This document shows, in pieces, positions 1 to 64,000 of a stretch of 64,000 nt of DNA. The notes under the pieces are model-generated. The model was given only the letters and a program-made list of their open reading frames with translations. It ran no database searches and had not been told where the DNA came from. Each line of letters begins with the position of its first letter. The stretch's first letter is position 1. The position numbers and the translations under genes are program-made. Location: assembly GCA_949358305.1 (NCBI GenBank), contig OX442314.1:44896581-44960580 (forward strand), read 5' to 3'. The DNA comes from Strigamia acuminata. Lineage: Eukaryota > Arthropoda > Chilopoda > Geophilomorpha > Linotaeniidae.

Positions 1-2
1 AA

Positions 3-2009
3 ATACAATACGTCAAAGGTCCGCTGAATGTAATAGCAGACGCATTGTCACGTGCACCTGTTAGCGCACCTGACGAACCAGAAGACGATGGCGATAATGA
101 TGATTTATTATCATATTGTCCATCTCCTTGCCGAAGTTGGCAAATGGGAAAATTGAACGAATTACCCAAGTCAATAATAGTTAATGAAGACGATCAAGCA
201 TTAATTAATTTTTGTATTAAAATGCATGATCCGTCAGGAACCCCTGACGTCGAATTAAGAGCCATGATGGCTAAAAAATTCGAGCTGCCAACAACAAATG
301 TTTTAATAAAAGCATTTGCGGCTAAAATTGCGAAGCAATTAGAATGTGATCCTCCAACGAGAGATGACATTATTGCGGCGCAAAAAGCAGACAAATTTTG
401 CCAACATATTCGCAATTACTTGTTAAACAAGCAATATCCAAGTTACATAGTAACTCGTCTTCAAAGAAGAAATTTTGAAAGACACGCGAGTACTTATCTC
501 ATTGAAGAAGATATGTTACTCCATTATCATCCTACCTCTACCGATGAATTAGGAGAGGATGGTAGGGCGCTTAAAGTTGTTGTGCCAAAGAAATTGATTT
601 ATAAAATCATATGGTTGATGCACGGACATCCACTGTCCGGCCACCCAGGCATTGCGAGGACAATGTACAGAACTCGAAGAGTTTATACCTGGAAAGGTAT
701 GAAACGTGATATTACACGTTTTATTCAACATTGTCAAGGATGTCAGGCCTGCAAGCCGAGATCAAAGACCGAAATTGAAGGCGCTCAAATTGGACCATTT
801 GGACCATTCGACTGCCTCAGTGTGGATTTGTCTGGTCCCAAACCAAGAACCAGAAGAAACAATACCCACATTTGCGTCATCGTAGATGTCGCTACACATT
901 GGCCCGAATTATTTCCAATGTGTAATCCAACGGCAATAAAAATTGCCAACACAATTTATCACTTATCGATGACTTTCGGATTTCCGAGACAAATCATAAG
1001 TGATAATGGACCACAATTTCGATCACAGGTCTATAAAGAATTTTGCAAAAAATTCGACATGTCGCGAACACCGACATCGATTTATCATCCACAAAGCAAT
1101 CCTGTGGAGAGAACCAATCGAGATATTAAATATTTAGTTTCGATTTATTTAGATATTCATGACCAATGGGATGAGTATCTACGCGAATTTGCATTCAGTT
1201 TGAGAACAACTGTAACAAGAGGCAGAGATTATTCTCCTGCTTTCTTAAATTTTTTCCGAGAATTAAGAATTCCTTGGGATCCAAGAATTCCAGAAGGAAT
1301 TTTAGTCATTGACCCAAAAAATCCGCATTTATATGTTCAGAAATTAGAAACAATAATTGCAGAGACGTATCAGCATATGATGTCTCACGTCTTAGATTTG
1401 AGACGCCGTGTCGAAGCTGAAAAATCAGATAAGAAATTCGACAACTTCAGACAAAATGATTTAGTCTGGCGAGAGTCTCATATTCTCTCAAATGCCGCTA
1501 AAGGAATAGCAGCAGGCATTTCACCGAAAAGGAATGGGCCTTATGTAATTATCAAAAGGTTACAAGGAGGCGCCTTTCAACTTCGACGGCTGAGTGATAA
1601 TAAAATTTATCCAGCTGTTCACGGCACTGAATTAATGCCGTACTTTCCCGTTTTCAACCAAGAAATTTGGCTGGAAGGGGAGGAAGTGGGTCAAAAAACA
1701 AAGAATATTGTTAATACCTTGGATGATGCTAAATTATCCAAAATTCCTGTCGAAAACACGGAATCGAGTAAAAAATCGAAACTCAAAAATAACGAAGTCG
1801 ATGAAATAAACCAGCGACTTGAAAATGTTTCTCTTGATGAAAATCTAGAAAAGGAAATGTTTTTAGAAAAAGAGAAAATTTCAAACAATGAAGTATATAA
1901 CTCATCTGACATTGGAGACGATGCTGATGACAATCTAAACAAGTTGGATTGTACTTCGCGAAAGTCAAAGTACAACTTGAGATCTCGCGTTCCGCGAGCC
2001 AAGACATAG
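3..2009 (+). CDS. pol: Element A pol, C-terminal part (RNase H end and integrase), cut by the window edge
   Basis: The frame is already open at base 3, where the residues match the RNase H end of the B and C polyproteins (VIADALSRAP). Counting from base 45, an integrase zinc module (HGHPLSGH followed by CQGCQAC) lies near residues 190-240. The catalytic core follows, with D in LSVDLSGPKP (about 260), D in ISDNGPQF (about 318) and E in NPVERTN (about 354), then a GPY-like module (KRNGPYVII). The tail is acidic and ends in a basic YNLRSR motif. The order matches Ty3/gypsy integrases, which insert retrotransposon cDNA in the nucleus. Gag, protease and RT of this copy lie outside the window, so intactness cannot be judged. 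No internal stop is seen. Confidence 0.93.
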   Translation: MQYVKGPLNVIADALSRAPVSAPDEPEDDGDNDDLLSYCPSPCRSWQMGKLNELPKSIIVNEDDQALINFCIKMHDPSGTPDVELRAMMAKKFELPTTNVLIKAFAAKIAKQLECDPPTRDDIIAAQKADKFCQHIRNYLLNKQYPSYIVTRLQRRNFERHASTYLIEEDMLLHYHPTSTDELGEDGRALKVVVPKKLIYKIIWLMHGHPLSGHPGIARTMYRTRRVYTWKGMKRDITRFIQHCQGCQACKPRSKTEIEGAQIGPFGPFDCLSVDLSGPKPRTRRNNTHICVIVDVATHWPELFPMCNPTAIKIANTIYHLSMTFGFPRQIISDNGPQFRSQVYKEFCKKFDMSRTPTSIYHPQSNPVERTNRDIKYLVSIYLDIHDQWDEYLREFAFSLRTTVTRGRDYSPAFLNFFRELRIPWDPRIPEGILVIDPKNPHLYVQKLETIIAETYQHMMSHVLDLRRRVEAEKSDKKFDNFRQNDLVWRESHILSNAAKGIAAGISPKRNGPYVIIKRLQGGAFQLRRLSDNKIYPAVHGTELMPYFPVFNQEIWLEGEEVGQKTKNIVNTLDDAKLSKIPVENTESSKKSKLKNNEVDEINQRLENVSLDENLEKEMFLEKEKISNNEVYNSSDIGDDADDNLNKLDCTSRKSKYNLRSRVPRAKT

Positions 2010-2022
2010 TGTTGTCTTTCAC

Positions 2023-2092
2023 CTTTTGGGTTTACCCAAAAGATCCGAGAAAGCAATCTCGTGACGTCATTCGTAGTACCCACTCGAATGAC
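2023..2092 (+). promoter_or_regulatory. Two perfect stem-loops between pol and ORF3 of element A
   Basis: Bases 2023-2031 (CTTTTGGGT) pair perfectly with 2034-2042 (ACCCAAAAG). Bases 2066-2073 (GTCATTCG) pair perfectly with 2085-2092 (CGAATGAC) around an 11-base loop. They begin 14 bases after the pol stop and precede the first ORF3 exon, the same place where B and C carry their CCCGT-A-GC hairpins. A role in RNA export, splicing or translation is inference only. Confidence 0.45.
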
Positions 2093-2198
2093 AACGTTAA
2101 TCATACGTTATAATTAGTGACGTCACAAAGCGTCTCTAATCCAAGTTCGTGTTTGCAATCAACGAACTTAGTCACTTTTTCAAAAGTTTCGAGAGTGT

Positions 2199-4991
2199 AT
2201 GCATCGCATCGCCTACGTTACGACCCGAATAGTTCGACAACCTGATCGTAAGTAATTTTTCTGTATGAAAAATTTGATAAAACATAAGATTTATGTATTA
2301 TTTCTCTTTCAAGACGAAAGAATTTCCGAAATTACCGGAAAACGAAAGAGAATGGACGAGGAAGCGATCCAACTCCAGGCGGACGGAGAAATGCCCATGG
2401 AAGGGGCAAATGAAGACGTTCAATTGACGCTTCAACAACGGGTAAATTATTAGAATAAATTTTTACCAAGTGTTTAAGTCAGAAAAATTGAGTAATTTCA
2501 CTTTTCCTGACTTCAAACACAAGCCGCTAAAAAATAAAAATGGCGGCTATAAAAGTCACGTGCTTCAAGCATGTGCGAAGGGAGTTGCCATGACAACCAA
2601 CATCCCTTAGTGACTCACAGCCACAAGCGCTAAGCTTAAAAAATATTTCAAATAAGAAATTATTTGTTTATTTTTAAATAAACTAATTTATTTATTTTTC
2701 TTCGAATATAGATCGAGAGGGATCGAGAAACGCCATTCGCGCTTCCCGATCACGTGCCGACTCAGCACCCGCTGATTTTTCGAGCGGCATTGCCCGAAAA
2801 AATCAGAAGACTGAAGACGGCAAACAATACCTGGTGGAAGTTGCGCCACGACTTCAGCAGATCAGCGCTGCAAGGATTTGGTGCAAAAGGAAGATTCATC
2901 GAGCGCCTTCACGTGGACGGTGTCGACGAAATCGAGTGGACGCTCGACGAGAGCCCCCCAGGACCGCTTGCAGCAGAGTTGCTGCACAACCAGTGGCCAG
3001 TGACGCCACGAGAGCGTCACGAGCGCAGAAGAGCGCTAAAAAGTACCGGAATTAATTACGGTGCTCTAACCCATTTGAGGAAGAACCTCAAGACGACACA
3101 ACGCGAAGTCGTTAAACGGTATCGCAAATCCGTTCGTGACGGGAACCCACAACTTCCCGTCACACAAACCGAGCTCCACCAGTTGGCGCTCGCCGGGTGT
3201 TTTAACGATTTTCCGGGATTTTTCCCGTCCAAAGCACTCCGAGCTGCCGCGGTGCAGCTTCGCGTCGACGAAAATCGACAACTGGCTCGAGAACACGAGG
3301 CAGAGGAGCAAGCGCGTTGCGCTCTCCCTTTTTATCAAGAAGATGAAATTCCGGCCCCAGCGGCCATCAATCCTCCGCCGCAAGACGAGGATTTGAGGGT
3401 GGGGCAACTCCCTCCGCCGGTTCCAGTCCGACCGATGTTCCGCGAATCAAGCCGCGATCGAGAGGAACGTCAGAGGCGATCACGCCCATATTCGACTGAC
3501 GCGCAGCCATCACGCCCGCAGTCGCGACGAGGACGGACACCAGAGTCGTTTGGCTCGTCGTCTTCGCTGAGTTTCGAATCGGACTCCACAATTAAGTCCG
3601 CCCGAAGTAGCCGAACCGCCTCCACGTTCAAAGTGGACAACCCGGCTACTCCATACGCCATGAGACGTGTCGTCGGTGATATTTCTCCCGACTGTAGTGT
3701 GCCTGTACCTGGACACGCTAGCCGCTTGCCCGAACAAGGTTATGTTTCCCGCTTGCCGGCTGGAGTTAGCAACCTGCAACTCCGGCCATTTTTCAGTGAG
3801 TCGTTCGGCCCACAATGGACCTGCTACGAGCAGCAACCCATTAGAGCGCAGCAGGAAGTGCTCCAGAAGCTGGACGCATACCAAAGCGCCCAGATCGCCG
3901 AGTCACAGAAGGACTGGCAGAGACTAGCTGAAAGGCTAGAAGTCTCCGACATCAATACCATTGATGATCCCCGCCTGATGGATTTTCAGCGTCAGCTAAT
4001 TCCGGGGATGACTAGGGTGTTGTACCCTGGTGTTCTTCCTTCGCCAGGACAGGCGTTAGCGGCCATTACGTACCTTTGGACCGCGCCGATGGGCCTGTCG
4101 GAGAAGAAAGTCGAGCTGTGGTACCACCTCAGGCTCGACCCGCCTACGATCTTAGCCGAGCTAATAAAGCAAGTCGTAGCAAACGGTGAGACCGAAGAAG
4201 AGGCCGCCGTTCGGTTGCGAACCGAGTGGTCCTTTGCGAAGGCCACGGCGCGAATGGCCGGAAGACCACCGCTTCCAGTTACAAGCGCCACAGCAGCTGC
4301 GTCACTGGCTGTTTTCCAGTCGGCCCAAGAGGGCGCTGGATGTTCATTTTGGCCAGAGAACGCCGGAAGTTCTCAAACTCCAGCCGGAGTTCAACGGGTA
4401 GTCGAAACCCGTCAGCTCCCCGGTGTGGGTCGAGCACCGGGACGAGGCGTCACACCCTCGTCAACCTCCGCACCCGCGTTGGTTTTCTTGGGCCCGCAGT
4501 GCCATTTTGACGATGCCACGACGGAAGACTCACGTCCGCCGCCGCCGCCAGCCAAGCCGGAGACGAAGGTCAAGCCGCTGAAAAAAGAGTCGGCTTTCAA
4601 GACCCTGATGCGCCTGTATCCGCACTTCTATTTGACGCCGGATACGCGAACACTGCTTAGCAACAACCACAAGTTGTCGAGGCAGGTGTTTATGTGGCTC
4701 GAGGACCACATCCGGGTGTTAAGCCCACCATCAGTGCTCCACGATCGACTCCTGAGAGCACGATTGGCGCCAGAGGATCCCATAGAGTTTGCGGCGCTAG
4801 GATTTTTCAACCGAGCGAACTCGGCGAGAATCATCCAGGTTTGGCTTCATGTCAACCCTGGAATGGTCTCCGGACCAAACGCAGGTCGCGACCTGTGTAC
4901 GGTTAACGAGCGGTCCAACCCGAGGGACGACACCACGGATATGATGCGCCCGTTGACGCCTGAGCGAACTCAGAACATGGACGAATCATAA
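2199..4991 (+). CDS. Element A third ORF (ORF3), spliced, unknown function
   Basis: Three exons fit without a phase error: 2199-2247 (donor GTAAGT, ends in phase 1), 2314-2441 (acceptor TTTCAAG, donor GGTAAAT, phase 0) and 2712-4991 (acceptor ATATAG). An ATG at 2353 in exon 2 is an alternative start. The long exon has no ATG at its beginning, which supports splicing. The protein is homologous to ORF3 of B and C: an N-terminal helical region, a basic Ser/Arg-rich linker, a middle region with the pattern GQALAAITYLW, a proline stretch (PPPPPAKP), and a C-terminal region with VFMWLEDH, LHDRLLRAR, VWLHVNP and VNERSNPRDD. No signal peptide, membrane segment or known catalytic motif is visible. A envelope role is not supported. 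The product is inferred to come from a spliced subgenomic RNA. Confidence 0.8.
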
Positions 4992-5030
4992 ATTGGTTCG
5001 TTCATTTTCTCTCCATGTAAGATTCGTCTT

Positions 5031-5043
5031 AAATGGGGGGATG
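5031..5043 (+). promoter_or_regulatory. Polypurine tract of element A
   Basis: The purine run AAATGGGGGGATG lies directly against the TGTGGTGA start of the LTR. This is the expected place for plus-strand primer formation. B and C have GGAGGAGGGACG and GGGAGGGGGACG in the same position. Confidence 0.75.
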
Positions 5044-6027
5044 TGTGGTGATCTCAAAATATTCACCAACTTAGAAGATTAAATTAATTATCTTCTAATT
5101 AATTTGACTGTGGCACACGCCAAGTCAGATCATGTGACCGAGGGGAGAAATCCTCTCTAGGCACATATCACCCCAGGTTGTCCGGGGTGAAAACGGTTAT
5201 TAGCCGTTATGGTGCAATATGGTGTAATAACCACTAGTTGCACCCATTTGAGCTAAGTGCGCAGGTTTTCTGCGCAATATTGAAGCGTGCTGGGCTCGCG
5301 TCTTGGCTCAAATCGGGACTCTGAAAAATACAACAACAACCTCAACATCACTGCGATATTTGCTCCGACAATACGTATTGATAGAGGACCGTTGTAACTC
5401 AGTTTCATCTGCTATCTTTGTGTCATCCAAAGCACAAAGCCAGCAATTCAGCTTGAATTAGCCGTCGCTAATTCCAGCTATCGAGAAGAAGAAGTTTCCT
5501 GATCCAAGTGAACCATCGCCATCGTTGCCGCGCGAACGGCAACCATCGCCATCGTACCTGGACCAGACGCCTACAGCCGTCAACCACCGCCGCCGAGCCG
5601 TCGCACGAGCCGTAGAAGAAACCCACGAGAACCATCGTCTTCGACCATCGTTCGTGAGTTTGCCGAGAACGAAGACATTTGCCTTCGATCAACAACATCT
5701 CGTTGTTCAAGCGCCATTTCTGACGCTTTGTAGCTTGCAACAGTCGTTGCAAGCCCTTCCTTTGTTTCATTGTTTCCCGCTCATTTTATTCTTGCGACTT
5801 GTTGCATATCGTGATATTCATAATCATTATTAATATATATATTGTAATTTAAACCGAATAAATAATTGTGTGATTTTTATTACCATAATAAACTGTCTTT
5901 TTATTCCTATTTTCGTAAACTTAACCCTAGACAAGTTTCGGCCGCGATATAAGTCTTGTTAAGCATTCACCTGCGGTTTCTGCTTAATTTATTAGAAATT
6001 AAGTGGATAAAAACCCGGATCGCAGCA
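5044..6027 (+). repeat. 3' LTR of element A (about 984 bp)
   Basis: It begins TGTGGTGATC like the B and C LTRs and follows a polypurine tract. The end is placed at ...GATCGCAGCA (6027) by comparison with the solo LTR at 7882-8843, which shares the block ATAAGTCTTGT-TAAGCAT shortly before its end. An AATAAA signal lies at 5857-5862. The left LTR is outside the window, so the target duplication and the exact end cannot be confirmed. Confidence 0.75.
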
Positions 6028-6967
6028 ATTTGATGAAATCCTTTTCGTCAATGCATGGATTAGATGATGTATTCAGAAATATAAACTATAATTACATACG
6101 TGTGTTATTTCCTTTGGATTTGTAGTTTTGTGTGCTGATTGGGTGACAGCAATTCACGTGACATGCATTGCTTGCTAACTAAGGATGTTTGTTACTTGCA
6201 TTTCAGAATATAGTGTGGCTATATAGTACGGAGTGTATTATATTGCGCCATTGGTGGCAAAACACTCTGAACATGTTATTCTTAGTTCATGACTGTACTC
6301 TGTAGCCGGGACATTGGACGGGTTCCAAGAAGTTGTCTGGATGAGAGAGGGGATTTGACATTGCTTGTCAGGACCCTAAATCTGTTTTTTTTTAAAATAT
6401 TTTGACTATTTTTCTTAAATTTTTAACCTTTTTGATTGTTTCTTTTAACACATATTAACTTATACTGTATTCATAGTGTAACACTTTGGGGAAGCCGGTT
6501 GTGGAATTAATCAAATGGTGATGGTAAATACCTCTTGTATACTAAATTTACTTCTTATTACTTCATTTGAATTTGCATGGGTTGATATAACAGATCTACC
6601 TGGAATAGGGTTTGTCACCTATAATTTTAATAAATTTTAATGTTTGAAATATGCTTTTTTCATTGTAGTCAAAATATATTTACAAAAAGTGTGCCTGGGG
6701 GACAGGATTGTGGTCGATTAAACCACATTTTCAATTTGCCGTATAAATTTATACCCGTAATATTTTCTAGAAAACGAATAATGACTCTGTAGTAGGAGTT
6801 TATTGGAGTTAATGGTCGACCATAACTTACCAACCGTTATCACAGCGCAGGTTCCATGTATTGACAATTCTTTGCTTATTTGAATATTTGGTTTGTTTTT
6901 AGATTTCTGTAAGAAGTCTGGTAGTGTTTTACATTTCAGTTGGCAAAATAAATCGAGATTTTCTTAC
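6028..6967. other. AT-rich unique-looking DNA, no gene seen
   Basis: No ORF with coding character, no clear repeat and no RNA gene was recognised. It may be intron of the DEG/ENaC gene whose exon follows, because that exon ends in a good splice donor pointing into this stretch, but no further channel exon was found here. Confidence 0.5.
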
Positions 6968-7445
6968 CGAAATAAATTCCGTTTTGTTTACTACAGGAAT
7001 GTCAATATCCCATAATGCAGACATATTGATATTCTCATGCTCAATTAAATGCAACAAATAGGTCTCACATTCGTATTCATTTGGTGTTGAGTTTAAAATA
7101 TTTTTCCATGCATGTTGTGTGTATGTGTTTTCTTGCGTGCACACTTTCAGAGCTGGGAATGACATCTCGGTTGCGTCTCTCGTATACGCATCTGTAGCGA
7201 TGGGGTTCGAAAAGAAATATTTGATTTTCTGCCCAGTCTGATAGCAGCAGAGTGCGAGTAAACTCGTAAAAAGTAAACTCCAAACAAATTTGATTTTAGC
7301 GCTTTTCATGGGATCAATTAACGTTTGTAATTCGGGAAATGCCTTCTCAAACATCAAAAGTCGTGGCATTTGTTGTTGCACAATTTTACGAATTTCAGAC
7401 TTTACTGCAGCTGCAACTGCATTCCTTCTCATTTCAATCCTTATT
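6968..7445 (-). CDS. DEG/ENaC (pickpocket-like) sodium channel exon, N-terminal part
   Basis: The minus-strand reading shows a basic cytoplasmic N-terminus, a hydrophobic segment (about residues 47-75 from the ATG at 7432, containing IKFVWSLLFTSLLALCCY), then an extracellular stretch with the family pattern YFFSNPIATDAY and EMSFPALKVCTQ. This is the TM1 region of degenerin/ENaC channels, which form trimeric cation channels in the plasma membrane. The exon is bounded by an acceptor (TTTGCAG, exon from 7445) and a donor (TCG/GTAAGA, exon to 6968, phase 0). The reading continues upstream of the ATG to the acceptor, so it may be an internal exon. The second membrane segment and cysteine-rich domain are not in the window. 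The gene may be broken by element A, or simply extend beyond it. Confidence 0.7.
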
Positions 7446-7877
7446 CTGCAAACACAAGAAGTATGGATTTTCCGTTTGAAAAAGGTCGAAAACTTGCTGT
7501 TGTTCTAGTTGACGCGGGGGTTTGCACGTGATGGATATGAGACGGCTTAATGGAATCTATGTAAATACAAATGTAAATATTTGTTTGTTCAAGTGACCAT
7601 TCTCTTGATGTAAGCTTATGATGATTCAAGTTAACGATAGCGGGAAAATACAGCGGGGCAAACACGTGGAGTCTATTTTCTATAAAACGATTTATCGATG
7701 GAAATTTTTTGTTTACGTGAGATTCAATACGAAGTATGGATTTTTTTTTCTTTTTTGTTTACTTGTCAATCGACATAACTACGGCAACAAGAATGATAAT
7801 TTATCGCAATGTTTGATTTAATTAAACAACACATGTCAAAGTGTTGGTAGTTATTTTTTCTGGGCAATGTCGTGGTA
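7446..7877. other. AT-rich DNA upstream of the DEG/ENaC exon
   Basis: This is possible intron or promoter of the minus-strand channel gene. No other exon or repeat was recognised. Confidence 0.4.
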
Positions 7878-7881
7878 ATAT

Positions 7882-8843
7882 TGTAGTGACCCTAGTGGTC
7901 ACTAAGGAAGTAACAGAAAAAGTCTGTAAAATTATATTTTGGTTTATTATATTTTAGTTTGAGTTTTTTATGCTTCCTGTCTACAGGCAAGAAAGCTGAG
8001 CAGAGTGGGAGGAAATGTGGGTGGTTGCCAGGGTAACCAGCCCACAAGCCTCCAAACAGGAAATGCGTCCTGAGAGGAGTGAGAACTCCTCAGTATGATC
8101 ACAAACTTTGCCAGAGAAACAACACAAAAACCAACCAGTAAAACACTAGTATTTTTGTGAAACCCTCCGTAAAGTTTACATATTCCTGTATCAACCAGTT
8201 GTTGATTTGGGAGTTTTCCTACTGCTGAAACCAGTCAGCAGCTGGATATATCACGGTCTTGCCGCATAATTCACGTGCGGTGGGATTTCAGTCTCATTCT
8301 TGAGTCAACTCAATTGTTGATTCGAGATTTCGCCTTGCCGTGGAGGAAATCCGGCTAGACGTTGTGCGAAAGAGTCGCAGTTTCGCCGCCAAGACGACGG
8401 AGTTGCGGAGAACGTGTAGTCGAAGTATCGGAAAGAGTCCGGTTGACCAAGCAAATCGACTGGAGTCGATTTGTACCAGACAATTTCGGGAGTTTGAGTC
8501 ACGGAATAAGTCCGTTCCATCGGGAGACGACGTACGAGAGACGGGACGAGAGCCGTGAGTGAAGATTTGAAGGAACGCGACGATTACGAGCCGAAATCGT
8601 CGCCAGAACGTGGGAAACGACAAGACAACGTTTTCGCCGTGTTTTAAAGTTATTTTCTAACATTTCATTTCCTAATTTCCTTAACCTTATTTTATCATTG
8701 TAATTCATCTTTATTCGAAGCCAGAATAAATCATTTGTGAGTTTTTATATAAGCAGTAATAATTTTATGATAAGTCTTGTCTAAGCATCAATAAGCTTGG
8801 AATTATTCTTTATTAATTTAAGGAGTAATTCAGGCTCATTACA
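7882..8843 (+). mobile_element. Solo LTR related to elements A and C (962 bp)
   Basis: It starts TGTAGTGACC and ends GGCTCATTACA, flanked by the direct repeat ATAT at 7878-7881 and 8844-8847. Inside, the block CAACACAAAAACCAACCA resembles CAACACAAAAATCAACCA of the element C LTR, and the stretch before the end resembles the element A LTR. AATAAA is at 8725-8730. No internal coding DNA is attached, so it is read as the product of recombination between two LTRs. Confidence 0.8.
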
Positions 8844-8887
8844 ATATTTATTAGGGGCGGAATTTGGTTACCACAGTATTTTTACGT

Positions 8888-9020
8888 ATGTTCGAGATTT
8901 GATTAATCTGGTTAAAATTTAATTGTTGCATTGTTGGTTTATATCGTTGTATTATTTATGATGGATGGTGTTGGATTGTCTTTTTAGACGTTTTAACCAG
9001 ATTAATCAAATCTCGAACAT
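8888..9020. repeat. Perfect 30-bp inverted repeat with a 73-bp spacer
   Basis: Bases 8888-8917 and 8991-9020 are exact reverse complements (the left arm begins ATGTTCGAGATTTGATTAAT). It lies 40 bp beyond the solo LTR. No target duplication or further terminal repeat was recognised, so its origin is unknown. Confidence 0.75.
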
Positions 9021-9249
9021 TGTCATTAAAAAGCTCAAGAAAATATAGATTTAATTTGTTGTTTCCTTTAGTGAACAAAACGAGTATTTCTAATTCAAAA
9101 AGGCAAACTCTTAGGAAATGAGGAATAAAATTGAGAACACTTACCTGATCAGAGACGCAGAGGACTGTGAAAGCAATATTGATGTTACTTTTTGTTGATT
9201 GTTCCTTTGTTCTTGTCAAGTTATTGGATCGAAATAACTATGGCAACAA

Positions 9250-9600
9250 TTATTGAAAATTGAAAGCAATTTTATGTTCGCCATCAACTATAATAATGTG
9301 GACGAATCTCATTTTATTTGCGACGGAGTTTTCCGTACCGCTTCTGAGGTCATCCGTCACATTTCGATTAACATCGAAACTTAGATCTTGATTACTTTCA
9401 AAACTTGGATCCTGAACATCTTCGTCATCGTGTTCGACGTCATCAACAACATCTGGAACTTGTTGATCATGTTCTTGGTTATTAGTATGCAAGAAATCGA
9501 CGTAATTCGCAAAATCAACGCCGACACCGAAATGCGATTCTAATTGTAACATTGCGTACAATTCCTGTTCGTAAAGGGATTGGTTTCCAACAGGCTTCAT
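9250..9600 (-). CDS. Hypothetical acidic ORF, about 116 aa
   Basis: The reading starts MKPVGNQSLYEQELYAMLQL and has a very acidic middle (DVVDDVEHDDEDVQD). A possible splice acceptor (TTTGTATTTGTAG) lies just upstream of the ATG. No family is recognised. It lies downstream, in the minus direction, of the LTR-like repeat R2 at 9959-10204, so it may be a retroelement remnant or a host exon. Confidence 0.3.
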   Translation of the reverse strand: MKPVGNQSLYEQELYAMLQLESHFGVGVDFANYVDFLHTNNQEHDQQVPDVVDDVEHDDEDVQDPSFESNQDLSFDVNRNVTDDLRSGTENSVANKMRFVHIIIVDGEHKIAFNFQ

Positions 9601-9958
9601 GTTTGTGCTACAAATACAAATAAACAACTGGTGGAAAGTAATTGTATTTATACTGCAATTGCGATACGTTTACAAGGCGTTATCTAAAATACGTTCTTCT
9701 TTTGTTTCTTTTGGCGATTTGCGTCGCCATTTTGTTTATCTTGCAGCAAGGCTACTGTTTCGGTTTCCATTTCACCAGCAGCTGTTTTTCTGCTAAATAC
9801 TTGGGCAAGGTGAACATTCATCTTTAATTTTTGACCCCATAAACATTAAATGTATGTTTTTATTGTAATAGGTTACTGTATTTCAGTTTTAATATTTTTT
9901 GAAATTAATTGAAAATATTTTAATTTTTTTAAACAACTTGAACGTTTTTCTAGGGACG

Positions 9959-10204
9959 TGTCACGGACGAAAAGGGTGATGAAGAAACCGTCCTCAAGGA
10001 CCATGGTCCGTGGCCTGACTAGGAATGGCTGCCTTGCAGCCATCATCTTGGGAAATGCAGGCATGAACTCCTAGTCACCCTGAATAAAGTTATATATCTC
10101 AAAACCATCGTGTTCTTTGTATATCGTGGAGAATTATCATGTGTGTTGCGTCCAGCACCACGTGGTCCTCTCTTGACCACGGGTTGTCTGTTCAGACACT
10201 CACA
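9959..10204 (-). repeat. LTR-like repeat R2, copy 1
   Basis: Read on the minus strand it begins TGTGAGTGTC and ends CGTGACA, so the ends are TG...CA. It shares many blocks with copy 2 at 19915-20191: TTGGGAAATNCA, ACTCCTAG, CAATAAAG/GAATAAAG and a GACCACG motif near the CACTCACA end. No target duplication was seen. It could be a solo or truncated LTR. Confidence 0.45.
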
Positions 10205-10999
10205 ACATTCCGTACCAAATTTTGTTTTCACTCGTGCAGAAATTTGGATGAATTTTGGAAAATTTGAAATTTTTTTTTATTACTTTGTAACAGTCATTTT
10301 TAATACACAAGAAATATAAAATAAAAATTCCTCGATGTTTCTGAATGTCATGAATTTTAATTCGGTGCTCTCTCAATCAGGACTCAGGAGCGACTAGGAT
10401 GGGCATAAACTTTATGCAGATAGATTCATGTGTCCTTCTAGGTGCCCGTAGGTAAAGTTAACCTTAAAGATTCGTTCTCTCTTCATTTTTTCGAGACTCC
10501 CCGTGATTTTCGTTTGTGATCCCCGTAGTCATGTTTAACAAGCACGATAGGAAGCGTGGAGATTTATGCCTATCGTTTTCTTGATTCGAATTTAACTTTT
10601 CATATGAATTCAACTTTGCTTCTGAGTCTTTGATACGAGGAAACTTGTAAAGTAAGCGCACAACTCACACAACCAACATATTAATTTGTAATTACGGTAT
10701 TAAAATCTCTTATTTTTTCCTCCAGTGCTAATGCGTCACAATGGAGAACCGACCACAGAAAATTCCTTCAATTCATCGCGGACAAAAGAAAAGGAAGAAA
10801 AAGTTACCGAATTTATTTACAAGAATCTTTATTTTACTAGGCTTCTTTTTCGTTACTTCCATGTGTACTGTGGTTAGATGTTTATTTTTTAATTTTTTTA
10901 ATTTAATGCTTTCCATTCTCCATGTAGGTCTGCAGTACATGAAACCAATTGGCCTGGTTTTTATTGTCTTCGCGCACCTCTGTATCGTTTCAGTTTAGT
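10205..10999. other. AT-rich DNA, no supported gene
   Basis: A plus-strand ORF (10741-10998) starts with a lysine-rich stretch after a pyrimidine-rich TCCTCCAG acceptor-like site and contains hydrophobic residues, but its AT-rich composition makes it a weak exon candidate. Nothing else was recognised. Confidence 0.35.
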
Positions 11000-11390
11000 A
11001 GGGGGTGTAAAATCCAACTCTCTACCTCCACGTGGTCACCCCTGGATAAACTGATGACTTGACAAGTCTCGGTGGAACCAGAAGAGAGCTCTGGTCATTT
11101 GCAAATTTATTTATTGCATTTTATTTTTTGTTTGAACATTTCTTTCGTTTATTTCGTTATATCCCTTTATGAATATGGCATTTACGTGACTTTGTAATGT
11201 AAGCCTGTATTCCCCTATGAATATGGCATTTACTTAACTTGCCTGGTAATGTAAGCCCGCATTTTTCCGCGAACGAAAGCGGCACTTACATGTAATTTTT
11301 ATTGCCAGCATTATCACGCGAGTGCAAACGTATCCATGATGCATTGTACATCATTATCCAAAAATTGTGAAGAAGTCACAATCTAGCATA
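11000..11390. repeat. R1 repeat, terminal segment, copy 1
   Basis: It begins GGGGGTGTAAAATCCAACTC, followed by CCACGTGGTCACCCC and AGAGAGCTCTGGTC. The same sequence opens copies at 17331 and 48466. It contains imperfect tandem units carrying TATGAATATGGCATTTAC and GTAATGTAAGCC. In all three copies it lies next to the minus-strand gene remnant called exon x here. Confidence 0.75.
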
Positions 11391-11519
11391 TAATTGGTGA
11401 GTTTTTTTTTATTTGAGGAAAAAACTGAACAAAAGTGAGCGAATTGCAAGAAATGTAAAATAGGAAAAGTAACGTATAGATCTGTTTCGACTTTTCGGGC
11501 TTCGAATGCTTTCAAATCC

Positions 11520-11740
11520 TCTTTGACATATACTGCCTATCGCACTGTCTGGAAGAACAGGTTTGTCTTTGGAACAGACACATTGACGAGAATTGCATCC
11601 AAGTCTGACTTTGAGACGTACTCAAGCGAGCTGTTCTTTCCAGTTGGCTTTAGCTGCCGGACACTTATCGAGAGCTTCTCGGTAGGAAGGAATAGTTAAT
11701 CCTTGATGTGTTTCGTGAGGTCTAGGTAGTGGGTGGTCAC
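11520..11740 (-). pseudogene. R1-associated exon x, copy 1 (decayed)
   Basis: The minus-strand reading after the acceptor GCAAGCTAAAG matches copy 3 (49151-49426) in the stretches ISVRQLKPTGKN and KSDLDAILVNVSVPKTNLFF, but it has internal stops. The protein family is not recognised. It follows the bromodomain-like exon at 11776-12051 after a gap of only 35 bp, shorter than the equivalent intron in the other copies, which suggests a deletion. Confidence 0.55.
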
Positions 11741-11775
11741 CTTTAGCTTGCATTAAGCGTGGATGTGATTCTCAC

Positions 11776-12051
11776 CTTTAACAACGATGTCGAAACTTTT
11801 GTCATCGGGGAATCGCTTCCTGCAGCGCTCGTACAAAAACTTCGCGGCAGGAGGCTATCTTTGCCATTGAATTTGCTACAATTATCGAGCATGAGTTCAA
11901 CATCACTCATGAATTGATTCATCCATTTGAAAATCCGTTTTGTGCATTTTCCAACGATTCCCTCAAGATGTGATAGATGTGCATAGGTTTTTTGACAAAC
12001 TTAACATAATCAGGATTCTTTAAAATTGACTGGTCTACAGAATGGTTGCGC
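11776..12051 (-). pseudogene. Bromodomain-like exon, frameshifted
   Basis: After an acceptor (TTTCTGTAG) the minus strand reads ILKNPDYVKFVKKPMHIYHI, then in a second frame QFMSDVELMLDNCSKFNGKD, then in a third AKFLYERCRKRFPDD, ending in a donor GTGAGA. The order of a PDY..VK.PM.I segment, DV.LM..NC..FN with the acetyl-lysine-contacting Asn, and a final helix with ERCRKRF is that of a bromodomain, a histone-reader fold. Two single-base shifts break it. It could be a decayed host gene copy or cargo of the R1 family. Confidence 0.6.
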
Positions 12052-12730
12052 CTACAGAAAAGGAAACAGTTTATGGCCGTTGCCGGACGCCCAATACCGG
12101 AGCGTGACCGCACGGTAAACTGGATGCGTGTTCGATCTCGCGCCGAAAAGCTAAAAAAAAGTGTTTGGAATATACAATGACTTTATTAAAAGGCTAGATA
12201 AAAAAGGGCTACAATTAAAAGTGCTAAATAATAATAAAAGGCTAATATGAAAATTGCTGGCCCGACGGCGCATCATATAATTAATATAAATAATTAAATA
12301 AAATAAGTACATTTACAGTGGATTCAATTTTCCTACTTTTTCCTGATGGTACAGATTTAGTAAACGGCACATTCGCAACTTTGCTGTACACTGCCTTCTC
12401 TTTCTCCAGTTTACAGTTTTTCTTTTTGAAGAGGCTGCCCAAAGGCAGGTACTGCCAATTAATTGGACAGATAGATGTGGCTGCCGCTTCTTAGACAGTG
12501 TTTTACCAAAAAAGCTTGTCTAAGAATTCACAACAATCATTGACAAACTTTGCAGAAAACTACAAATATTTAATAAAAGGTTCAAAAATAGGAGCGCTGA
12601 ACTGGCGATGTATCAATGAATGCAAACGAATTATTCCTCCTCAAGAAGTCAAATAGTTTTTGGGATGAGTATAACTGTCGCGTGACCTACTTTTATTACA
12701 GCTGTAAAGTTAAGCGGCCAAATGTTATAC
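12052..12730. other. Interval between gene-like exons of R1 copy 1
   Basis: A minus-strand open stretch around 12330-12450 is lysine-rich (LFKKKNCKLEKEKAVYSKV) and ends near a possible donor (GTAAAT), so it may be another exon of the same remnant. Its frame could not be decided. Confidence 0.3.
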
Positions 12731-12985
12731 CTTCACTGATAATGTGTTTCTGTCGTACGAAGAAATATAAAAGTTTGTTTTGATTTCCAAGTAAAAGTAC
12801 CGGCCTTTCTTTGGACAACAAACACAATCTTTTTTGGGAATTGTCGGTAAATCAAAATACCATTCGTCACCAGTCGGTGATTCGTCCGACCACTTAAAGA
12901 GAAGAAAATTAGAATATTAAAGTATAAAATTAAAATAACCTACGTGGCTTATAAGCACTCCACAAAAGCATTGGCTTATTGGCAT
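12731..12985 (-). pseudogene. Two small exons (a and b) of the R1-associated gene
   Basis: Exon a (12985-12944) follows the acceptor TTCCTTTAG, reads MPISQCFCGVLISH and ends at donor GTAGGT in phase 0. Exon b (12892-12731) follows CTCTTTAAG, starts WSDESPTGDEWYFDLP, carries the cysteine cluster KKDCVCCPKKGRYF and ends at donor GTATAA in phase 0. A degenerate version of both lies at 18310-18490. The cysteines suggest metal binding, but no family is recognised. These exons themselves are open; the wider gene looks broken. Confidence 0.5.
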
Positions 12986-13275
12986 TCTAAAGGAATTGTA
13001 TTAGACCGGCAGGTGATCTCGTGCTGTTATTATTCGGTTGCAATATACATATCTGAAAAGAAATTAGTTTTTGAAATATAAAAAAAATGCATGCATTGAC
13101 CTAACTTGCTACCTGATAATGTAGTTGGTCAGTGGCCTCCTCAGGAGGGAGTAATTGGAGGATACGGTAATAACAAAACTAATCCGTAAGGGATTCCAGA
13201 AGCTAAGGCAAAATTCCAAGGAAAGAGACAAGGAAAGAACCAACTACTTTCTCAGTCATAAATGTTTTAATACAA

Positions 13276-14502
13276 CCCGCACCCATGTGTATTGGGCCGC
13301 TTGTATTTTTTGATGTTGCAAAAAAGAAAATCGTAAATTTCGAACTCAAAAAAAAGTTTTTAATTAAAATAAATAAATGCAACTTGTAGAACAAACATTA
13401 GGCTTTATTTAAAAAAAAAAATAAAATTTTAACTTAAATGGGCCAAAAGTTATGGCCAGTTGAATTTGTGCTACTTGGCACAAGTGTATTGGGCCACCAC
13501 GCTAACTGCCTCAAGTGAGTTGGGCCGGCAGAAAAAGCTTAGCACCACATCCAAAAAATCACACAAAAAACCGGTTTCTTCAGAAAATCATTGTTTATTT
13601 GAACAATACTTTACAATATTTTGTTGGATAACCTAAATTTTGTATGTGATTGTGCAGGCCAAGTCAAAACCCATATGTGATGGGTTTGGAAAACTGAGCA
13701 AATGAGTTGACATTATGTTTAGAATCATTTTCCTGCTGAAATATCCATGTCAAAGGCAGTTTATCATCTCAAAATGGAAGCATAACAATCCTCCAACACT
13801 TTTTTATAAGTATATTGGTCCTTGAAACCCTTAATTTAATGTTGTGGACCGATACACATACAGGAAACCATCCCCAAGCCATTTTACTAATGGGATGGCT
13901 TAGAGATGGTTTCCTGTATGTGTATCGGTCCACAACATTAAATTAAGAGTTTTAAGGACCAATATACTTATAAAAAAGTGTTGGAGGATTGTTATGCTTC
14001 TATTTTGAGATGACAAACTGCCTTCGACATGGATATTTCAGCAGGAAAATGATTCTAAACATAATGTCAACTCATTTGCTCAGTTTTCCAAACCCATCAC
14101 ATATGGGTTTTGACTTGGCCTGCACAATCACATACAAAATTTAGGTTATCCAACAAAATATTGTAAAGTATTGTTCAAATAAACAATGATTTTCTGAAGA
14201 AACCGGTTTTTTGTGTGATTTTTTGGATGTGGTGCTAAGCTTTTTCTGCCGGCCCAACTCACTTGAGGCAGTTAGCGTGGTGGCCCAATACACTTGTGCC
14301 AAGTAGCACAAATTCAACTGGCCATAACTTTTGGCCCATTTAAGTTAAAATTTTATTTTTTTTTTTAAAATAAAGCCCAATGTTTGTTCTACAAGTTGCA
14401 TTTATTTATTTTAATTAAAAACTTTTTTTTGAGTTCGAAATTTACGATTTTCTTTTTTGCAACATCAAAAAATACAAGCGGCCCAATACACATGGGTGCG
14501 GG
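13276..14502. mobile_element. Fold-back element with about 607-bp inverted arms
   Basis: The left arm 13276-13882 and right arm 13895-14502 are near-perfect reverse complements separated by 12 bp. Outer ends are CCCGCACCCATG and CATGGGTGCGGG. The heptamer TAATACA occurs just outside both ends (13268-13274 and 14507-14513) and is a candidate target duplication, offset by a few bases. TTGGGCC occurs repeatedly in the arms. No coding ORF is seen. A transcript would form a very long hairpin. Confidence 0.85.
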
Positions 14503-14513
14503 CTAGTAATACA

Positions 14514-15167
14514 TAGATTAGTAACAAAGGATGCTTGGAAAAAAGAAAGCACATAGTCATACGACATGCATTATTATTGACGCTGTTTTCTTTGACATTT
14601 CTGAAAGAGGTGAGTCGCTGCTATATAATAACGCTATATATATAACGCTGCTATATAATAATTAATGGCAACGCCAACGGTAATTTTTTTCAACCGACGC
14701 AGCTTCCATTTTAGTGTTGTTGGTGTTACAGATGAAATCGCTTTTTTAAATGAAAATTGCGACCAAACATGGACCAAATAAAACTTATTTCATTATTACA
14801 ATACAAATCAATACAGAAAAATGTCAATAATAGCAAACATCATCTCATTATTACAACAAGAGCACATGCAAGAAAAAGGCTTAAAATAGTCTTAATATGG
14901 GCACATAGAATCATCATAGAAAATTGAGAAATAACACAGGAAATTGAGAATTAACACAGCAAGGGTACAATAATCACAGTAAAATGAATAAACTAATCTA
15001 GCAATACTGTGTCAGGTATGTTCTTTCCTTGCTCTAAACATCATACTCTTATCTAGGTGTCGTTGACAAGACATTCAGAATAATAATCGCTTGTCAGCTG
15101 GAGTCTGTGCGACAGGATCGTTGACGACAATCTGCTGATCTATGGCCTGTTTCCTGTTTAAAGCCAT
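14514..15167. other. AT-rich DNA, no gene seen
   Basis: It contains short repeats of CTATATAATAA and TAACGC near 14620-14660, and later an A-rich tract with repeated AAATTGAGAA-TAACACAG. A loosely similar A-rich tract lies at about 19020-19560. No coding region was recognised. Confidence 0.4.
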
Positions 15168-15316
15168 GGTTTGCGCTCCCAGTGCTCGCACGTCTTCACG
15201 GGTCCATGTTCACTTGTCCCATCCGGCGTGTCGTTAAGGCCTAAAAAGCATGGGTTCACAAATATTGGCTCGCCCAACTGGTTGTGCAGTATGTGCACCT
15301 TCTGGCACGGGTCACA
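15168..15316 (-). pseudogene. Possible remnant of an ORF3-like zinc-binding region related to element D
   Basis: The minus strand reads CDPCQKVHILHNQLGEPIFV followed by NPCFLGL. This resembles HCPKCRLFLNSRGEAVYIDP followed by RFLTW in element D ORF3: a CxxC pair, a short strand, then a G-E-x-[IV]-[FY]-[VI]-[ND]-P pattern. Stops lie on both sides, so it would be a relic. The match is short and judged by eye. Confidence 0.35.
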
Positions 15317-15784
15317 TTTTCACCCTGATTGATTTGCCAAAGTTGAGCATGCTTTACAGTGAAGCTCAAGGGGGTGCATGATAAAATAATTCAACAGTGC
15401 TGTTTTTATATGGTTTAGTGAGTTGGGCGTGCACATAAGTTATAATGTTATTTTTTTGTTGATTAATTTGAAGCATGGAATTATGTTTGGGGGTTTTAGG
15501 AAAGACAGACATTGCAGCTATCCCAAAGTAGAGAAAAGATGTTTCAAAGGTTTTAAATTTTAGCTGAAGAGGTAATTATTGCAAATAGTGCATTTTTGTC
15601 CATTGAAAAATTGCATTGTGTTTATCTAGTAAACCGGGTGCGTTTACTAAAGAGTCAAAATGAAATGGAAGATATTTAGGTTTGTATTAGACATTTATAT
15701 TCATTCACTCAATTATAATAACACAGCATGTTATATGACAACCAAGATATAAAATTGGCTCATTCAAAGTTTTGATTTTTATGT
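15317..15784. other. AT-rich DNA, nothing recognised
   Basis: No coding, repeat or RNA feature could be supported here. Confidence 0.4.
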
Positions 15785-15910
15785 ATGAACGGAATGACAT
15801 CAAAAACAGCCCAAAACCATCACCAAAAACGCAAAAAACCAAAACCACGACTGGAGTGGTTTATGAATCGGTTTATAAACGTAGATATTTGGACACGACG
15901 TGGTACCAAA

Positions 15911-16070
15911 TGTCATTCTTTTGGTAAAAATGTCATTCTTTTGGTAAAAAATGTCATTCTTTTTGTCAAAAAGGTCATTCTTTTTGTCAAAAATGTCATT
16001 CTTTTTGTCAAAAATGTCATTCTTTTTGTCAAAAATGTCATTTTTTTGGTAAAAAATGTCATTCTTTTCA
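15911..16070. repeat. Tandem repeat of about 18-20 bp
   Basis: About nine head-to-tail copies of AAAAATGTCATTCTTTTTGTC are seen, with small variation (TTTTGGTA in the outer copies, TTTTTGTC in the inner ones). ORFs on both strands here are by-products of the repeat. Confidence 0.85.
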
Positions 16071-16159
16071 TAGTAATCCAGTTTGTATTTGACATTTTGA
16101 TGACTTATGTCAATAACTTTCTTTTCAAACTAGTTTTTAATTTTTTTGACCAGTAAGCA

Positions 16160-17330
16160 GCACAATTGATGGCGAAATTAAATCTTGGTACGGTACGTTT
16201 GACAAAAATTACGGTGAGATGTATTTAGTCATTTGTGATGTTTTTGTTGAGAAATTGAGAACACTTATTTAATTTTTTTTTAAATTTTAATTTTTTTTTA
16301 AATTTTAATTTAACATTGAATATATTTGTCCACTTCACCTACTAATTTCATTTTTTATACTAATTAATTATTTATTATTTACTATTTACTTGGACGTAAA
16401 CGTGTTGATTATAAAAAAAGTAATGTTTTGTTTTTTGGAAAAAAAAATTTGGATGGATACGACGAGATAACATCCGATGACTCCAGCTGACAGTGCATCC
16501 TAGTGACGACGTTTTAAAGCTGACATTTCAAATCGTGATTCGTGTTTCTTTCTCTCACAATGAAATTTGATATCAATTTTTGCACAAATTGCATAATTGT
16601 TATCTAAAATTTCGTAAAAATACATAATAATATTCAAAATTCGAAAAATGTAAATAAAAAAAATTACAGTAGTTTTAAGATTGGTTCTATCTTTACAAAA
16701 AAAACTCGTGTTTTTTCAAATTTAAACCCCGTATCTTTATCAAATGTAAAACCCGTAGCCATTACAGCTAACATGTTCCTTCGCACGCCGGCTTATTGGA
16801 TTACGTGGTATTTCCGATAGTTTATTTCGTTTATCTTCAATTTCAGTTTGAATATTTCTGTTACCGATGCTGTTTTCTCAGAGCTTATGTTTCGGTCAAA
16901 GACGAGAGAGTTGCGATATATTGTGTCGTTGCCCGATGGAGGCAGAGACGGCAGACATCTTGGATCTGGTTTATTCCCGATGGGTTTCTTGCTCTTTAAT
17001 TTGCGTTAATTTCATTTATCCTCAATTTCAACTCCGATTACCGATGCTATTGTTTTCTAGAAGTTGCGTTTTAGTTAAAAATGTGAGAAAATCTTAAGTT
17101 CTGGTAAATTGTGTTGTGCCGAATTTAAATTTGACCAAAAGATTCTCATTACATTTATCAAATAATTTCGAAGTCCAATAAGCTCGGCATTTACAGTTTT
17201 TTGAAATATTTACGGGTTTCTTTTCGCCTTGTATTTAAAGTAGCTTATTTTAAATTGTTCACATTTCGATTTAATGATGTGGTCTTTGTCTTTGTTAAAT
17301 GCAACTAAGCCAGTTTTGTATTTTCTTAGG
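16160..17330. other. AT-rich DNA with an imperfect duplication
   Basis: Segments near 16828-16910 and 17010-17085 resemble each other (TTATC[TC]TCAATTTCA, then GTTACCGATGCT or ATTACCGATGCT, then TGTTTTCT). No supported gene. The short ORFs at 16796-17097 are not conserved in any recognisable way. Confidence 0.4.
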
Positions 17331-17393
17331 GGGTGTAAAATCCAACTCTCTACCTCCACGTGGTCACCCCTGGATAAACTGATGACTTGACAT

Positions 17394-18003
17394 TAGACCT
17401 GTGCGCCGAGCCCAATTTGTCGGCGGCGGCTTGTCTCGGCTAATCGCCACGAGATGGCGGCGGCTCGGATCGGCTTCGTTCGTAAGAGCCGGCGGCTGGC
17501 GGCTCAGCCGATGACGTACCGTATCGGCGGCGGCCAGCCAGCTGATCGGCTAAGCCGATATTTTTCGGGTTAAAATTGAATAATTTGGGCTAAAACTGTA
17601 CATTTTGGCCTAAAATTGTACATTTTGGCCTAAAATTGTACATTTTGGCTTAAAATTGTACATTTTGGCCTAAAATTGTACATTTTGGCCTAAAATTGTA
17701 CATTTTGGCCTAAAATTGTACATTTTGGCCTAAAATTGTACATTTTGGGCTAAAATTGTATATTTTGAGTTAAAATTGTATATTTTGGCCTAAAATTGGT
17801 TTTTTTAAATTTAATTTTTTGGTCTAAAATTAAATGAAATGAAATTAAAAAAAAAAGAAAGAAAAAATTCCAAGCCGATTCAAGCCGGACTAATCACCGG
17901 CGGCGGCGGCTAGAAATTTATTGCCAGACGGCGGCGGCGGCTGGGGTCCAGCCGACCAGCCGCCGAGCCGGATCGGCTAAGCCGACTTCGGCGCACAGGT
18001 CTA
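17394..18003. mobile_element. hAT-like MITE (610 bp) with internal satellite
   Basis: The terminal inverted repeats are perfect over 16 bp, TAGACCTGTGCGCCGA and TCGGCGCACAGGTCTA. The flanking 8-bp direct repeat CTTGACAT (17386-17393 and 18004-18011) is the size made by hAT transposases. No transposase gene is present. The subterminal regions are GC-rich, with repeated CGGCGGCGGC and AAGCCGAT or ATCGGCTAAGCCGA; the centre is an AT-rich 20-bp tandem array. Confidence 0.88.
17571..17815. repeat. 20-bp tandem array inside the MITE
   Basis: About twelve copies of TAAAATTGTACATTTTGGCC are joined head to tail. Outer copies differ (ACTGTA, GTATATTTTGAG), while inner copies are nearly identical, a usual sign of recent expansion by slippage or unequal exchange. 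Confidence 0.9.
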
Positions 18004-18309
18004 CTTGACATGTCTCAGTGGAACCAGAAGAGAGCTCTGGTCGTTTGCAAATTTATTTATTGCATTTTATTTTTTTGTTTGAACATTTCTTTTGTTTATT
18101 TCGTTATATCCCTTTATGGATGTGGCATTTACGTGACTTTGTGATGTAAGCCTGTATTCCCCTATGAATATGGCATTTACATGACTTGGTAATGTAAGCC
18201 CGCAGTCCTCCAGAACGAATGTTGCATTTACATGTAATTTGTATTGCCAGCATTATCACACGAGTGCAAACATATCCATGATGCATTATACATCATCACA
18301 CACTACATT

Positions 18310-18490
18310 TTTTTCGATTTGTCTATACCGGTAGATCGAAATGCCACTTGACACCAATCAGTGTTTCATCCAACCACTAAAAGAGAAGACAATTAGATTA
18401 ATTAGAATATAAAAGTAAAAAAATTAAAATAACCTTTGTGGCCTATAATAATACTGCAGGAACATTGGCTTATTGGCATCCAAAGATGTT
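18310..18490 (-). pseudogene. Degenerate exons a and b, R1 copy 2
   Basis: The minus strand repeats the layout of 12731-12985: ATGCCAATAAGCCAATGTTC for exon a, an AT-rich intron ending CTTCTCTTTTAG, then TGGTTGGATGAAACACTGAT for exon b. Exon b reaches a stop after about 17 codons. Here exons a and b follow exon x in the transcription direction, unlike copy 1, so the blocks have been rearranged. Confidence 0.5.
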
Positions 18491-18529
18491 GTTTTAACTA
18501 AAAATATTTCACAAGTGCAAACAAAATAA

Positions 18530-18800
18530 TAATGGCTCAAAGGCAAACGGATCTGTGGACATTTCGATGCCCTTTTCGCGCGTTCTCTCAGCCCATCGCA
18601 CTGTCTGGAAGAACAGGTTTGTCTTTGAAACAGACAAGAATTGCGTCCAAGTCTGACTTTGCGACCTACGCCAGCGACCTGTTCTTTCCAGTTGGCTTTA
18701 GCTGCCGGACGCTTATCAGGGGCTTCTCGCCAGGGAGGAATAGTGAATCCTTGATCTGTTGCTTGCGGTTTTGGTAGTTTTGGTAGTGAGTGTTCACCTT
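18530..18800 (-). pseudogene. Exon x, R1 copy 2 (decayed)
   Basis: After the acceptor GCAAGCTAAAG the reading repeats the ISVRQLKPTGKNRSLAYV and KSDLDAILV stretches of copy 3. A short deletion of the VNVSV stretch and frame changes break the reading. The end reads STDPFAFE as in copy 3. Confidence 0.5.
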
Positions 18801-18861
18801 TAGCTTGCATTAAGCGTGGATGTAGTTGGATTCCACCCCTACCTGGCCGCTCTGTTCTCAT

Positions 18862-19631
18862 CGTGCGGGTCTTATTTATTCTATTTCAAATATAAAATAG
18901 GAACATTTTAAAAATGTAACTCGAATGTGATTACGGAGTAATATAAATAATTAAATTTAATAAGTACAATTTGAGAAATTTGAAGGTAGTGTATTTAGCA
19001 AAAAACATACAGCTGAGAAACTAACATGAACGACTTTATTATAAAGATATCATACAGCAATAAGTTGTGTCTGTACAAATAAAGCAAATTTTCATAGGAG
19101 TAACATGGCCATCTTGGCCTAGAGGCTGCCAAGTTGGATAAGAGTGAAAAAAGTATAGGAGCTCACTCTAGTGGCAAAAGATATAAACATGGTGCTATAG
19201 TCTGCACCAAACCTTAAATGAAATAATTACAAACGACCTCTGCGTGATGCAGCAAAAGAAAACATACAATTATAAATAAGATCAATGGGAATCTATGGCA
19301 AAGCAAGGTACTTAGTGAAATGGATAAATTTGCTCATACACCAAAAAATTCCCACCTTACTTCATCATAGAAAAAGGGGATAAACACAAACTTTGCGCAA
19401 ACAATTTAATAAATTAAAAAAAATAAGCGAGTTACTGTCCAGAGTACTATCTGATCACTATTACAAACATATTCCCAATCAGAAGACAGCAACTCTCACA
19501 AATTGAGAAAATAACTAAGGAGTGACACAATAAAGAGTCTTATAATTTGTAGAAAGCATTGTCCAGGAGCTTGCTTCCAGCCCCTGCTGGAATCTTCATT
19601 TACTGTACATCTTTCATCGCAATTTGCTTAT
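18862..19631. other. AT-rich DNA, no gene seen
   Basis: It resembles the A-rich tract near 14760-15000 in character (repeated short motifs with AAATTGAGAA and GACACAATAA). It may be a shared 3' tail of an unrecognised retroelement. No coding region is supported. Confidence 0.35.
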
Positions 19632-19928
19632 TTAAATCAGCAATAATTTCTTTTGACTCATGAAGGCAATTTCAAATTTATTTGCCCTTTCTTCTTCATA
19701 TAAAATTTCTCCATGTAAACTCTCGTTTTCCGATACCAATTCTCTAATTTGTTGTTCGAGGGGAAAAACATGTTCGCGCTCCTGAATTATTTGTAGGCGG
19801 TCCTGTTCACGGATTTCATTGTATTGCTTTTCCATTCTGTCCCGTTCCAACCTAACACGGCGTCGGCAATTAAATTCGCGATTGCTTTCATTTGAGAACC
19901 TTGGGACGTGGGTGTCACCTGCCGCCAT
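19632..19928 (-). CDS. Hypothetical coiled-coil ORF, 98 aa
   Basis: The start MAAGDTHVPRFSNESNREFN is followed by an Arg/Glu-rich region that should be mostly helical (RLERDRMEKQYNEIREQDRL, then EQQIRELVSENESLHGEIL). No family is recognised. The ATG lies inside the R2 repeat copy 2, suggesting that it belongs to that element, as the acidic ORF at 9250-9600 may belong to copy 1. The two proteins are not similar. Confidence 0.3.
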   Translation of the reverse strand: MAAGDTHVPRFSNESNREFNCRRRVRLERDRMEKQYNEIREQDRLQIIQEREHVFPLEQQIRELVSENESLHGEILYEEERANKFEIAFMSQKKLLLI

Positions 19929-20191
19929 TGTTTTTCAGGAGTGACGCATGGAATTGTGGGCCCATCTCAAGATCGCCATGACACGCGGTCCGATCAGAAA
20001 TGGCTGCCAAGCCATTACATTTGGGAAATACATCTTGAGGCATCATCATACTCCTAGACAACAATAAAGCAATAACCAAAACCTAAACTTGTGTCTTTTG
20101 TGTATTTCGTGGATTGAATCATCGTGTGTGTTGTGTCCAGCGCCTCGTGGCCCTCCCCTGACCACGTGGGGTCCGTCCGAACACTCACACA
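19915..20191 (-). repeat. LTR-like repeat R2, copy 2
   Basis: On the minus strand it begins TGTGAGTGTTCGGACGG. It shares with copy 1 the blocks GGTCA-GGG, CGTGGNCCTC, TATTTCGTGGA/TATATCGTGGA, TTTGGGAAATACA and the end region GTGACA. An AATAAAG signal lies at about 20060. The boundaries are approximate. Confidence 0.45.
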
Positions 20192-20311
20192 TTATGTGTT
20201 TGTTGCCTTGACTTTTTCCATGTGAAATTTCTGATGTGTGAACAGAATAGTACGGGGGTTGTCCAGTAATCCCAATTTGAGTCACCACATCACATTGTCA
20301 CAATCATCACA

Positions 20312-20626
20312 ATGGAGGTTGCCAATCGCAATGTCGTTGAAAATTTACATGCAGAAAGAATACTCGGTGTAACGTGTGCTAAAATCCATCGAATTAAACG
20401 GCGCACCAAGCTGCGCCGAGTTGTTCTACTAAGCAACACGTGCAGAACGTTGCACAATGAAATACAAAGACAAAGCGGAGGGAATTACCGATCCTTCGCA
20501 AGGGACGATCCGAAAGCTGCGCAAGATGATCGATATCGGTGCGGAGGGCCAAAAATTATCAGTTATTTCGTTGTCACCATCTTTATTATTATTTTGACTT
20601 TGTGGTTACATTTTTATTTAAAATGA
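20312..20626 (+). CDS. Hypothetical basic ORF, 104 aa
   Basis: The start MEVANRNVVENLHAERILGV leads into a very basic segment (KIHRIKRRTKLRRVVLLSN), and the last 25 residues are hydrophobic (YFVVTIFIIILTLWLHFYL), possibly from a read-through into AT-rich DNA. The first half has coding character; the family is not recognised. It could be a host exon or a transposon fragment. Confidence 0.35.
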   Translation: MEVANRNVVENLHAERILGVTCAKIHRIKRRTKLRRVVLLSNTCRTLHNEIQRQSGGNYRSFARDDPKAAQDDRYRCGGPKIISYFVVTIFIIILTLWLHFYLK

Positions 20627-21010
20627 GTAAAGAATTTGCATGTAAAATCAAATTACTACTCGGCAATTTTTATTCCTGTTCAGACAACAAACTTTAGTTT
20701 TTTAATTCACTGCAGTCCGAAGTGTTTATTTTTTATCTTTAAAATAATAGAAATACAGAGAGCGCTAATTTAAAATCCATGTCAGCCTTCGTAAGGTTTT
20801 GATCGATGCGCTTTTACCTATTCAAAATAACGTGGAAAGGATTCATTCTATCTCGAGCAAGAAACCGTTTCTTTCTGGCATGAACCCCGTAGATTTTATT
20901 TGTTCGTTTTCTTGTCGGTGCCTCACTACATGCATCACGTTGTTGCGGTCAAGGATTTAATTTAAACCAGACGTTTATTAATTTTGGATTCGTTTTTAGG
21001 TACCTTGTTC
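20627..21010. other. DNA flanking element D, no gene seen
   Basis: Nothing recognisable. It ends in GTTT at 21011-21014, the left copy of the element D target duplication. Confidence 0.4.
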
Positions 21011-21478
21011 GTTTTGTGACGATTCTACTTTAGGGCTAATTTATTAGTCCGTGAGATAGTTAATTTATCGGTTTAAACAAGACGTTGCTAGGAGTAGCAA
21101 CAACCTAACCGAGATAAGCTTACAGAAGTCTGTGTAAAAATAAGAACTCATGACTGAGCAGAAATAACTTACAGTTTAGTGTGACATAACATATTTATTA
21201 CTAAATATTAATGACAAAATTTGTGGGTTCTTGACGCGTGTAAACGGGCGGCATCAACTGGTTGAGGATCCGGGCGAAGCCAGAGGGATACGGCTGACTT
21301 GCGGCATCGTCACAAATATCGCTACGGAGACGTATTTGGTCCGCAGCTCGAGTATCTAATAATGCGAAGAGTCCTTCGCATAAGTAGGAATATTCAGCAG
21401 AATATTCCATGTTCCAAATGAATAAAAGTAAAGTAATTAGTGGAATACAACAAATGCATTGTTGTATAAATATTAATT

Positions 21479-21965
21479 GGGCGGGGACCGTCACGACAAT
21501 TGAGAGAACGTCGCGGGAGTTGTTGAGACTCCATCCGCCAGCATGCCTTACGACGACAAGATCTCGTGATCAGGCGCCGAGTATTTAATTGTGTGCTTTA
21601 ACTCGCTATCGGTGGTACCAACCACCAGGTAAACATTTCTATGGACTTACCGGGTTTAAAAGATATTGCCAATACAGGATTACCAATGCCCGAGTAATTT
21701 GTTTAACACAGTGTTGTTCAACTCCTGTTCACGGGTTACTAACCCGGAGGGTACGATGGGGCGGGGACCGTCACGACGGTCGAGAGAACCATCGTGGGAG
21801 GATTTGACTCCTCCATCCGCCAGCATGCCTTACGATGACGGGATCCATTGATCGAGCACCGGGTAAAATATTATTTAGCCACTGCCGTTGGATTATCATT
21901 ATCCAGGTAGTTGTTTTATCGCAACATCTTTAGATATTGCTCACGGGCTACCAACCCGGCGTGTT
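21479..21965. repeat. Internal tandem duplication in the D LTR
   Basis: Two units start with GGGCGGGGACCGTCACGAC at about 21480 and 21759. Each continues with GAGAGAAC, a TCCATCCGCCAGCATGCC block, a GATC-rich stretch and a final ACGGG(T/C)TAC(T/C)AACCCGG. The second unit is shorter and diverged. The same duplication is present in the other LTR at about 46984-47469. Confidence 0.8.
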
Positions 21966-22402
21966 ACCTGTATATTAGGCTTTTACCGACTTTTAACGAG
22001 CGGAAGGACCAATCGTAGAAAGACGGGAACCTGCGTGGGCTGTTTACAACAACCATCCTGCAGCGGACTGTGGCCAGTTAGCTGAGGGACCTACTTTCAT
22101 TTAGCAAGGTCGTACTGTATACGACCGTTATATTAAGCCACCGTACGAAGTCCTACTGTCCCGTAGAACAGCTGGCTAACGTTACGGGGCCATTTCATGC
22201 GAATGCATGTCTATTACCGGAGTTAGCCTTCCCGAAAAGGCCTTACAACAACAATAACAGATAGTAATGAATACTATCTGTGGAGAGCTGAGGTGGCCTG
22301 ATGTGTCGATAGAGAATAATGAAATCAAACGATAACAATTCAACTACAGACAATATACAAGTTCAGTTATCAAGCAAGCCAGGGGGAAGTGAAAAACTAA
22401 TG

Positions 22403-22410
22403 CTTATATA
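22403..22410 (-). promoter_or_regulatory. TATA box candidate in the D LTR
   Basis: TATATAAG on the minus strand lies inside the LTR, about 1.2 kb before the AATAAA signal in element orientation. The second copy is in the LTR at 46519-48268. Confidence 0.5.
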
Positions 22411-22764
22411 GTTCTGTAGAACTACTAGATTGGCAATAGCCAATCAGCGTACGAATCGGCGGATTCGTGGGTCACTAGTCCGGACCTAATATATGACTAT
22501 GTCCAGATGGGCCCAGTTGGGGTCCGGAAGGGTCCAATTGGTTCCCTTCGACAGGTAAGTAAAGTGGATATTGATTCGATAGAATCAACATCATCAAGTA
22601 ATTAATACTTGATTTATATTGAATAAAATAGTTATATTTTATTCACCGTGTCTAAATAATTATTTATCACACTTTTTAATTTTAACCGAGTTTGAAATAC
22701 GCGCGTTGGTTAAACAGCGCCATCTATGGTGAACATTGATAACTATCGATTTGTAATCATCACA

Positions 22765-22775
22765 CATCCCCCGGT
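22765..22775 (-). promoter_or_regulatory. Polypurine tract of element D
   Basis: On the minus strand ACCGGGGGATG abuts the 3' LTR. The core CACCGGGGGA recurs exactly at 26001-26012, just after pol. Confidence 0.65.
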
Positions 22776-23510
22776 GACAAGCATAGAGTTTACTAACTCT
22801 CGATTGTCATTCTTAATGGATAAGAATGTTCACCTAATTCTATCGAATTAATCCACTTGGTAAGTATTTTATTAACTTAATCATGTTATTTCTTTCAGAA
22901 ACTTCAACACCCGATTAGACTAATCGGCTTCTCTGCACTGCGCAACTCCCTGTTGCTAAGCGACGGAAATTAACTCGTCCGAACATGGATACATGTTCGA
23001 GAAAATACAAATTTCGATAGAAATTTTATTTCTCCGTCAAATAAACTTATTCATAGCTTATTAATCAACAAGATAATCAATAAAGAATAAACTTATGCAA
23101 ACTTTATTTATTGAAAATCTAAACTACTAATTTTTATTACGGCTGTCATAAAAATTATCGAATTTCAACTTGAAATTCTTTAATACTTCGATCAAAGCAA
23201 AATAAACACAAAATTTCCACAAATAATTATGAAATTTGCAAATAAATCAGACAAACATATATTAATATGATTATTTCAAAACAACAACCAAATTGAATTC
23301 GGAAAACAAAACAAATTAAATTGAATCCAATTTTAAATCAAACTATATTCTTATGAATATTTAAATAATTAGTTCAAGATCTTGAAGCCAAACAAACACA
23401 ACACTCATGAGAATATTTCGTAATTGCAGAAACACAACAAAACACCTGGAATATTTTTAGTCAAAAATATTTCCGCTCAGAAAAAATAACGAATGTTAAT
23501 TTTGTCCCTT
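22776..23510 (-). other. 3' untranslated region of element D
   Basis: AT-rich DNA between the ORF3 stop and the polypurine tract. It contains a GC-richer patch near 22915-22970 (GGCTTCTCTGCACTGCGCAA, then GTTGCTAAGCGAC) that resembles a patch in the leader at 32895-32935 (GGCTTCTCTGCACGACACGG, then GTTGCTAGGCAAC). No ORF. Confidence 0.6.
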
Positions 23511-25028
23511 TTAATCCTTCTTTTCGACGTCAGCCGAAACTTTCTCTTCCTTCTTCTCGACTTCAGCAGAAGTCAGAAAATCGGATTCTTCCGTCGCTTC
23601 AGTCGAGGCGGCAGAAAACACGGCTTCTACGGAAGCTTCCATTTCCTCTGGGCTCGGAGGTGGGAACGGCAGATCCTCGAGCAACTCTGCCACGAAATCG
23701 ACGACGGAAAGCAGCTCCTCGGCGTCCTCAAACTGTGCGTCGTCCGAAGTCTCAGACTTAGACGCTGGAGGGGCGCTAGATACGTCGGTTACGGCCGCTG
23801 GAGGATCCTCCACGGGTTTGGACGGTGCTTCTACGGCCTGTTGAAGCTTACGAGCTCGCCCTCGTGCCAAGATGTTGGTTCGTTGAACCTTGGCAATTTC
23901 TCTCGCTCGGTCGAGCGTCAGACAGCCTCGCCCTCGCGACATCGCTCTTGGTCGGACGAATTCCTCTTGCACCTCGCTTCCAGTGCTCTCGACGGCTTGG
24001 ACAGTTTCAGTAGAAACTTCGGAGTCCTCGGATGGCGGCGGCGACTGTCGAAGGAGTTCGACTCGTACACCGGCGTTGGCTTCAGCGCGGGCCCAGGTGA
24101 GGAAGCGCGGGTCGATGTAAACCGCTTCGCCACGACTATTCAGGAAAAGTCGGCACTTTGGGCAGTGAGCCCAACATCGCTTCTCATTCGGCTTAATGCC
24201 TTTAACTACATGGGGCTGAACTTCCTTCCTCCACGGCTCCGAACGCGGTCGCGTTTTCCTTCCACGACAATTTGGACATCTCATTAATGAGGAACCTGCG
24301 GATGCACCGCAGCACCACCCACAGCCGACGCAAAATGGGCAGATCGTCTCCGTGGCTTGGTCCGTCACGATGTTATCGTGAGGTATTCCGGCTGCCATGT
24401 CTCGTTCGCACTGCTCCTTGCGCAGGCGGGCCTTCTCGTCCTTCTTTCTTGCCTTGTTGGCCGCTCGGTACTCGCGGTTGCGAGAAACAGGCTCCGAATA
24501 ACGCAAAGCGCCCGGCGGCGGCTCATTCCATCCGTATTCTGATGCAGAAGACTCAGCACCAGCAGGAAGATGCGTAACAGACGCTGATTGTCCCGTCACA
24601 GTCGGTGCAGCCGCATTCGACGTGTTGGCGACGGTGGGCGCCACGCTTGCAGTTGGCGGCCGAAATTCGGGTGAATGCGGGGCCAACGGGACGTTGATAA
24701 CGTTTGTGGGCGGATACGCCACCTGGGCCAGCGGGGCCAATTGCGCCGACTCATAAACAGTTGGTTGCGCAGAAGTAGACGGGGCCTGCATCATCGCATT
24801 TAAGTCGAGCGGAAATCCGTCCGGATGGACACTGAGCCAATTTAGCGTTGCGAGTTGCAGCGGCGTCAGGGCGTACATCGAGGCGGGCGCCGTCGGTATC
24901 GGTTGGGCCCTCATGTAAGCACGTTCTGCTGAACGGCGTTGCTCGTCACTAGACGAGGTGGACGAGCTGGAGCTTTCATGTCGGTGTCGTCGATGACTCC
25001 GTTTTGAACGGTGCTTACCACTTCCCAT
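23511..25028 (-). CDS. Element D third ORF: cysteine-rich, probably zinc-binding, unknown function
   Basis: The ATG at 25028 follows directly on a splice-acceptor sequence (CGTCTGCAG), as in element C, so this is read as the second exon of a spliced message. The start is basic and Ser-rich (KHRSKRSHRRHRHESSSSS). The middle has clustered cysteines around residue 235-262 (CPFCVGCGWCCG, then RCPNCRGRK) and a second pair near 290 (HCPKCRLF), a pattern seen in zinc ribbons and DnaJ-type cysteine repeats. The C-terminal third is acidic with Pro-rich stretches. No envelope feature, signal peptide or membrane segment is present. It shows no clear similarity to ORF3 of A, B and C. A candidate upstream donor (GTAAGT) lies at 25633. 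Confidence 0.75.
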   Translation of the reverse strand: MGSGKHRSKRSHRRHRHESSSSSTSSSDEQRRSAERAYMRAQPIPTAPASMYALTPLQLATLNWLSVHPDGFPLDLNAMMQAPSTSAQPTVYESAQLAPLAQVAYPPTNVINVPLAPHSPEFRPPTASVAPTVANTSNAAAPTVTGQSASVTHLPAGAESSASEYGWNEPPPGALRYSEPVSRNREYRAANKARKKDEKARLRKEQCERDMAAGIPHDNIVTDQATETICPFCVGCGWCCGASAGSSLMRCPNCRGRKTRPRSEPWRKEVQPHVVKGIKPNEKRCWAHCPKCRLFLNSRGEAVYIDPRFLTWARAEANAGVRVELLRQSPPPSEDSEVSTETVQAVESTGSEVQEEFVRPRAMSRGRGCLTLDRAREIAKVQRTNILARGRARKLQQAVEAPSKPVEDPPAAVTDVSSAPPASKSETSDDAQFEDAEELLSVVDFVAELLEDLPFPPPSPEEMEASVEAVFSAASTEATEESDFLTSAEVEKKEEKVSADVEKKD

Positions 25029-25040
25029 CTGCAGACGCAA

Positions 25041-26083
25041 ATAAATTATTTTATTAAAAATAATTCCACTCTAAATAGTCATTCCTTGAGTCCAAAGAAT
25101 TAAAATGTATTGTTTGCAACGAAAATACACAACTCGAGTTATTTATAACCCTTAACACGTGACACTAATGAGTCACATTCCCCTTGTGTTTATGACACGA
25201 GAATGGACTCGCCTGACAGCGATTTTCATCGAAAATCGCAACTTGTTGATTTTTCAAAAGAAAAAATCCCTTTAGTTTTGTAAACTATTTAATCCAACTT
25301 CCGAGTATCAAAGATAACTTTCGTATTAATTAATTAACACTTAGTCTAATAAATATCTCAAATCGAAAATTCACCGCTAAATAATTTATGCAAGCCTCGA
25401 CCGCGACTTGATTTAAATAATTAGTGCCCACGTACTTAAACTTAATAAATAATTATTAAATTTAACCCAACTATTCGACTGAATAGCTAAACTTCCAGAG
25501 TGATTTAATGCCGATTCACGCTTATAACAGCACGTGAATTTATAACTTTTTTATCGGGACGCCGATATTTTACCAATTGTTGCGAACAATTTCTTAATTC
25601 TTTAGTCAAAGAATATTAACGAAAACTACTTACAATTAGAAGCTAATTTTCCGGTTCTGAAGTCGGCTGAATGAATTAGCGTCGAAGTTCTCAAGTCGAA
25701 AAATGAAGACGGGTTGAAGGGACGAAGTCACTAGTATCCGTGTTTTTTACGAAGTGTTTGTGTGCAATGAACCCTGGGAATTTTATTCCCTATTAATTGT
25801 CGGGTTCGAGGTTTAATCACACCTCGTAAGTCTCGTACCTTCGTAATTACACGAGATTATCACTTTTCAAAGTAATTCTCTGTATTTTGGTTAAAATACA
25901 TGTAAATACGACTAAAAAATTAAAATATTCTACCGAATATTTAATTCATCGCAACAAATTCATATTTTTAATATAAATTTCCATAAATATCGTAATATCT
26001 TGTCCCCCGGTGTTGAGATTATAAATCACTACACCTGTCAGACATGTAAATAATTACAGTCTCCAAGTTTTGAATAAAACTTA
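25041..26083 (-). other. Element D spacer between pol and ORF3
   Basis: AT-rich, no long ORF. In element orientation it holds a good donor, AATT/GTAAGT with GT at 25633-25632, whose upstream exon contains no ATG nearby, and ends at the ORF3 acceptor. It probably contains the ORF3 intron and a non-coding first exon. Confidence 0.5.
26001..26012 (-). promoter_or_regulatory. Internal polypurine-tract-like motif, element D
   Basis: The minus strand reads CACCGGGGGACA, sharing ten consecutive bases with the terminal tract at 22765-22775. It lies about 70 bases after the pol stop. It could act as a second plus-strand initiation site, or could be a chance or duplicated copy. Confidence 0.35.
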
Positions 26084-29000
26084 TCAATTCCAACAGAACT
26101 TTGAGGCTTTTCCTCGTTGTTGGTATGGTTTTTTAAATACTGCAGTGATGTTTCGCACAAAATTTTCATCTGCATATTTAGGATTTGGTTTTCGTTCTCG
26201 TCGTGGACGAGTGCTAGTTCGAGGAACTATTGGTTGGGGTTTGCGGGGTTTTCGAGGCGGTTTCTTTGGAACTTCGCCTCTTTTAAACGCCGCTTTCCTT
26301 TCCATAGCAGTTAAGCGTTGTCTATGTCTATGTTTAGACTTTGTGGGCGCAGATTTGTCAATCTGCACTGGAGTTGAGTCGAACAATTCCATTGGAATTT
26401 CTGAGGAAGTTTCAGGAATTAATTCCATTTCTTCAGCATCCGGAAGTTTATTACTTTCGTCCATCCATTTAGGATTTTCCTGAGGCGAGTAAGAGGCGGA
26501 CTTTTGTCCTACTTTCCAAGTCTCAATCGGGTACGAAGGCGTATAGGGATACAACGCTTTAATATTTACTGATTTTTCAATTGAACCATCAGCTAATTTG
26601 CGTAATTTATACGATCCTCCAGGAAGTACTTTAGTAATTTCCCACGGTCCATCTCTCTTCTCAGCAAATCCAGCGGAGATATTTTTATCTGCGCACGAGA
26701 GAATGTGAGTTTGCTTCCAAACTAAATCTCCAACTTCGAACTCCGTAATTACGAACTTTTGTTCGTGTATTTTTCTATGCCGTTCAAAATTCAATTGAAT
26801 TCTGCGATGCATCTCTTGATGCGATCTACGTAAAATATCCAATAGTACTCTGACATATTTTTCTGGATTTTCTTTGTCAAATGGATTGGCATGTCTAATA
26901 ATCCTTGGGTCGAAAGGTAATGTTACGATTCGTCCCGTGTTCAGCAGCATCGGGCTTGAGCCGGTTGCCGCCGAAACATTATTTCGCATTGCGAATGCAA
27001 ATTCGTCTAAATAACGCGGCCATTGCGTGTGCACATCTGTGTACAGGGCCAGCATCGTCTTTATGTCTCTATTGGCTCGCTCTGTCGGGTTCGCCTGAGC
27101 GTGATACGTGCTCGTATGAGACGGGCGAATGTTGTACATTTCGCAATACTCATTGTAAATATCGGAAACAAATTGTTTTCCGTTATCACTCACAATCTTT
27201 TTGGGGTGTCCCCATCTGTTTGTAACAGATCTTAATTCTTGAACGCAGTTAGCGCTCGTGGCTTTGGTCCAAGCCTTAATTTCAACGAACTTGGTACAAT
27301 TATCAATAATGACAAAAATATACTGGTTTTGGGACCTTCCCGCGGGTTTCGGGCCCATCAAGTCCATGTTAATACATTCCCAAGGATTGGTCATGTTGTG
27401 TGGTGTGTAAGGAGCTGCGTGCCTTTTCTGTTGAATAGGCTTGTACTGAGCACAGTGCGTGCAGCTTTTGACGTAGTTCCTGACACTTCTACTCATACCA
27501 GGCCAGAAATATATTAAACGCGTTTTTTCAAGCGTCTTACTCATTCCAGCGTGACCGCTTAGGGGGTGGCCATGACAAGCGAAGAATACTCGCTTTACGA
27601 GTGCACTGGGTACAACGGCTTTAAAGCCGTTTCCCGAATCGTTTAATTCCTCTTCGAACGAAGGGTTAAAATAGATGATCATTTGATCACCATCAACTTC
27701 TTTTTTGTCTAAACAATAGTTTTTGACTTTGTTTTTCCATTCTTTTATTTCAGATTGTGGTATCCCAACAACCTTGTCATTTAATAAATATTCTCGAATG
27801 CGTTTGCATTCGGTATCTAACAACTGAGCATCTATTATTTCTCTCCTTGTAGGAGGGACTTCTTTAAGTACTTCAGTCAACGCACTGTACAAGGTTTCTT
27901 GTACTTCCTCCCCCTCCTTTTCTTCAGAACATTCTTTAGAATTTTCTGAAAAATAGGAACGCACACTAGCCAAATATTCTCGTTTTTCTGGGGCACGATT
28001 TAATGAAACAGAAGGATTTCCGTCCCATTCAGGCCAGTATTGTTTAATTTCAACAGGTTCCACATGATCACGAAGAGGAATGTCTTCCTCTGTTAGTGGG
28101 GCTCTAGAAAGTGCATCTGCAACTTGGTTAGCAGCACCTTTTCGAAAAACAATTTTAAAATTTCCACATTGGATTCTTAAGGCCCATCGGCCAAATTTCC
28201 CAGATGGTTCAGGCGTTCGCATCAACCATTTCAGTGCTTCTGCATCTGACTCTAAAGTGAATGTACCATATTCGAGATATGGTTTAAATCGATCAATAGC
28301 CCACACAACTGCGAGACATTCGAGTTCCGGCGTTGTATAACGCTTCTCCGCTCCACGTAAAACTCTGCTTGCATAAGCTACAGGTCTGGGTACAGAAATG
28401 TTTTTCTGCTTCTTTTCGTCGAATATATCGACGTCTTGGCAAAGGACAGCTCCTAAGCCTTCGTGAGAAGCGTCAGTCATGACGACAAATGGCAGAGTCA
28501 TGTCTGGTTTGTGTAGACAATTGTCGCCACAAAGTAGTTCTTTAATTTTATTAAAAGCTTTTGTCTGCTCATCTCCCCATTCAAATGGAGTTTTCTCATT
28601 CATCATACGTGTGTATGGTGCGGCAATAGTTCCGTGATTTGGAACAAACTTCCTGAAGAAGTTAGTCATGCCGTGAAAGCGCTGAATGTCTTTAGCACAC
28701 GTGGGGGTGGGAAATTTCATGATCGCCGATATTTTATCGGGATCACCGAAGAGACCTTCGGGTTTAATCCAGTGGCCCAAGAATTTTAATTCTGTACGCC
28801 CAAAACGAGATTTCGCTTTATTTATTGTCATGTTGGCTTGGTTAAGCCTTTCCAAAACATCTCGAACATGTTTGAGATGATCATCCCAATTATCTGAATA
28901 CACAATTACATCATCCAAATAAACTAACGCGTAGTCTTGCAAAGCTGAGCCTAAAATGCCTTCCATCAGACGCTGGAAAGTACAAGGCGCATTGCAAAGG

Positions 29001-30283
29001 CCGAACGGCATTCGCACAAATTGATAAGGGCCGTTTGGCGTATAGAACGCCGTTTTTGGACGATCTTCCTTACACATTTCGACTTGGTAGTAACCTTTAA
29101 CAAGGTCAATAGACGTAAAATACTTTGCCGGACCAGTATTATGCAACAAAAGGTCAATACTTGGCATTTGTATTACTTCGACTTCAGTGATGGCATTTAG
29201 CCACCGGTAGTCAATGCACATCCTATACGAGCCGTCAGGCTTCGCAACAATGACGGGATGACTTATGAAGGGCCCTTTGGCCTTTTCAATGAGTCCATCC
29301 TGTTCCAATTCTGCAGCTAGTTTGGTCATAATGGCTCTCTTGGCCGGGTTATACATTCTATACTGCATTTTGGGCAATGAATGCCCTTCTTTGAACTTAA
29401 TACGATGTTGGGTCACGTTAGTGCACCCAACTTGATCACGAAATACATTCGGTATCGAGTTAACCACTTCGCGAAGTGCTAGTCTTTGTTCTGGAGTGCA
29501 GTCGCTCTCCTCAACTAATTTTTCATCCCAAGTCAACACAGGAGTGTCTGTTAACTCAATTGAGTTGAGAGTGGACGACAGTCCTAAATAATCGAAAGTA
29601 ATTCGATTTAACGGGGCGAGGGCCAAATTGGCTTCTTCCGATTCATAAGGGGCGGACCAATTGGGTTTATCTGCACAAGAGAACTCTTGTAAATGTGGAT
29701 GCGGACTAATTTTCTGTCTGCGCATGAAATTGTGACCAAGTATCAAGCCACAAACTCGTTTTGCCAAAACGATGAAATTCATTGGTGTAAGTTCATCAGC
29801 CCATTGCACGCACAAAGTTATTTGTCCGACAGGCTTGTGTGCTACGCCTACAGCGTTAACCAACATATTTCTGGGGGCCTCTTGCAAAAAATCTGGCAAA
29901 GCCTGAGTTTCAGACAAGAGTTGTTCCCCAATGTAACATTGAGATGCTCCTGTATCCATGAGCGCGTTGTAGGTGAGCCCACCAATTGTGATCTTCATTC
30001 GAGGATCATCTTTATTATTACCTAAAGTAATATTATGTAAATTGTTACCACCTATGACTCGATTGAGTCGGCGGAGTCTACAGAATTTCTTCGTGTAGCA
30101 CTTGTGTGGAAACAATGTCAGATTTTTTAATTGTTCTGTCATTTCTTGCAGATTTTCCTCTACTCCGCCACTATGACTAGTGGCTACTTCGAGACAAGTT
30201 GTGTCTACATCCATAAATAAAGATTCCGACGCAGCATTAGCCACTTCTGGGGGATGGAATAAACCTTCGTCCCCCGGATCTAG
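26084..30283 (-). CDS. pol: Element D pol polyprotein (protease, RT, RNase H, integrase)
   Basis: The frame is entered by -1 frameshifting at the end of gag and continues without a stop; no ATG is needed. Counting from 30244, the aspartic protease motif LMDTGASQC is at 97-100, the RT active site VYLDDVIVYSD near 440, RNase H TDASHEGLG near 590, the integrase zinc module HGHPLSGH plus CTHCAQYK near 889-935, and catalytic D (NMDLMGP, about 963), D (VSDNGKQF, about 1019) and E (NPTERAN, about 1052). A GPW module and a Lys/Pro/Arg-rich tail follow. The order protease-RT-RNase H-integrase places it in Ty3/gypsy (Metaviridae). All key residues are present, so the copy may have been functional before B split its leader. 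Confidence 0.95.
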   Translation of the reverse strand, partial: LDPGDEGLFHPPEVANAASESLFMDVDTTCLEVATSHSGGVEENLQEMTEQLKNLTLFPHKCYTKKFCRLRRLNRVIGGNNLHNITLGNNKDDPRMKITIGGLTYNALMDTGASQCYIGEQLLSETQALPDFLQEAPRNMLVNAVGVAHKPVGQITLCVQWADELTPMNFIVLAKRVCGLILGHNFMRRQKISPHPHLQEFSCADKPNWSAPYESEEANLALAPLNRITFDYLGLSSTLNSIELTDTPVLTWDEKLVEESDCTPEQRLALREVVNSIPNVFRDQVGCTNVTQHRIKFKEGHSLPKMQYRMYNPAKRAIMTKLAAELEQDGLIEKAKGPFISHPVIVAKPDGSYRMCIDYRWLNAITEVEVIQMPSIDLLLHNTGPAKYFTSIDLVKGYYQVEMCKEDRPKTAFYTPNGPYQFVRMPFGLCNAPCTFQRLMEGILGSALQDYALVYLDDVIVYSDNWDDHLKHVRDVLERLNQANMTINKAKSRFGRTELKFLGHWIKPEGLFGDPDKISAIMKFPTPTCAKDIQRFHGMTNFFRKFVPNHGTIAAPYTRMMNEKTPFEWGDEQTKAFNKIKELLCGDNCLHKPDMTLPFVVMTDASHEGLGAVLCQDVDIFDEKKQKNISVPRPVAYASRVLRGAEKRYTTPELECLAVVWAIDRFKPYLEYGTFTLESDAEALKWLMRTPEPSGKFGRWALRIQCGNFKIVFRKGAANQVADALSRAPLTEEDIPLRDHVEPVEIKQYWPEWDGNPSVSLNRAPEKREYLASVRSYFSENSKECSEEKEGEEVQETLYSALTEVLKEVPPTRREIIDAQLLDTECKRIREYLLNDKVVGIPQSEIKEWKNKVKNYCLDKKEVDGDQMIIYFNPSFEEELNDSGNGFKAVVPSALVKRVFFACHGHPLSGHAGMSKTLEKTRLIYFWPGMSRSVRNYVKSCTHCAQYKPIQQKRHAAPYTPHNMTNPWECINMDLMGPKPAGRSQNQYIFVIIDNCTKFVEIKAWTKATSANCVQELRSVTNRWGHPKKIVSDNGKQFVSDIYNEYCEMYNIRPSHTSTYHAQANPTERANRDIKTMLALYTDVHTQWPRYLDEFAFAMRNNVSAATGSSPMLLNTGRIVTLPFDPRIIRHANPFDKENPEKYVRVLLDILRRSHQEMHRRIQLNFERHRKIHEQKFVITEFEVGDLVWKQTHILSCADKNISAGFAEKRDGPWEITKVLPGGSYKLRKLADGSIEKSVNIKALYPYTPSYPIETWKVGQKSASYSPQENPKWMDESNKLPDAEEMELIPETSSEIPMELFDSTPVQIDKSAPTKSKHRHRQRLTAMERKAAFKRGEVPKKPPRKPRKPQPIVPRTSTRPRRERKPNPKYADENFVRNITAVFKKPYQQRGKASKFCWN

Positions 30284-32508
30284 TTTTTTGAACTAGTCGC
30301 ACTTGAATCAGCAGATTCGGGCTTGATCAAAGTTTTGACCATTTCTGCCAACGAGTTAGTCAGCGAAGTTTGTAACTTATTTTCAAAAGTATTTAATTTC
30401 GCATCAAGTTTAGCATCTAGTGTTGCATCCAACACTTCTTGAGTTATCCACCTATTATTTGGACGTTTAGAAGTAGGATCCACAGTCGGGGAATCCGGCG
30501 TACTTCGTTTTTGCAACTCTTCAGAGTTGAAATTTGCACGTGGTTTTAAATCTGGACATTCTCGACGCATGTGTCCTGGTTTCTTACAGTGGTAACAAAC
30601 TAATTGACCACGTCTGGTCTGATCTAATACTCCATTTATTAAATAAACAGTCTCGCACTCCTCAGGTAAATCTTCCTCACAAATATTAAGTTGTTCTTGT
30701 GAATCCAAAGTTAAAGATTTAGCATTTGTCTTCGGCTGAGGACGAGTGTCAGTTTTCCGAGGTGGGAAAACGACTGGATTGGAAATATTTTCCCTTGCTC
30801 CATTAGCTGTACGACTGTACAAGCCTTTATTTTTAGTTATAACGGTATAAATCTCTGTCAGAGGTAAATCCGCTATGCCTTGCGTATGCAAAAGCAAATC
30901 GTTAGCAGGAGTTACACTCCCGATAAAAAGACAACCAGCCCCTTTTGCATCAAGACTGTCTTGTAATATCCATAACTGGTAATATTTGTGCATAAAGTCG
31001 TAAAGACTTTCTGTTTCCAGTTGTTTCAACTTAGTTAGTTGGTTCGTCCGCTCTTGTCGAGTGGCTACAAACCGCTCTTTGAACGCCTGTTCAAATACTT
31101 CCCAAGATATGAAATCTTCTCTCCTTTCATGAAACCAACCATGCGCTTGCTCGGTTAAATAACCGGCCACGCCTTTAACAAGCATGTCATCGAGTGACAT
31201 GTTTCGCAGGAAAGCGACATTTTTTACAATATTGAGAAAGCGTTCGCTTTCTTCTGCTTTTCCGGAGAATACAGGGATATCTGGGGGCTTCAAACAGTTA
31301 GTTTGAGGGACAGTGGCGGAACTTTTTCCTGCCTGCATCAACTTGTGCATGGTAGTGGCAATAGACGCGAGGTCATCAGCCGTCATTCCAAAGCTACTGG
31401 GGGGGCGCGAATTGTCATTTGACGATCCGCCATTGTTAGGTTGACTCGAGTTATTTTGACTTGAGCCACCACTATTAGGGTTGAAATTATTCGTCCCTCT
31501 TTGATTTGACCTACCGTGGTTACCAAAGTTCGAATGGTTATTCGAATTGCCTTGGTTCCCATAATTCGGATGATTATTAGCATTACCCTGGTTGTCAAAA
31601 TTCGGACGGTTGTTCGAACTTTCTTGATTACCAAAATTCGGACGATAGTTCGAATTACCTGGCGTACCCCGATTCAAATAGTTATTTGAATTTCCTGGAG
31701 TTCCAGTAGAAGGATTATTTGGGTTATTCGAGTTCGGAGGAACTGGGTGACCCCTTTGCATGTTAGGTGCTGGACTAGAATTGTTTGCAAATCTAGAATT
31801 TGGGTCAAAACGACGGTTTGGACCTCTTGTCGCACCTGAATTTGGGTTCAAATTTCCAGCGAGATTCGGACAACTATTTGATCCGTTTAGAAAACTTGGA
31901 TTAGGGTTGACCATATTAGGCGGACCCAAATTCGCTCTGTTGAACGTATTCTCAAAGTTCTCTGGATTTGTAAATCCTCTTTGTTGGTTGCGAGCGAAGT
32001 TATTCGCTCGTAATCGTTGTTGAAAAGCACGATTAAAATCTCCTGGTGTCAAATTCGACTGATCTTGACGAGGAGGTTGTGCATTTTTATTTCTATATCT
32101 AGAAATAGGCGTCGAAGGAGTGGGACTAAAATTATTTAATCTTTGGCTGGCTGGGGAATGGGGTTGCTCCGACGTAGCACGAGGTGCGTGCACAAAATCT
32201 AATACTTCGGTCAAAGATCTAAATTGGTTTGGGTTCAAACCGTGATCCTGACAAAATAATAGACCGCCTCGGCCTAAATGAGAACCTTCAGGAATGCTTT
32301 CCTCTTCTCCAGGCGGAGTAGGTTCACGTGGAGTCCTATTCTCTCCAGATGGTCCGGCTGTTTCATTTGAAACGCCATTATGGACCGCGTGGTTTTCCAC
32401 TTCTTCAGTTCCATTAGGAACAGGTATAAACCCGGATAGATTCATTCCACCGGTCAAACAAGTTCTTTCCTTACCACGGGTGTTCATGTGATGCTGGTTA
32501 TTAGTCAT
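30280..32508 (-). CDS. gag: Element D gag, 742 aa
   Basis: Gag forms the cytoplasmic virus-like particle. The first half is dominated by Asn, Gly and Pro, with imperfect repeats such as NFGNQESSNNRPNF and NYGNQGNSNNHSNF (about 31480-31700). A capsid-like region follows (ERFLNIVKNVAFLRNMSLDD, then WFHERREDFISWEVFEQAFK), and near the C-terminus a CCHC zinc knuckle CYHCKKPGHMRREC. It ends TCA AAA AAC TAG, and this AAAAAAC is the frameshift site into pol. The ATG at 32508 is the first in frame after the leader. Confidence 0.92.
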   Translation of the reverse strand: MTNNQHHMNTRGKERTCLTGGMNLSGFIPVPNGTEEVENHAVHNGVSNETAGPSGENRTPREPTPPGEEESIPEGSHLGRGGLLFCQDHGLNPNQFRSLTEVLDFVHAPRATSEQPHSPASQRLNNFSPTPSTPISRYRNKNAQPPRQDQSNLTPGDFNRAFQQRLRANNFARNQQRGFTNPENFENTFNRANLGPPNMVNPNPSFLNGSNSCPNLAGNLNPNSGATRGPNRRFDPNSRFANNSSPAPNMQRGHPVPPNSNNPNNPSTGTPGNSNNYLNRGTPGNSNYRPNFGNQESSNNRPNFDNQGNANNHPNYGNQGNSNNHSNFGNHGRSNQRGTNNFNPNSGGSSQNNSSQPNNGGSSNDNSRPPSSFGMTADDLASIATTMHKLMQAGKSSATVPQTNCLKPPDIPVFSGKAEESERFLNIVKNVAFLRNMSLDDMLVKGVAGYLTEQAHGWFHERREDFISWEVFEQAFKERFVATRQERTNQLTKLKQLETESLYDFMHKYYQLWILQDSLDAKGAGCLFIGSVTPANDLLLHTQGIADLPLTEIYTVITKNKGLYSRTANGARENISNPVVFPPRKTDTRPQPKTNAKSLTLDSQEQLNICEEDLPEECETVYLINGVLDQTRRGQLVCYHCKKPGHMRRECPDLKPRANFNSEELQKRSTPDSPTVDPTSKRPNNRWITQEVLDATLDAKLDAKLNTFENKLQTSLTNSLAEMVKTLIKPESADSSATSSKN
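30283..30289 (-). promoter_or_regulatory. -1 ribosomal frameshift site, element D
   Basis: The heptamer A AAA AAC lies in the gag frame directly before the TAG stop. Shifting back by one base enters the open pol frame, 13 codons before the GTG at 30244. The same heptamer is in phase at the gag end of B and C. Confidence 0.8.
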
Positions 32509-33563
32509 AACTAAACTTAAAACTAAGAAAATTTCCTAAGTCTGAGAGATAACGATGAAATTGCAAACGTTCAGGAGGATCGCAAACGAAGCAGTGGTCA
32601 CACTAGTTCGGAAGGAAGTAAGGGTACTTCAATACACCTCTCTGATTGGTCAAACATCAACGCTAGTTCTCGCGAGAGTCCAATCTCGTCCGAGATTGGT
32701 GGAAATCATCAAGTTCGTGGAACCGTAATCTTGTCAGATTCCAGTGTTATGACGTAGTCACCAAACAAAATGGATACTTTTCAAAATATTTTAAAATATC
32801 ACCGTATTTATTAATAAATGAATGATCACCTTTATGGAATTTTTAAAGTTTTAAAACTTGTAATTTCAAAAGACGCGCCGATTCGTTTGAATCGACGGCT
32901 TCTCTGCACGACACGGGTTGCTAGGCAACACAACAGCGAGGATTCTTCTTCGCTAAAATTCGAATGGTATTCCATTCGTAAAATTCGATTTCAATGACTT
33001 GAGATCACGATTTTTAACCAACATTTTAATGTAGATCAAGTCTGTAAAATAAGATAAACCCACTTTGAAATAAAATATAAATTCTAATTCCTTCGAAAAG
33101 CGTCAATTTTCTTTCTAATTTATTTAGGCAAATAAATTTAGGTTTAACTTGAAGTCTCAAGCAAAATACATATAAAAGATTATTCTAAAATTAAAACAAC
33201 TGTTAAATTGATAGAATTCTTTAAGAATTCCGTTAAAAGGTCAATTTTTCAAAATTAGGCCCGACCGCGTGGTTTTGTCAGATTTGTCGACGACAAAATG
33301 ACGTTACCCGGGCGGAACTAACTTCAACAAGTCCGGGCAAGACTCCTATTCTCGGGTTGGGCCTTTAGGCCTGACCACGTGGTAGAAATTATTATTTTAT
33401 TAAAACGTATAATTTCCACGGCGGAGAATCGGAATAAAGTGAATTACACTTATTTTCTTGCGAGAAGTTCTAAAACAGAATAAAATATATTAAACACAAA
33501 TATGAATTTCGTTCGAAATTTATTTTACACACCAAAAAATTTCATTTGAAATTTTATCACCGT
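32509..33563 (-). other. Element D 5' leader, interrupted by element B
   Basis: Non-coding DNA upstream of the D gag ATG. It continues on the other side of element B at 46440-46518 up to the PBS. It contains GACCACGTGG-type motifs (33258-33267, 33371-33380) and a patch resembling the D 3' region. No ORF. Confidence 0.7.
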
Positions 33564-33567
33564 AAGC

Positions 33568-34387
33568 TGTGGTGACCCAGTTGGATAAGTGTCCCCCCAG
33601 GGCGGATGCTTGTCCTCTGAGTCACTGTGATTGAAGAGTCGTTCCCCCCCGAGTTGGCTCCACCTCCCCATGGCAGGTGTGTGCCCCGAGGGGGAGGAAG
33701 CGGCTGATGGTCAGCCCCCATTGGTTGATCGCCGGCCCTTCACCCCACTGCATAAAAGGCTGTGTTTCCCGCCTAAAGTCAGAACTTACACAAACGACAC
33801 CAAGAACACAGCAACTACCTCACCGTCAGGCCAACTTCAACTACAAGTTAGGATTGATCGAGGATCGCTGAGTAAAGTGCAAACTGTAACTCTCACGAAG
33901 TCACTTGCGAGCTATTCCTGCGAAAGCACGAGAATAGCCCTTGTGAAATCACCCAGAATAATCGCCCAGACGATTATTCGCCGAAGTAAGTGTCCGAGTG
34001 CTTTGTAGGGAACCCCAAAGTTCCTAGACGAGGCCTCTGCGACGCTAAACAAACCCTAGACAACAGGCACGGATAGAAGACTCGAAAGAGCATTCCACCG
34101 CGTCCGTGAAGACGAATCCGTGACGAATTAACGACAACTCGAGACGCCGCCTTTGTTCCGCCGACCACGCGGAATCGACGACGCCATCTTGAGAAATCCT
34201 TTGTTCGACGCTGACCACGTCGACTCTAGAATTATTACTGAGTGTATTTTAAAGGCATAAAGCCTGGTGAATAAATTACCTGTTTATTTACATACATTTG
34301 GTATTCATTTGGGTATTTACATAATTGATCACAGGTAAAGTATTACACGTTAGCGCTATTTAAACCTATACCAAGTAGGACGCGACA
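33568..34387 (+). repeat. 5' LTR of element B (820 bp)
   Basis: It runs from TGTGGTGACC to GACGCGACA. A TATA-like CATAAAAG is at 33751-33758 and AATAAA at 34270-34275. A splice-donor-like sequence GAA/GTAAGT lies at 33986 between the two and could serve as the leader donor for a spliced ORF3 message. The 125-aa ORF across the LTR is identical in the other LTR and is not a gene. Confidence 0.95.
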
Positions 34388-34389
34388 CG

Positions 34390-34407
34390 TGGGGGCCTGT
34401 CCGGGAT
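34390..34407 (+). promoter_or_regulatory. Primer binding site of element B, tRNA-Pro-like
   Basis: TGGGGGCCTGTCCGGGAT starts two bases after the LTR. Against the known tRNA-Pro site (TGGGGGCTCGTCCGGGAT) only two adjacent bases are exchanged (CT for TC). Element C has the identical site. Confidence 0.8.
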
Positions 34408-34481
34408 TTAGAAATAAATCTCAAATCTGAACTTGTGATCTCTCAATAAGATAACCCAAATCGTAGAATTACCGAAAGAAA

Positions 34482-37400
34482 ATGTCAGACAAAGACGAGC
34501 AATCCACGTCTGAAACCGAGCAGAGAATGCCCGAGAAGGGAAAAAGGACCTCCGACTACCACCTGAGATCGGATGGTCCCGTCCCTGAAATGTCCGCAAA
34601 GGCGAAAGCCCGAGCGAATAAAAGGAGAGCGAAGGCGCAGAAAGAGGAGCAAGCTGCATCGCTCGCGGCCCTAGACGGGCCAGAGCGAGAGCGGGTTCCC
34701 TTGAATATGCAACCCTTCGAGGATACCGATCCGGAAGCCATAGAAAATCGAGAAGAAATTCGCGACGTATCGCCAGGACGAGTATCGATATTGATGACCG
34801 AGGAGACGAATGAAGCTCCGAAAATAACGGTCACGGTCGGCACGAACCCATCGCCACCCACGGCTCAGACGTCCGTGGAGCAAACCCCACGAAAAAACGA
34901 CGGCGGGACCCCGATAACCCCCCGAGTTACGGCGAGTCCTGCGGTTGTTTCCTTCGAGGTATCTCACCTAATTCGGTTGACACGGCAAGCTGCCCAACTG
35001 AAAGCGATGATAAACATTCCAGTAGGAACGTCAGTCTGGGAATCGATTACTCTACTCACTGACGCTATCTGCGCGGCACAAGCCCCGACGCCGGTCGCAA
35101 GACCAGCAGCGGAGACGCCCATGCCCCAGGTAACGCCCAGTGACACCGGAGGTTTCGCGCCAGACCCCAACCGGGCACTTCACCAATCCAGAGAGAAGGC
35201 CCGCGAAGAAGCCAGACAAGAAGCGACTAATCGCCAACGAAGACTGAGCGCAGAGCGGCGAGAACTCTGGAAGGAAGAGGAAGAAAGGGAGCAACGCGAA
35301 AGAAGAACCACCGAGAGAACAGAAAAACTGGTCCAAAAAATGAGGGAGGAACGAGAAGCTAAAATTCGAAAAGAATGGAACGCCACGGTGGAAGGGCGAC
35401 ATCGAGAAGCTCAAGAGTACGAGGACCAATTTCAAGCGCTCGTAGCTCAAAGAAAAGCAGAAAAGCTACAAATGTTGCGAGAAGAAGCCATTTTACAACA
35501 CCAAAAATGGGAAGAACAACATCGCGAGAGGTTGAGAGAAGAGGAAGCCAGAAAAGAAAAGGAACAGTTCCTGAAAGAGAAAGAGGAATGGGACCGAGTC
35601 AGATGGACCGAAGAGTACAAAGCAAAGAAACAAGCCATAATAGATGAGCAAAAAAGATGGGAAGCCGAAAACTGGGAGAAAGAAACAGAAAAGTTCCAAA
35701 AAGAGTACGAACAAGGTGTCTCGGGCAGGAAGAAAAGGGAAGAAAACCCGAAACGGAAGTCAGAACCCCCAAGCGGCTCTGATACCGACACAGGAGAAGA
35801 TGCAGCAAAGCCGGCAAAAACGGCAAAAAGGGGGAAATCTCAAAAGAGAGACGGATCGGTCCCAAAAACAAAGGACCGTCACCCCTCAAAAAGATCCGAG
35901 ACGGGAGCAGCCATCGACGCGTTACTCGAAAAGAAAAACGCAAATAAAAATCGGGAACGCCCCGAGAGCGAGGAAAACAGATGGCATTCTTTTTGCGAGA
36001 ACAACGACGGAGGGGAGCCGCCGCCATCCGAAGGCTCGAAACAGAAGAAGGCTGGCGGAGAGACCCCACCGAGAGGGCCGAGGTTTCACCCCCAAGGAGA
36101 TCCCTCCGAGCCCTCCGATTCGTCGGACGACGACCATCCGAGTCGACCGTCTACAGGAAGGAGTCAAGAAGGCAGCGATGGGCACCGGTCGAACCGGCCG
36201 AATGCTTCAGACCGCTCTTCCCGGAGCTCCAACCCTCGTTCAGAGGAAGGGAACTTTCAGGACTCATCTGGCCGACATTACACGATGTCTGAGCTAGGCC
36301 GAGCCCTGCTGAACTCTTTCAGAAGAGAAGGAATCGATCTAGGCCATCCAGGCGACGAACATAATCGCGCTGGAGAGAGGGTTAAGCGCAAATATGGCGT
36401 ACGAAACGAACCAAGCAGTGAAGCCACGGGTAACATCCGCTGGCAACACTATATTCAAACGCGATTTGACGGTTCGTGGAAGGCCGGAGACCGCTTCCTG
36501 GACGAAGTAATGCGTATCAAGAAAGCGACAAAAGCCACCGTCGCCGACATGCTAACCCACGGGCTAGTGGAGCTAACTACGGGGTCAGCTCGAGAATGGT
36601 ACCAGGGACTGAAAAACCCAACCTGGGACGATTTTCTCGTCCGTTTCGATCTCCGATACGGCGAGACTCCAGACGAGATCAGTAACAAATTACGGGGTCT
36701 ACGACAAGCCCCAGGAGAAACATTAGCCGACTACGACGCCCGAGCGAAACTCCTGTTTGCAAGAGCGCCGTACGAAATAAACCCCGCTGGTTTTACGATG
36801 ATCTTTTACGGAGGATTATCGGCCCACTCGCAAAGAATTCTGCTAGACATGCGTGCACCCCGCACTGGCGATTACCAAGATGTCAGTAACTATCTTCTAA
36901 CAAACACGTTAGAAATAGAACAGCGGTATTACGCCACTCTGCCCCCGGAAGAAGCTGACGCGCACGAGAAGCGGTTGCAGACGAGCGCCGAACGCCACAA
37001 GACCTCAGAAAAATTAATGAGGCCAAGTGAATATTTGAGCGGCATAATGAGTCTCACCGAAGCATCCTTCGGACGAATGCTGACGCCTAAAGCAGGCAGT
37101 ATTCTTCCAGCCAACCCGATAGCTGCCCCAAAGAAAGCACCGGCAGCGACGGCGATGCAGGTGACCTCGACGGACTCCACCCAGATGGAGAAAGTCGAAG
37201 AGACAACACCTCTCGCCACGGCTAAAGAAGAGGAGCCAGCATCGAGCGACGAGGAAGCCCTAAATGAGCACCTCGAAAACTTATCGACGGGATGCGACGA
37301 TCAAGGTCCCTATTTGCACCATGCACACCGGGCCTTGGCAATCACACAATTCAGAGCACACGTGCAAGCAACAAAAGCGAGAGGAGCATTGGGAGGAAAA

Positions 37401-37622
37401 AGACGATTCCCGACGCCCTTCGTCCCGAAAAAACCGGGATTCACTCCCACAGGGGATAAAAGTAACATCAAATGTTACAGCTGTGGAGAATACGGCCACT
37501 ACTCGGATAAATGTGAGAAAACCGTCAAAGAAAAGGACATCATGCAAACCATGATGAAAATGATGATGGAGTTAAGAACTGATCTGGCAAAAAACTTCCA
37601 AGCGCAGGCGTCGCCGAAATAA
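34482..37622 (+). CDS. gag: Element B gag, 1046 aa
   Basis: Structural protein of the particle. The N-terminus is disordered, with the motif DYHLRSDG near residue 25 that is also in C gag (DYHLRSGG). Residues of about 233-420 are a dense Glu/Arg/Lys run expected to form a long charged helix. A Ser/Pro/Arg-rich linker follows. The capsid-like region (from about 600) contains GNIRWQHYIQTRFDGSWKAG and SAREWYQGLKNPTWDDF, shared closely with C. A CCHC knuckle CYSCGEYGHYSDKC is at about 998-1011. The protein is much longer than usual gypsy Gags because of the N-terminal extension. It ends downstream of the frameshift site. Confidence 0.95.
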   Translation: MSDKDEQSTSETEQRMPEKGKRTSDYHLRSDGPVPEMSAKAKARANKRRAKAQKEEQAASLAALDGPERERVPLNMQPFEDTDPEAIENREEIRDVSPGRVSILMTEETNEAPKITVTVGTNPSPPTAQTSVEQTPRKNDGGTPITPRVTASPAVVSFEVSHLIRLTRQAAQLKAMINIPVGTSVWESITLLTDAICAAQAPTPVARPAAETPMPQVTPSDTGGFAPDPNRALHQSREKAREEARQEATNRQRRLSAERRELWKEEEEREQRERRTTERTEKLVQKMREEREAKIRKEWNATVEGRHREAQEYEDQFQALVAQRKAEKLQMLREEAILQHQKWEEQHRERLREEEARKEKEQFLKEKEEWDRVRWTEEYKAKKQAIIDEQKRWEAENWEKETEKFQKEYEQGVSGRKKREENPKRKSEPPSGSDTDTGEDAAKPAKTAKRGKSQKRDGSVPKTKDRHPSKRSETGAAIDALLEKKNANKNRERPESEENRWHSFCENNDGGEPPPSEGSKQKKAGGETPPRGPRFHPQGDPSEPSDSSDDDHPSRPSTGRSQEGSDGHRSNRPNASDRSSRSSNPRSEEGNFQDSSGRHYTMSELGRALLNSFRREGIDLGHPGDEHNRAGERVKRKYGVRNEPSSEATGNIRWQHYIQTRFDGSWKAGDRFLDEVMRIKKATKATVADMLTHGLVELTTGSAREWYQGLKNPTWDDFLVRFDLRYGETPDEISNKLRGLRQAPGETLADYDARAKLLFARAPYEINPAGFTMIFYGGLSAHSQRILLDMRAPRTGDYQDVSNYLLTNTLEIEQRYYATLPPEEADAHEKRLQTSAERHKTSEKLMRPSEYLSGIMSLTEASFGRMLTPKAGSILPANPIAAPKKAPAATAMQVTSTDSTQMEKVEETTPLATAKEEEPASSDEEALNEHLENLSTGCDDQGPYLHHAHRALAITQFRAHVQATKARGALGGKRRFPTPFVPKKPGFTPTGDKSNIKCYSCGEYGHYSDKCEKTVKEKDIMQTMMKMMMELRTDLAKNFQAQASPK
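37589..37595 (+). promoter_or_regulatory. -1 ribosomal frameshift site, element B
   Basis: In the gag frame GCA AAA AAC contains the slippery heptamer A AAA AAC, eight codons before the gag stop. The -1 frame is open from here into pol, so no separate pol start codon is needed. A stimulatory downstream structure was not demonstrated. Confidence 0.82.
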
Positions 37623-40600
37623 ATTCAGCTTCGTCTGCGCCAGCCGCGGAAATTAAAAAGAAGAAATATCACACTGGACCCGCAGGTCATGCCTTGGCAG
37701 AGGCACAGATCAAAGACCGCATACAGATCGTTCCGAAGAAGGAGGAAAAAGTGACGTTAACGAGTATGCAAGTGAGAACGAAACCGGAGGTCGACATGGA
37801 TTGGACGGACCTTCCGTTCAATCTGGAGGTTGAGCCCCAGACATTACGCGTATTTCACTGCAATGTCACGAAAGCACATTGCGAAACTCTGTGTATGCTG
37901 CCAGTGGAGATAGAAAACCAAAAATTGTTCGGTCTACTGGATTCAGGAGCGGATCGTTCATTCATATCCGAAGATATAGTAAAAGACTTGGATATTGGAA
38001 AGAAGGTGGCACAAGTGAACGCGAACGTAGAATTGCTCACCGCCAACGGCTACGTCAAGCCGAAGGGCGTAGTTCGCATCATGATCGACTGGACGGGGGG
38101 GAACCTGTCCCACCCCTTCATAGTCTTGCCATCCCACGACAAAGTATTCCTCCTAGGGATGGACATCATGGCGAAACTGAAAATTCAGCCAAACCCGATA
38201 ACCCGTTCATGGAACTGGATAAGTCCCGAGGGAGAACGGTCAGTCCCCGTAGTTCCCCAAAAATTACTGGACGAAGCCAAGGACAAAGAGGAATACGGAA
38301 GAGGATTGCGAAAATTCGTCCAAGATTACGATTTCGCAGCCTTCACTCTGGAATTACAGAGGAGTAACGTCGTGGACACCCTGGTCGAGGAGGCAGCACT
38401 GCGTGTTAACGAGGCATCGCTACTAAGGCGAGTGCTTCGAAAGCATGAAAGAATTCTGACCAAGACACCTGGTCGAACGACGGAAGCAACACACGAAATA
38501 GTCTTAACCACAGACAAGCCGATTCGAGTGCCTTACAAGGGGATGAACCCCCAGAAAAGAGACATCGTGACGCAAATGTGCCAAGACATGCTCGACAAGG
38601 GCATAGTAACGCAAGCCCTGGGCGAATACGCCATGCGGATCGTCCTGGTGATGCGTCCAGGCTCGGAACCTCGACTATGCATTGATTATCGCCCCCTGAA
38701 CGCGATAACGGTTATAGACCCGATTCAGATGCCGTCTATAGACTCGATCCTCCGGGAACTGAGCCCGTTCAAGTGGGTAACCACCATGGACCTGTCAAAG
38801 GGGTATTGGCAAGTGGAGCTAAAACCCGAAGACAAACTGAAAACGGCTTTCTACTCCCCGATAGGAAGACTAATGTTCAACGTGATGCCGTTCGGGCTTG
38901 TAAACGCCCCGAGCACGTTCCAGAAACTGATCGAAAGCGTGTTGGGAGATATGCTGCACGACTTCGTGTGGGCGTATCTCGACGACATCATAATAACGTC
39001 GGACACATTCGAAGAACATATAGACCACATCGATAGAGTGGTCTCTCGCCTAGCCAAGGCAGGACTCCACATCCATCCAGGGAAGAGCAAGTTTTGCAGG
39101 AAAGAGCTTGCCTTCCTAGGATATCGAATAGGAGTCGAGGGAATCGCGATTGACCCCGAAAAAGTCAAAGCAATAAACGGATTCCCCGCCCCCGAAGATA
39201 TAAAAGGTGTCCAGAGATTCATGGGCATGGTCAATTTCTTCGGCCGACTACTCTCTGGTCTGGCTGAAGTGGCCGCGCCTATAACGGATCTCTTACGAAC
39301 GGATAAAGAGTTTGAGTGGACGGTCCAGTGCGAGGCCGCATTTAGCACTATCAAGCAAATGCTGGCTGACGTCGAAAAGATGCCATTGCCGGACCTAAAC
39401 CGACCGTTCGTGTTGCACACCGACGCGAGTAAAATCGGACTGGGTGCAGCCCTTCTGCAGACCCACGTGTACAACGGAATCTCGCAAGAAGTACCCTGTA
39501 TGTTTATAAGCAGAAAAATACAGGGCGCGGAGAAAAATTATACGGCAACGGAACTAGAATGCCTAGCCGTAATTTGGGCAGTTCGGAAATTTCGCGACTA
39601 TCTGGAGTACACGAACTTCGAGGTTCAGACAGATCACCAGGCACTAAGCTGGTTGATGAAGCTCAAGGAACCCTCCGGCCGACTCGCACGATGGCAACTG
39701 GAGTTAATGGCGTGCGATATAACAATTACGTACCGCCCCGGGAAGTACAATCATGTGGCCGACGCCCTCTCGAGAGCCCCAGCCTCTGACCCCCAGGGAC
39801 CAGACGACGACGGCGAGGACGACACCCACCTCTTGTACTGCCCGACTCCACGGAGAATATGGCGTTTGCGAAAGGCGAACGAGCTACCAGTGATGGAGCC
39901 TGAAGATAGAACGTTTTGTGGTTTTTGGACTCGAACATACCAGCCAGCTGGGACAAACAATTCAACATCCGAAATTCAATCTCCGCCCCCCGGAGAAACC
40001 CACAAAACACTACTACGCGCCTTCACAGCAAAAATTGAAGAAAAAACACAATACGCTCCACCCACGAGACGTGAGTTCGTCGAACACCAGGCAGCAGACA
40101 CAAAATGTCAAATTATAACGCAATATTTGCTGAACGGCGAATTTCCGGAAGGGATGACAAACCCACACCGCCGGAAACAGTTCGTCAAAGAAGCAACAAG
40201 CTACCTCATAGATGATGAACTCCTGGTGAAATACCACCCGACGTTTCAAGATGACCTCAGCGGAGCGGGAAACTCGGTTAAAGTGGTCGTGCCGGCATCG
40301 CTGCACACCCGACTGTTGTGGCTGATGCACGGACACCCGCTCGCCAGCCATTCTGGCGTGGCGAGGACCCTTTATCGAGTAAAACAACTTTTCTTCTGGC
40401 CGGGCGCGCGGCAAAAGATAACGAAATTTATCCGACACTGCCCCCGGTGCCAAGCGTGCAGACCGCGAGATAAAGTGGCCAGAAACGCCATGTCTCTCGG
40501 ACCCTACGCACCGTTTGACTGCTTAAGCATAGACTTGATGGGCCCCAAGCCCACAACGGGAAACAAGAACATGTATATTCTCGTAATTATGGACGTGGCC

Positions 40601-41725
40601 ACCCGATGGCCGGAGCTGTACGCCCTCGCGAAGCCCTCGGCTGAAAACATAGTCGAGTGCCTTTACGACGTGGCAATGCGATTTGGGTTTCCCAGAAAAC
40701 TCATTTCGGATAACGGCCCCCAATTCCGATCGAGAATATATAAGGACTTCTGTAGAAAATTTAAAATGGATGCATCAAACACCTCCACGTATAATCCTCA
40801 GACAAACCCAGTCGAGAGATTAAATAAGGACATAAAATATGCGCTGACAGTATTCACCGATATTCACAATCGATGGGACGAATACCTGCGAGAAATCGCT
40901 TTCAGCATTCGCTCAACCGTGTCAAGAACACGCGAATTCTCACCGGCGTACCTCAACTTCGCCCGCGAATTAAGGATGCCATGGGACCCACGCGTTGCCG
41001 AAGCTGTTAACGTATTAGACCCATCGAGCCCACACGAGTACGTGTGCCGGTTGGAACAGACTATATCCGACACATACCAGCATATGATGGCGCATATTTT
41101 CAACATGAGAGAAAGAATCGCAGATAAAGAAGGCGATCTCGCTTTCGCGAACTTTAAAGTGAATGATCTAGTGTGGAAGGAGGCACACACGTTGTCCAAT
41201 GCAGCGAGGGGCATCGCCGCAGGTTTAGCCGACAAGAGGGACGGTCCCTATGTAATTGTGGCCGAACACGGCGGCAACGCATACCAACTACGCCGCTTAG
41301 AGGACAACAAAAATTTTCAGTCGATACATGGCCGAGATTTAAGGCCATATCTGCCAGAGTTTCCCCAAGAAATCTGGCTGGAAGGTCAGACACACAGCGG
41401 CCAAGGGGGCACCGTGGTCGACACGTTCCAAAAAACAAATGAAGCTGAAAATATAGCGGAGGACGAGGATGAATTCTTCGACGCCGAATCTCCGGCCGAC
41501 GAGGCTCCAGCACAGCCGGAGCAAGCAATTTCGGAGAGGGAGGAAGCAGAAGAAAGTACTTCTGAAATGGAAAATAAAAAAATTAGTAATGAGAAAAATG
41601 CCAACACATCGGAGATGAACGAGCAAGTAGAGTCACGATCTACGAGCACGTCGAAAATCAACCTTCGACCACGACGAAGCAATAATCCGTTCATTCGGGA
41701 CGGCAAAGTCGTGGGGAAGAACTAA
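37595..41725 (+). CDS. pol: Element B pol polyprotein
   Basis: Entered by -1 frameshifting; the residues below count from 37694. The protease motif LLDSGADRS is at 81-89 (Asp-Ser-Gly, as in many gypsy proteases), the RT motif AYLDDIIITSD has YLDD at 428-431, RNase H HTDASKIGLG is near 575, and the integrase zinc module HGHPLASH plus CPRCQAC near 878-925. Integrase catalytic D (SIDLMGP, about 945), D (ISDNGPQF, about 1005) and E (NPVERLN, about 1040) are present, with a GPY module (KRDGPYVIV). The acidic tail ends with NLRPRRSNN. All active-site residues are intact. It is closely related to C pol. Confidence 0.96.
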   Translation, partial: LPSAGVAEINSASSAPAAEIKKKKYHTGPAGHALAEAQIKDRIQIVPKKEEKVTLTSMQVRTKPEVDMDWTDLPFNLEVEPQTLRVFHCNVTKAHCETLCMLPVEIENQKLFGLLDSGADRSFISEDIVKDLDIGKKVAQVNANVELLTANGYVKPKGVVRIMIDWTGGNLSHPFIVLPSHDKVFLLGMDIMAKLKIQPNPITRSWNWISPEGERSVPVVPQKLLDEAKDKEEYGRGLRKFVQDYDFAAFTLELQRSNVVDTLVEEAALRVNEASLLRRVLRKHERILTKTPGRTTEATHEIVLTTDKPIRVPYKGMNPQKRDIVTQMCQDMLDKGIVTQALGEYAMRIVLVMRPGSEPRLCIDYRPLNAITVIDPIQMPSIDSILRELSPFKWVTTMDLSKGYWQVELKPEDKLKTAFYSPIGRLMFNVMPFGLVNAPSTFQKLIESVLGDMLHDFVWAYLDDIIITSDTFEEHIDHIDRVVSRLAKAGLHIHPGKSKFCRKELAFLGYRIGVEGIAIDPEKVKAINGFPAPEDIKGVQRFMGMVNFFGRLLSGLAEVAAPITDLLRTDKEFEWTVQCEAAFSTIKQMLADVEKMPLPDLNRPFVLHTDASKIGLGAALLQTHVYNGISQEVPCMFISRKIQGAEKNYTATELECLAVIWAVRKFRDYLEYTNFEVQTDHQALSWLMKLKEPSGRLARWQLELMACDITITYRPGKYNHVADALSRAPASDPQGPDDDGEDDTHLLYCPTPRRIWRLRKANELPVMEPEDRTFCGFWTRTYQPAGTNNSTSEIQSPPPGETHKTLLRAFTAKIEEKTQYAPPTRREFVEHQAADTKCQIITQYLLNGEFPEGMTNPHRRKQFVKEATSYLIDDELLVKYHPTFQDDLSGAGNSVKVVVPASLHTRLLWLMHGHPLASHSGVARTLYRVKQLFFWPGARQKITKFIRHCPRCQACRPRDKVARNAMSLGPYAPFDCLSIDLMGPKPTTGNKNMYILVIMDVATRWPELYALAKPSAENIVECLYDVAMRFGFPRKLISDNGPQFRSRIYKDFCRKFKMDASNTSTYNPQTNPVERLNKDIKYALTVFTDIHNRWDEYLREIAFSIRSTVSRTREFSPAYLNFARELRMPWDPRVAEAVNVLDPSSPHEYVCRLEQTISDTYQHMMAHIFNMRERIADKEGDLAFANFKVNDLVWKEAHTLSNAARGIAAGLADKRDGPYVIVAEHGGNAYQLRRLEDNKNFQSIHGRDLRPYLPEFPQEIWLEGQTHSGQGGTVVDTFQKTNEAENIAEDEDEFFDAESPADEAPAQPEQAISEREEAEESTSEMENKKISNEKNANTSEMNEQVESRSTSTSKINLRPRRSNNPFIRDGKVVGKN

Positions 41726-41923
41726 AAATAAAAGAAAATGTGATAACATGGAGCGGAGGCCTTGTAAAATAAAAAGATTTACTTACGAGAGCTGCTGCAC
41801 ATGTTGAGACGCGAAAATTTGGCTAAGTCCAAACTTCGCAACGAATTGTCGCAGTCACCACTAACAGACGAGAAGTTATGACGTAGCGGGCGACCACGTG
41901 ACAACGAAACCACGCGGTCGACC

Positions 41924-41946
41924 CCGTAGCGTCATTGCCAGCACGG
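41924..41946 (+). promoter_or_regulatory. CCGT-A-GC hairpin upstream of B ORF3
   Basis: CCGT pairs with ACGG and GC pairs with GC around a ten-base loop, leaving one unpaired A on the 5' side. Element C has three hairpins of the same design in the same position (58762-58877). Confidence 0.5.
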
Positions 41947-42105
41947 CGGATCTCGCAAAATACGAGACGCGTTCGAGACCCACAATTCTCAGCGTCGATA
42001 GGCCCAGTTTCCGACTGTTTTTAACACGACGAGACGTGTTTTTGCTTCTCCCCCAAAGAGAAAGACAAAGACCTCTCAAACAAAACTTCATTTTCCTAAA
42101 TTGAA

Positions 42106-45100
42106 ATGGCCGATCGACGCAACCCACGATTAGAGCCGAGCGCATCGTCGAGAGACGAGAGCGACGGCCTAATCGTAAATGCAGAAGAAGATGAGAATTG
42201 GGACGAACAACCGCCGTTGCAGGTAAATTAGTGTGATTTCCCCAGAGAAATCACATAATTCTTTGAATCTGTTGCATCCAACCCAGATTGGAGCGTGACT
42301 TGTGACTGATATATTTCTTTCTGTTTTATTGTTGATTTAAGGCTGGCTAAAAACCCGAGAGTGGACCCAGATTCACCTCGGAGTCAAGGCCGCCAAAAAA
42401 CTAGAACAAAGGAAGTGTTCGCGGAATGGCGTCGTGGCAAACCAAAACCAAAACTAAAGGTTTTTCTTTCTTTTAAATTTAAACATCGTAATAAATTAAA
42501 ATACGATTAGAGTTAAAATAAAAAAGTTTAACGTAAGAAATTAAAATTTAACGATCGGTTTTGCCTGCGACCCCTTCCAAAAAAGCGGATCACCTGAGTT
42601 CAAAAGTAGTGTTGGATCAGCGCTACGACGGCGGAGATCATCGCAGAACTGCGAAACAAGAAAATAAGACCGACGGCCGCAACAAAAGAAAGGAGTTGCT
42701 GCCACCGTCGATCTTGAGCATATTTCTGATCCCCATCGTTAACTGGGAGTTATTATATTAATCTTGTGATCTAAAATTATTCAGGTCGACCCGCTAGAAT
42801 CGTGGGACGCCCTGCCTCCGACGGCGTCAACCGCCAACAACATCTTTCGCGGAGCCCTGCCGATTTACCTGCGGCAGGCCTATCCTGCAGAGACCAGCGC
42901 CTGGAAAATCCGATTGATGTATTCCAGGACCCTCGAGGAAAAATTCGAGCGATCAAAAACGCTGGTCGAGTGCATGACGAAGGAGATGAGGGAGCGAGTG
43001 GGGCCGCGGATCCCACCCGATGCGGATCCGCCGAGCCCCGTTTACTCCGGGTACCTGGAAGAGGCTTACCCAGGCACGGTGGCCGAGCTGCACACCTCCC
43101 ATAGGTGGAGCGAGGCCCCGACCTTGGCAGCCCGCCAGAGAATAGTGGACGACGAGATCAAACGCTTAAAGCGCACCGAGACTCACGGAGTAACCCGAGT
43201 TCTCGAGAGAAACGGTTTCTCCCCCGAAGAAATCCGTAGATGGCTTCGCGACATCGAAGAAGATCATCTGACACCCAGATGGATACCGCCGGCGAATTTT
43301 ACGGCCACGCAGTCTGAGATGTGGCAGTTATACCACGCTGGTATCCTGGGAAGTCGCCGCCATCACAGAAGATCGAAGCGTCCGGCGGAGTCCGCCCCAC
43401 GCGGACCCGCACGAAGAAGACAGGCCGTCTCCCCAATAGAGGCCGGCCCGTCAACGAGCCGCGACTACCGCAGCCGCTCGAGCAGCTCCAGTTCCCGAAC
43501 TCGAGTTGTCGTGCGCTCGGAGTGTCGCCGAGTAGTAACGCTCGAGCCTGCCTCGCCAGACGACGCGCGGGCTGAGCGAACAGTCGAATCTTCCGCCCAC
43601 TGGGCTGCGAGGACCGAGACACACCAAGATCGAGGAAAGAAAAGATCCTCGTTGTTCATGGCGATTACCACACAGTCGTCAGATCAATCCTCGTCGCGAC
43701 GAACCGTCTCATCACACCAGAGACCGAATTCTCCGACGGACGTCCCCCAGAGGACGGCCCAACGAAGATCCGTCGCAGCCAGCACCCGGAGGAATCGAAA
43801 GCGCAAAGTACGTCAGAAGTTGCGAGCACAATCCCTGATAGCTAAGGGATTAGAGAAGGAGCGAGAGATGGCCGCCGCGAAACGGTCCGAACCCCAGAGT
43901 CTCGGACCCACGGCTGGACCGTCCAGGCGCCAAGCAGAGATTGATTTGGGAGAGTTGACGGAAGAGCAAATGTCCCCAGATGAGTCGGACAAAGATGGGC
44001 CGGTTACAAAACAGGATCTGGCCGTAGCATTGAAGAACGCCTTCCGAGGATACGCGGCCAACCGGCCGTCGGGCTCAACACCGGCTGTGCCCACCGCGCT
44101 TGTGCCCCCACAAGTGCAATCGCGATGGCCGCCACTCCTCGAGGGTACAAACCCAGCCGTGACCGCTTGGACCCCTCCCCGGATGATTCCGGTGGGGGAT
44201 CCAGCTCCGAAGCGGGTCAGATACGATAATCTACCCGGGCTGGGCCGTCCACCGTCACCCCCAACGCCACGAGTGTGTCGACCTTATCGCAACGCCGAAT
44301 GGTACGACCAGCGAGAGATGGACGCTCGATGCCGGCGTGAAGCGGCCTATCCCCCACTCAGCGAGCTACAAGAATATCTGGCCGAATACGAGAACCCCGC
44401 GATTGCCGAGTTGGCCATACGACAGGCCGACGCCGCCCAAACCCACCACATCAATTGGGCGATCGAACAGATGCGGACGCTGTCACAACAATTCAGTGGC
44501 AATCCGGACCGCGCTCACCCCTGCCATCGGAGCAGTTTGAATTTGGCAGTGACGAACGTCATGGCCCAGCTGCTGTCCCTGGGCGTCTTCTTGGACAGTC
44601 GGCAGGCTATGGCGGCCTGGACAATCGTCGACCGTGAGGGAGTTCACCTTCCTCGGGCGTTGTACCAGGTATGGGCCGGATGGACTCCTGAGCCCGCCTC
44701 GCTGCGCTTCGACCTGGCCAGGAATACGGAGAACCCAGGCCTGCAGTTTTCGAAGATGCGTTCGTTGGCATTCCGCTACCGGAGCCCCGGAGTCCACCCT
44801 TCCTTGTTGCGAACAATTCGGGAGGCTCCGGAGATACCGGGAACGACAGCGAGCCTCCCACAGGCCATCGAGACCGCCCCCCCAGAGGCGGCGGTCCAAC
44901 CATACATACCGACCCCAAAGCCGGTATTCCCAAAGGAGAAGCGGTATGCGAATCGACCCAAATTGATTCCGAAGCGCTCCAACCGAGGACCGCGAACTCC
45001 TCCGCTGCCCTCTCCTTCGCCACCAGCGGCAGAGCTGGCCGCTCTTACAACAGAGCCGGCTACGCCACCGTTGGAGAGTCCAATGGAGATTCCACTTCCT

Positions 45101-45571
45101 CCATCGCCTCCGCCGCCCCCAGCAGCGCAGCTTTATTTGAGGCTGGGAGTGGAATACCCCTTCCTTCAGATGTCGGAGTTCACGCGACAACGCATCATTG
45201 ACTCCGATGATCACGGCGAGTCGGTCCTCAAATGGCTGAACAGAGAGGCCCGATCTACCATGGACGCCGTCTTCCATCGCCGAATCTTGCGAGCCCACCG
45301 GAAACCCGGATCGAGCGCCGAGTCGCGAAGGATCCGGCTCGTTCCCGACCGATTCCCGGCATCCACCCGGATTTGGATCCACGAACGTACGGGACTGATT
45401 GGCGAGCCGGTCGGCGGTCACCCGCAGTACTTCATCAACGAGCGACAGAATCCTGCGGATCTGACAACCTCTCTGCCCCCGGATTTACCACCGCCGCCCC
45501 CGGCAGTGCCACCAGTGATCCTCCGCCCATGCAGAGGAGTGCTGCCGGCTCTTCGCAGAGGAGAGCGATAA
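42106..45571 (+). CDS. Element B third ORF (ORF3), spliced, unknown function
   Basis: Exon 1 (42106-42222, 39 codons) starts MADRRNPRLE, is acidic (AEEDENWDEQ) and ends in TTGCAG/GTAAAT, phase 0. Exon 2 (42785-45571) starts after ATTATTCAG, also phase 0; its first 43 codons have no ATG yet align with exon 2 of C (WDALPP with WGALSP; FRGALPIYLRQ with YRGVLPDFLRR). The protein has an N-terminal part with EMWQLYHAGILG, a basic Arg/Ser linker, a middle part (WYDQREMDARC; RQAMAAWTIVDREGV), a proline run and a C-terminal part (VLKWLNREAR, HRRILRAHR, IWIHERTG, INERQNPADL). No signal peptide or membrane segment is seen. The 562-bp intron contains further short open basic stretches (about 42347-42459 and 42561-42700) that might be alternative exons. 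Confidence 0.82.
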
Positions 45572-45602
45572 AATTGAGATCGCTCCGATCCGAGATCGAA
45601 GC

Positions 45603-45615
45603 TGGAGGAGGGACG
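45603..45615 (+). promoter_or_regulatory. Polypurine tract of element B
   Basis: TGGAGGAGGGACG abuts the 3' LTR. Element C has GGGAGGGGGACG in this position. Confidence 0.75.
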
Positions 45616-46435
45616 TGTGGTGACCCAGTTGGATAAGTGTCCCCCCAGGGCGGATGCTTGTCCTCTGAGTCACTGTGATTGAAGAGTCGTTCCCCCCCGA
45701 GTTGGCTCCACCTCCCCATGGCAGGTGTGTGCCCCGAGGGGGAGGAAGCGGCTGATGGTCAGCCCCCATTGGTTGATCGCCGGCCCTTCACCCCACTGCA
45801 TAAAAGGCTGTGTTTCCCGCCTAAAGTCAGAACTTACACAAACGACACCAAGAACACAGCAACTACCTCACCGTCAGGCCAACTTCAACTACAAGTTAGG
45901 ATTGATCGAGGATCGCTGAGTAAAGTGCAAACTGTAACTCTCACGAAGTCACTTGCGAGCTATTCCTGCGAAAGCACGAGAATAGCCCTTGTGAAATCAC
46001 CCAGAATAATCGCCCAGACGATTATTCGCCGAAGTAAGTGTCCGAGTGCTTTGTAGGGAACCCCAAAGTTCCTAGACGAGGCCTCTGCGACGCTAAACAA
46101 ACCCTAGACAACAGGCACGGATAGAAGACTCGAAAGAGCATTCCACCGCGTCCGTGAAGACGAATCCGTGACGAATTAACGACAACTCGAGACGCCGCCT
46201 TTGTTCCGCCGACCACGCGGAATCGACGACGCCATCTTGAGAAATCCTTTGTTCGACGCTGACCACGTCGACTCTAGAATTATTACTGAGTGTATTTTAA
46301 AGGCATAAAGCCTGGTGAATAAATTACCTGTTTATTTACATACATTTGGTATTCATTTGGGTATTTACATAATTGATCACAGGTAAAGTATTACACGTTA
46401 GCGCTATTTAAACCTATACCAAGTAGGACGCGACA
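45616..46435 (+). repeat. 3' LTR of element B (820 bp)
   Basis: It is the same length as the 5' LTR, and no difference was found by eye. It ends GACGCGACA, followed by the AAGC duplication. The TATA-like motif is at 45799-45806. Confidence 0.96.
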
Positions 46436-46498
46436 AAGCACATTTTCGAATTCTCATAAATACACACACTCAAAATTCATTGGAATTTTTGCAGCCTT

Positions 46499-46516
46499 AT
46501 CTCGGTAGAACCTCCA
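46499..46516 (-). promoter_or_regulatory. Primer binding site of element D, tRNA-Gln-like
   Basis: On the minus strand TGGAGGTTCTACCGAGAT starts two bases after the 5' LTR. It matches the complement of the tRNA-Gln 3' end (TGGAGGTTCCACCGAGAT) with one C-to-T difference, which would still allow a G-U pair. Confidence 0.7.
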
Positions 46517-46518
46517 CT

Positions 46519-48268
46519 TGTGACGATTCTACTTTAGGGCTAATTTATTAGTCCGTGAGATAGTTAATTTATCGGTTTAAACAAGACGTTGCTAGGAGTA
46601 GCAACAACCTAACCGAGATAAGCTTACAGAAGTCTGTGTAAAAATAAGAACTCATGACTGAGCAGAAATAACTTACAGTTTAGTGTGACATAACATATTT
46701 ATTACTAAATATTAATGACAAAATTTGTGGGTTCTTGACGCGTGTAAACGGGCGGCATCAACTGGTTGAGGATCCGGGCGAAGCCAGAGGAATACGGCTG
46801 ACTTGCGGCATCGTCACAAATATCGCTACGGAGACGTATTTGGTCCGCAGCTCGAGTATCTAATAATGCGAAGAGTCCTTCGCATAAGTAGGAATATTCA
46901 GCAGAATATTCCATGTTCCAAATGAATAAAAGTAAAGTAATTAGTGGAATACAACAAATGCATTGTTGTATAAATATTAATTGGGCGGGGACCGTCACGA
47001 CAATTGAGAGAACGTCGCGGGAGTTGTTGAGACTCCATCCGCCAGCATGCCTTAGGACAACAAGATCTCGTGATCAGGCGCCGAGTATTTAATTGTGTGC
47101 TTTAACTCGCTATCGGTGGTACCAACCACCAGGTAAACATTTCTATGGACTTACCGGGTTTAAAAGATATTGCCAATACAGGATTACCAATGCCCGAGTA
47201 ATTTGTTTAACACAGTGTTGTTCAACTCCTGTTCACGGGTTACTAACCCGGAGGGTACGATGGGGCGGGGACCGTCACGACGGTCGAGAGAACCATCGTG
47301 GGAGGATTTGACTCCTCCATCCGCCAGCATGCCTTACGATGACGGGATCCATTGATCGAGCACCGGGTAAAATATTATTTAGCCACTGCCGTTGGATTAC
47401 CATTATCCAGGTAGTTGTTTTATCGCAACATCTTTAGATATTGCTCACGGGCTACCAACCCGGCGTGTTATCTGTATATTAGGCTTTTACCGACTTTTAA
47501 CGAGCGGAAGGACCAATCGTAGAAAGACGGGAACCTGCGTGGGCTGTTTACAACAACCATCCTGCAGCGGACTGTGGCCAGTTAGCTGAGGGACCTACTT
47601 TCATTTAGCAAGGTCGTACTGTATACGACCGTTATATTAAGCCACCGTACGAAGTCCTACTGTCCCGTAGAACAGCTGGCTAACGTTACGGGGCCATTTC
47701 ATGCGAATGCATGTCTATTACCGGAGTTAGCCTTCCCGAAAAGGCCTTACAACAACAATAACAGATAGTAATGAATACTATCTGTGGAGAGCTGAGGTGG
47801 CCTGATGTGTCGATAGAGAATAATGAAATCAAACGATAACAATTCAACTACAGACAATATACAAGTTCAGTTATCAAGCAAGCCAGGGGGAAGTGAAAAA
47901 CTAATGCTTATATAGTTCTGTAGAACTACTAGATTGGCAATAGCCAATCAGCGTACGAATCGGCGGATTCGTGGGTCACTAGTCCGGACCTAATATATGA
48001 CTATGTCCAGATGGGCCCAGTTGGGGTCCGGAAGGGTCCAATTGGTTCCCTTTGACAGGTAAGTAAAGTGGATATTGATTCGATAGAATCAACATCATCA
48101 AGTAATTAATACTTGATTTATATTGAATAAAATAGTTATATTTTATTCACCGTGTCTAAATAATTATTTATCACACTTTTTAATTTTAACCGAGTTTGAA
48201 ATACGCGCGTTGGTTAAACAGCGCCATCTATGGTGAACATTGATAACTATCGATTTGTAATCATCACA
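46519..48268 (-). repeat. 5' LTR of element D (1750 bp)
   Basis: It is nearly identical to 21015-22764; differences seen include GAGGGATAC/GAGGAATAC, TACGACGACA/TAGGACAACA, GATTATCATT/GATTACCATT, TTACCTGTA/TTATCTGTA and TTCGACAGG/TTTGACAGG. It is followed by the GTTT target duplication at 48269. Confidence 0.94.
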
Positions 48269-48465
48269 GTTTTAGCTTGCTTGAATCAACATTCTGTAAT
48301 AATTTGTAAAACAAAAATTGTTTTAAAAGCGCGAAAAAATCCGCGGCTACGTCCGACTCGAACATTATTTTCACAGCGCTCTCGATTTGGCTTAGCAGAG
48401 ACATGAATGTAATGTTTGGGTTAATTAAGTGATTGAATATCTTGAAATAATGTAATATTTTACAT

Positions 48466-48780
48466 GGGGGTGTAAAATCCAACTCTCTACCTCCACGTGG
48501 TCACCCCTGGATAAACTGAGCACATGACACGTCTCAGTGGAACCAGAAGAGAGCTCTGGTCATTTGCAAATTTATTTATTGCATTTTATTTTTATTTTTG
48601 AACATTTCTTTTATTTCATTATAACCCTTTATGAATGTGGCATTTAGGTGACTTTGTAATGTAAGCCTGTATTCCTCTATGAATATGGCATTTACATGAC
48701 TTTGTAATGTAAGAGCGAAAATTTCTCATCGATGGCATTTGTATTTCTGTAAATGTACGCTTTGGAATCTGTATTTCAGT
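48466..48780. repeat. R1 repeat, terminal segment, copy 3
   Basis: It starts GGGGGTGTAAAATCCAACTC and follows copy 1 through GAGAGCTCTGGTCATTTGCA and the TATGAATATGGCATTTAC units. It ends earlier than the other copies. Confidence 0.75.
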
Positions 48781-49150
48781 GTTGTGAAATGTACAGTACA
48801 TAGATATTATTACACAGTATGGGATTATCTACATGCTAACAAAACATTTACTCTTGTCATTTTTAGGCCACTACGGTTGGCAATCCTGGCGAAATAACTT
48901 CTTCTAGGAAGTTCCTCTGAAAAACAGTCTGGTTGCATCAGTTGAGTAGATATTCAATTACAAGGTGATTATGTTTAGATTGCTAATTTCTATGCAGAGC
49001 GAATGTTTTCATTTACAGCTCTAGCTTCACTGCAATGTGCATTACAAGACATATCAAAGGGTTTTTTTTAAATAAAACTTATTAACTACCAATCTGAATC
49101 TTTGACGTTGTCAAGGTCTAATTCTGCTGCTATAGAATATTTTTAAAATT
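48781..49150. other. Short AT-rich interval inside R1 copy 3
   Basis: No coding region or further repeat was recognised. Confidence 0.35.
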
Positions 49151-49426
49151 TTAATCAGACATCTGTTCAAAGGCAAACGGATCTGTGGACATTTCGATGC
49201 CCTTTTCGCGCGTCCTCTCAGCCCATCGCACTGTCTGGAAGAACAGGTTTGTTTTTGAAACAGACACGTTGACAAGAATTGTATCCAAGTCTGACTTTGT
49301 GACGTACGCGAGCGACCTGTTTTTTCGAGTTGGCTTTAGCTGCTGGACGCTTATCGAGGGTTTCTCGCCAGGAGGGAATAGTGAATCCTTGATGTGTTGC
49401 TTGAGGTCTTGGTAGTGAGTGTCCAC
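49151..49426 (-). CDS. R1-associated exon x, copy 3 (best preserved)
   Basis: The reading is open from the acceptor GCAAGCTAAAG to a stop: DTHYQDLKQHIKDSLFPPGE, then ISVQQLKPTRKNRSLAYVTK, KSDLDTILVNVSVSKTNLFF and a charged end (TVRWAERTREKG, STDPFAFEQMSD). The decayed copies are at 11520-11740 and 18530-18800. In copy 1 it lies behind a bromodomain-like exon. No protein family is recognised. It could be the last exon of a duplicated host gene or part of a transposon gene. Confidence 0.5.
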   Translation of the reverse strand: MDTHYQDLKQHIKDSLFPPGEKPSISVQQLKPTRKNRSLAYVTKSDLDTILVNVSVSKTNLFFQTVRWAERTREKGIEMSTDPFAFEQMSD

Positions 49427-49439
49427 CTTTAGCTTGCAT

Positions 49440-50190
49440 TAAGCGTGGATGTGGTTGGGTACCACCCCTACCTTTTTGGCCGCTCTGTTCTCATTGTGCG
49501 GTTCTTACTAAAAGATGGCGCCATCATTGATTTTGAGATTTTCGCGATTTTCTACCGCAAGCTCGAGCGAGCTCGAGAGACGCCCGTAGGAAGAACGAAA
49601 GCTCCGGTCGGTAAACTGGACAAAATAGAGACGGGCGCACCCATACGCTGAGAAGAGTCCGCTGCGCCCGTGGCCTGACAACGTGAACCCGCACACGGTC
49701 TTTGCAAAATGGTAAACAAATTAGGGATATTTATGTGGAAACGTGATTGAATTTGGAGCGTATTTGTCTCGTGGATAAACAGGGACGAAAAATGTCACGA
49801 GGCAGGATGAAAATAAAGGTAATTTATTAGAACACGAGATTAAAGTTATTTAAATAACAAAAAAAATTCACAAAAATTTATAAATATGTAATAAAATAGT
49901 ATGGTTAGTTATGGCAATTCAATGGCGATTCAATGACGCCCCAATTAAGACGCCATACGCATTCTAAAATATAAAAGAGTATTTTTTAAAAAAAATTCAA
50001 TTAAAATAAAAAAACACATATGAATCGTATCGGACGATTTCGACCTCCGCAAGTTATATTACGAGATGTTGCATTATACTCTACAGGAAGCGGAGTGTTT
50101 AGCTGAATGTAATGCTTCGCCTGAGCGGGGCATCTGAAAAAAAAACATTAACATAACCTAGATTAAAATAATAAATGACTACGAACATAC
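49440..50190. other. DNA between exon x and the next exon-like ORF
   Basis: It contains a moderately GC-rich patch (49500-49690) and AT-rich DNA. Several short ORFs, none with support. The part from 50190 downwards may be intron following the donor at 50190. Confidence 0.35.
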
Positions 50191-50371
50191 TGTCGAACAT
50201 AAGTCGGAAGTGACCATTTCCAATTGCCGTTATCAACACACGTAAATTCCTGATTATTTGTTGCATCTGATACTGCAGTTGCTCGCCGTTTATAATTCTC
50301 TCATACTCTTCGATAAATACGGGTGTTGGACAAATTGACGAATGACATTGGAATTCAATAGGGCGATAGCT
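50191..50371 (-). CDS. Unknown host exon, 3' part, interrupted by element C
   Basis: The minus strand reads SYRPIEFQCHSSICPTPVFI and EEYERIINGEQLQYQMQQII, ending at the donor GACA/GTATGT at 50190. Element C sits at its upstream end. If C and one AGCT duplication are ignored, the frame is continuous with 63845-63915 on the other side. The protein is not recognised. Confidence 0.45.
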
Positions 50372-51370
50372 TGTGGTGACCCGACTGGGGTGGGGCACGA
50401 AGAGTTTCTCTCGTGGCCTACATACGGGTAAAGAAGGGGAGTCGCACGCGCGCCTCCCTTCCCTCAGAGCATTGACATCCAGTCAATGGACGGGCGTCTG
50501 CCCTGGGGGAGTGGGGGAGATTCGTCTTCTCCACTATTGGGTGGCTTTAGTCACCTGTCACCCCCCGCTTTGTGCAAAGGAATTCGCCTTGCACTGAGCG
50601 GGGAGAACCAACACAAAAATCAACCAAGATACACGTAAAAGCCAAACGTCCTAAAACGATCAAGCCTAAGTACAAAGACTTCAGGAGTGACCTAGGACAA
50701 GGGACTTTCAACGTGAGTACGATTGATTTGTGTTAACCTCCGCAGAGTAACCTGCGAAACAAGATTACCACACTATTTTAGCAAGCCAGCTAGAAATAGT
50801 AAACCTACTCCAATTTAGCGAGTTGTGCAGACAAACGGTCGCACAAGCCTAAATTGCAGTAACCACGACGAGCGTTCCCGCCGCTGTGTGTATCGCCGGG
50901 AACCACCAAGCGTCCGCCGCTGTGTGATCGCCGGACACCTAAACAAAACCCTAAACCTAGACAACAGACCAGAAGTAAGACCTTTCAGGCATTCACTCGC
51001 GCCCGACCAGCGTGAGCCCGAAGGACCGAACGAGAAACGTGAGACGAGGACGCCATTCATTGCCACGCCGGCCCAAGACGACACCACGTTGCCACGCGGA
51101 CGCCATCTTGGATCCAGAGCGCCAACAAAGGACGACCTCGACCAGTTTCCCGCCAACTTCACACACCCCAACCTTTTACCTTTTTATTCCCTTACATATT
51201 TTATCCCTTTTACCTGTACATTCCCGTATAATAAATACATTTATTATATTTACCATTTTACATTGTTTGCCGTTTCACGTTATTTGGGTAACCGCTTGAT
51301 TAAAGCGGTATTGCGAGATTAGAGAGTGACTCATACCACGTATCAGCGACAGACCGAGTTGAGCGCGACA
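50372..51370 (+). repeat. 5' LTR of element C (999 bp)
   Basis: It runs from TGTGGTGACCCGACTGG to GAGCGCGACA. AATAAA is at 51230-51235. A splice-donor-like AGAA/GTAAGA lies at 50975, just after CCTAGACAACAGACC, similar in placement to the donor-like site in the B LTR. The 165-aa ORF in this LTR recurs identically in the other LTR and is not a gene. Confidence 0.95.
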
Positions 51371-51372
51371 CG

Positions 51373-51390
51373 TGGGGGCCTGTCCGGGAT
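51373..51390 (+). promoter_or_regulatory. Primer binding site of element C, tRNA-Pro-like
   Basis: It is the same 18 bases as in element B, two bases after the LTR: TGGGGGCC, then TGTCCGGGAT. Confidence 0.8.
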
Positions 51391-51438
51391 CGATTTAAAC
51401 GACTCGAATAGAACTTGAGATCATTTTCATACCCAAAA

Positions 51439-54400
51439 ATGGCAGACAATATCCGAGTAACGGATTCCGACTCCGACGCAAACAAGAGAGCCGGTAGCCG
51501 TAAAGGCGCCGACTATCACTTGCGATCTGGAGGTCCCTTACCCAAAGCCTCAGCGCACGAAGCGAGGCAAAAACGGCGCAAGCCTAAACCCGATCGCAGA
51601 AGCGCATCAGAGGCATCGCACCCGTCTCGTTCCGAGACGAGGCCGCGATTGGACGAGACAGAGCGGGGTGAAGAGCAATCTCACTCCAAACTGCCGCGTT
51701 CTAACCGTGACGGCGAGACGAGCGGAAACGAGGTTTTATCCCGTAACCCATCGCCTCGTCTAACGCACGACACCGAGGTGGGCAGTCCGAAAGCGGCGTC
51801 TCCGATACAAAAGACGGCCTCAAATACGACAGCTAATTCGGCACTAAACACGCCAATTACGCAAAGCCGCCCAGCTTCGGTCAGGTCTGAAGGACACAAG
51901 TCCAATGCGTCAAATACTGAGCGTGTTCCGAGCCAGCCTTACAGCGTCTCGGCCACATTGGTTGACACGATGCAGTTGGCACAGGCAGAAGGTGTACGAT
52001 ACACTCTGCCAACGGGAAAAATAACTGTGTACGAAACATTACAAATCGTACGTGCAGCTTTAAGAGCGCACAGGTTATCCCCAGAAATCACCGTTGTTGA
52101 AGGCGCATACGCTCAACAAATGGTAGATTCCGCTCAATTCGAAGCGGATGCCGAGAATGAGGCCCGACAAGCCATCCGCGAGAGAAAGCGGAAGCTGGCG
52201 GAAAGAGAAGCGCGAGCTCTCGAGTACGGCAAATCCCAGCGCGTTCCAACCACTCCAGAAGAGGTGGAAATAGTTGATCGAGCCTTACATGCACATCGTT
52301 ATGCATTCCGTTCTCAACAAGAAGCTGAACAAGCTTTCATGACTAGGCTGCAACGAGACAAACCAAAATCCGTTCGCAAGCCAGAAGTTAGCTCGTCCGA
52401 GTTGTCCGACGAGAGCGTAGAAGGCGACCCGAAGCGCACGCCGAAGGTCAGCCCTAAACCCGAGCGAAAAAAGGAAGTGCCAGTCACTCCACGCAAACGG
52501 GAGGTCTCGACCGAACAACGCGTTCGACCTCGCATGATGGCGTTAGACGATAACACTAACAACGCTATCAACCGATTAATAAATGCGAACAACGCGCGTC
52601 GTAACGAAGAACAGACTCACACGAGCCGACAACGCGACGACCCGCGGGGTAGCGACTGGCCACAGCCGGTGCCCATCCTCAAAGACGACGGACCTTCGAG
52701 AAAACATTCCGAAGACCGCACATCGTCACGAGAGGAACGTCAACGCGAAAGAGGACAGCAACAGTATCACTACGGAAACAGTGGTTCGTCGTCGGATGAA
52801 CTGGAGTCGAATGTACCCAGTCATCACGATTCGGAGAGAGGTTCCGGAGAGAGACGAAGGGAAAGAGAACGCGATGAACGCAGGGAAAGGGAACGTGACG
52901 ACCGTCGTAGGGGCCGGAAAGAGTCAAACTCTTCACGGCGCAACCCGCCACGCCGCTCACCGTCTCCCGACCCCAGCTCCGACCCCTCGTCCAACGACGG
53001 CAAACGAAATGATAAATCAAGTAATCGCCGGAAGAGATCCAACTCTCCGCGCGATAGAGAGAAACGACGTCGATCGGAAAATAGCGACCACCGACGGGAG
53101 GAGTTTCAGGACCTTCCCCGACAAAGCGCGTTTACCGATTCGACGGGTCGGCAGTATACGATGGGAGAGCTTGGAAGAGCCCTGCTTGGCTCGTTAAAAG
53201 CCGAAGGAATCGATCTGAGCAAACGAAATGATCGTAATCGTAACACTGGTGACCGCGTAAAGAAAAAATACGCTGTCTCCCGACGTGACACCATGAGTGT
53301 TACCGGGAATATTAGGTGGCAGTTTTATATTCAGAACCGTTTCGACGGGTCATGGAAAGCGGGAGATCGCTTCCTTGACGAAGTAATTCGAATTAAGACT
53401 GCCACTAAAGCCACCGTAGGAGACATGCTCACCCACGGTATTGTCGAGCTAATGACAGGCTCGGCACGTGAGTGGTACCAAGGATTGAAAGGCGTCAATT
53501 GGGACGACTTTTTAATGAGATTCGACCTGCGCTACGGCGAGACACCCGAAGAGGTGAGCCGAAAGATGCGAGGTCTTCGCCAGATGCCTGGTGAAACCAT
53601 AATGGATTACGACATTCGCGCCAGATTGTTGTTCGAAAAAGCCCCGATGGAATTCCATGCCACGGGATTCAACCTTTTCTTTCTCGGCGGTTTGTCGGAG
53701 TACTCGCAACGGGTGCTACTTGAAGAAAGGGCACCGACAGGAGGTAGCTACGAAGAAATGAGCGCCTTCCTGTTCGAGAACACGATAGATATCGAGAAGA
53801 GGTATTATTCCGCTTTACCAGAAGCGGAGAAAGCAGCGACCGCAAACCGTCTCAAGTTGAGTGCGGAAAGATATGGGGCGACAGATAAAATAATGCGCCC
53901 TACTGAATATCTTAGCGGTATAATGGAACTGGCAGAAGCTAGCGTTGGTTTACAAATAAAAAACAAACTGACATCCATGCTGCCTTCCAACCCTTTGGCC
54001 GCCCCTAAAAAGGCACCGACAGCGTCAGCCATGCAAGCGACACTGGAGGAGGTCAAGGAGGGGGAGGAAGCCGGACAAGATGCCGGAAAATCAGACGAAA
54101 AAGAAGAAAAAGACGATTATTCGACGGACGAAGAAATACGAAGCTATCGCGATACCTTATCAACGGGTTGCGATGAAGAAGGACCGCTAGTACATCTCAT
54201 CCATCGAGATAGAGCGGTAGAAGAATTTCGCGCCAGGTTAAAACCAAATGCCGGCCGAATTCCGAAGTATTTTCGGAAAAATTACACGCCACCGTCGAAA
54301 GGAGACTCTGAAAAAAAGAAATCGACTGAAGCCCCAAGAGACAAATCAAATATTCGTTGTTTCAAGTGTAACCAACCGGGTCACTATTCCAATGAGTGCC

Positions 54401-54519
54401 CAAGAACAGCGAAAGAAGACGCTAAGTTTGACGCAATAATGAAGCAGATGGCAGAGATTAAACTCGCCATGGCAAAAAACGAGTCAAAAAACGAGTCAGC
54501 GCAGGCGGCGAAGAAATAA
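51439..54519 (+). CDS. gag: Element C gag, 1026 aa
   Basis: The start is the ATG of MADNIRVTDSDSD. The N-terminal part is disordered with the DYHLRSGG motif. Residues of about 414-555 are rich in Arg, Ser, Glu and Asp (RERERDERRERERDDRRRGR, then RRSPSPDPSSDPSS), resembling the RS domains of splicing proteins. The capsid-like part contains GNIRWQFYIQNRFDGSWKAG and SAREWYQGLKGVNWDDF, close to B. The CCHC knuckle is CFKCNQPGHYSNEC. The last residues AKNESKNESAQAAKK contain a duplicated frameshift site. The protein assembles the particle and packages RNA. Confidence 0.95.
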   Translation: MADNIRVTDSDSDANKRAGSRKGADYHLRSGGPLPKASAHEARQKRRKPKPDRRSASEASHPSRSETRPRLDETERGEEQSHSKLPRSNRDGETSGNEVLSRNPSPRLTHDTEVGSPKAASPIQKTASNTTANSALNTPITQSRPASVRSEGHKSNASNTERVPSQPYSVSATLVDTMQLAQAEGVRYTLPTGKITVYETLQIVRAALRAHRLSPEITVVEGAYAQQMVDSAQFEADAENEARQAIRERKRKLAEREARALEYGKSQRVPTTPEEVEIVDRALHAHRYAFRSQQEAEQAFMTRLQRDKPKSVRKPEVSSSELSDESVEGDPKRTPKVSPKPERKKEVPVTPRKREVSTEQRVRPRMMALDDNTNNAINRLINANNARRNEEQTHTSRQRDDPRGSDWPQPVPILKDDGPSRKHSEDRTSSREERQRERGQQQYHYGNSGSSSDELESNVPSHHDSERGSGERRRERERDERRERERDDRRRGRKESNSSRRNPPRRSPSPDPSSDPSSNDGKRNDKSSNRRKRSNSPRDREKRRRSENSDHRREEFQDLPRQSAFTDSTGRQYTMGELGRALLGSLKAEGIDLSKRNDRNRNTGDRVKKKYAVSRRDTMSVTGNIRWQFYIQNRFDGSWKAGDRFLDEVIRIKTATKATVGDMLTHGIVELMTGSAREWYQGLKGVNWDDFLMRFDLRYGETPEEVSRKMRGLRQMPGETIMDYDIRARLLFEKAPMEFHATGFNLFFLGGLSEYSQRVLLEERAPTGGSYEEMSAFLFENTIDIEKRYYSALPEAEKAATANRLKLSAERYGATDKIMRPTEYLSGIMELAEASVGLQIKNKLTSMLPSNPLAAPKKAPTASAMQATLEEVKEGEEAGQDAGKSDEKEEKDDYSTDEEIRSYRDTLSTGCDEEGPLVHLIHRDRAVEEFRARLKPNAGRIPKYFRKNYTPPSKGDSEKKKSTEAPRDKSNIRCFKCNQPGHYSNECPRTAKEDAKFDAIMKQMAEIKLAMAKNESKNESAQAAKK
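54474..54492 (+). promoter_or_regulatory. Doubled -1 frameshift site, element C
   Basis: Two in-phase heptamers A AAA AAC lie at 54474-54480 and 54486-54492, separated by GAGTC. Slippage at either enters the same open pol frame. Confidence 0.8.
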
Positions 54520-57500
54520 CTTCTCGACCGTCTGCGCTATTCATGAAGAAGAAGGGGTTTAACAAAGGGTTCGATAAACCGCCACCAGTCAAAGAAATGG
54601 GTAGTGCCATAGCTAACGCCCAAATTCAAGACAGGGCCAACAACGCTTTGCAGGTTATTACCGCAAACGCCGAGGCTGAGGCGGAAGAACCGAACCTACT
54701 GCTTGAAGAATTACCTCAAGTAGTCGAAGACACAGAAGAATTTCGTGTTTTCATGTGCAACGTGGCGGTCGAATATACCAGCCGCCTATGTATGCTGCCC
54801 ATGACAATAGAACGCGAAAAAATTATGGGACTATTAGACTCGGGAGCGGATCGCTCGTTCGTTTCCGAAGACATAGTAGCATCATTGGGTCTCACCGATA
54901 AGATAAAAGGCGTTAATAAAAATGTACGTCTAAAAACCGCCAACGGAATGGCGCGTCCAAAAGGAGTTATATTATTGACCATGGAGTGGCTCGGAGGGGT
55001 AGAACAGCACCCTTTCCTGGTCCTGCCCACGTGCGACAGAATTTTTCTGTTGGGCTTAGACCTCATGGCGTCAATGGAAATACAACCAAATCCAATAACG
55101 AAATCTTGGAATTATATCAGAAATGATAGAGAAAGACCCGCAATTGTCGTGCCACCAGCTCTTATCAAAGAAGCGGCCGACAAGACACAGTGGGAGAAAG
55201 GCCTAAAGAAATTCGTTCAAGACTACGATTTTAAAGCATTCGTAGCAGAATTGCAACGGGACAATGTAGTGGAAACGCTTGTCGCCGACGCCGCTTTAGA
55301 ATTAAACGAAGCGGCAGCCCTACGAAGGGTCCTACTTAAATATGAGGGGATCCTGTCGAAAAAACCGGGCCGAACGAATAGGGCTATTCACGAGATTAAA
55401 TTGACGGATAATAAACCTATACGAGTTGCGTATAAGGGAATGAATCCGCAAAAACGTGAAATAGTGCAAAAAATGTGCCAAGAAATGCTAGACAGTGGCA
55501 TTGTCTCCGAGGCCCAGGGAGAATACGCGACGCGAGTTGTGCTCGTGATGCGCCCGGGCTCGGATCCGCGTCTATGCATTGATTACCGCCCATTAAACGC
55601 GGTGACAGAGATAGATCCCATACAGATGCCGTCTATCGAATCCATTTTGAGAGAGCTTAGCCTCTTTTCTTGGGTTACGACGATGGATCTGTCAAAGGGA
55701 TACTGGCAAGTTGAGATGAGGCCAGAGGATAAGCTAAAAACAGCATTTTACTCGCCAATTGGACGGTTGATGTTCAACGTCATGCCGTTTGGTTTAGTGA
55801 ATGCTCCCAGTACCTTTCAGAGACTAATCGAAAGCGTATTGGGTGATATCCTGCATCAGTTTGTGTGGGCATACCTAGATGACATAGTTATTGCCTCTAA
55901 AACATTCAAAGAGCACATTGAGCACATCGACCAAGTGCTCACCCGGCTGGCAAAAGCTGGGTTACACGTTCACCCGGGCAAGAGCAAGTTCTGTCGAAAG
56001 GAGCTTGCCTTCCTGGGTTATCGCATTGGAGTCAATGGGTTAGCTATTGGCCCCGAAAAAATCGATGCGATTAATCGTTTCCCACCACCCGAGGACGTTA
56101 AAGGTGTCCAACGGTTTATGGGAATGATAAATTTCTTCGGCAGGTTGCTACCGGGTCTAGCTGAAGTGGCAGCCCCAGTTACCGACCTCCTGAAGAATGA
56201 AAATGAATTTGTATGGTCAAAAGAGTGCAACATCGCATTTAATGCGATAAAGAGGATGCTGACGGAAGTCGGCGTAATGCCTCTACCCGACTTAAACCGG
56301 CCGTTCATATTACATACGGACGCCAGCAGAGTTGGGTTAGGAGCGGCGTTGCTCCAAACACACGTGCGCGACGGAGTCAAACAAGACCTGCCGTGCATGT
56401 TTATAAGTCGCAAACTCCAAGGCGCTGAAAAAAATTACAACGCCACAGAGTTGGAGTGTTTGGCAGTTGTGTGGGCTATAAGGAAATTCAGAGATTATCT
56501 CGAATATACCAAATTTGTAGTCCACACAGATCATCAAGCGTTACAATGGCTGATGAAATTAAAGGAGCCAGCCGGTCGACTAGCCAGATGGCAGTTAGAA
56601 CTGATGGCATGCGACTTGACCATTCAATACAAGCCCGGCAAATATAACGTCGTGGCTGACGCTCTGTCACGGGCACCAGTGTCAGATCCTATCGACGCTG
56701 ACGATGATGGCGAGGATGATTCCCGCATCATTTACTGCCCGACGAGTTGTCACCGTTGGGATTTAAGGAAAATGAATGAAATTCCTACCGCGTCTCCGGC
56801 AGATGTAAAATTCTGTGGATTCTGGACGCGGTTATACCAACCAGCTGCTGACAATTACCCAGATGCAAAGAAGGAATTTAAGCTAGAGCGGAGAATAAAT
56901 GACCCGCTTCTAAGCGCCTTCCACGCTCATGTCGGCAAGCAAATGCGAAGCAATCCCCCGACAAGGGAGGAAATAATTGTGCAACAAAAATTAGACAAAA
57001 AATGTCAGGACAGAGCTAGATTCGTACTGACAGGAAAATATCCGCCCAACTTAACCAGAAGGCAGAAGCGTCGTTATGCACACGAATCCATAGATTACCT
57101 ATTGGATGACGGCCTTTTGGTGAAACATCACCCAAATCACCAAGATGACTTGAGTGAATCGGACACCGCAGTAAAGGTAGTAATACCTGCTTCCTTAATC
57201 GGTCGCGTGCTGTGGTTGTTACACGGGCACCCGCTTGCGAGCCATGCGGGAGTAAGCAGAACACTCTATCGTGCTACACAGCTTTTTCACTGGACAGGGA
57301 TGAAAAAAGACATTGCTCTTTTTGTCCACCAATGTCAGCGATGCCAAGCGTGCAAGCCGAGGAGTAAATCACCATTCGAAACTATTTTCTTAGGGCCTTA
57401 CGCGCCTTTTGATTGTTTAAGTGTCGATGTGATGGGCCCAAAACCCGTTACGGGAAATAAAAATGCGTACATTATCGTAATAATGGACGTGGCGACTCGT

Positions 57501-58610
57501 TGGCCCGAGTTGTACGCCGTCGCTAGACCTTCAGCAGAAAAAATCGTTGAATGTATCTACGACGTGGCGTTACGTTACGGATTTCCACGTAAAATAATAT
57601 CCGATAACGGACCCCAATTTATCTCGAAAATTTGGGGTAAATTTTGTGAAAAATTCGGGATTGTGGCGTCACATACTTCGACCTACAATCCCAGAACAAA
57701 TCCCGTTGAGCGACTCAACAGGGACATTAAATATGCACTAAGCATATTCACTGACATCCACAATAGGTGGGATGAATACTTGAGGGAGATCGCGTTCAGC
57801 ATACGAACAACGGTCTCAAGGACGAGAGATTTTTCTCCGGCCTACCTCAACTTCGCCCGAGAGCTACGAGTGCCTTGGGACCCACGAGTGGCAGAGTCGG
57901 TAAATGTGGTGGACCCCGAGAAACCACATGAGTACGTGTATAAATTGGAACAAACAATTTCAAATACATACAAGCATATGATGGCGCACATTTTTAACAT
58001 GCGCGACCGCATTTTACAAGATAAAAGCGGTAAAAAATTTGTGAATTTCGAGATCAATGATTTGGTGTGGAAAGACACACACATCCTCTCAAATGCAGCG
58101 AGAGGAATCACCACCAGCTTGGCCGACAAGAGAGATGGTCCGTATGTGATCATCGACAAGCATGGCGGTAACGCGTATAAATTACGTAAGCTCGAGGACA
58201 ATACCGAGCATAAATCGATACAAGTACGAGAGTTAACTCCGTACATTCCGGAATTCCCGCAAGAAATGTGGGCAAAAGGCCAAGTCAAGTCTAAAACTGA
58301 CGGCCAAATCGTCGATATGTTCGCTGGCGAGTCGGAGAAAGCACCGCCAAGTGACAACGAGGAGTATTTCGACGCCCCTCCACCTCCGGTAAACAAGATA
58401 GTTGAATCCGTTCCGGATCCAATTTTGGTCGGGGGGGAAACAGGAGAAACTCCTGAAACAAACACAAAAAACACGGATAAAAAAAGAAATACACATGAGG
58501 AGGTACAGACACAAAAAATAAAAGAAATCGTACCTGTCTCGACTCATCACCTGCGGCTTCGTAGAAGTAATCCGTTTATAAAAGACGGAAAGGTCGTAGG
58601 AAAGGAGTAG
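54480..58610 (+). CDS. pol: Element C pol polyprotein
   Basis: Entered by -1 frameshifting; an in-frame ATG at 54543 is used for counting. The protease motif LLDSGADRS has DSGA at 99-102, the RT motif AYLDDIVIASK has YLDD at about 444-447, RNase H HTDASRVGLG is near 590, and the integrase zinc module HGHPLASH plus CQRCQACK near 895-940. Catalytic D (SVDVMGP, about 961), D (ISDNGPQF, about 1020) and E (NPVERLN, about 1055) are present, with a GPY module (KRDGPYVII). The tail is acidic and ends with LRLRRSNPFIKDGKVVGKE, similar to B. All active-site residues are intact. Confidence 0.96.
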   Translation, partial: RVKKRVSAGGEEITSRPSALFMKKKGFNKGFDKPPPVKEMGSAIANAQIQDRANNALQVITANAEAEAEEPNLLLEELPQVVEDTEEFRVFMCNVAVEYTSRLCMLPMTIEREKIMGLLDSGADRSFVSEDIVASLGLTDKIKGVNKNVRLKTANGMARPKGVILLTMEWLGGVEQHPFLVLPTCDRIFLLGLDLMASMEIQPNPITKSWNYIRNDRERPAIVVPPALIKEAADKTQWEKGLKKFVQDYDFKAFVAELQRDNVVETLVADAALELNEAAALRRVLLKYEGILSKKPGRTNRAIHEIKLTDNKPIRVAYKGMNPQKREIVQKMCQEMLDSGIVSEAQGEYATRVVLVMRPGSDPRLCIDYRPLNAVTEIDPIQMPSIESILRELSLFSWVTTMDLSKGYWQVEMRPEDKLKTAFYSPIGRLMFNVMPFGLVNAPSTFQRLIESVLGDILHQFVWAYLDDIVIASKTFKEHIEHIDQVLTRLAKAGLHVHPGKSKFCRKELAFLGYRIGVNGLAIGPEKIDAINRFPPPEDVKGVQRFMGMINFFGRLLPGLAEVAAPVTDLLKNENEFVWSKECNIAFNAIKRMLTEVGVMPLPDLNRPFILHTDASRVGLGAALLQTHVRDGVKQDLPCMFISRKLQGAEKNYNATELECLAVVWAIRKFRDYLEYTKFVVHTDHQALQWLMKLKEPAGRLARWQLELMACDLTIQYKPGKYNVVADALSRAPVSDPIDADDDGEDDSRIIYCPTSCHRWDLRKMNEIPTASPADVKFCGFWTRLYQPAADNYPDAKKEFKLERRINDPLLSAFHAHVGKQMRSNPPTREEIIVQQKLDKKCQDRARFVLTGKYPPNLTRRQKRRYAHESIDYLLDDGLLVKHHPNHQDDLSESDTAVKVVIPASLIGRVLWLLHGHPLASHAGVSRTLYRATQLFHWTGMKKDIALFVHQCQRCQACKPRSKSPFETIFLGPYAPFDCLSVDVMGPKPVTGNKNAYIIVIMDVATRWPELYAVARPSAEKIVECIYDVALRYGFPRKIISDNGPQFISKIWGKFCEKFGIVASHTSTYNPRTNPVERLNRDIKYALSIFTDIHNRWDEYLREIAFSIRTTVSRTRDFSPAYLNFARELRVPWDPRVAESVNVVDPEKPHEYVYKLEQTISNTYKHMMAHIFNMRDRILQDKSGKKFVNFEINDLVWKDTHILSNAARGITTSLADKRDGPYVIIDKHGGNAYKLRKLEDNTEHKSIQVRELTPYIPEFPQEMWAKGQVKSKTDGQIVDMFAGESEKAPPSDNEEYFDAPPPPVNKIVESVPDPILVGGETGETPETNTKNTDKKRNTHEEVQTQKIKEIVPVSTHHLRLRRSNPFIKDGKVVGKE

Positions 58611-58761
58611 AAAACGTTACGAGTCGATGGCGACGCTGAAAACAAAAAAATTAATCGATCGACAGCGCTAGCCATCAAAATCCGAGACTCGAAAAATTTC
58701 GCTAAGTCCAACAAAGCGGATATCGGTCGAATTCACGTCACGAGATGGCGTGGAAACGCGG

Positions 58762-58877
58762 GACCCGTAGCAAAATTATCGGCACGGGTCGGATACCGCG
58801 TGCAAAAGACCCCGTAGCAGCGATCGCGCACGGGCGTAGAAACAAAGGAGCCCCGTAGCGTAACATGCGCACGGGCT
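58762..58877 (+). promoter_or_regulatory. Array of three hairpins with a conserved bulged A, element C
   Basis: Each hairpin has CCCGT-A-GC on the 5' side and GC-ACGGG on the 3' side, with one unpaired A. Stems: 58762-58768 with 58784-58790 (GACCCGT/ACGGGTC); 58811-58815 with 58830-58834, with the inner stem continuing to a GATC loop; 58852-58856 with 58871-58875. Loop sequences and lengths differ while the stem is kept. It lies between the pol stop and ORF3 exon 1. Function is unknown. Confidence 0.6.
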
Positions 58878-59087
58878 GTTGCGCACAAGTCATAAACACC
58901 TGGTTCTGGAGTAAAATTACCCAGAACCCACCACGATTGCCTCGTTTTCACCCGGACTTCCGCTAAATCAGCTGATCGTCGTCCGCACGTGATACGCATC
59001 GAGTTTATTTTTAACCGAGTTTTGATCCATTTTACGAGGAGTTTTAAGTTTTTTCATCGTGGTCTGACTGAACGCGCAATCCTCACG

Positions 59088-62000
59088 ATGGCTGAGGAAG
59101 GAGGGGATGAGGAAATGCTTGAAATCGAGCATCATGACGAGAATTGGGACCAGGACATTAACGTAGTTCCACCCGATCAGGTAGTAGTCGGCATCGCCGC
59201 ACGAGATTTAGCTCCGTGCGGTCGAATTAAAGATACACTTGACTAATACTTGACATGAACGCTCTGCGTTCGAAATAGTGTATAATTATTATACTAATAT
59301 CCACGATCGCGAGAGCGATTGTATTTTCTCCTATTATTTGTCTTCAAGGACGCGATAGCAGACAAACTGTCGCCTCGCTCCTTGAAGATGACTCACGACA
59401 ATTGACACGAACGAGACAAAGGAAACGAGCTTTCTTTTTATATTCCAGAAATGGGAATAATTTATTGGATAGATTTTGGAATAATTTATAGAACGTTGTT
59501 TTCTATTTTTATTTGTTATTTTATTTGCGAATTTTTCCGATGACACTAATTTATTTTAGATTCGTTTTTAACTCGACTTTAACTCCGAATTTTGGAGTTA
59601 TTATTAAATAAATTTATTTCTTTACAAGTTAATTCACGACAAGAACATTTGTTTACATGTTCTAAAATTGTCATTGGAGATTTTCACGAACGATTTCGCG
59701 AATTTATTGGTTTAATACGAATTTACAGTTTAATTTTAAATTAAATAATCCGAAGAAAAATTTCCGGATTAATACGCTCGATTCCGTCTCGTGGTTATCA
59801 TTGGACGTGAACCAGATGTGCCAAGAAGACTCTTTTCTTCCTGACAAGGACGAATCAATGAACAGGAATAGGACTCGACGAACGGTCGCACGTTTCAGCG
59901 ACGTTCCTCGAGCCCACCCCCTATTTATCTCCGTGTTATTGGCGATTTTATTAATTATTTTGTTTCCATCATTGCAGATGGAGCTCCGAGGCACGTGGGG
60001 AGCGCTCAGCCCCGCATGCATAGTGCGAGCGGGCATTTATCGAGGCGTACTGCCCGATTTTCTGCGCCGCTGCTTTGGCGAAGATGCAAAGCCATACCGC
60101 CTGCGCGTATTATTTTCGCGCGCCCTCGCCAAGCGTTGGGTTAACGATTGTACACTCCTGGACGCGTTCCCGGAGTCGGTGCGAAACGTCGTCGCTGCAG
60201 AGCTCGCTCGCATCGATGACCCGAAGTCACCAATCTTCCACCCGGCCCTGTCGAGCCAATACTCCGGCAGGCCGGCGGAGGAGCATGTGTTGTTCGCGTG
60301 GCAAGCGGCCGAGACCGAGGAGGCCCGCGAAGAAGTGTATCAACACTACCGCCAGCAGCTAATCGACACTGCGCCGGCGGTTGCAGAGCGGATTTTGCAA
60401 GACGACGGAATGAGCACCGCCGATATACATCTGTGGTGCGAGCAGATTCGGCAGGGAGAAGTTACGCCACAGTGGCGACCGAGAATGGGGATTCTCACGT
60501 CACAAGCTGAAATGTGGCAACTCCACTATTTGGGAATTCTCGGCCCCAAGTATAATTTCCCAAGGAAGCGCAAGCGCTCCAAGGGAACCGGGGGCAGCGA
60601 ATCGCGCTCCCCGGGACGGTCGAAGAAACAGTGCGTCGAACAGCACTCGACCGTCAACGACGGAGCGGGAACGTCAGCGCAGCCACCGCGCGACCCCGCA
60701 AATTACACCAGACCAAGGGTGTTCGTCAACCGTCAGATGAAAGACGGTAAAGAGACTCGAGAAGTCTGGATTTCGGGTGACGAAGAGCGAGTCTCTCGTC
60801 CCCGTGTCGGCAGACATCCGCTGACTCACCGTGAGCAGCGGAAACGAGACCGCAAAGAGCGGTATTTCGCTCGCTGCGAGGCGCGGGGAATTCCCCTTCC
60901 CGAACACGCTCTCAAAGCAATCGAAGCGAAGGAAGCGAGAGAGGCACGATCGAAGTCGAGTGGCCGATCTTCCGGGGAGCGTCGCGTCCTAGCGCCAGAC
61001 ACGCGGGACCTTCGCGAGATCATCACTCAAATGAAACGCAAGAAGTTATCGCGTTTCGACCCCGCGATGCAGTTCGCCCGCAAGATGGGCGTCGTCGAGC
61101 ATGGTACCGTGATTCCACACGAAGTGGCACGGTGGTTAAGCGAATATGTCAATTCGCGACCCACGGCCGTCGTTCCGCCGACGAGCACCGTCACGTCCGC
61201 CCCGGCGCCTCAAGTCACGGCGACTGAGGCACAAGCGACGTTGCCACCGCCAGCACAACAGTCTTTGACGTTGCTGTTGCCGACGCAGCCATCGACGTCG
61301 CAACCGTTGCCGGCACAGCAGTCCTTGACGCTGCCGCCGCCGACGCAGCCTCCGCCGCCGCCACCGCCGATGCCGGGTTCGAGCACTACGCCGAACTTGG
61401 CCGTCGACGACTCCGTGATGTTGCCCGTTCACCAGAGCATTGCGCGGGAATGCCATAACGCCCGATTCGGAGAATACTACCCGAGCAAGGCAAGACACGA
61501 CCGCACCGCGATGTGGTATGAACAGCGTGACGAAAACGCACGGCTGGCTCGAGAAGCAGCCAATCCATCGATCGAAGAGCTCTTGGCCTTCGCATTTGTG
61601 ATGGAGGACCCGAGGGCCGCCGCCGCTGCTCTGCAGGGCGCCGACGTCACTCAGCGCCATTTCGTCGAGTGGGGGATTTCGATGATGCGGCACCACTCGC
61701 GCGCGTTCGCTGCAGATCCTGATCGCAGCAACCCTGTAAATCGGCGCAGTCTACAGCTGGCTTTGACGAAAATCATGGTCCAGTTATTGACCCCCTCGCT
61801 CTTTGGGGTCGGACGACAAGCGATGGCCTGTTGGTCCGTAGTAGACAGAGAGGGTGTGCAGATACCTCGCGCACTCGTTGGGGAATGGAGCGCCATTCTC
61901 CCCAACCCGGCGATGACTCGCTTCGAGCTGACCCGGGACGTGGTGAACCCCGAATGGGAGGGGTATAAGTTGCGGAGCATGGCCTTCCGCCACGCCGTTA

Positions 62001-62806
62001 CCACGTGGGAGCCAACACCGTCAGCGCAGTCACACGCAATGATGGTCACGAGTGAAGAGCCGATGGAGAGCGACGCCGCCTCTTCGACTGCTTCACGTGG
62101 AGCCCCAACTCCACCTCCGCCGCCGCCACCGATGCCACCAGCGGCGACACCACAGACACCCGTCCTATCAAATGCGGCGGGTAAGCCCAGACGCTTGTTA
62201 TGTCGGACGCCACCAACGATGTCCGCCGCTCGCCAGAGCCTGACGCCTCCCGCAGCCCAACAAGCGCGGGAAGAGACTGTCCAACAAGCGGTAGTTCCGA
62301 AGAGCGCCAAGCCAGCGAAAGCGGCGAAGCTTCAGACGAACTATTATGAGAAGTTGTGTGACGAGTTCTCTCAGCTGTCGATGACGACGGCGACGCGCAA
62401 ATTCATCCTCGCGCAGAGAGACAAAGGGAAATCGGTATTCGTTTGGCTACACAACCAGGTGCGCCAGACCACCGATTTGATCCTCCATCAGCGTTTGCTG
62501 AGGGCCCACCGGGCGCCTCGAACGGCCGCGGAGGCGAACGCAATCCGGCACACCAATTCCGGGTTTTCGGCGTTCATTCCGCGGGTTTGGCTGCATGAGA
62601 GGAGGCGTGCCCCGTACGAGCCAGCCGGCGGCCACGATTTGTGCTTTATTTCCGAGCACGAGGACCCCCGCGACCAGTCTTCAGCCTTGGTTGGAGATCT
62701 GGTTTTGCCGCCCGGCGTTGTGCCGCCCGGCGCTGAGCCGCCCGTCCCTGGAGTGAGTTTCGCCCAGGCGATGGATCCAGCGTCGGGTCCCAGCAAGAAG
62801 GATTGA
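59088..62806 (+). CDS. Element C third ORF (ORF3), spliced, unknown function
   Basis: Exon 1 (59088-59180, 31 codons) starts MAEEGGDEEMLE, contains HHDENWDQD like B exon 1 (EEDENWDEQ), and ends CCCGATCAG/GTAGTA in phase 0. Exon 2 starts at 59978 after CATCATTGCAG, phase 0. The frame is open for 59 codons upstream of that acceptor, but this is intron with a pyrimidine tract that mimics a membrane segment. The protein shows the family layout: EMWQLHYLGILG, a basic linker (PRKRKRSKG), a proline run, the middle part (WYEQRDENARL; RQAMACWSVVDREGV), a second proline run, and the C-terminal part (VFVWLHNQVR, LHQRLLRAHR, VWLHERRR, ISEHEDPRDQ). No known catalytic motif, signal peptide or transmembrane region. 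Confidence 0.82.
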
Positions 62807-62830
62807 TCGCTCCGAACACCGGCGGTCAGA

Positions 62831-62845
62831 GCTGGGAGGGGGACG
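62831..62845 (+). promoter_or_regulatory. Polypurine tract of element C
   Basis: GCTGGGAGGGGGACG abuts the 3' LTR. Confidence 0.75.
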
Positions 62846-63844
62846 TGTGGTGACCCGACTGGGGTGGGGCACGAAGAGTTTCTCTCGTGGCCTACATACG
62901 GGTAAAGAAGGGGAGTCGCACGCGCGCCTCCCTTCCCTCAGAGCATTGACATCCAGTCAATGGACGGGCGTCTGCCCTGGGGGAGTGGGGGAGATTCGTC
63001 TTCTCCACTATTGGGTGGCTTTAGTCACCTGTCACCCCCCGCTTTGTGCAAAGGAATTCGCCTTGCACTGAGCGGGGAGAACCAACACAAAAATCAACCA
63101 AGATACACGTAAAAGCCAAACGTCCTAAAACGATCAAGCCTAAGTACAAAGACTTCAGGAGTGACCTAGGACAAGGGACTTTCAACGTGAGTACGATTGA
63201 TTTGTGTTAACCTCCGCAGAGTAACCTGCGAAACAAGATTACCACACTATTTTAGCAAGCCAGCTAGAAATAGTAAACCTACTCCAATTTAGCGAGTTGT
63301 GCAGACAAACGGTCGCACAAGCCTAAATTGCAGTAACCACGACGAGCGTTCCCGCCGCTGTGTGTATCGCCGGGAACCACCAAGCGTCCGCCGCTGTGTG
63401 ATCGCCGGACACCTAAACAAAACCCTAAACCTAGACAACAGACCAGAAGTAAGACCTTTCAGGCATTCACTCGCGCCCGACCAGCGTGAGCCCGAAGGAC
63501 CGAACGAGAAACGTGAGACGAGGACGCCATTCATTGCCACGCCGGCCCAAGACGACACCACGTTGCCACGCGGACGCCATCTTGGATCCAGAGCGCCAAC
63601 AAAGGACGACCTCGACCAGTTTCCCGCCAACTTCACACACCCCAACCTTTTACCTTTTTATTCCCTTACATATTTTATCCCTTTTACCTGTACATTCCCG
63701 TATAATAAATACATTTATTATATTTACCATTTTACATTGTTTGCCGTTTCACGTTATTTGGGTAACCGCTTGATTAAAGCGGTATTGCGAGATTAGAGAG
63801 TGACTCATACCACGTATCAGCGACAGACCGAGTTGAGCGCGACA
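62846..63844 (+). repeat. 3' LTR of element C (999 bp)
   Basis: It has the same length as the 5' LTR, and no difference was found by eye. It ends GAGCGCGACA, followed by the AGCT target duplication. Confidence 0.96.
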
Positions 63845-63915
63845 AGCTATATGACGATTGTCTTGTATTGTGGCCATACAAATCGGTGAATGTTGGACAG
63901 TGAGAATGAAATGAA
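63845..63915 (-). CDS. Unknown host exon, 5' part, on the far side of element C
   Basis: The minus strand reads FHSHCPTFTDLYGHNTRQSS up to the AGCT duplication. A possible acceptor (AAGTTAG) sets the start at 63915. The frame joins that of 50191-50371 when element C is ignored. The last 85 bases of the window beyond it are AT-rich with no feature. Confidence 0.4.
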
Positions 63916-64000
63916 ACTAACTTAACAAAAATAATATAAGAAAGCACATGCAAATATTTTGCATTCATCACTACCTAGTGACAGTTTTTTTTTAAATAAC

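Follow-up and report, generated by a model that had tools for sequence, protein, structure and literature searches.

A family of apparently spliced, non-envelope third genes in Ty3/gypsy elements of the centipede Strigamia acuminata

Three Ty3/gypsy retrotransposons (elements A, B, and C) in a 64,000-nucleotide stretch of the Strigamia acuminata genome, hereafter called the window, each carry a large third gene of one family between integrase and the 3' LTR. Comparison of genome copies indicates that this gene is kept intact by purifying selection between lineages and, judging from its conserved splice sites, that it is apparently expressed by splicing. The protein shows no convincing envelope features, and we tentatively propose that it acts in the nucleus on the unspliced RNA of the element.

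Organization of the elements and of their third genes

Element B spans positions 33568-46435 and is bounded by two 100% identical LTRs of 820 bp (33568..34387 and 45616..46435), with a 4-bp target duplication, AAGC. Its large gag frame (34467..37622) contains a weak zinc-knuckle match near the C-terminus, which is under the curated cut-off (PF00098, E 0.0044), and its pol frame (37583..41725) encodes protease, reverse transcriptase, RNase H, and integrase according to Pfam and matches the Ty3 Gag-Pol with an E value of 2.7e-105. Element C (50372-63844) has 100% identical LTRs of 999 bp (50372..51370 and 62846..63844), a 4-bp target duplication, AGCT, a gag frame with PF03732 and PF00098 over cut-off (51412..54519; 53% identity to B gag over 450 aa), and a pol frame (54462..58610) with 62.7% identity to that of B over 1385 columns. 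Element A is truncated by the start of the window, so that its pol enters at base 3. All three elements lie on the plus strand, and their pol frames are 48-63% alike. The pol order protease-RT-RNase H-integrase (in B) and the LTRs running from TG to CA with a short target duplication (in B and C) are those of Ty3/gypsy elements (Metaviridae), to which A, B, and C belong.

The third gene of B consists of an acidic exon 1 (42106..42222) that contains DENWD and has an in-frame TAA three codons 5' of its ATG, an intron (42223..42784, GTAAAT..TTCAG), and a long exon of 928 codons (42785..45571) comprising an N-terminal domain, a basic linker, a middle domain, a proline-rich linker, and a C-terminal domain. 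In C, an acidic exon 1 also containing DENWD (59088..59180) is followed by an intron (59181..59977) and a long exon (59978..62806). Two short exons precede the long exon of 759 codons in A (2712..4991): the first (2199..2247) has the ATG, and the second (2314..2441) carries a basic KRKR cluster and then an acidic stretch; the intron before the long exon occupies 2442..2711. The exons join in phase 0 at all junctions but 2247/2314, where a codon is split. The coordinates and frames given for these genes in the initial annotation were correct. Its description of the long exon as lacking an ATG holds for A and B and fails for C, which has one at 59978. An ATG at this place is also found in lineage E, represented by a single locus (L043) with a third protein that shares 66% identity with its C counterpart, and likewise in the unrelated third gene of element D described below.

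The third proteins of B and C can be aligned in three separate blocks of 164, 215, and 107 aa, with identities of 46%, 31%, and 41%, respectively (best E 4.7e-42), those of C and A in one block (32% over 114 aa, E 4.8e-15), and those of B and A over 101 aa (26%, E 2.4e-6) and again, close to the N-terminus, over 43 aa (E 3e-4). These BLAST-type blocks bear out the proposal that the three genes form one homologous family. The conserved parts are the N-terminal domain, the middle domain, for which only the B-C similarity is significant, and the C-terminal domain, which is common to all three (62345..62692 in C). A set of motifs had been described as shared throughout; similarity to A is significant for the C-terminal domain and the short N-terminal match, whereas ELHQL and GQALA, the A counterparts of EMWQL and RQAMA.W, align in the multiple alignment only. 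Among the matches listed with the C-terminal domain as a query, 41 of 150 resemble the C domain at 78-80% and may, on the strength of this similarity, belong to lineage E. At one further locus (L048, 1254-7376), pol and the third gene are fused in a single frame of 2041 codons, apparently through loss of the DNA between two short, similar stretches, one close to the end of pol and the other in the linker of the third gene.

Conservation of splice sites and coding sequence

Copies of the third genes were listed from the 237.5-Mb host genome by protein score, hence with a preference for intact copies. The 116-residue queries gave at least 150 scored places each, shortened frames included, so that family sizes are lower bounds. 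Frames free of stops were found in 49 of the 49 listed copies of B, 47 of 48 for C, and 58 of 59 for A (154 of 156 together). We examined 30 of the 49 listed B copies and 12 of the 48 listed C copies; the diverged lineages were retrieved with the C-terminal domain query alone.

The initial annotation had joined a short acidic exon to the long exon in each element, and this comparison supports all four junctions. Both splice sites of junction 42222/42785 were unchanged in 30/30 B loci. At 59180/59978, the GT and AG were kept in 12/12 C loci, and lineage E (one locus) has a homologous exon 1 with a donor as well as the acceptor. Junction 2441/2712 was kept in both of the diverged A-like loci (L045 and L046), and at 2247/2314 the ATG, the 49-nt length of the first short exon, and the donor GTAAGTAATTTTTCTG were kept in 3/3 A-lineage sequences, with a frame that continues over the junction in all three, as read by eye from the DNA. 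Exon 1 and its donor were at the expected place in E, L045, and L046; the piece retrieved for L047, too short to span an intron as long as that of C, showed no exon 1.

The pattern of changes is that of a coding sequence. Exon 1 of B was identical in 27 of 30 loci, the two variants (in 2 loci and 1 locus) differing by at most one residue. Among the 12 C loci, indels relative to the reference copy were multiples of 3 in 13/13 cases in the long exon and were absent from exon 1, versus 1/41 in the intron and 1/46 in the spacer, these events not being independent. Of the variants in the C long exon, 168 were synonymous and 58 nonsynonymous, the latter including a single stop. Between long exons of different lineages, dN/dS was 0.124 (C-C2), 0.166 (C-E), 0.148 (A-A45), 0.141 (A-A46), 0.092 (A45-A46), and 0.142 (A-A44); in 100-residue windows (C-E and A-A46), it was mostly 0.06-0.23 and rose to 0.36-0.62 in less conserved stretches, two saturated C-E windows giving no ratio. 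The B-C and B-E pairs are close to synonymous saturation. The 30 B loci taken alone had 12 synonymous and 20 nonsynonymous changes (pN/pS 0.57), a value that speaks against the regulatory function proposed below; selection is hard to see among the B copies because they are so alike.

RNA structure in the introns

The intron of A contains a conserved RNA structure with a core at 2540-2618. We aligned 11 introns of this lineage (A and 10 loci; 282 columns, several rows beginning a few bases inside the intron). Over the 79 core sites, L045, L046, L049, and L051 differ from A at 5, 4, 4, and 8 positions, respectively, and the whole intron diverges from that of A by 0.034-0.045 in four of the loci and by 0.146-0.176 in the other six; synonymous divergence of the neighboring long exon is 0.48 (A-L045) and 0.50 (A-L046). 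Covariation was evaluated on the RNAalifold consensus minus its outermost five-pair helix, in which one pair is disrupted in two sequences and another in a single sequence. In this consensus, 98.7% of the cells are paired and four pairs are changed on both sides. The number of double-change cells was 19, compared to 9.2 in shuffles (0/500 as high) and 0-2 in slid controls. The number of double-change pairs was not above that in shuffles (392/500 reach the same number), and the stems of the core hardly vary and so carry no covariation evidence.

The whole introns of A, B, and C fold with z scores of -6.76, -4.97, and -7.48, respectively. A scan of A, B, C, and host stretches in 250-nt windows gave the A intron a mean z score of -6.0 (2 windows) and A pol one of -4.4 (16 windows); the introns of B (4 windows) and C (6 windows) averaged -1.9 and -2.3, no lower than in their own gag and pol. 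Structured introns as a general signature were thereby ruled out for B and C. Since A pol is nearly as structured as the A intron and the B and C introns are unexceptional, the A intron stands out for its conservation, joined by some covariation, rather than for how strongly it folds. The alignment thus points to an RNA structure in the A-lineage intron that is conserved and in part covarying; present in unspliced RNA only, it is described here for the first time. Rfam gave no match at gathering score anywhere in the window; around the A intron, five matches far under that score were all on the opposite strand.

The conserved block of the A intron might instead serve at the DNA level, as an internal promoter built on TATAAAA and CACGTG, an explanation that concerns the intron part only and that we consider somewhat unlikely. 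TATAAAA is present in 10/11 of the aligned introns and GTCACGTG in 11/11. Nevertheless, the double changes that preserve pairing occur at four intron positions, none of them inside that block, and an RNA started there would miss the start-bearing exons of A.

The end of the C intron (59858-59977) is open in the frame of the long exon and encodes a hydrophobic run up to the ATG. This frame is open in 12/12 C copies and has stops in E and L047. A signal anchor in an unspliced C product was rejected as a candidate, given these stops and the overlap of the run with the pyrimidine tract.

Properties of the third protein

None of the eight members of the third-protein family that were scanned matched a Pfam family above chance; matches to TFIID subunit 9 (E 0.094) and ASXH (E 0.13 and 0.093) were not significant. 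PDB sequences contained no significant relative, none of the 7986, 7990, and 7997 scored candidates from a set of 5.8 billion proteins reached E<=1, and tblastn against IMG/VR found no relative of the third protein (54 pattern stretches) or of B pol (2 stretches).

An AlphaFold model of the C long exon built on 8 rows had a mean pLDDT of 48.8 and was preferred to an earlier one (3 rows, mean pLDDT 40.7), which was dropped. Residues 21-160 were modeled with pLDDT values of 66-82 in most ten-residue blocks and of 50-60 at 81-100, and a basic helical hairpin was predicted at residues 291-320 (pLDDT 76-78). The best-modeled part is the helical middle domain (residues 531-650, 61568..61927), with 75-87 in 11/12 ten-residue blocks and 54 in the remaining one. 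The C-terminal domain was poorly modeled, and low-confidence proline-rich stretches set the predicted helical domains apart. The middle-domain model had no confident fold match among PDB and BFVD structures. The sequence searches thus yielded no relative in any of the collections covered.

The long exons are basic, with net charges of +10 (A), +25 (C), and +36 (B), and the short acidic exons have charges of -7 to -12 (A counted from 2352). The second short exon of the A lineage contains KRKR, KRRR, and KRKR in its three sequences, a cluster that we take to resemble a nuclear localization signal motif, and the C and E long exons contain RKRKRSK. An arginine-rich motif was discarded, since arginine/lysine clusters of this strength are expected from composition: 1000 shuffles of A, A45, B, C, and E reproduced them 63 to 373 times. 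Cysteine makes up 0.6-1.2% of the residues, and no Cys cluster is conserved in the alignment of the A, B, and C lineages.

Hydropathy of the long exons peaks at 1.65 in B (residues 585-603), at 1.39 in the homologous segment of C, and at no more than 1.0 in the whole long exon of A. The B value lies around the usual membrane threshold; it is not shared by the homologues, and the segment falls inside a predicted helical domain. On inspection of the sequences, the spliced N-termini are acidic and have no hydrophobic run. The lack of envelope features noted in the initial annotation was therefore confirmed as far as a membrane anchor is concerned.

Proposed function and alternatives

An accessory function is supported by the purifying selection between lineages and by the stop-free state of nearly all listed copies. 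The initial annotation had suggested a new accessory function: the accessory role is strengthened by the selection data, the nature of the function is still a matter of interpretation, and novelty is limited by the CERV protein and by other types of non-envelope ORF3. CERV belongs to Cer1, a gypsy/Ty3 element of Caenorhabditis elegans; in the account of PMC10309623, it is made from spliced RNA and required for export of the genomic RNA, a subject also treated in PMC3315495.

The elements studied here may face the same problem. Spliced element RNA would be translated into a large, non-membrane, probably nuclear accessory protein, and the unspliced genomic RNA, required for gag-pol and for packaging, would retain the conserved introns. 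Because it keeps these introns, the element would need a route for unspliced RNA past splicing and nuclear retention. The third protein could act in the nucleus on element RNA and promote export or use of the unspliced form, like CERV for Cer1, and the RNA structure of the A-lineage intron, which only unspliced RNA contains, would be a candidate binding site. Since CERV solves this problem, we rank first, by analogy in gene position, apparent splicing, and type of protein, the tentative proposal that the third protein is a nuclear regulator that enables the use of intron-containing genomic RNA. We count the basic clusters of A, C, and E, the predicted helical domains, the conserved splice sites, the coding signature of the exons, the low dN/dS, and the conserved A-lineage intron in its favor. 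Against it, the short exons of B and C have no KRKR, K[KR]x[KR] occurs once in C and not in B, the basic clusters do not exceed shuffled composition, and strong folding is not peculiar to the introns. A stricter version, of which we are quite doubtful, would be a two-part switch evolved independently of lentiviruses and Cer1, in which the large nuclear protein encoded by spliced RNA would recognize a conserved RNA fold within the intron of its gene and would thereby bind and export genomic RNA in its unspliced form alone.

The nuclear-signal-like clusters, the acidic exon, and the many recent copies would also suit a nuclear protein that counters host silencing or that serves the LTR as a chromatin or transcription factor, and a precedent for an accessory protein in a subnuclear compartment is described for sORF1 of Drosophila 412 (PMC11952523). 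With no DNA-binding or other known domain in the Pfam scan, such a role seems rather unlikely. We regard as unlikely, too, a structural or particle-associated protein, that is, a second Gag-like or matrix-like component assembling with capsid, to which the predicted helical domains, the long proline-rich linkers, the basic linker, and a size close to that of Gag would be suited: comparison with the gag alignment by hhalign gave E 0.93, and in BLAST, none of the five pairings tried between a third protein (A, B, or C) and the gag of B or C reached E 0.01. A common fold could escape such comparisons; a duplicate of gag was rejected for want of profile similarity. A degenerate or unrecognized envelope or fusion protein, which the location after pol, the B hydropathy peak, and the open hydrophobic frame before the C ATG might suggest, is highly improbable in view of the acidic N-termini, the less hydrophobic homologues of the B segment, its place in a predicted helical domain, and the stops and pyrimidine tract at the C intron end.

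To our knowledge, the protein responsible for the nuclear exit of unspliced RNA from intron-containing LTR retrotransposons is known in few cases. If the third protein is a nuclear regulator of this kind, it would represent a second, unrelated, and abundant protein family for export of unspliced RNA, carried by elements with identical LTR pairs, and the intron of its gene would supply a candidate RNA target. The export question would then be testable in an arthropod, and such regulators would seem to arise repeatedly.

Relation to known systems

As described in PMC10309623, the CERV gene resembles the third gene of A, B, and C in being a frame between pol and the 3' LTR with a product that is not env-like. 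Its message is spliced, as that of A, B, and C appears to be, and its protein consists of folded domains on flexible linkers, an architecture predicted for the third protein here. CERV is reported there to have no obvious homology beyond nematodes, and in our searches the A/B/C protein was likewise without homology outside its own host group. The same source describes CERV as a protein of 517 aa whose first exons are in the frame of gag, with a Cys-rich C4-like loop in the M domain and a G-protein-like domain. Here, in contrast, the host is not a nematode, the start-bearing exons follow pol, no Cys cluster is present, and no fold was matched with confidence. In B, the one element for which this can be said, sharing of the gag frame is absent: exon 1 has its own ATG after pol, with a TAA three codons before it and no AG between. 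We do not claim membership in the CERV family, and the likeness, drawn from descriptions, is one of gene position, apparent splicing, and type of protein.

The Rev/RRE system of lentiviruses is alike in idea, since a protein made from spliced RNA acts on a structure unique to unspliced RNA (as outlined in PMC10309623); it is unlike in that the A/B/C protein is many times larger, and that RNA binding, an export signal, and multimerization are putative for the latter. Bdelloid LTR retrotransposons also have non-envelope third ORFs following pol, which PMC5408684 assigns by homology or motifs to esterase/lipase, DEDDy exonuclease, or membrane types, whereas the family described here matches no Pfam model above chance. 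The sORF1 and sORF2 products of the Drosophila MDG1 group are, in the description of PMC11952523, accessory proteins of envelope-less insect elements, sORF1 being subnuclear; they differ in their size of ~70-110 aa, their position 5' of gag, the unspliced full-length transcript, and the membrane segment of sORF2. A spliced, non-envelope gypsy gene in third position (CERV, PMC10309623) and other types of non-envelope ORF3 (PMC5408684) are thus already on record in these sources. In the open-access literature, judged mostly by titles and the beginnings of abstracts and with Repbase outside its scope, there was no recognizable description of the A/B/C family, the nearest reports being PMC5408684, PMC11952523, and PMC12440569.

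Element D and other features of the window

A fourth element, D, lies on the minus strand (21014-48268) between LTRs at 21014-22764 and 46518-48268 that are 99.7% identical, with the target duplication GTTT, and is interrupted by B, nested within it in the opposite orientation. Its pol is 36% like that of B and 33% like that of A. D has a third gene of its own, a frame of 519 codons (23511-25028, minus strand) with a Cys-rich stretch, CPFC..CGWCC..CPNC..CWAHCPKC, and an acceptor-like CAG directly before its ATG at 25028. No similarity to the A, B, and C third genes was found. Of 83 copies of this Cys-rich gene listed from the genome, 77 are stop-free, so that the genome has no fewer than two common kinds of non-env third gene, unrelated to each other. 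Position after pol alone is a poor ground for an env label on the third ORF of a gypsy element.

The window also holds two fragments of host genes on the minus strand, one of an amiloride-sensitive sodium channel (DEG/ENaC; 6929-7504, PF00858, E 7.8e-10) and one with a bromodomain (11743-12000, PF00439, E 1.6e-5). In the genome, the cuticle domain Chitin_bind_4 gave 54 matches, and the N-terminal domain of nematode cuticle collagen gave none, a weak negative because its control was silent as well; together with the two fragments, these matches are in keeping with an arthropod. A near-perfect inverted repeat at 13276-14502 has 475-nt arms that are 99% complementary and separated by a 12-nt spacer, and tandem arrays of 20-bp and 21-bp units are located at 17523-17858 and 15898-16107, respectively.
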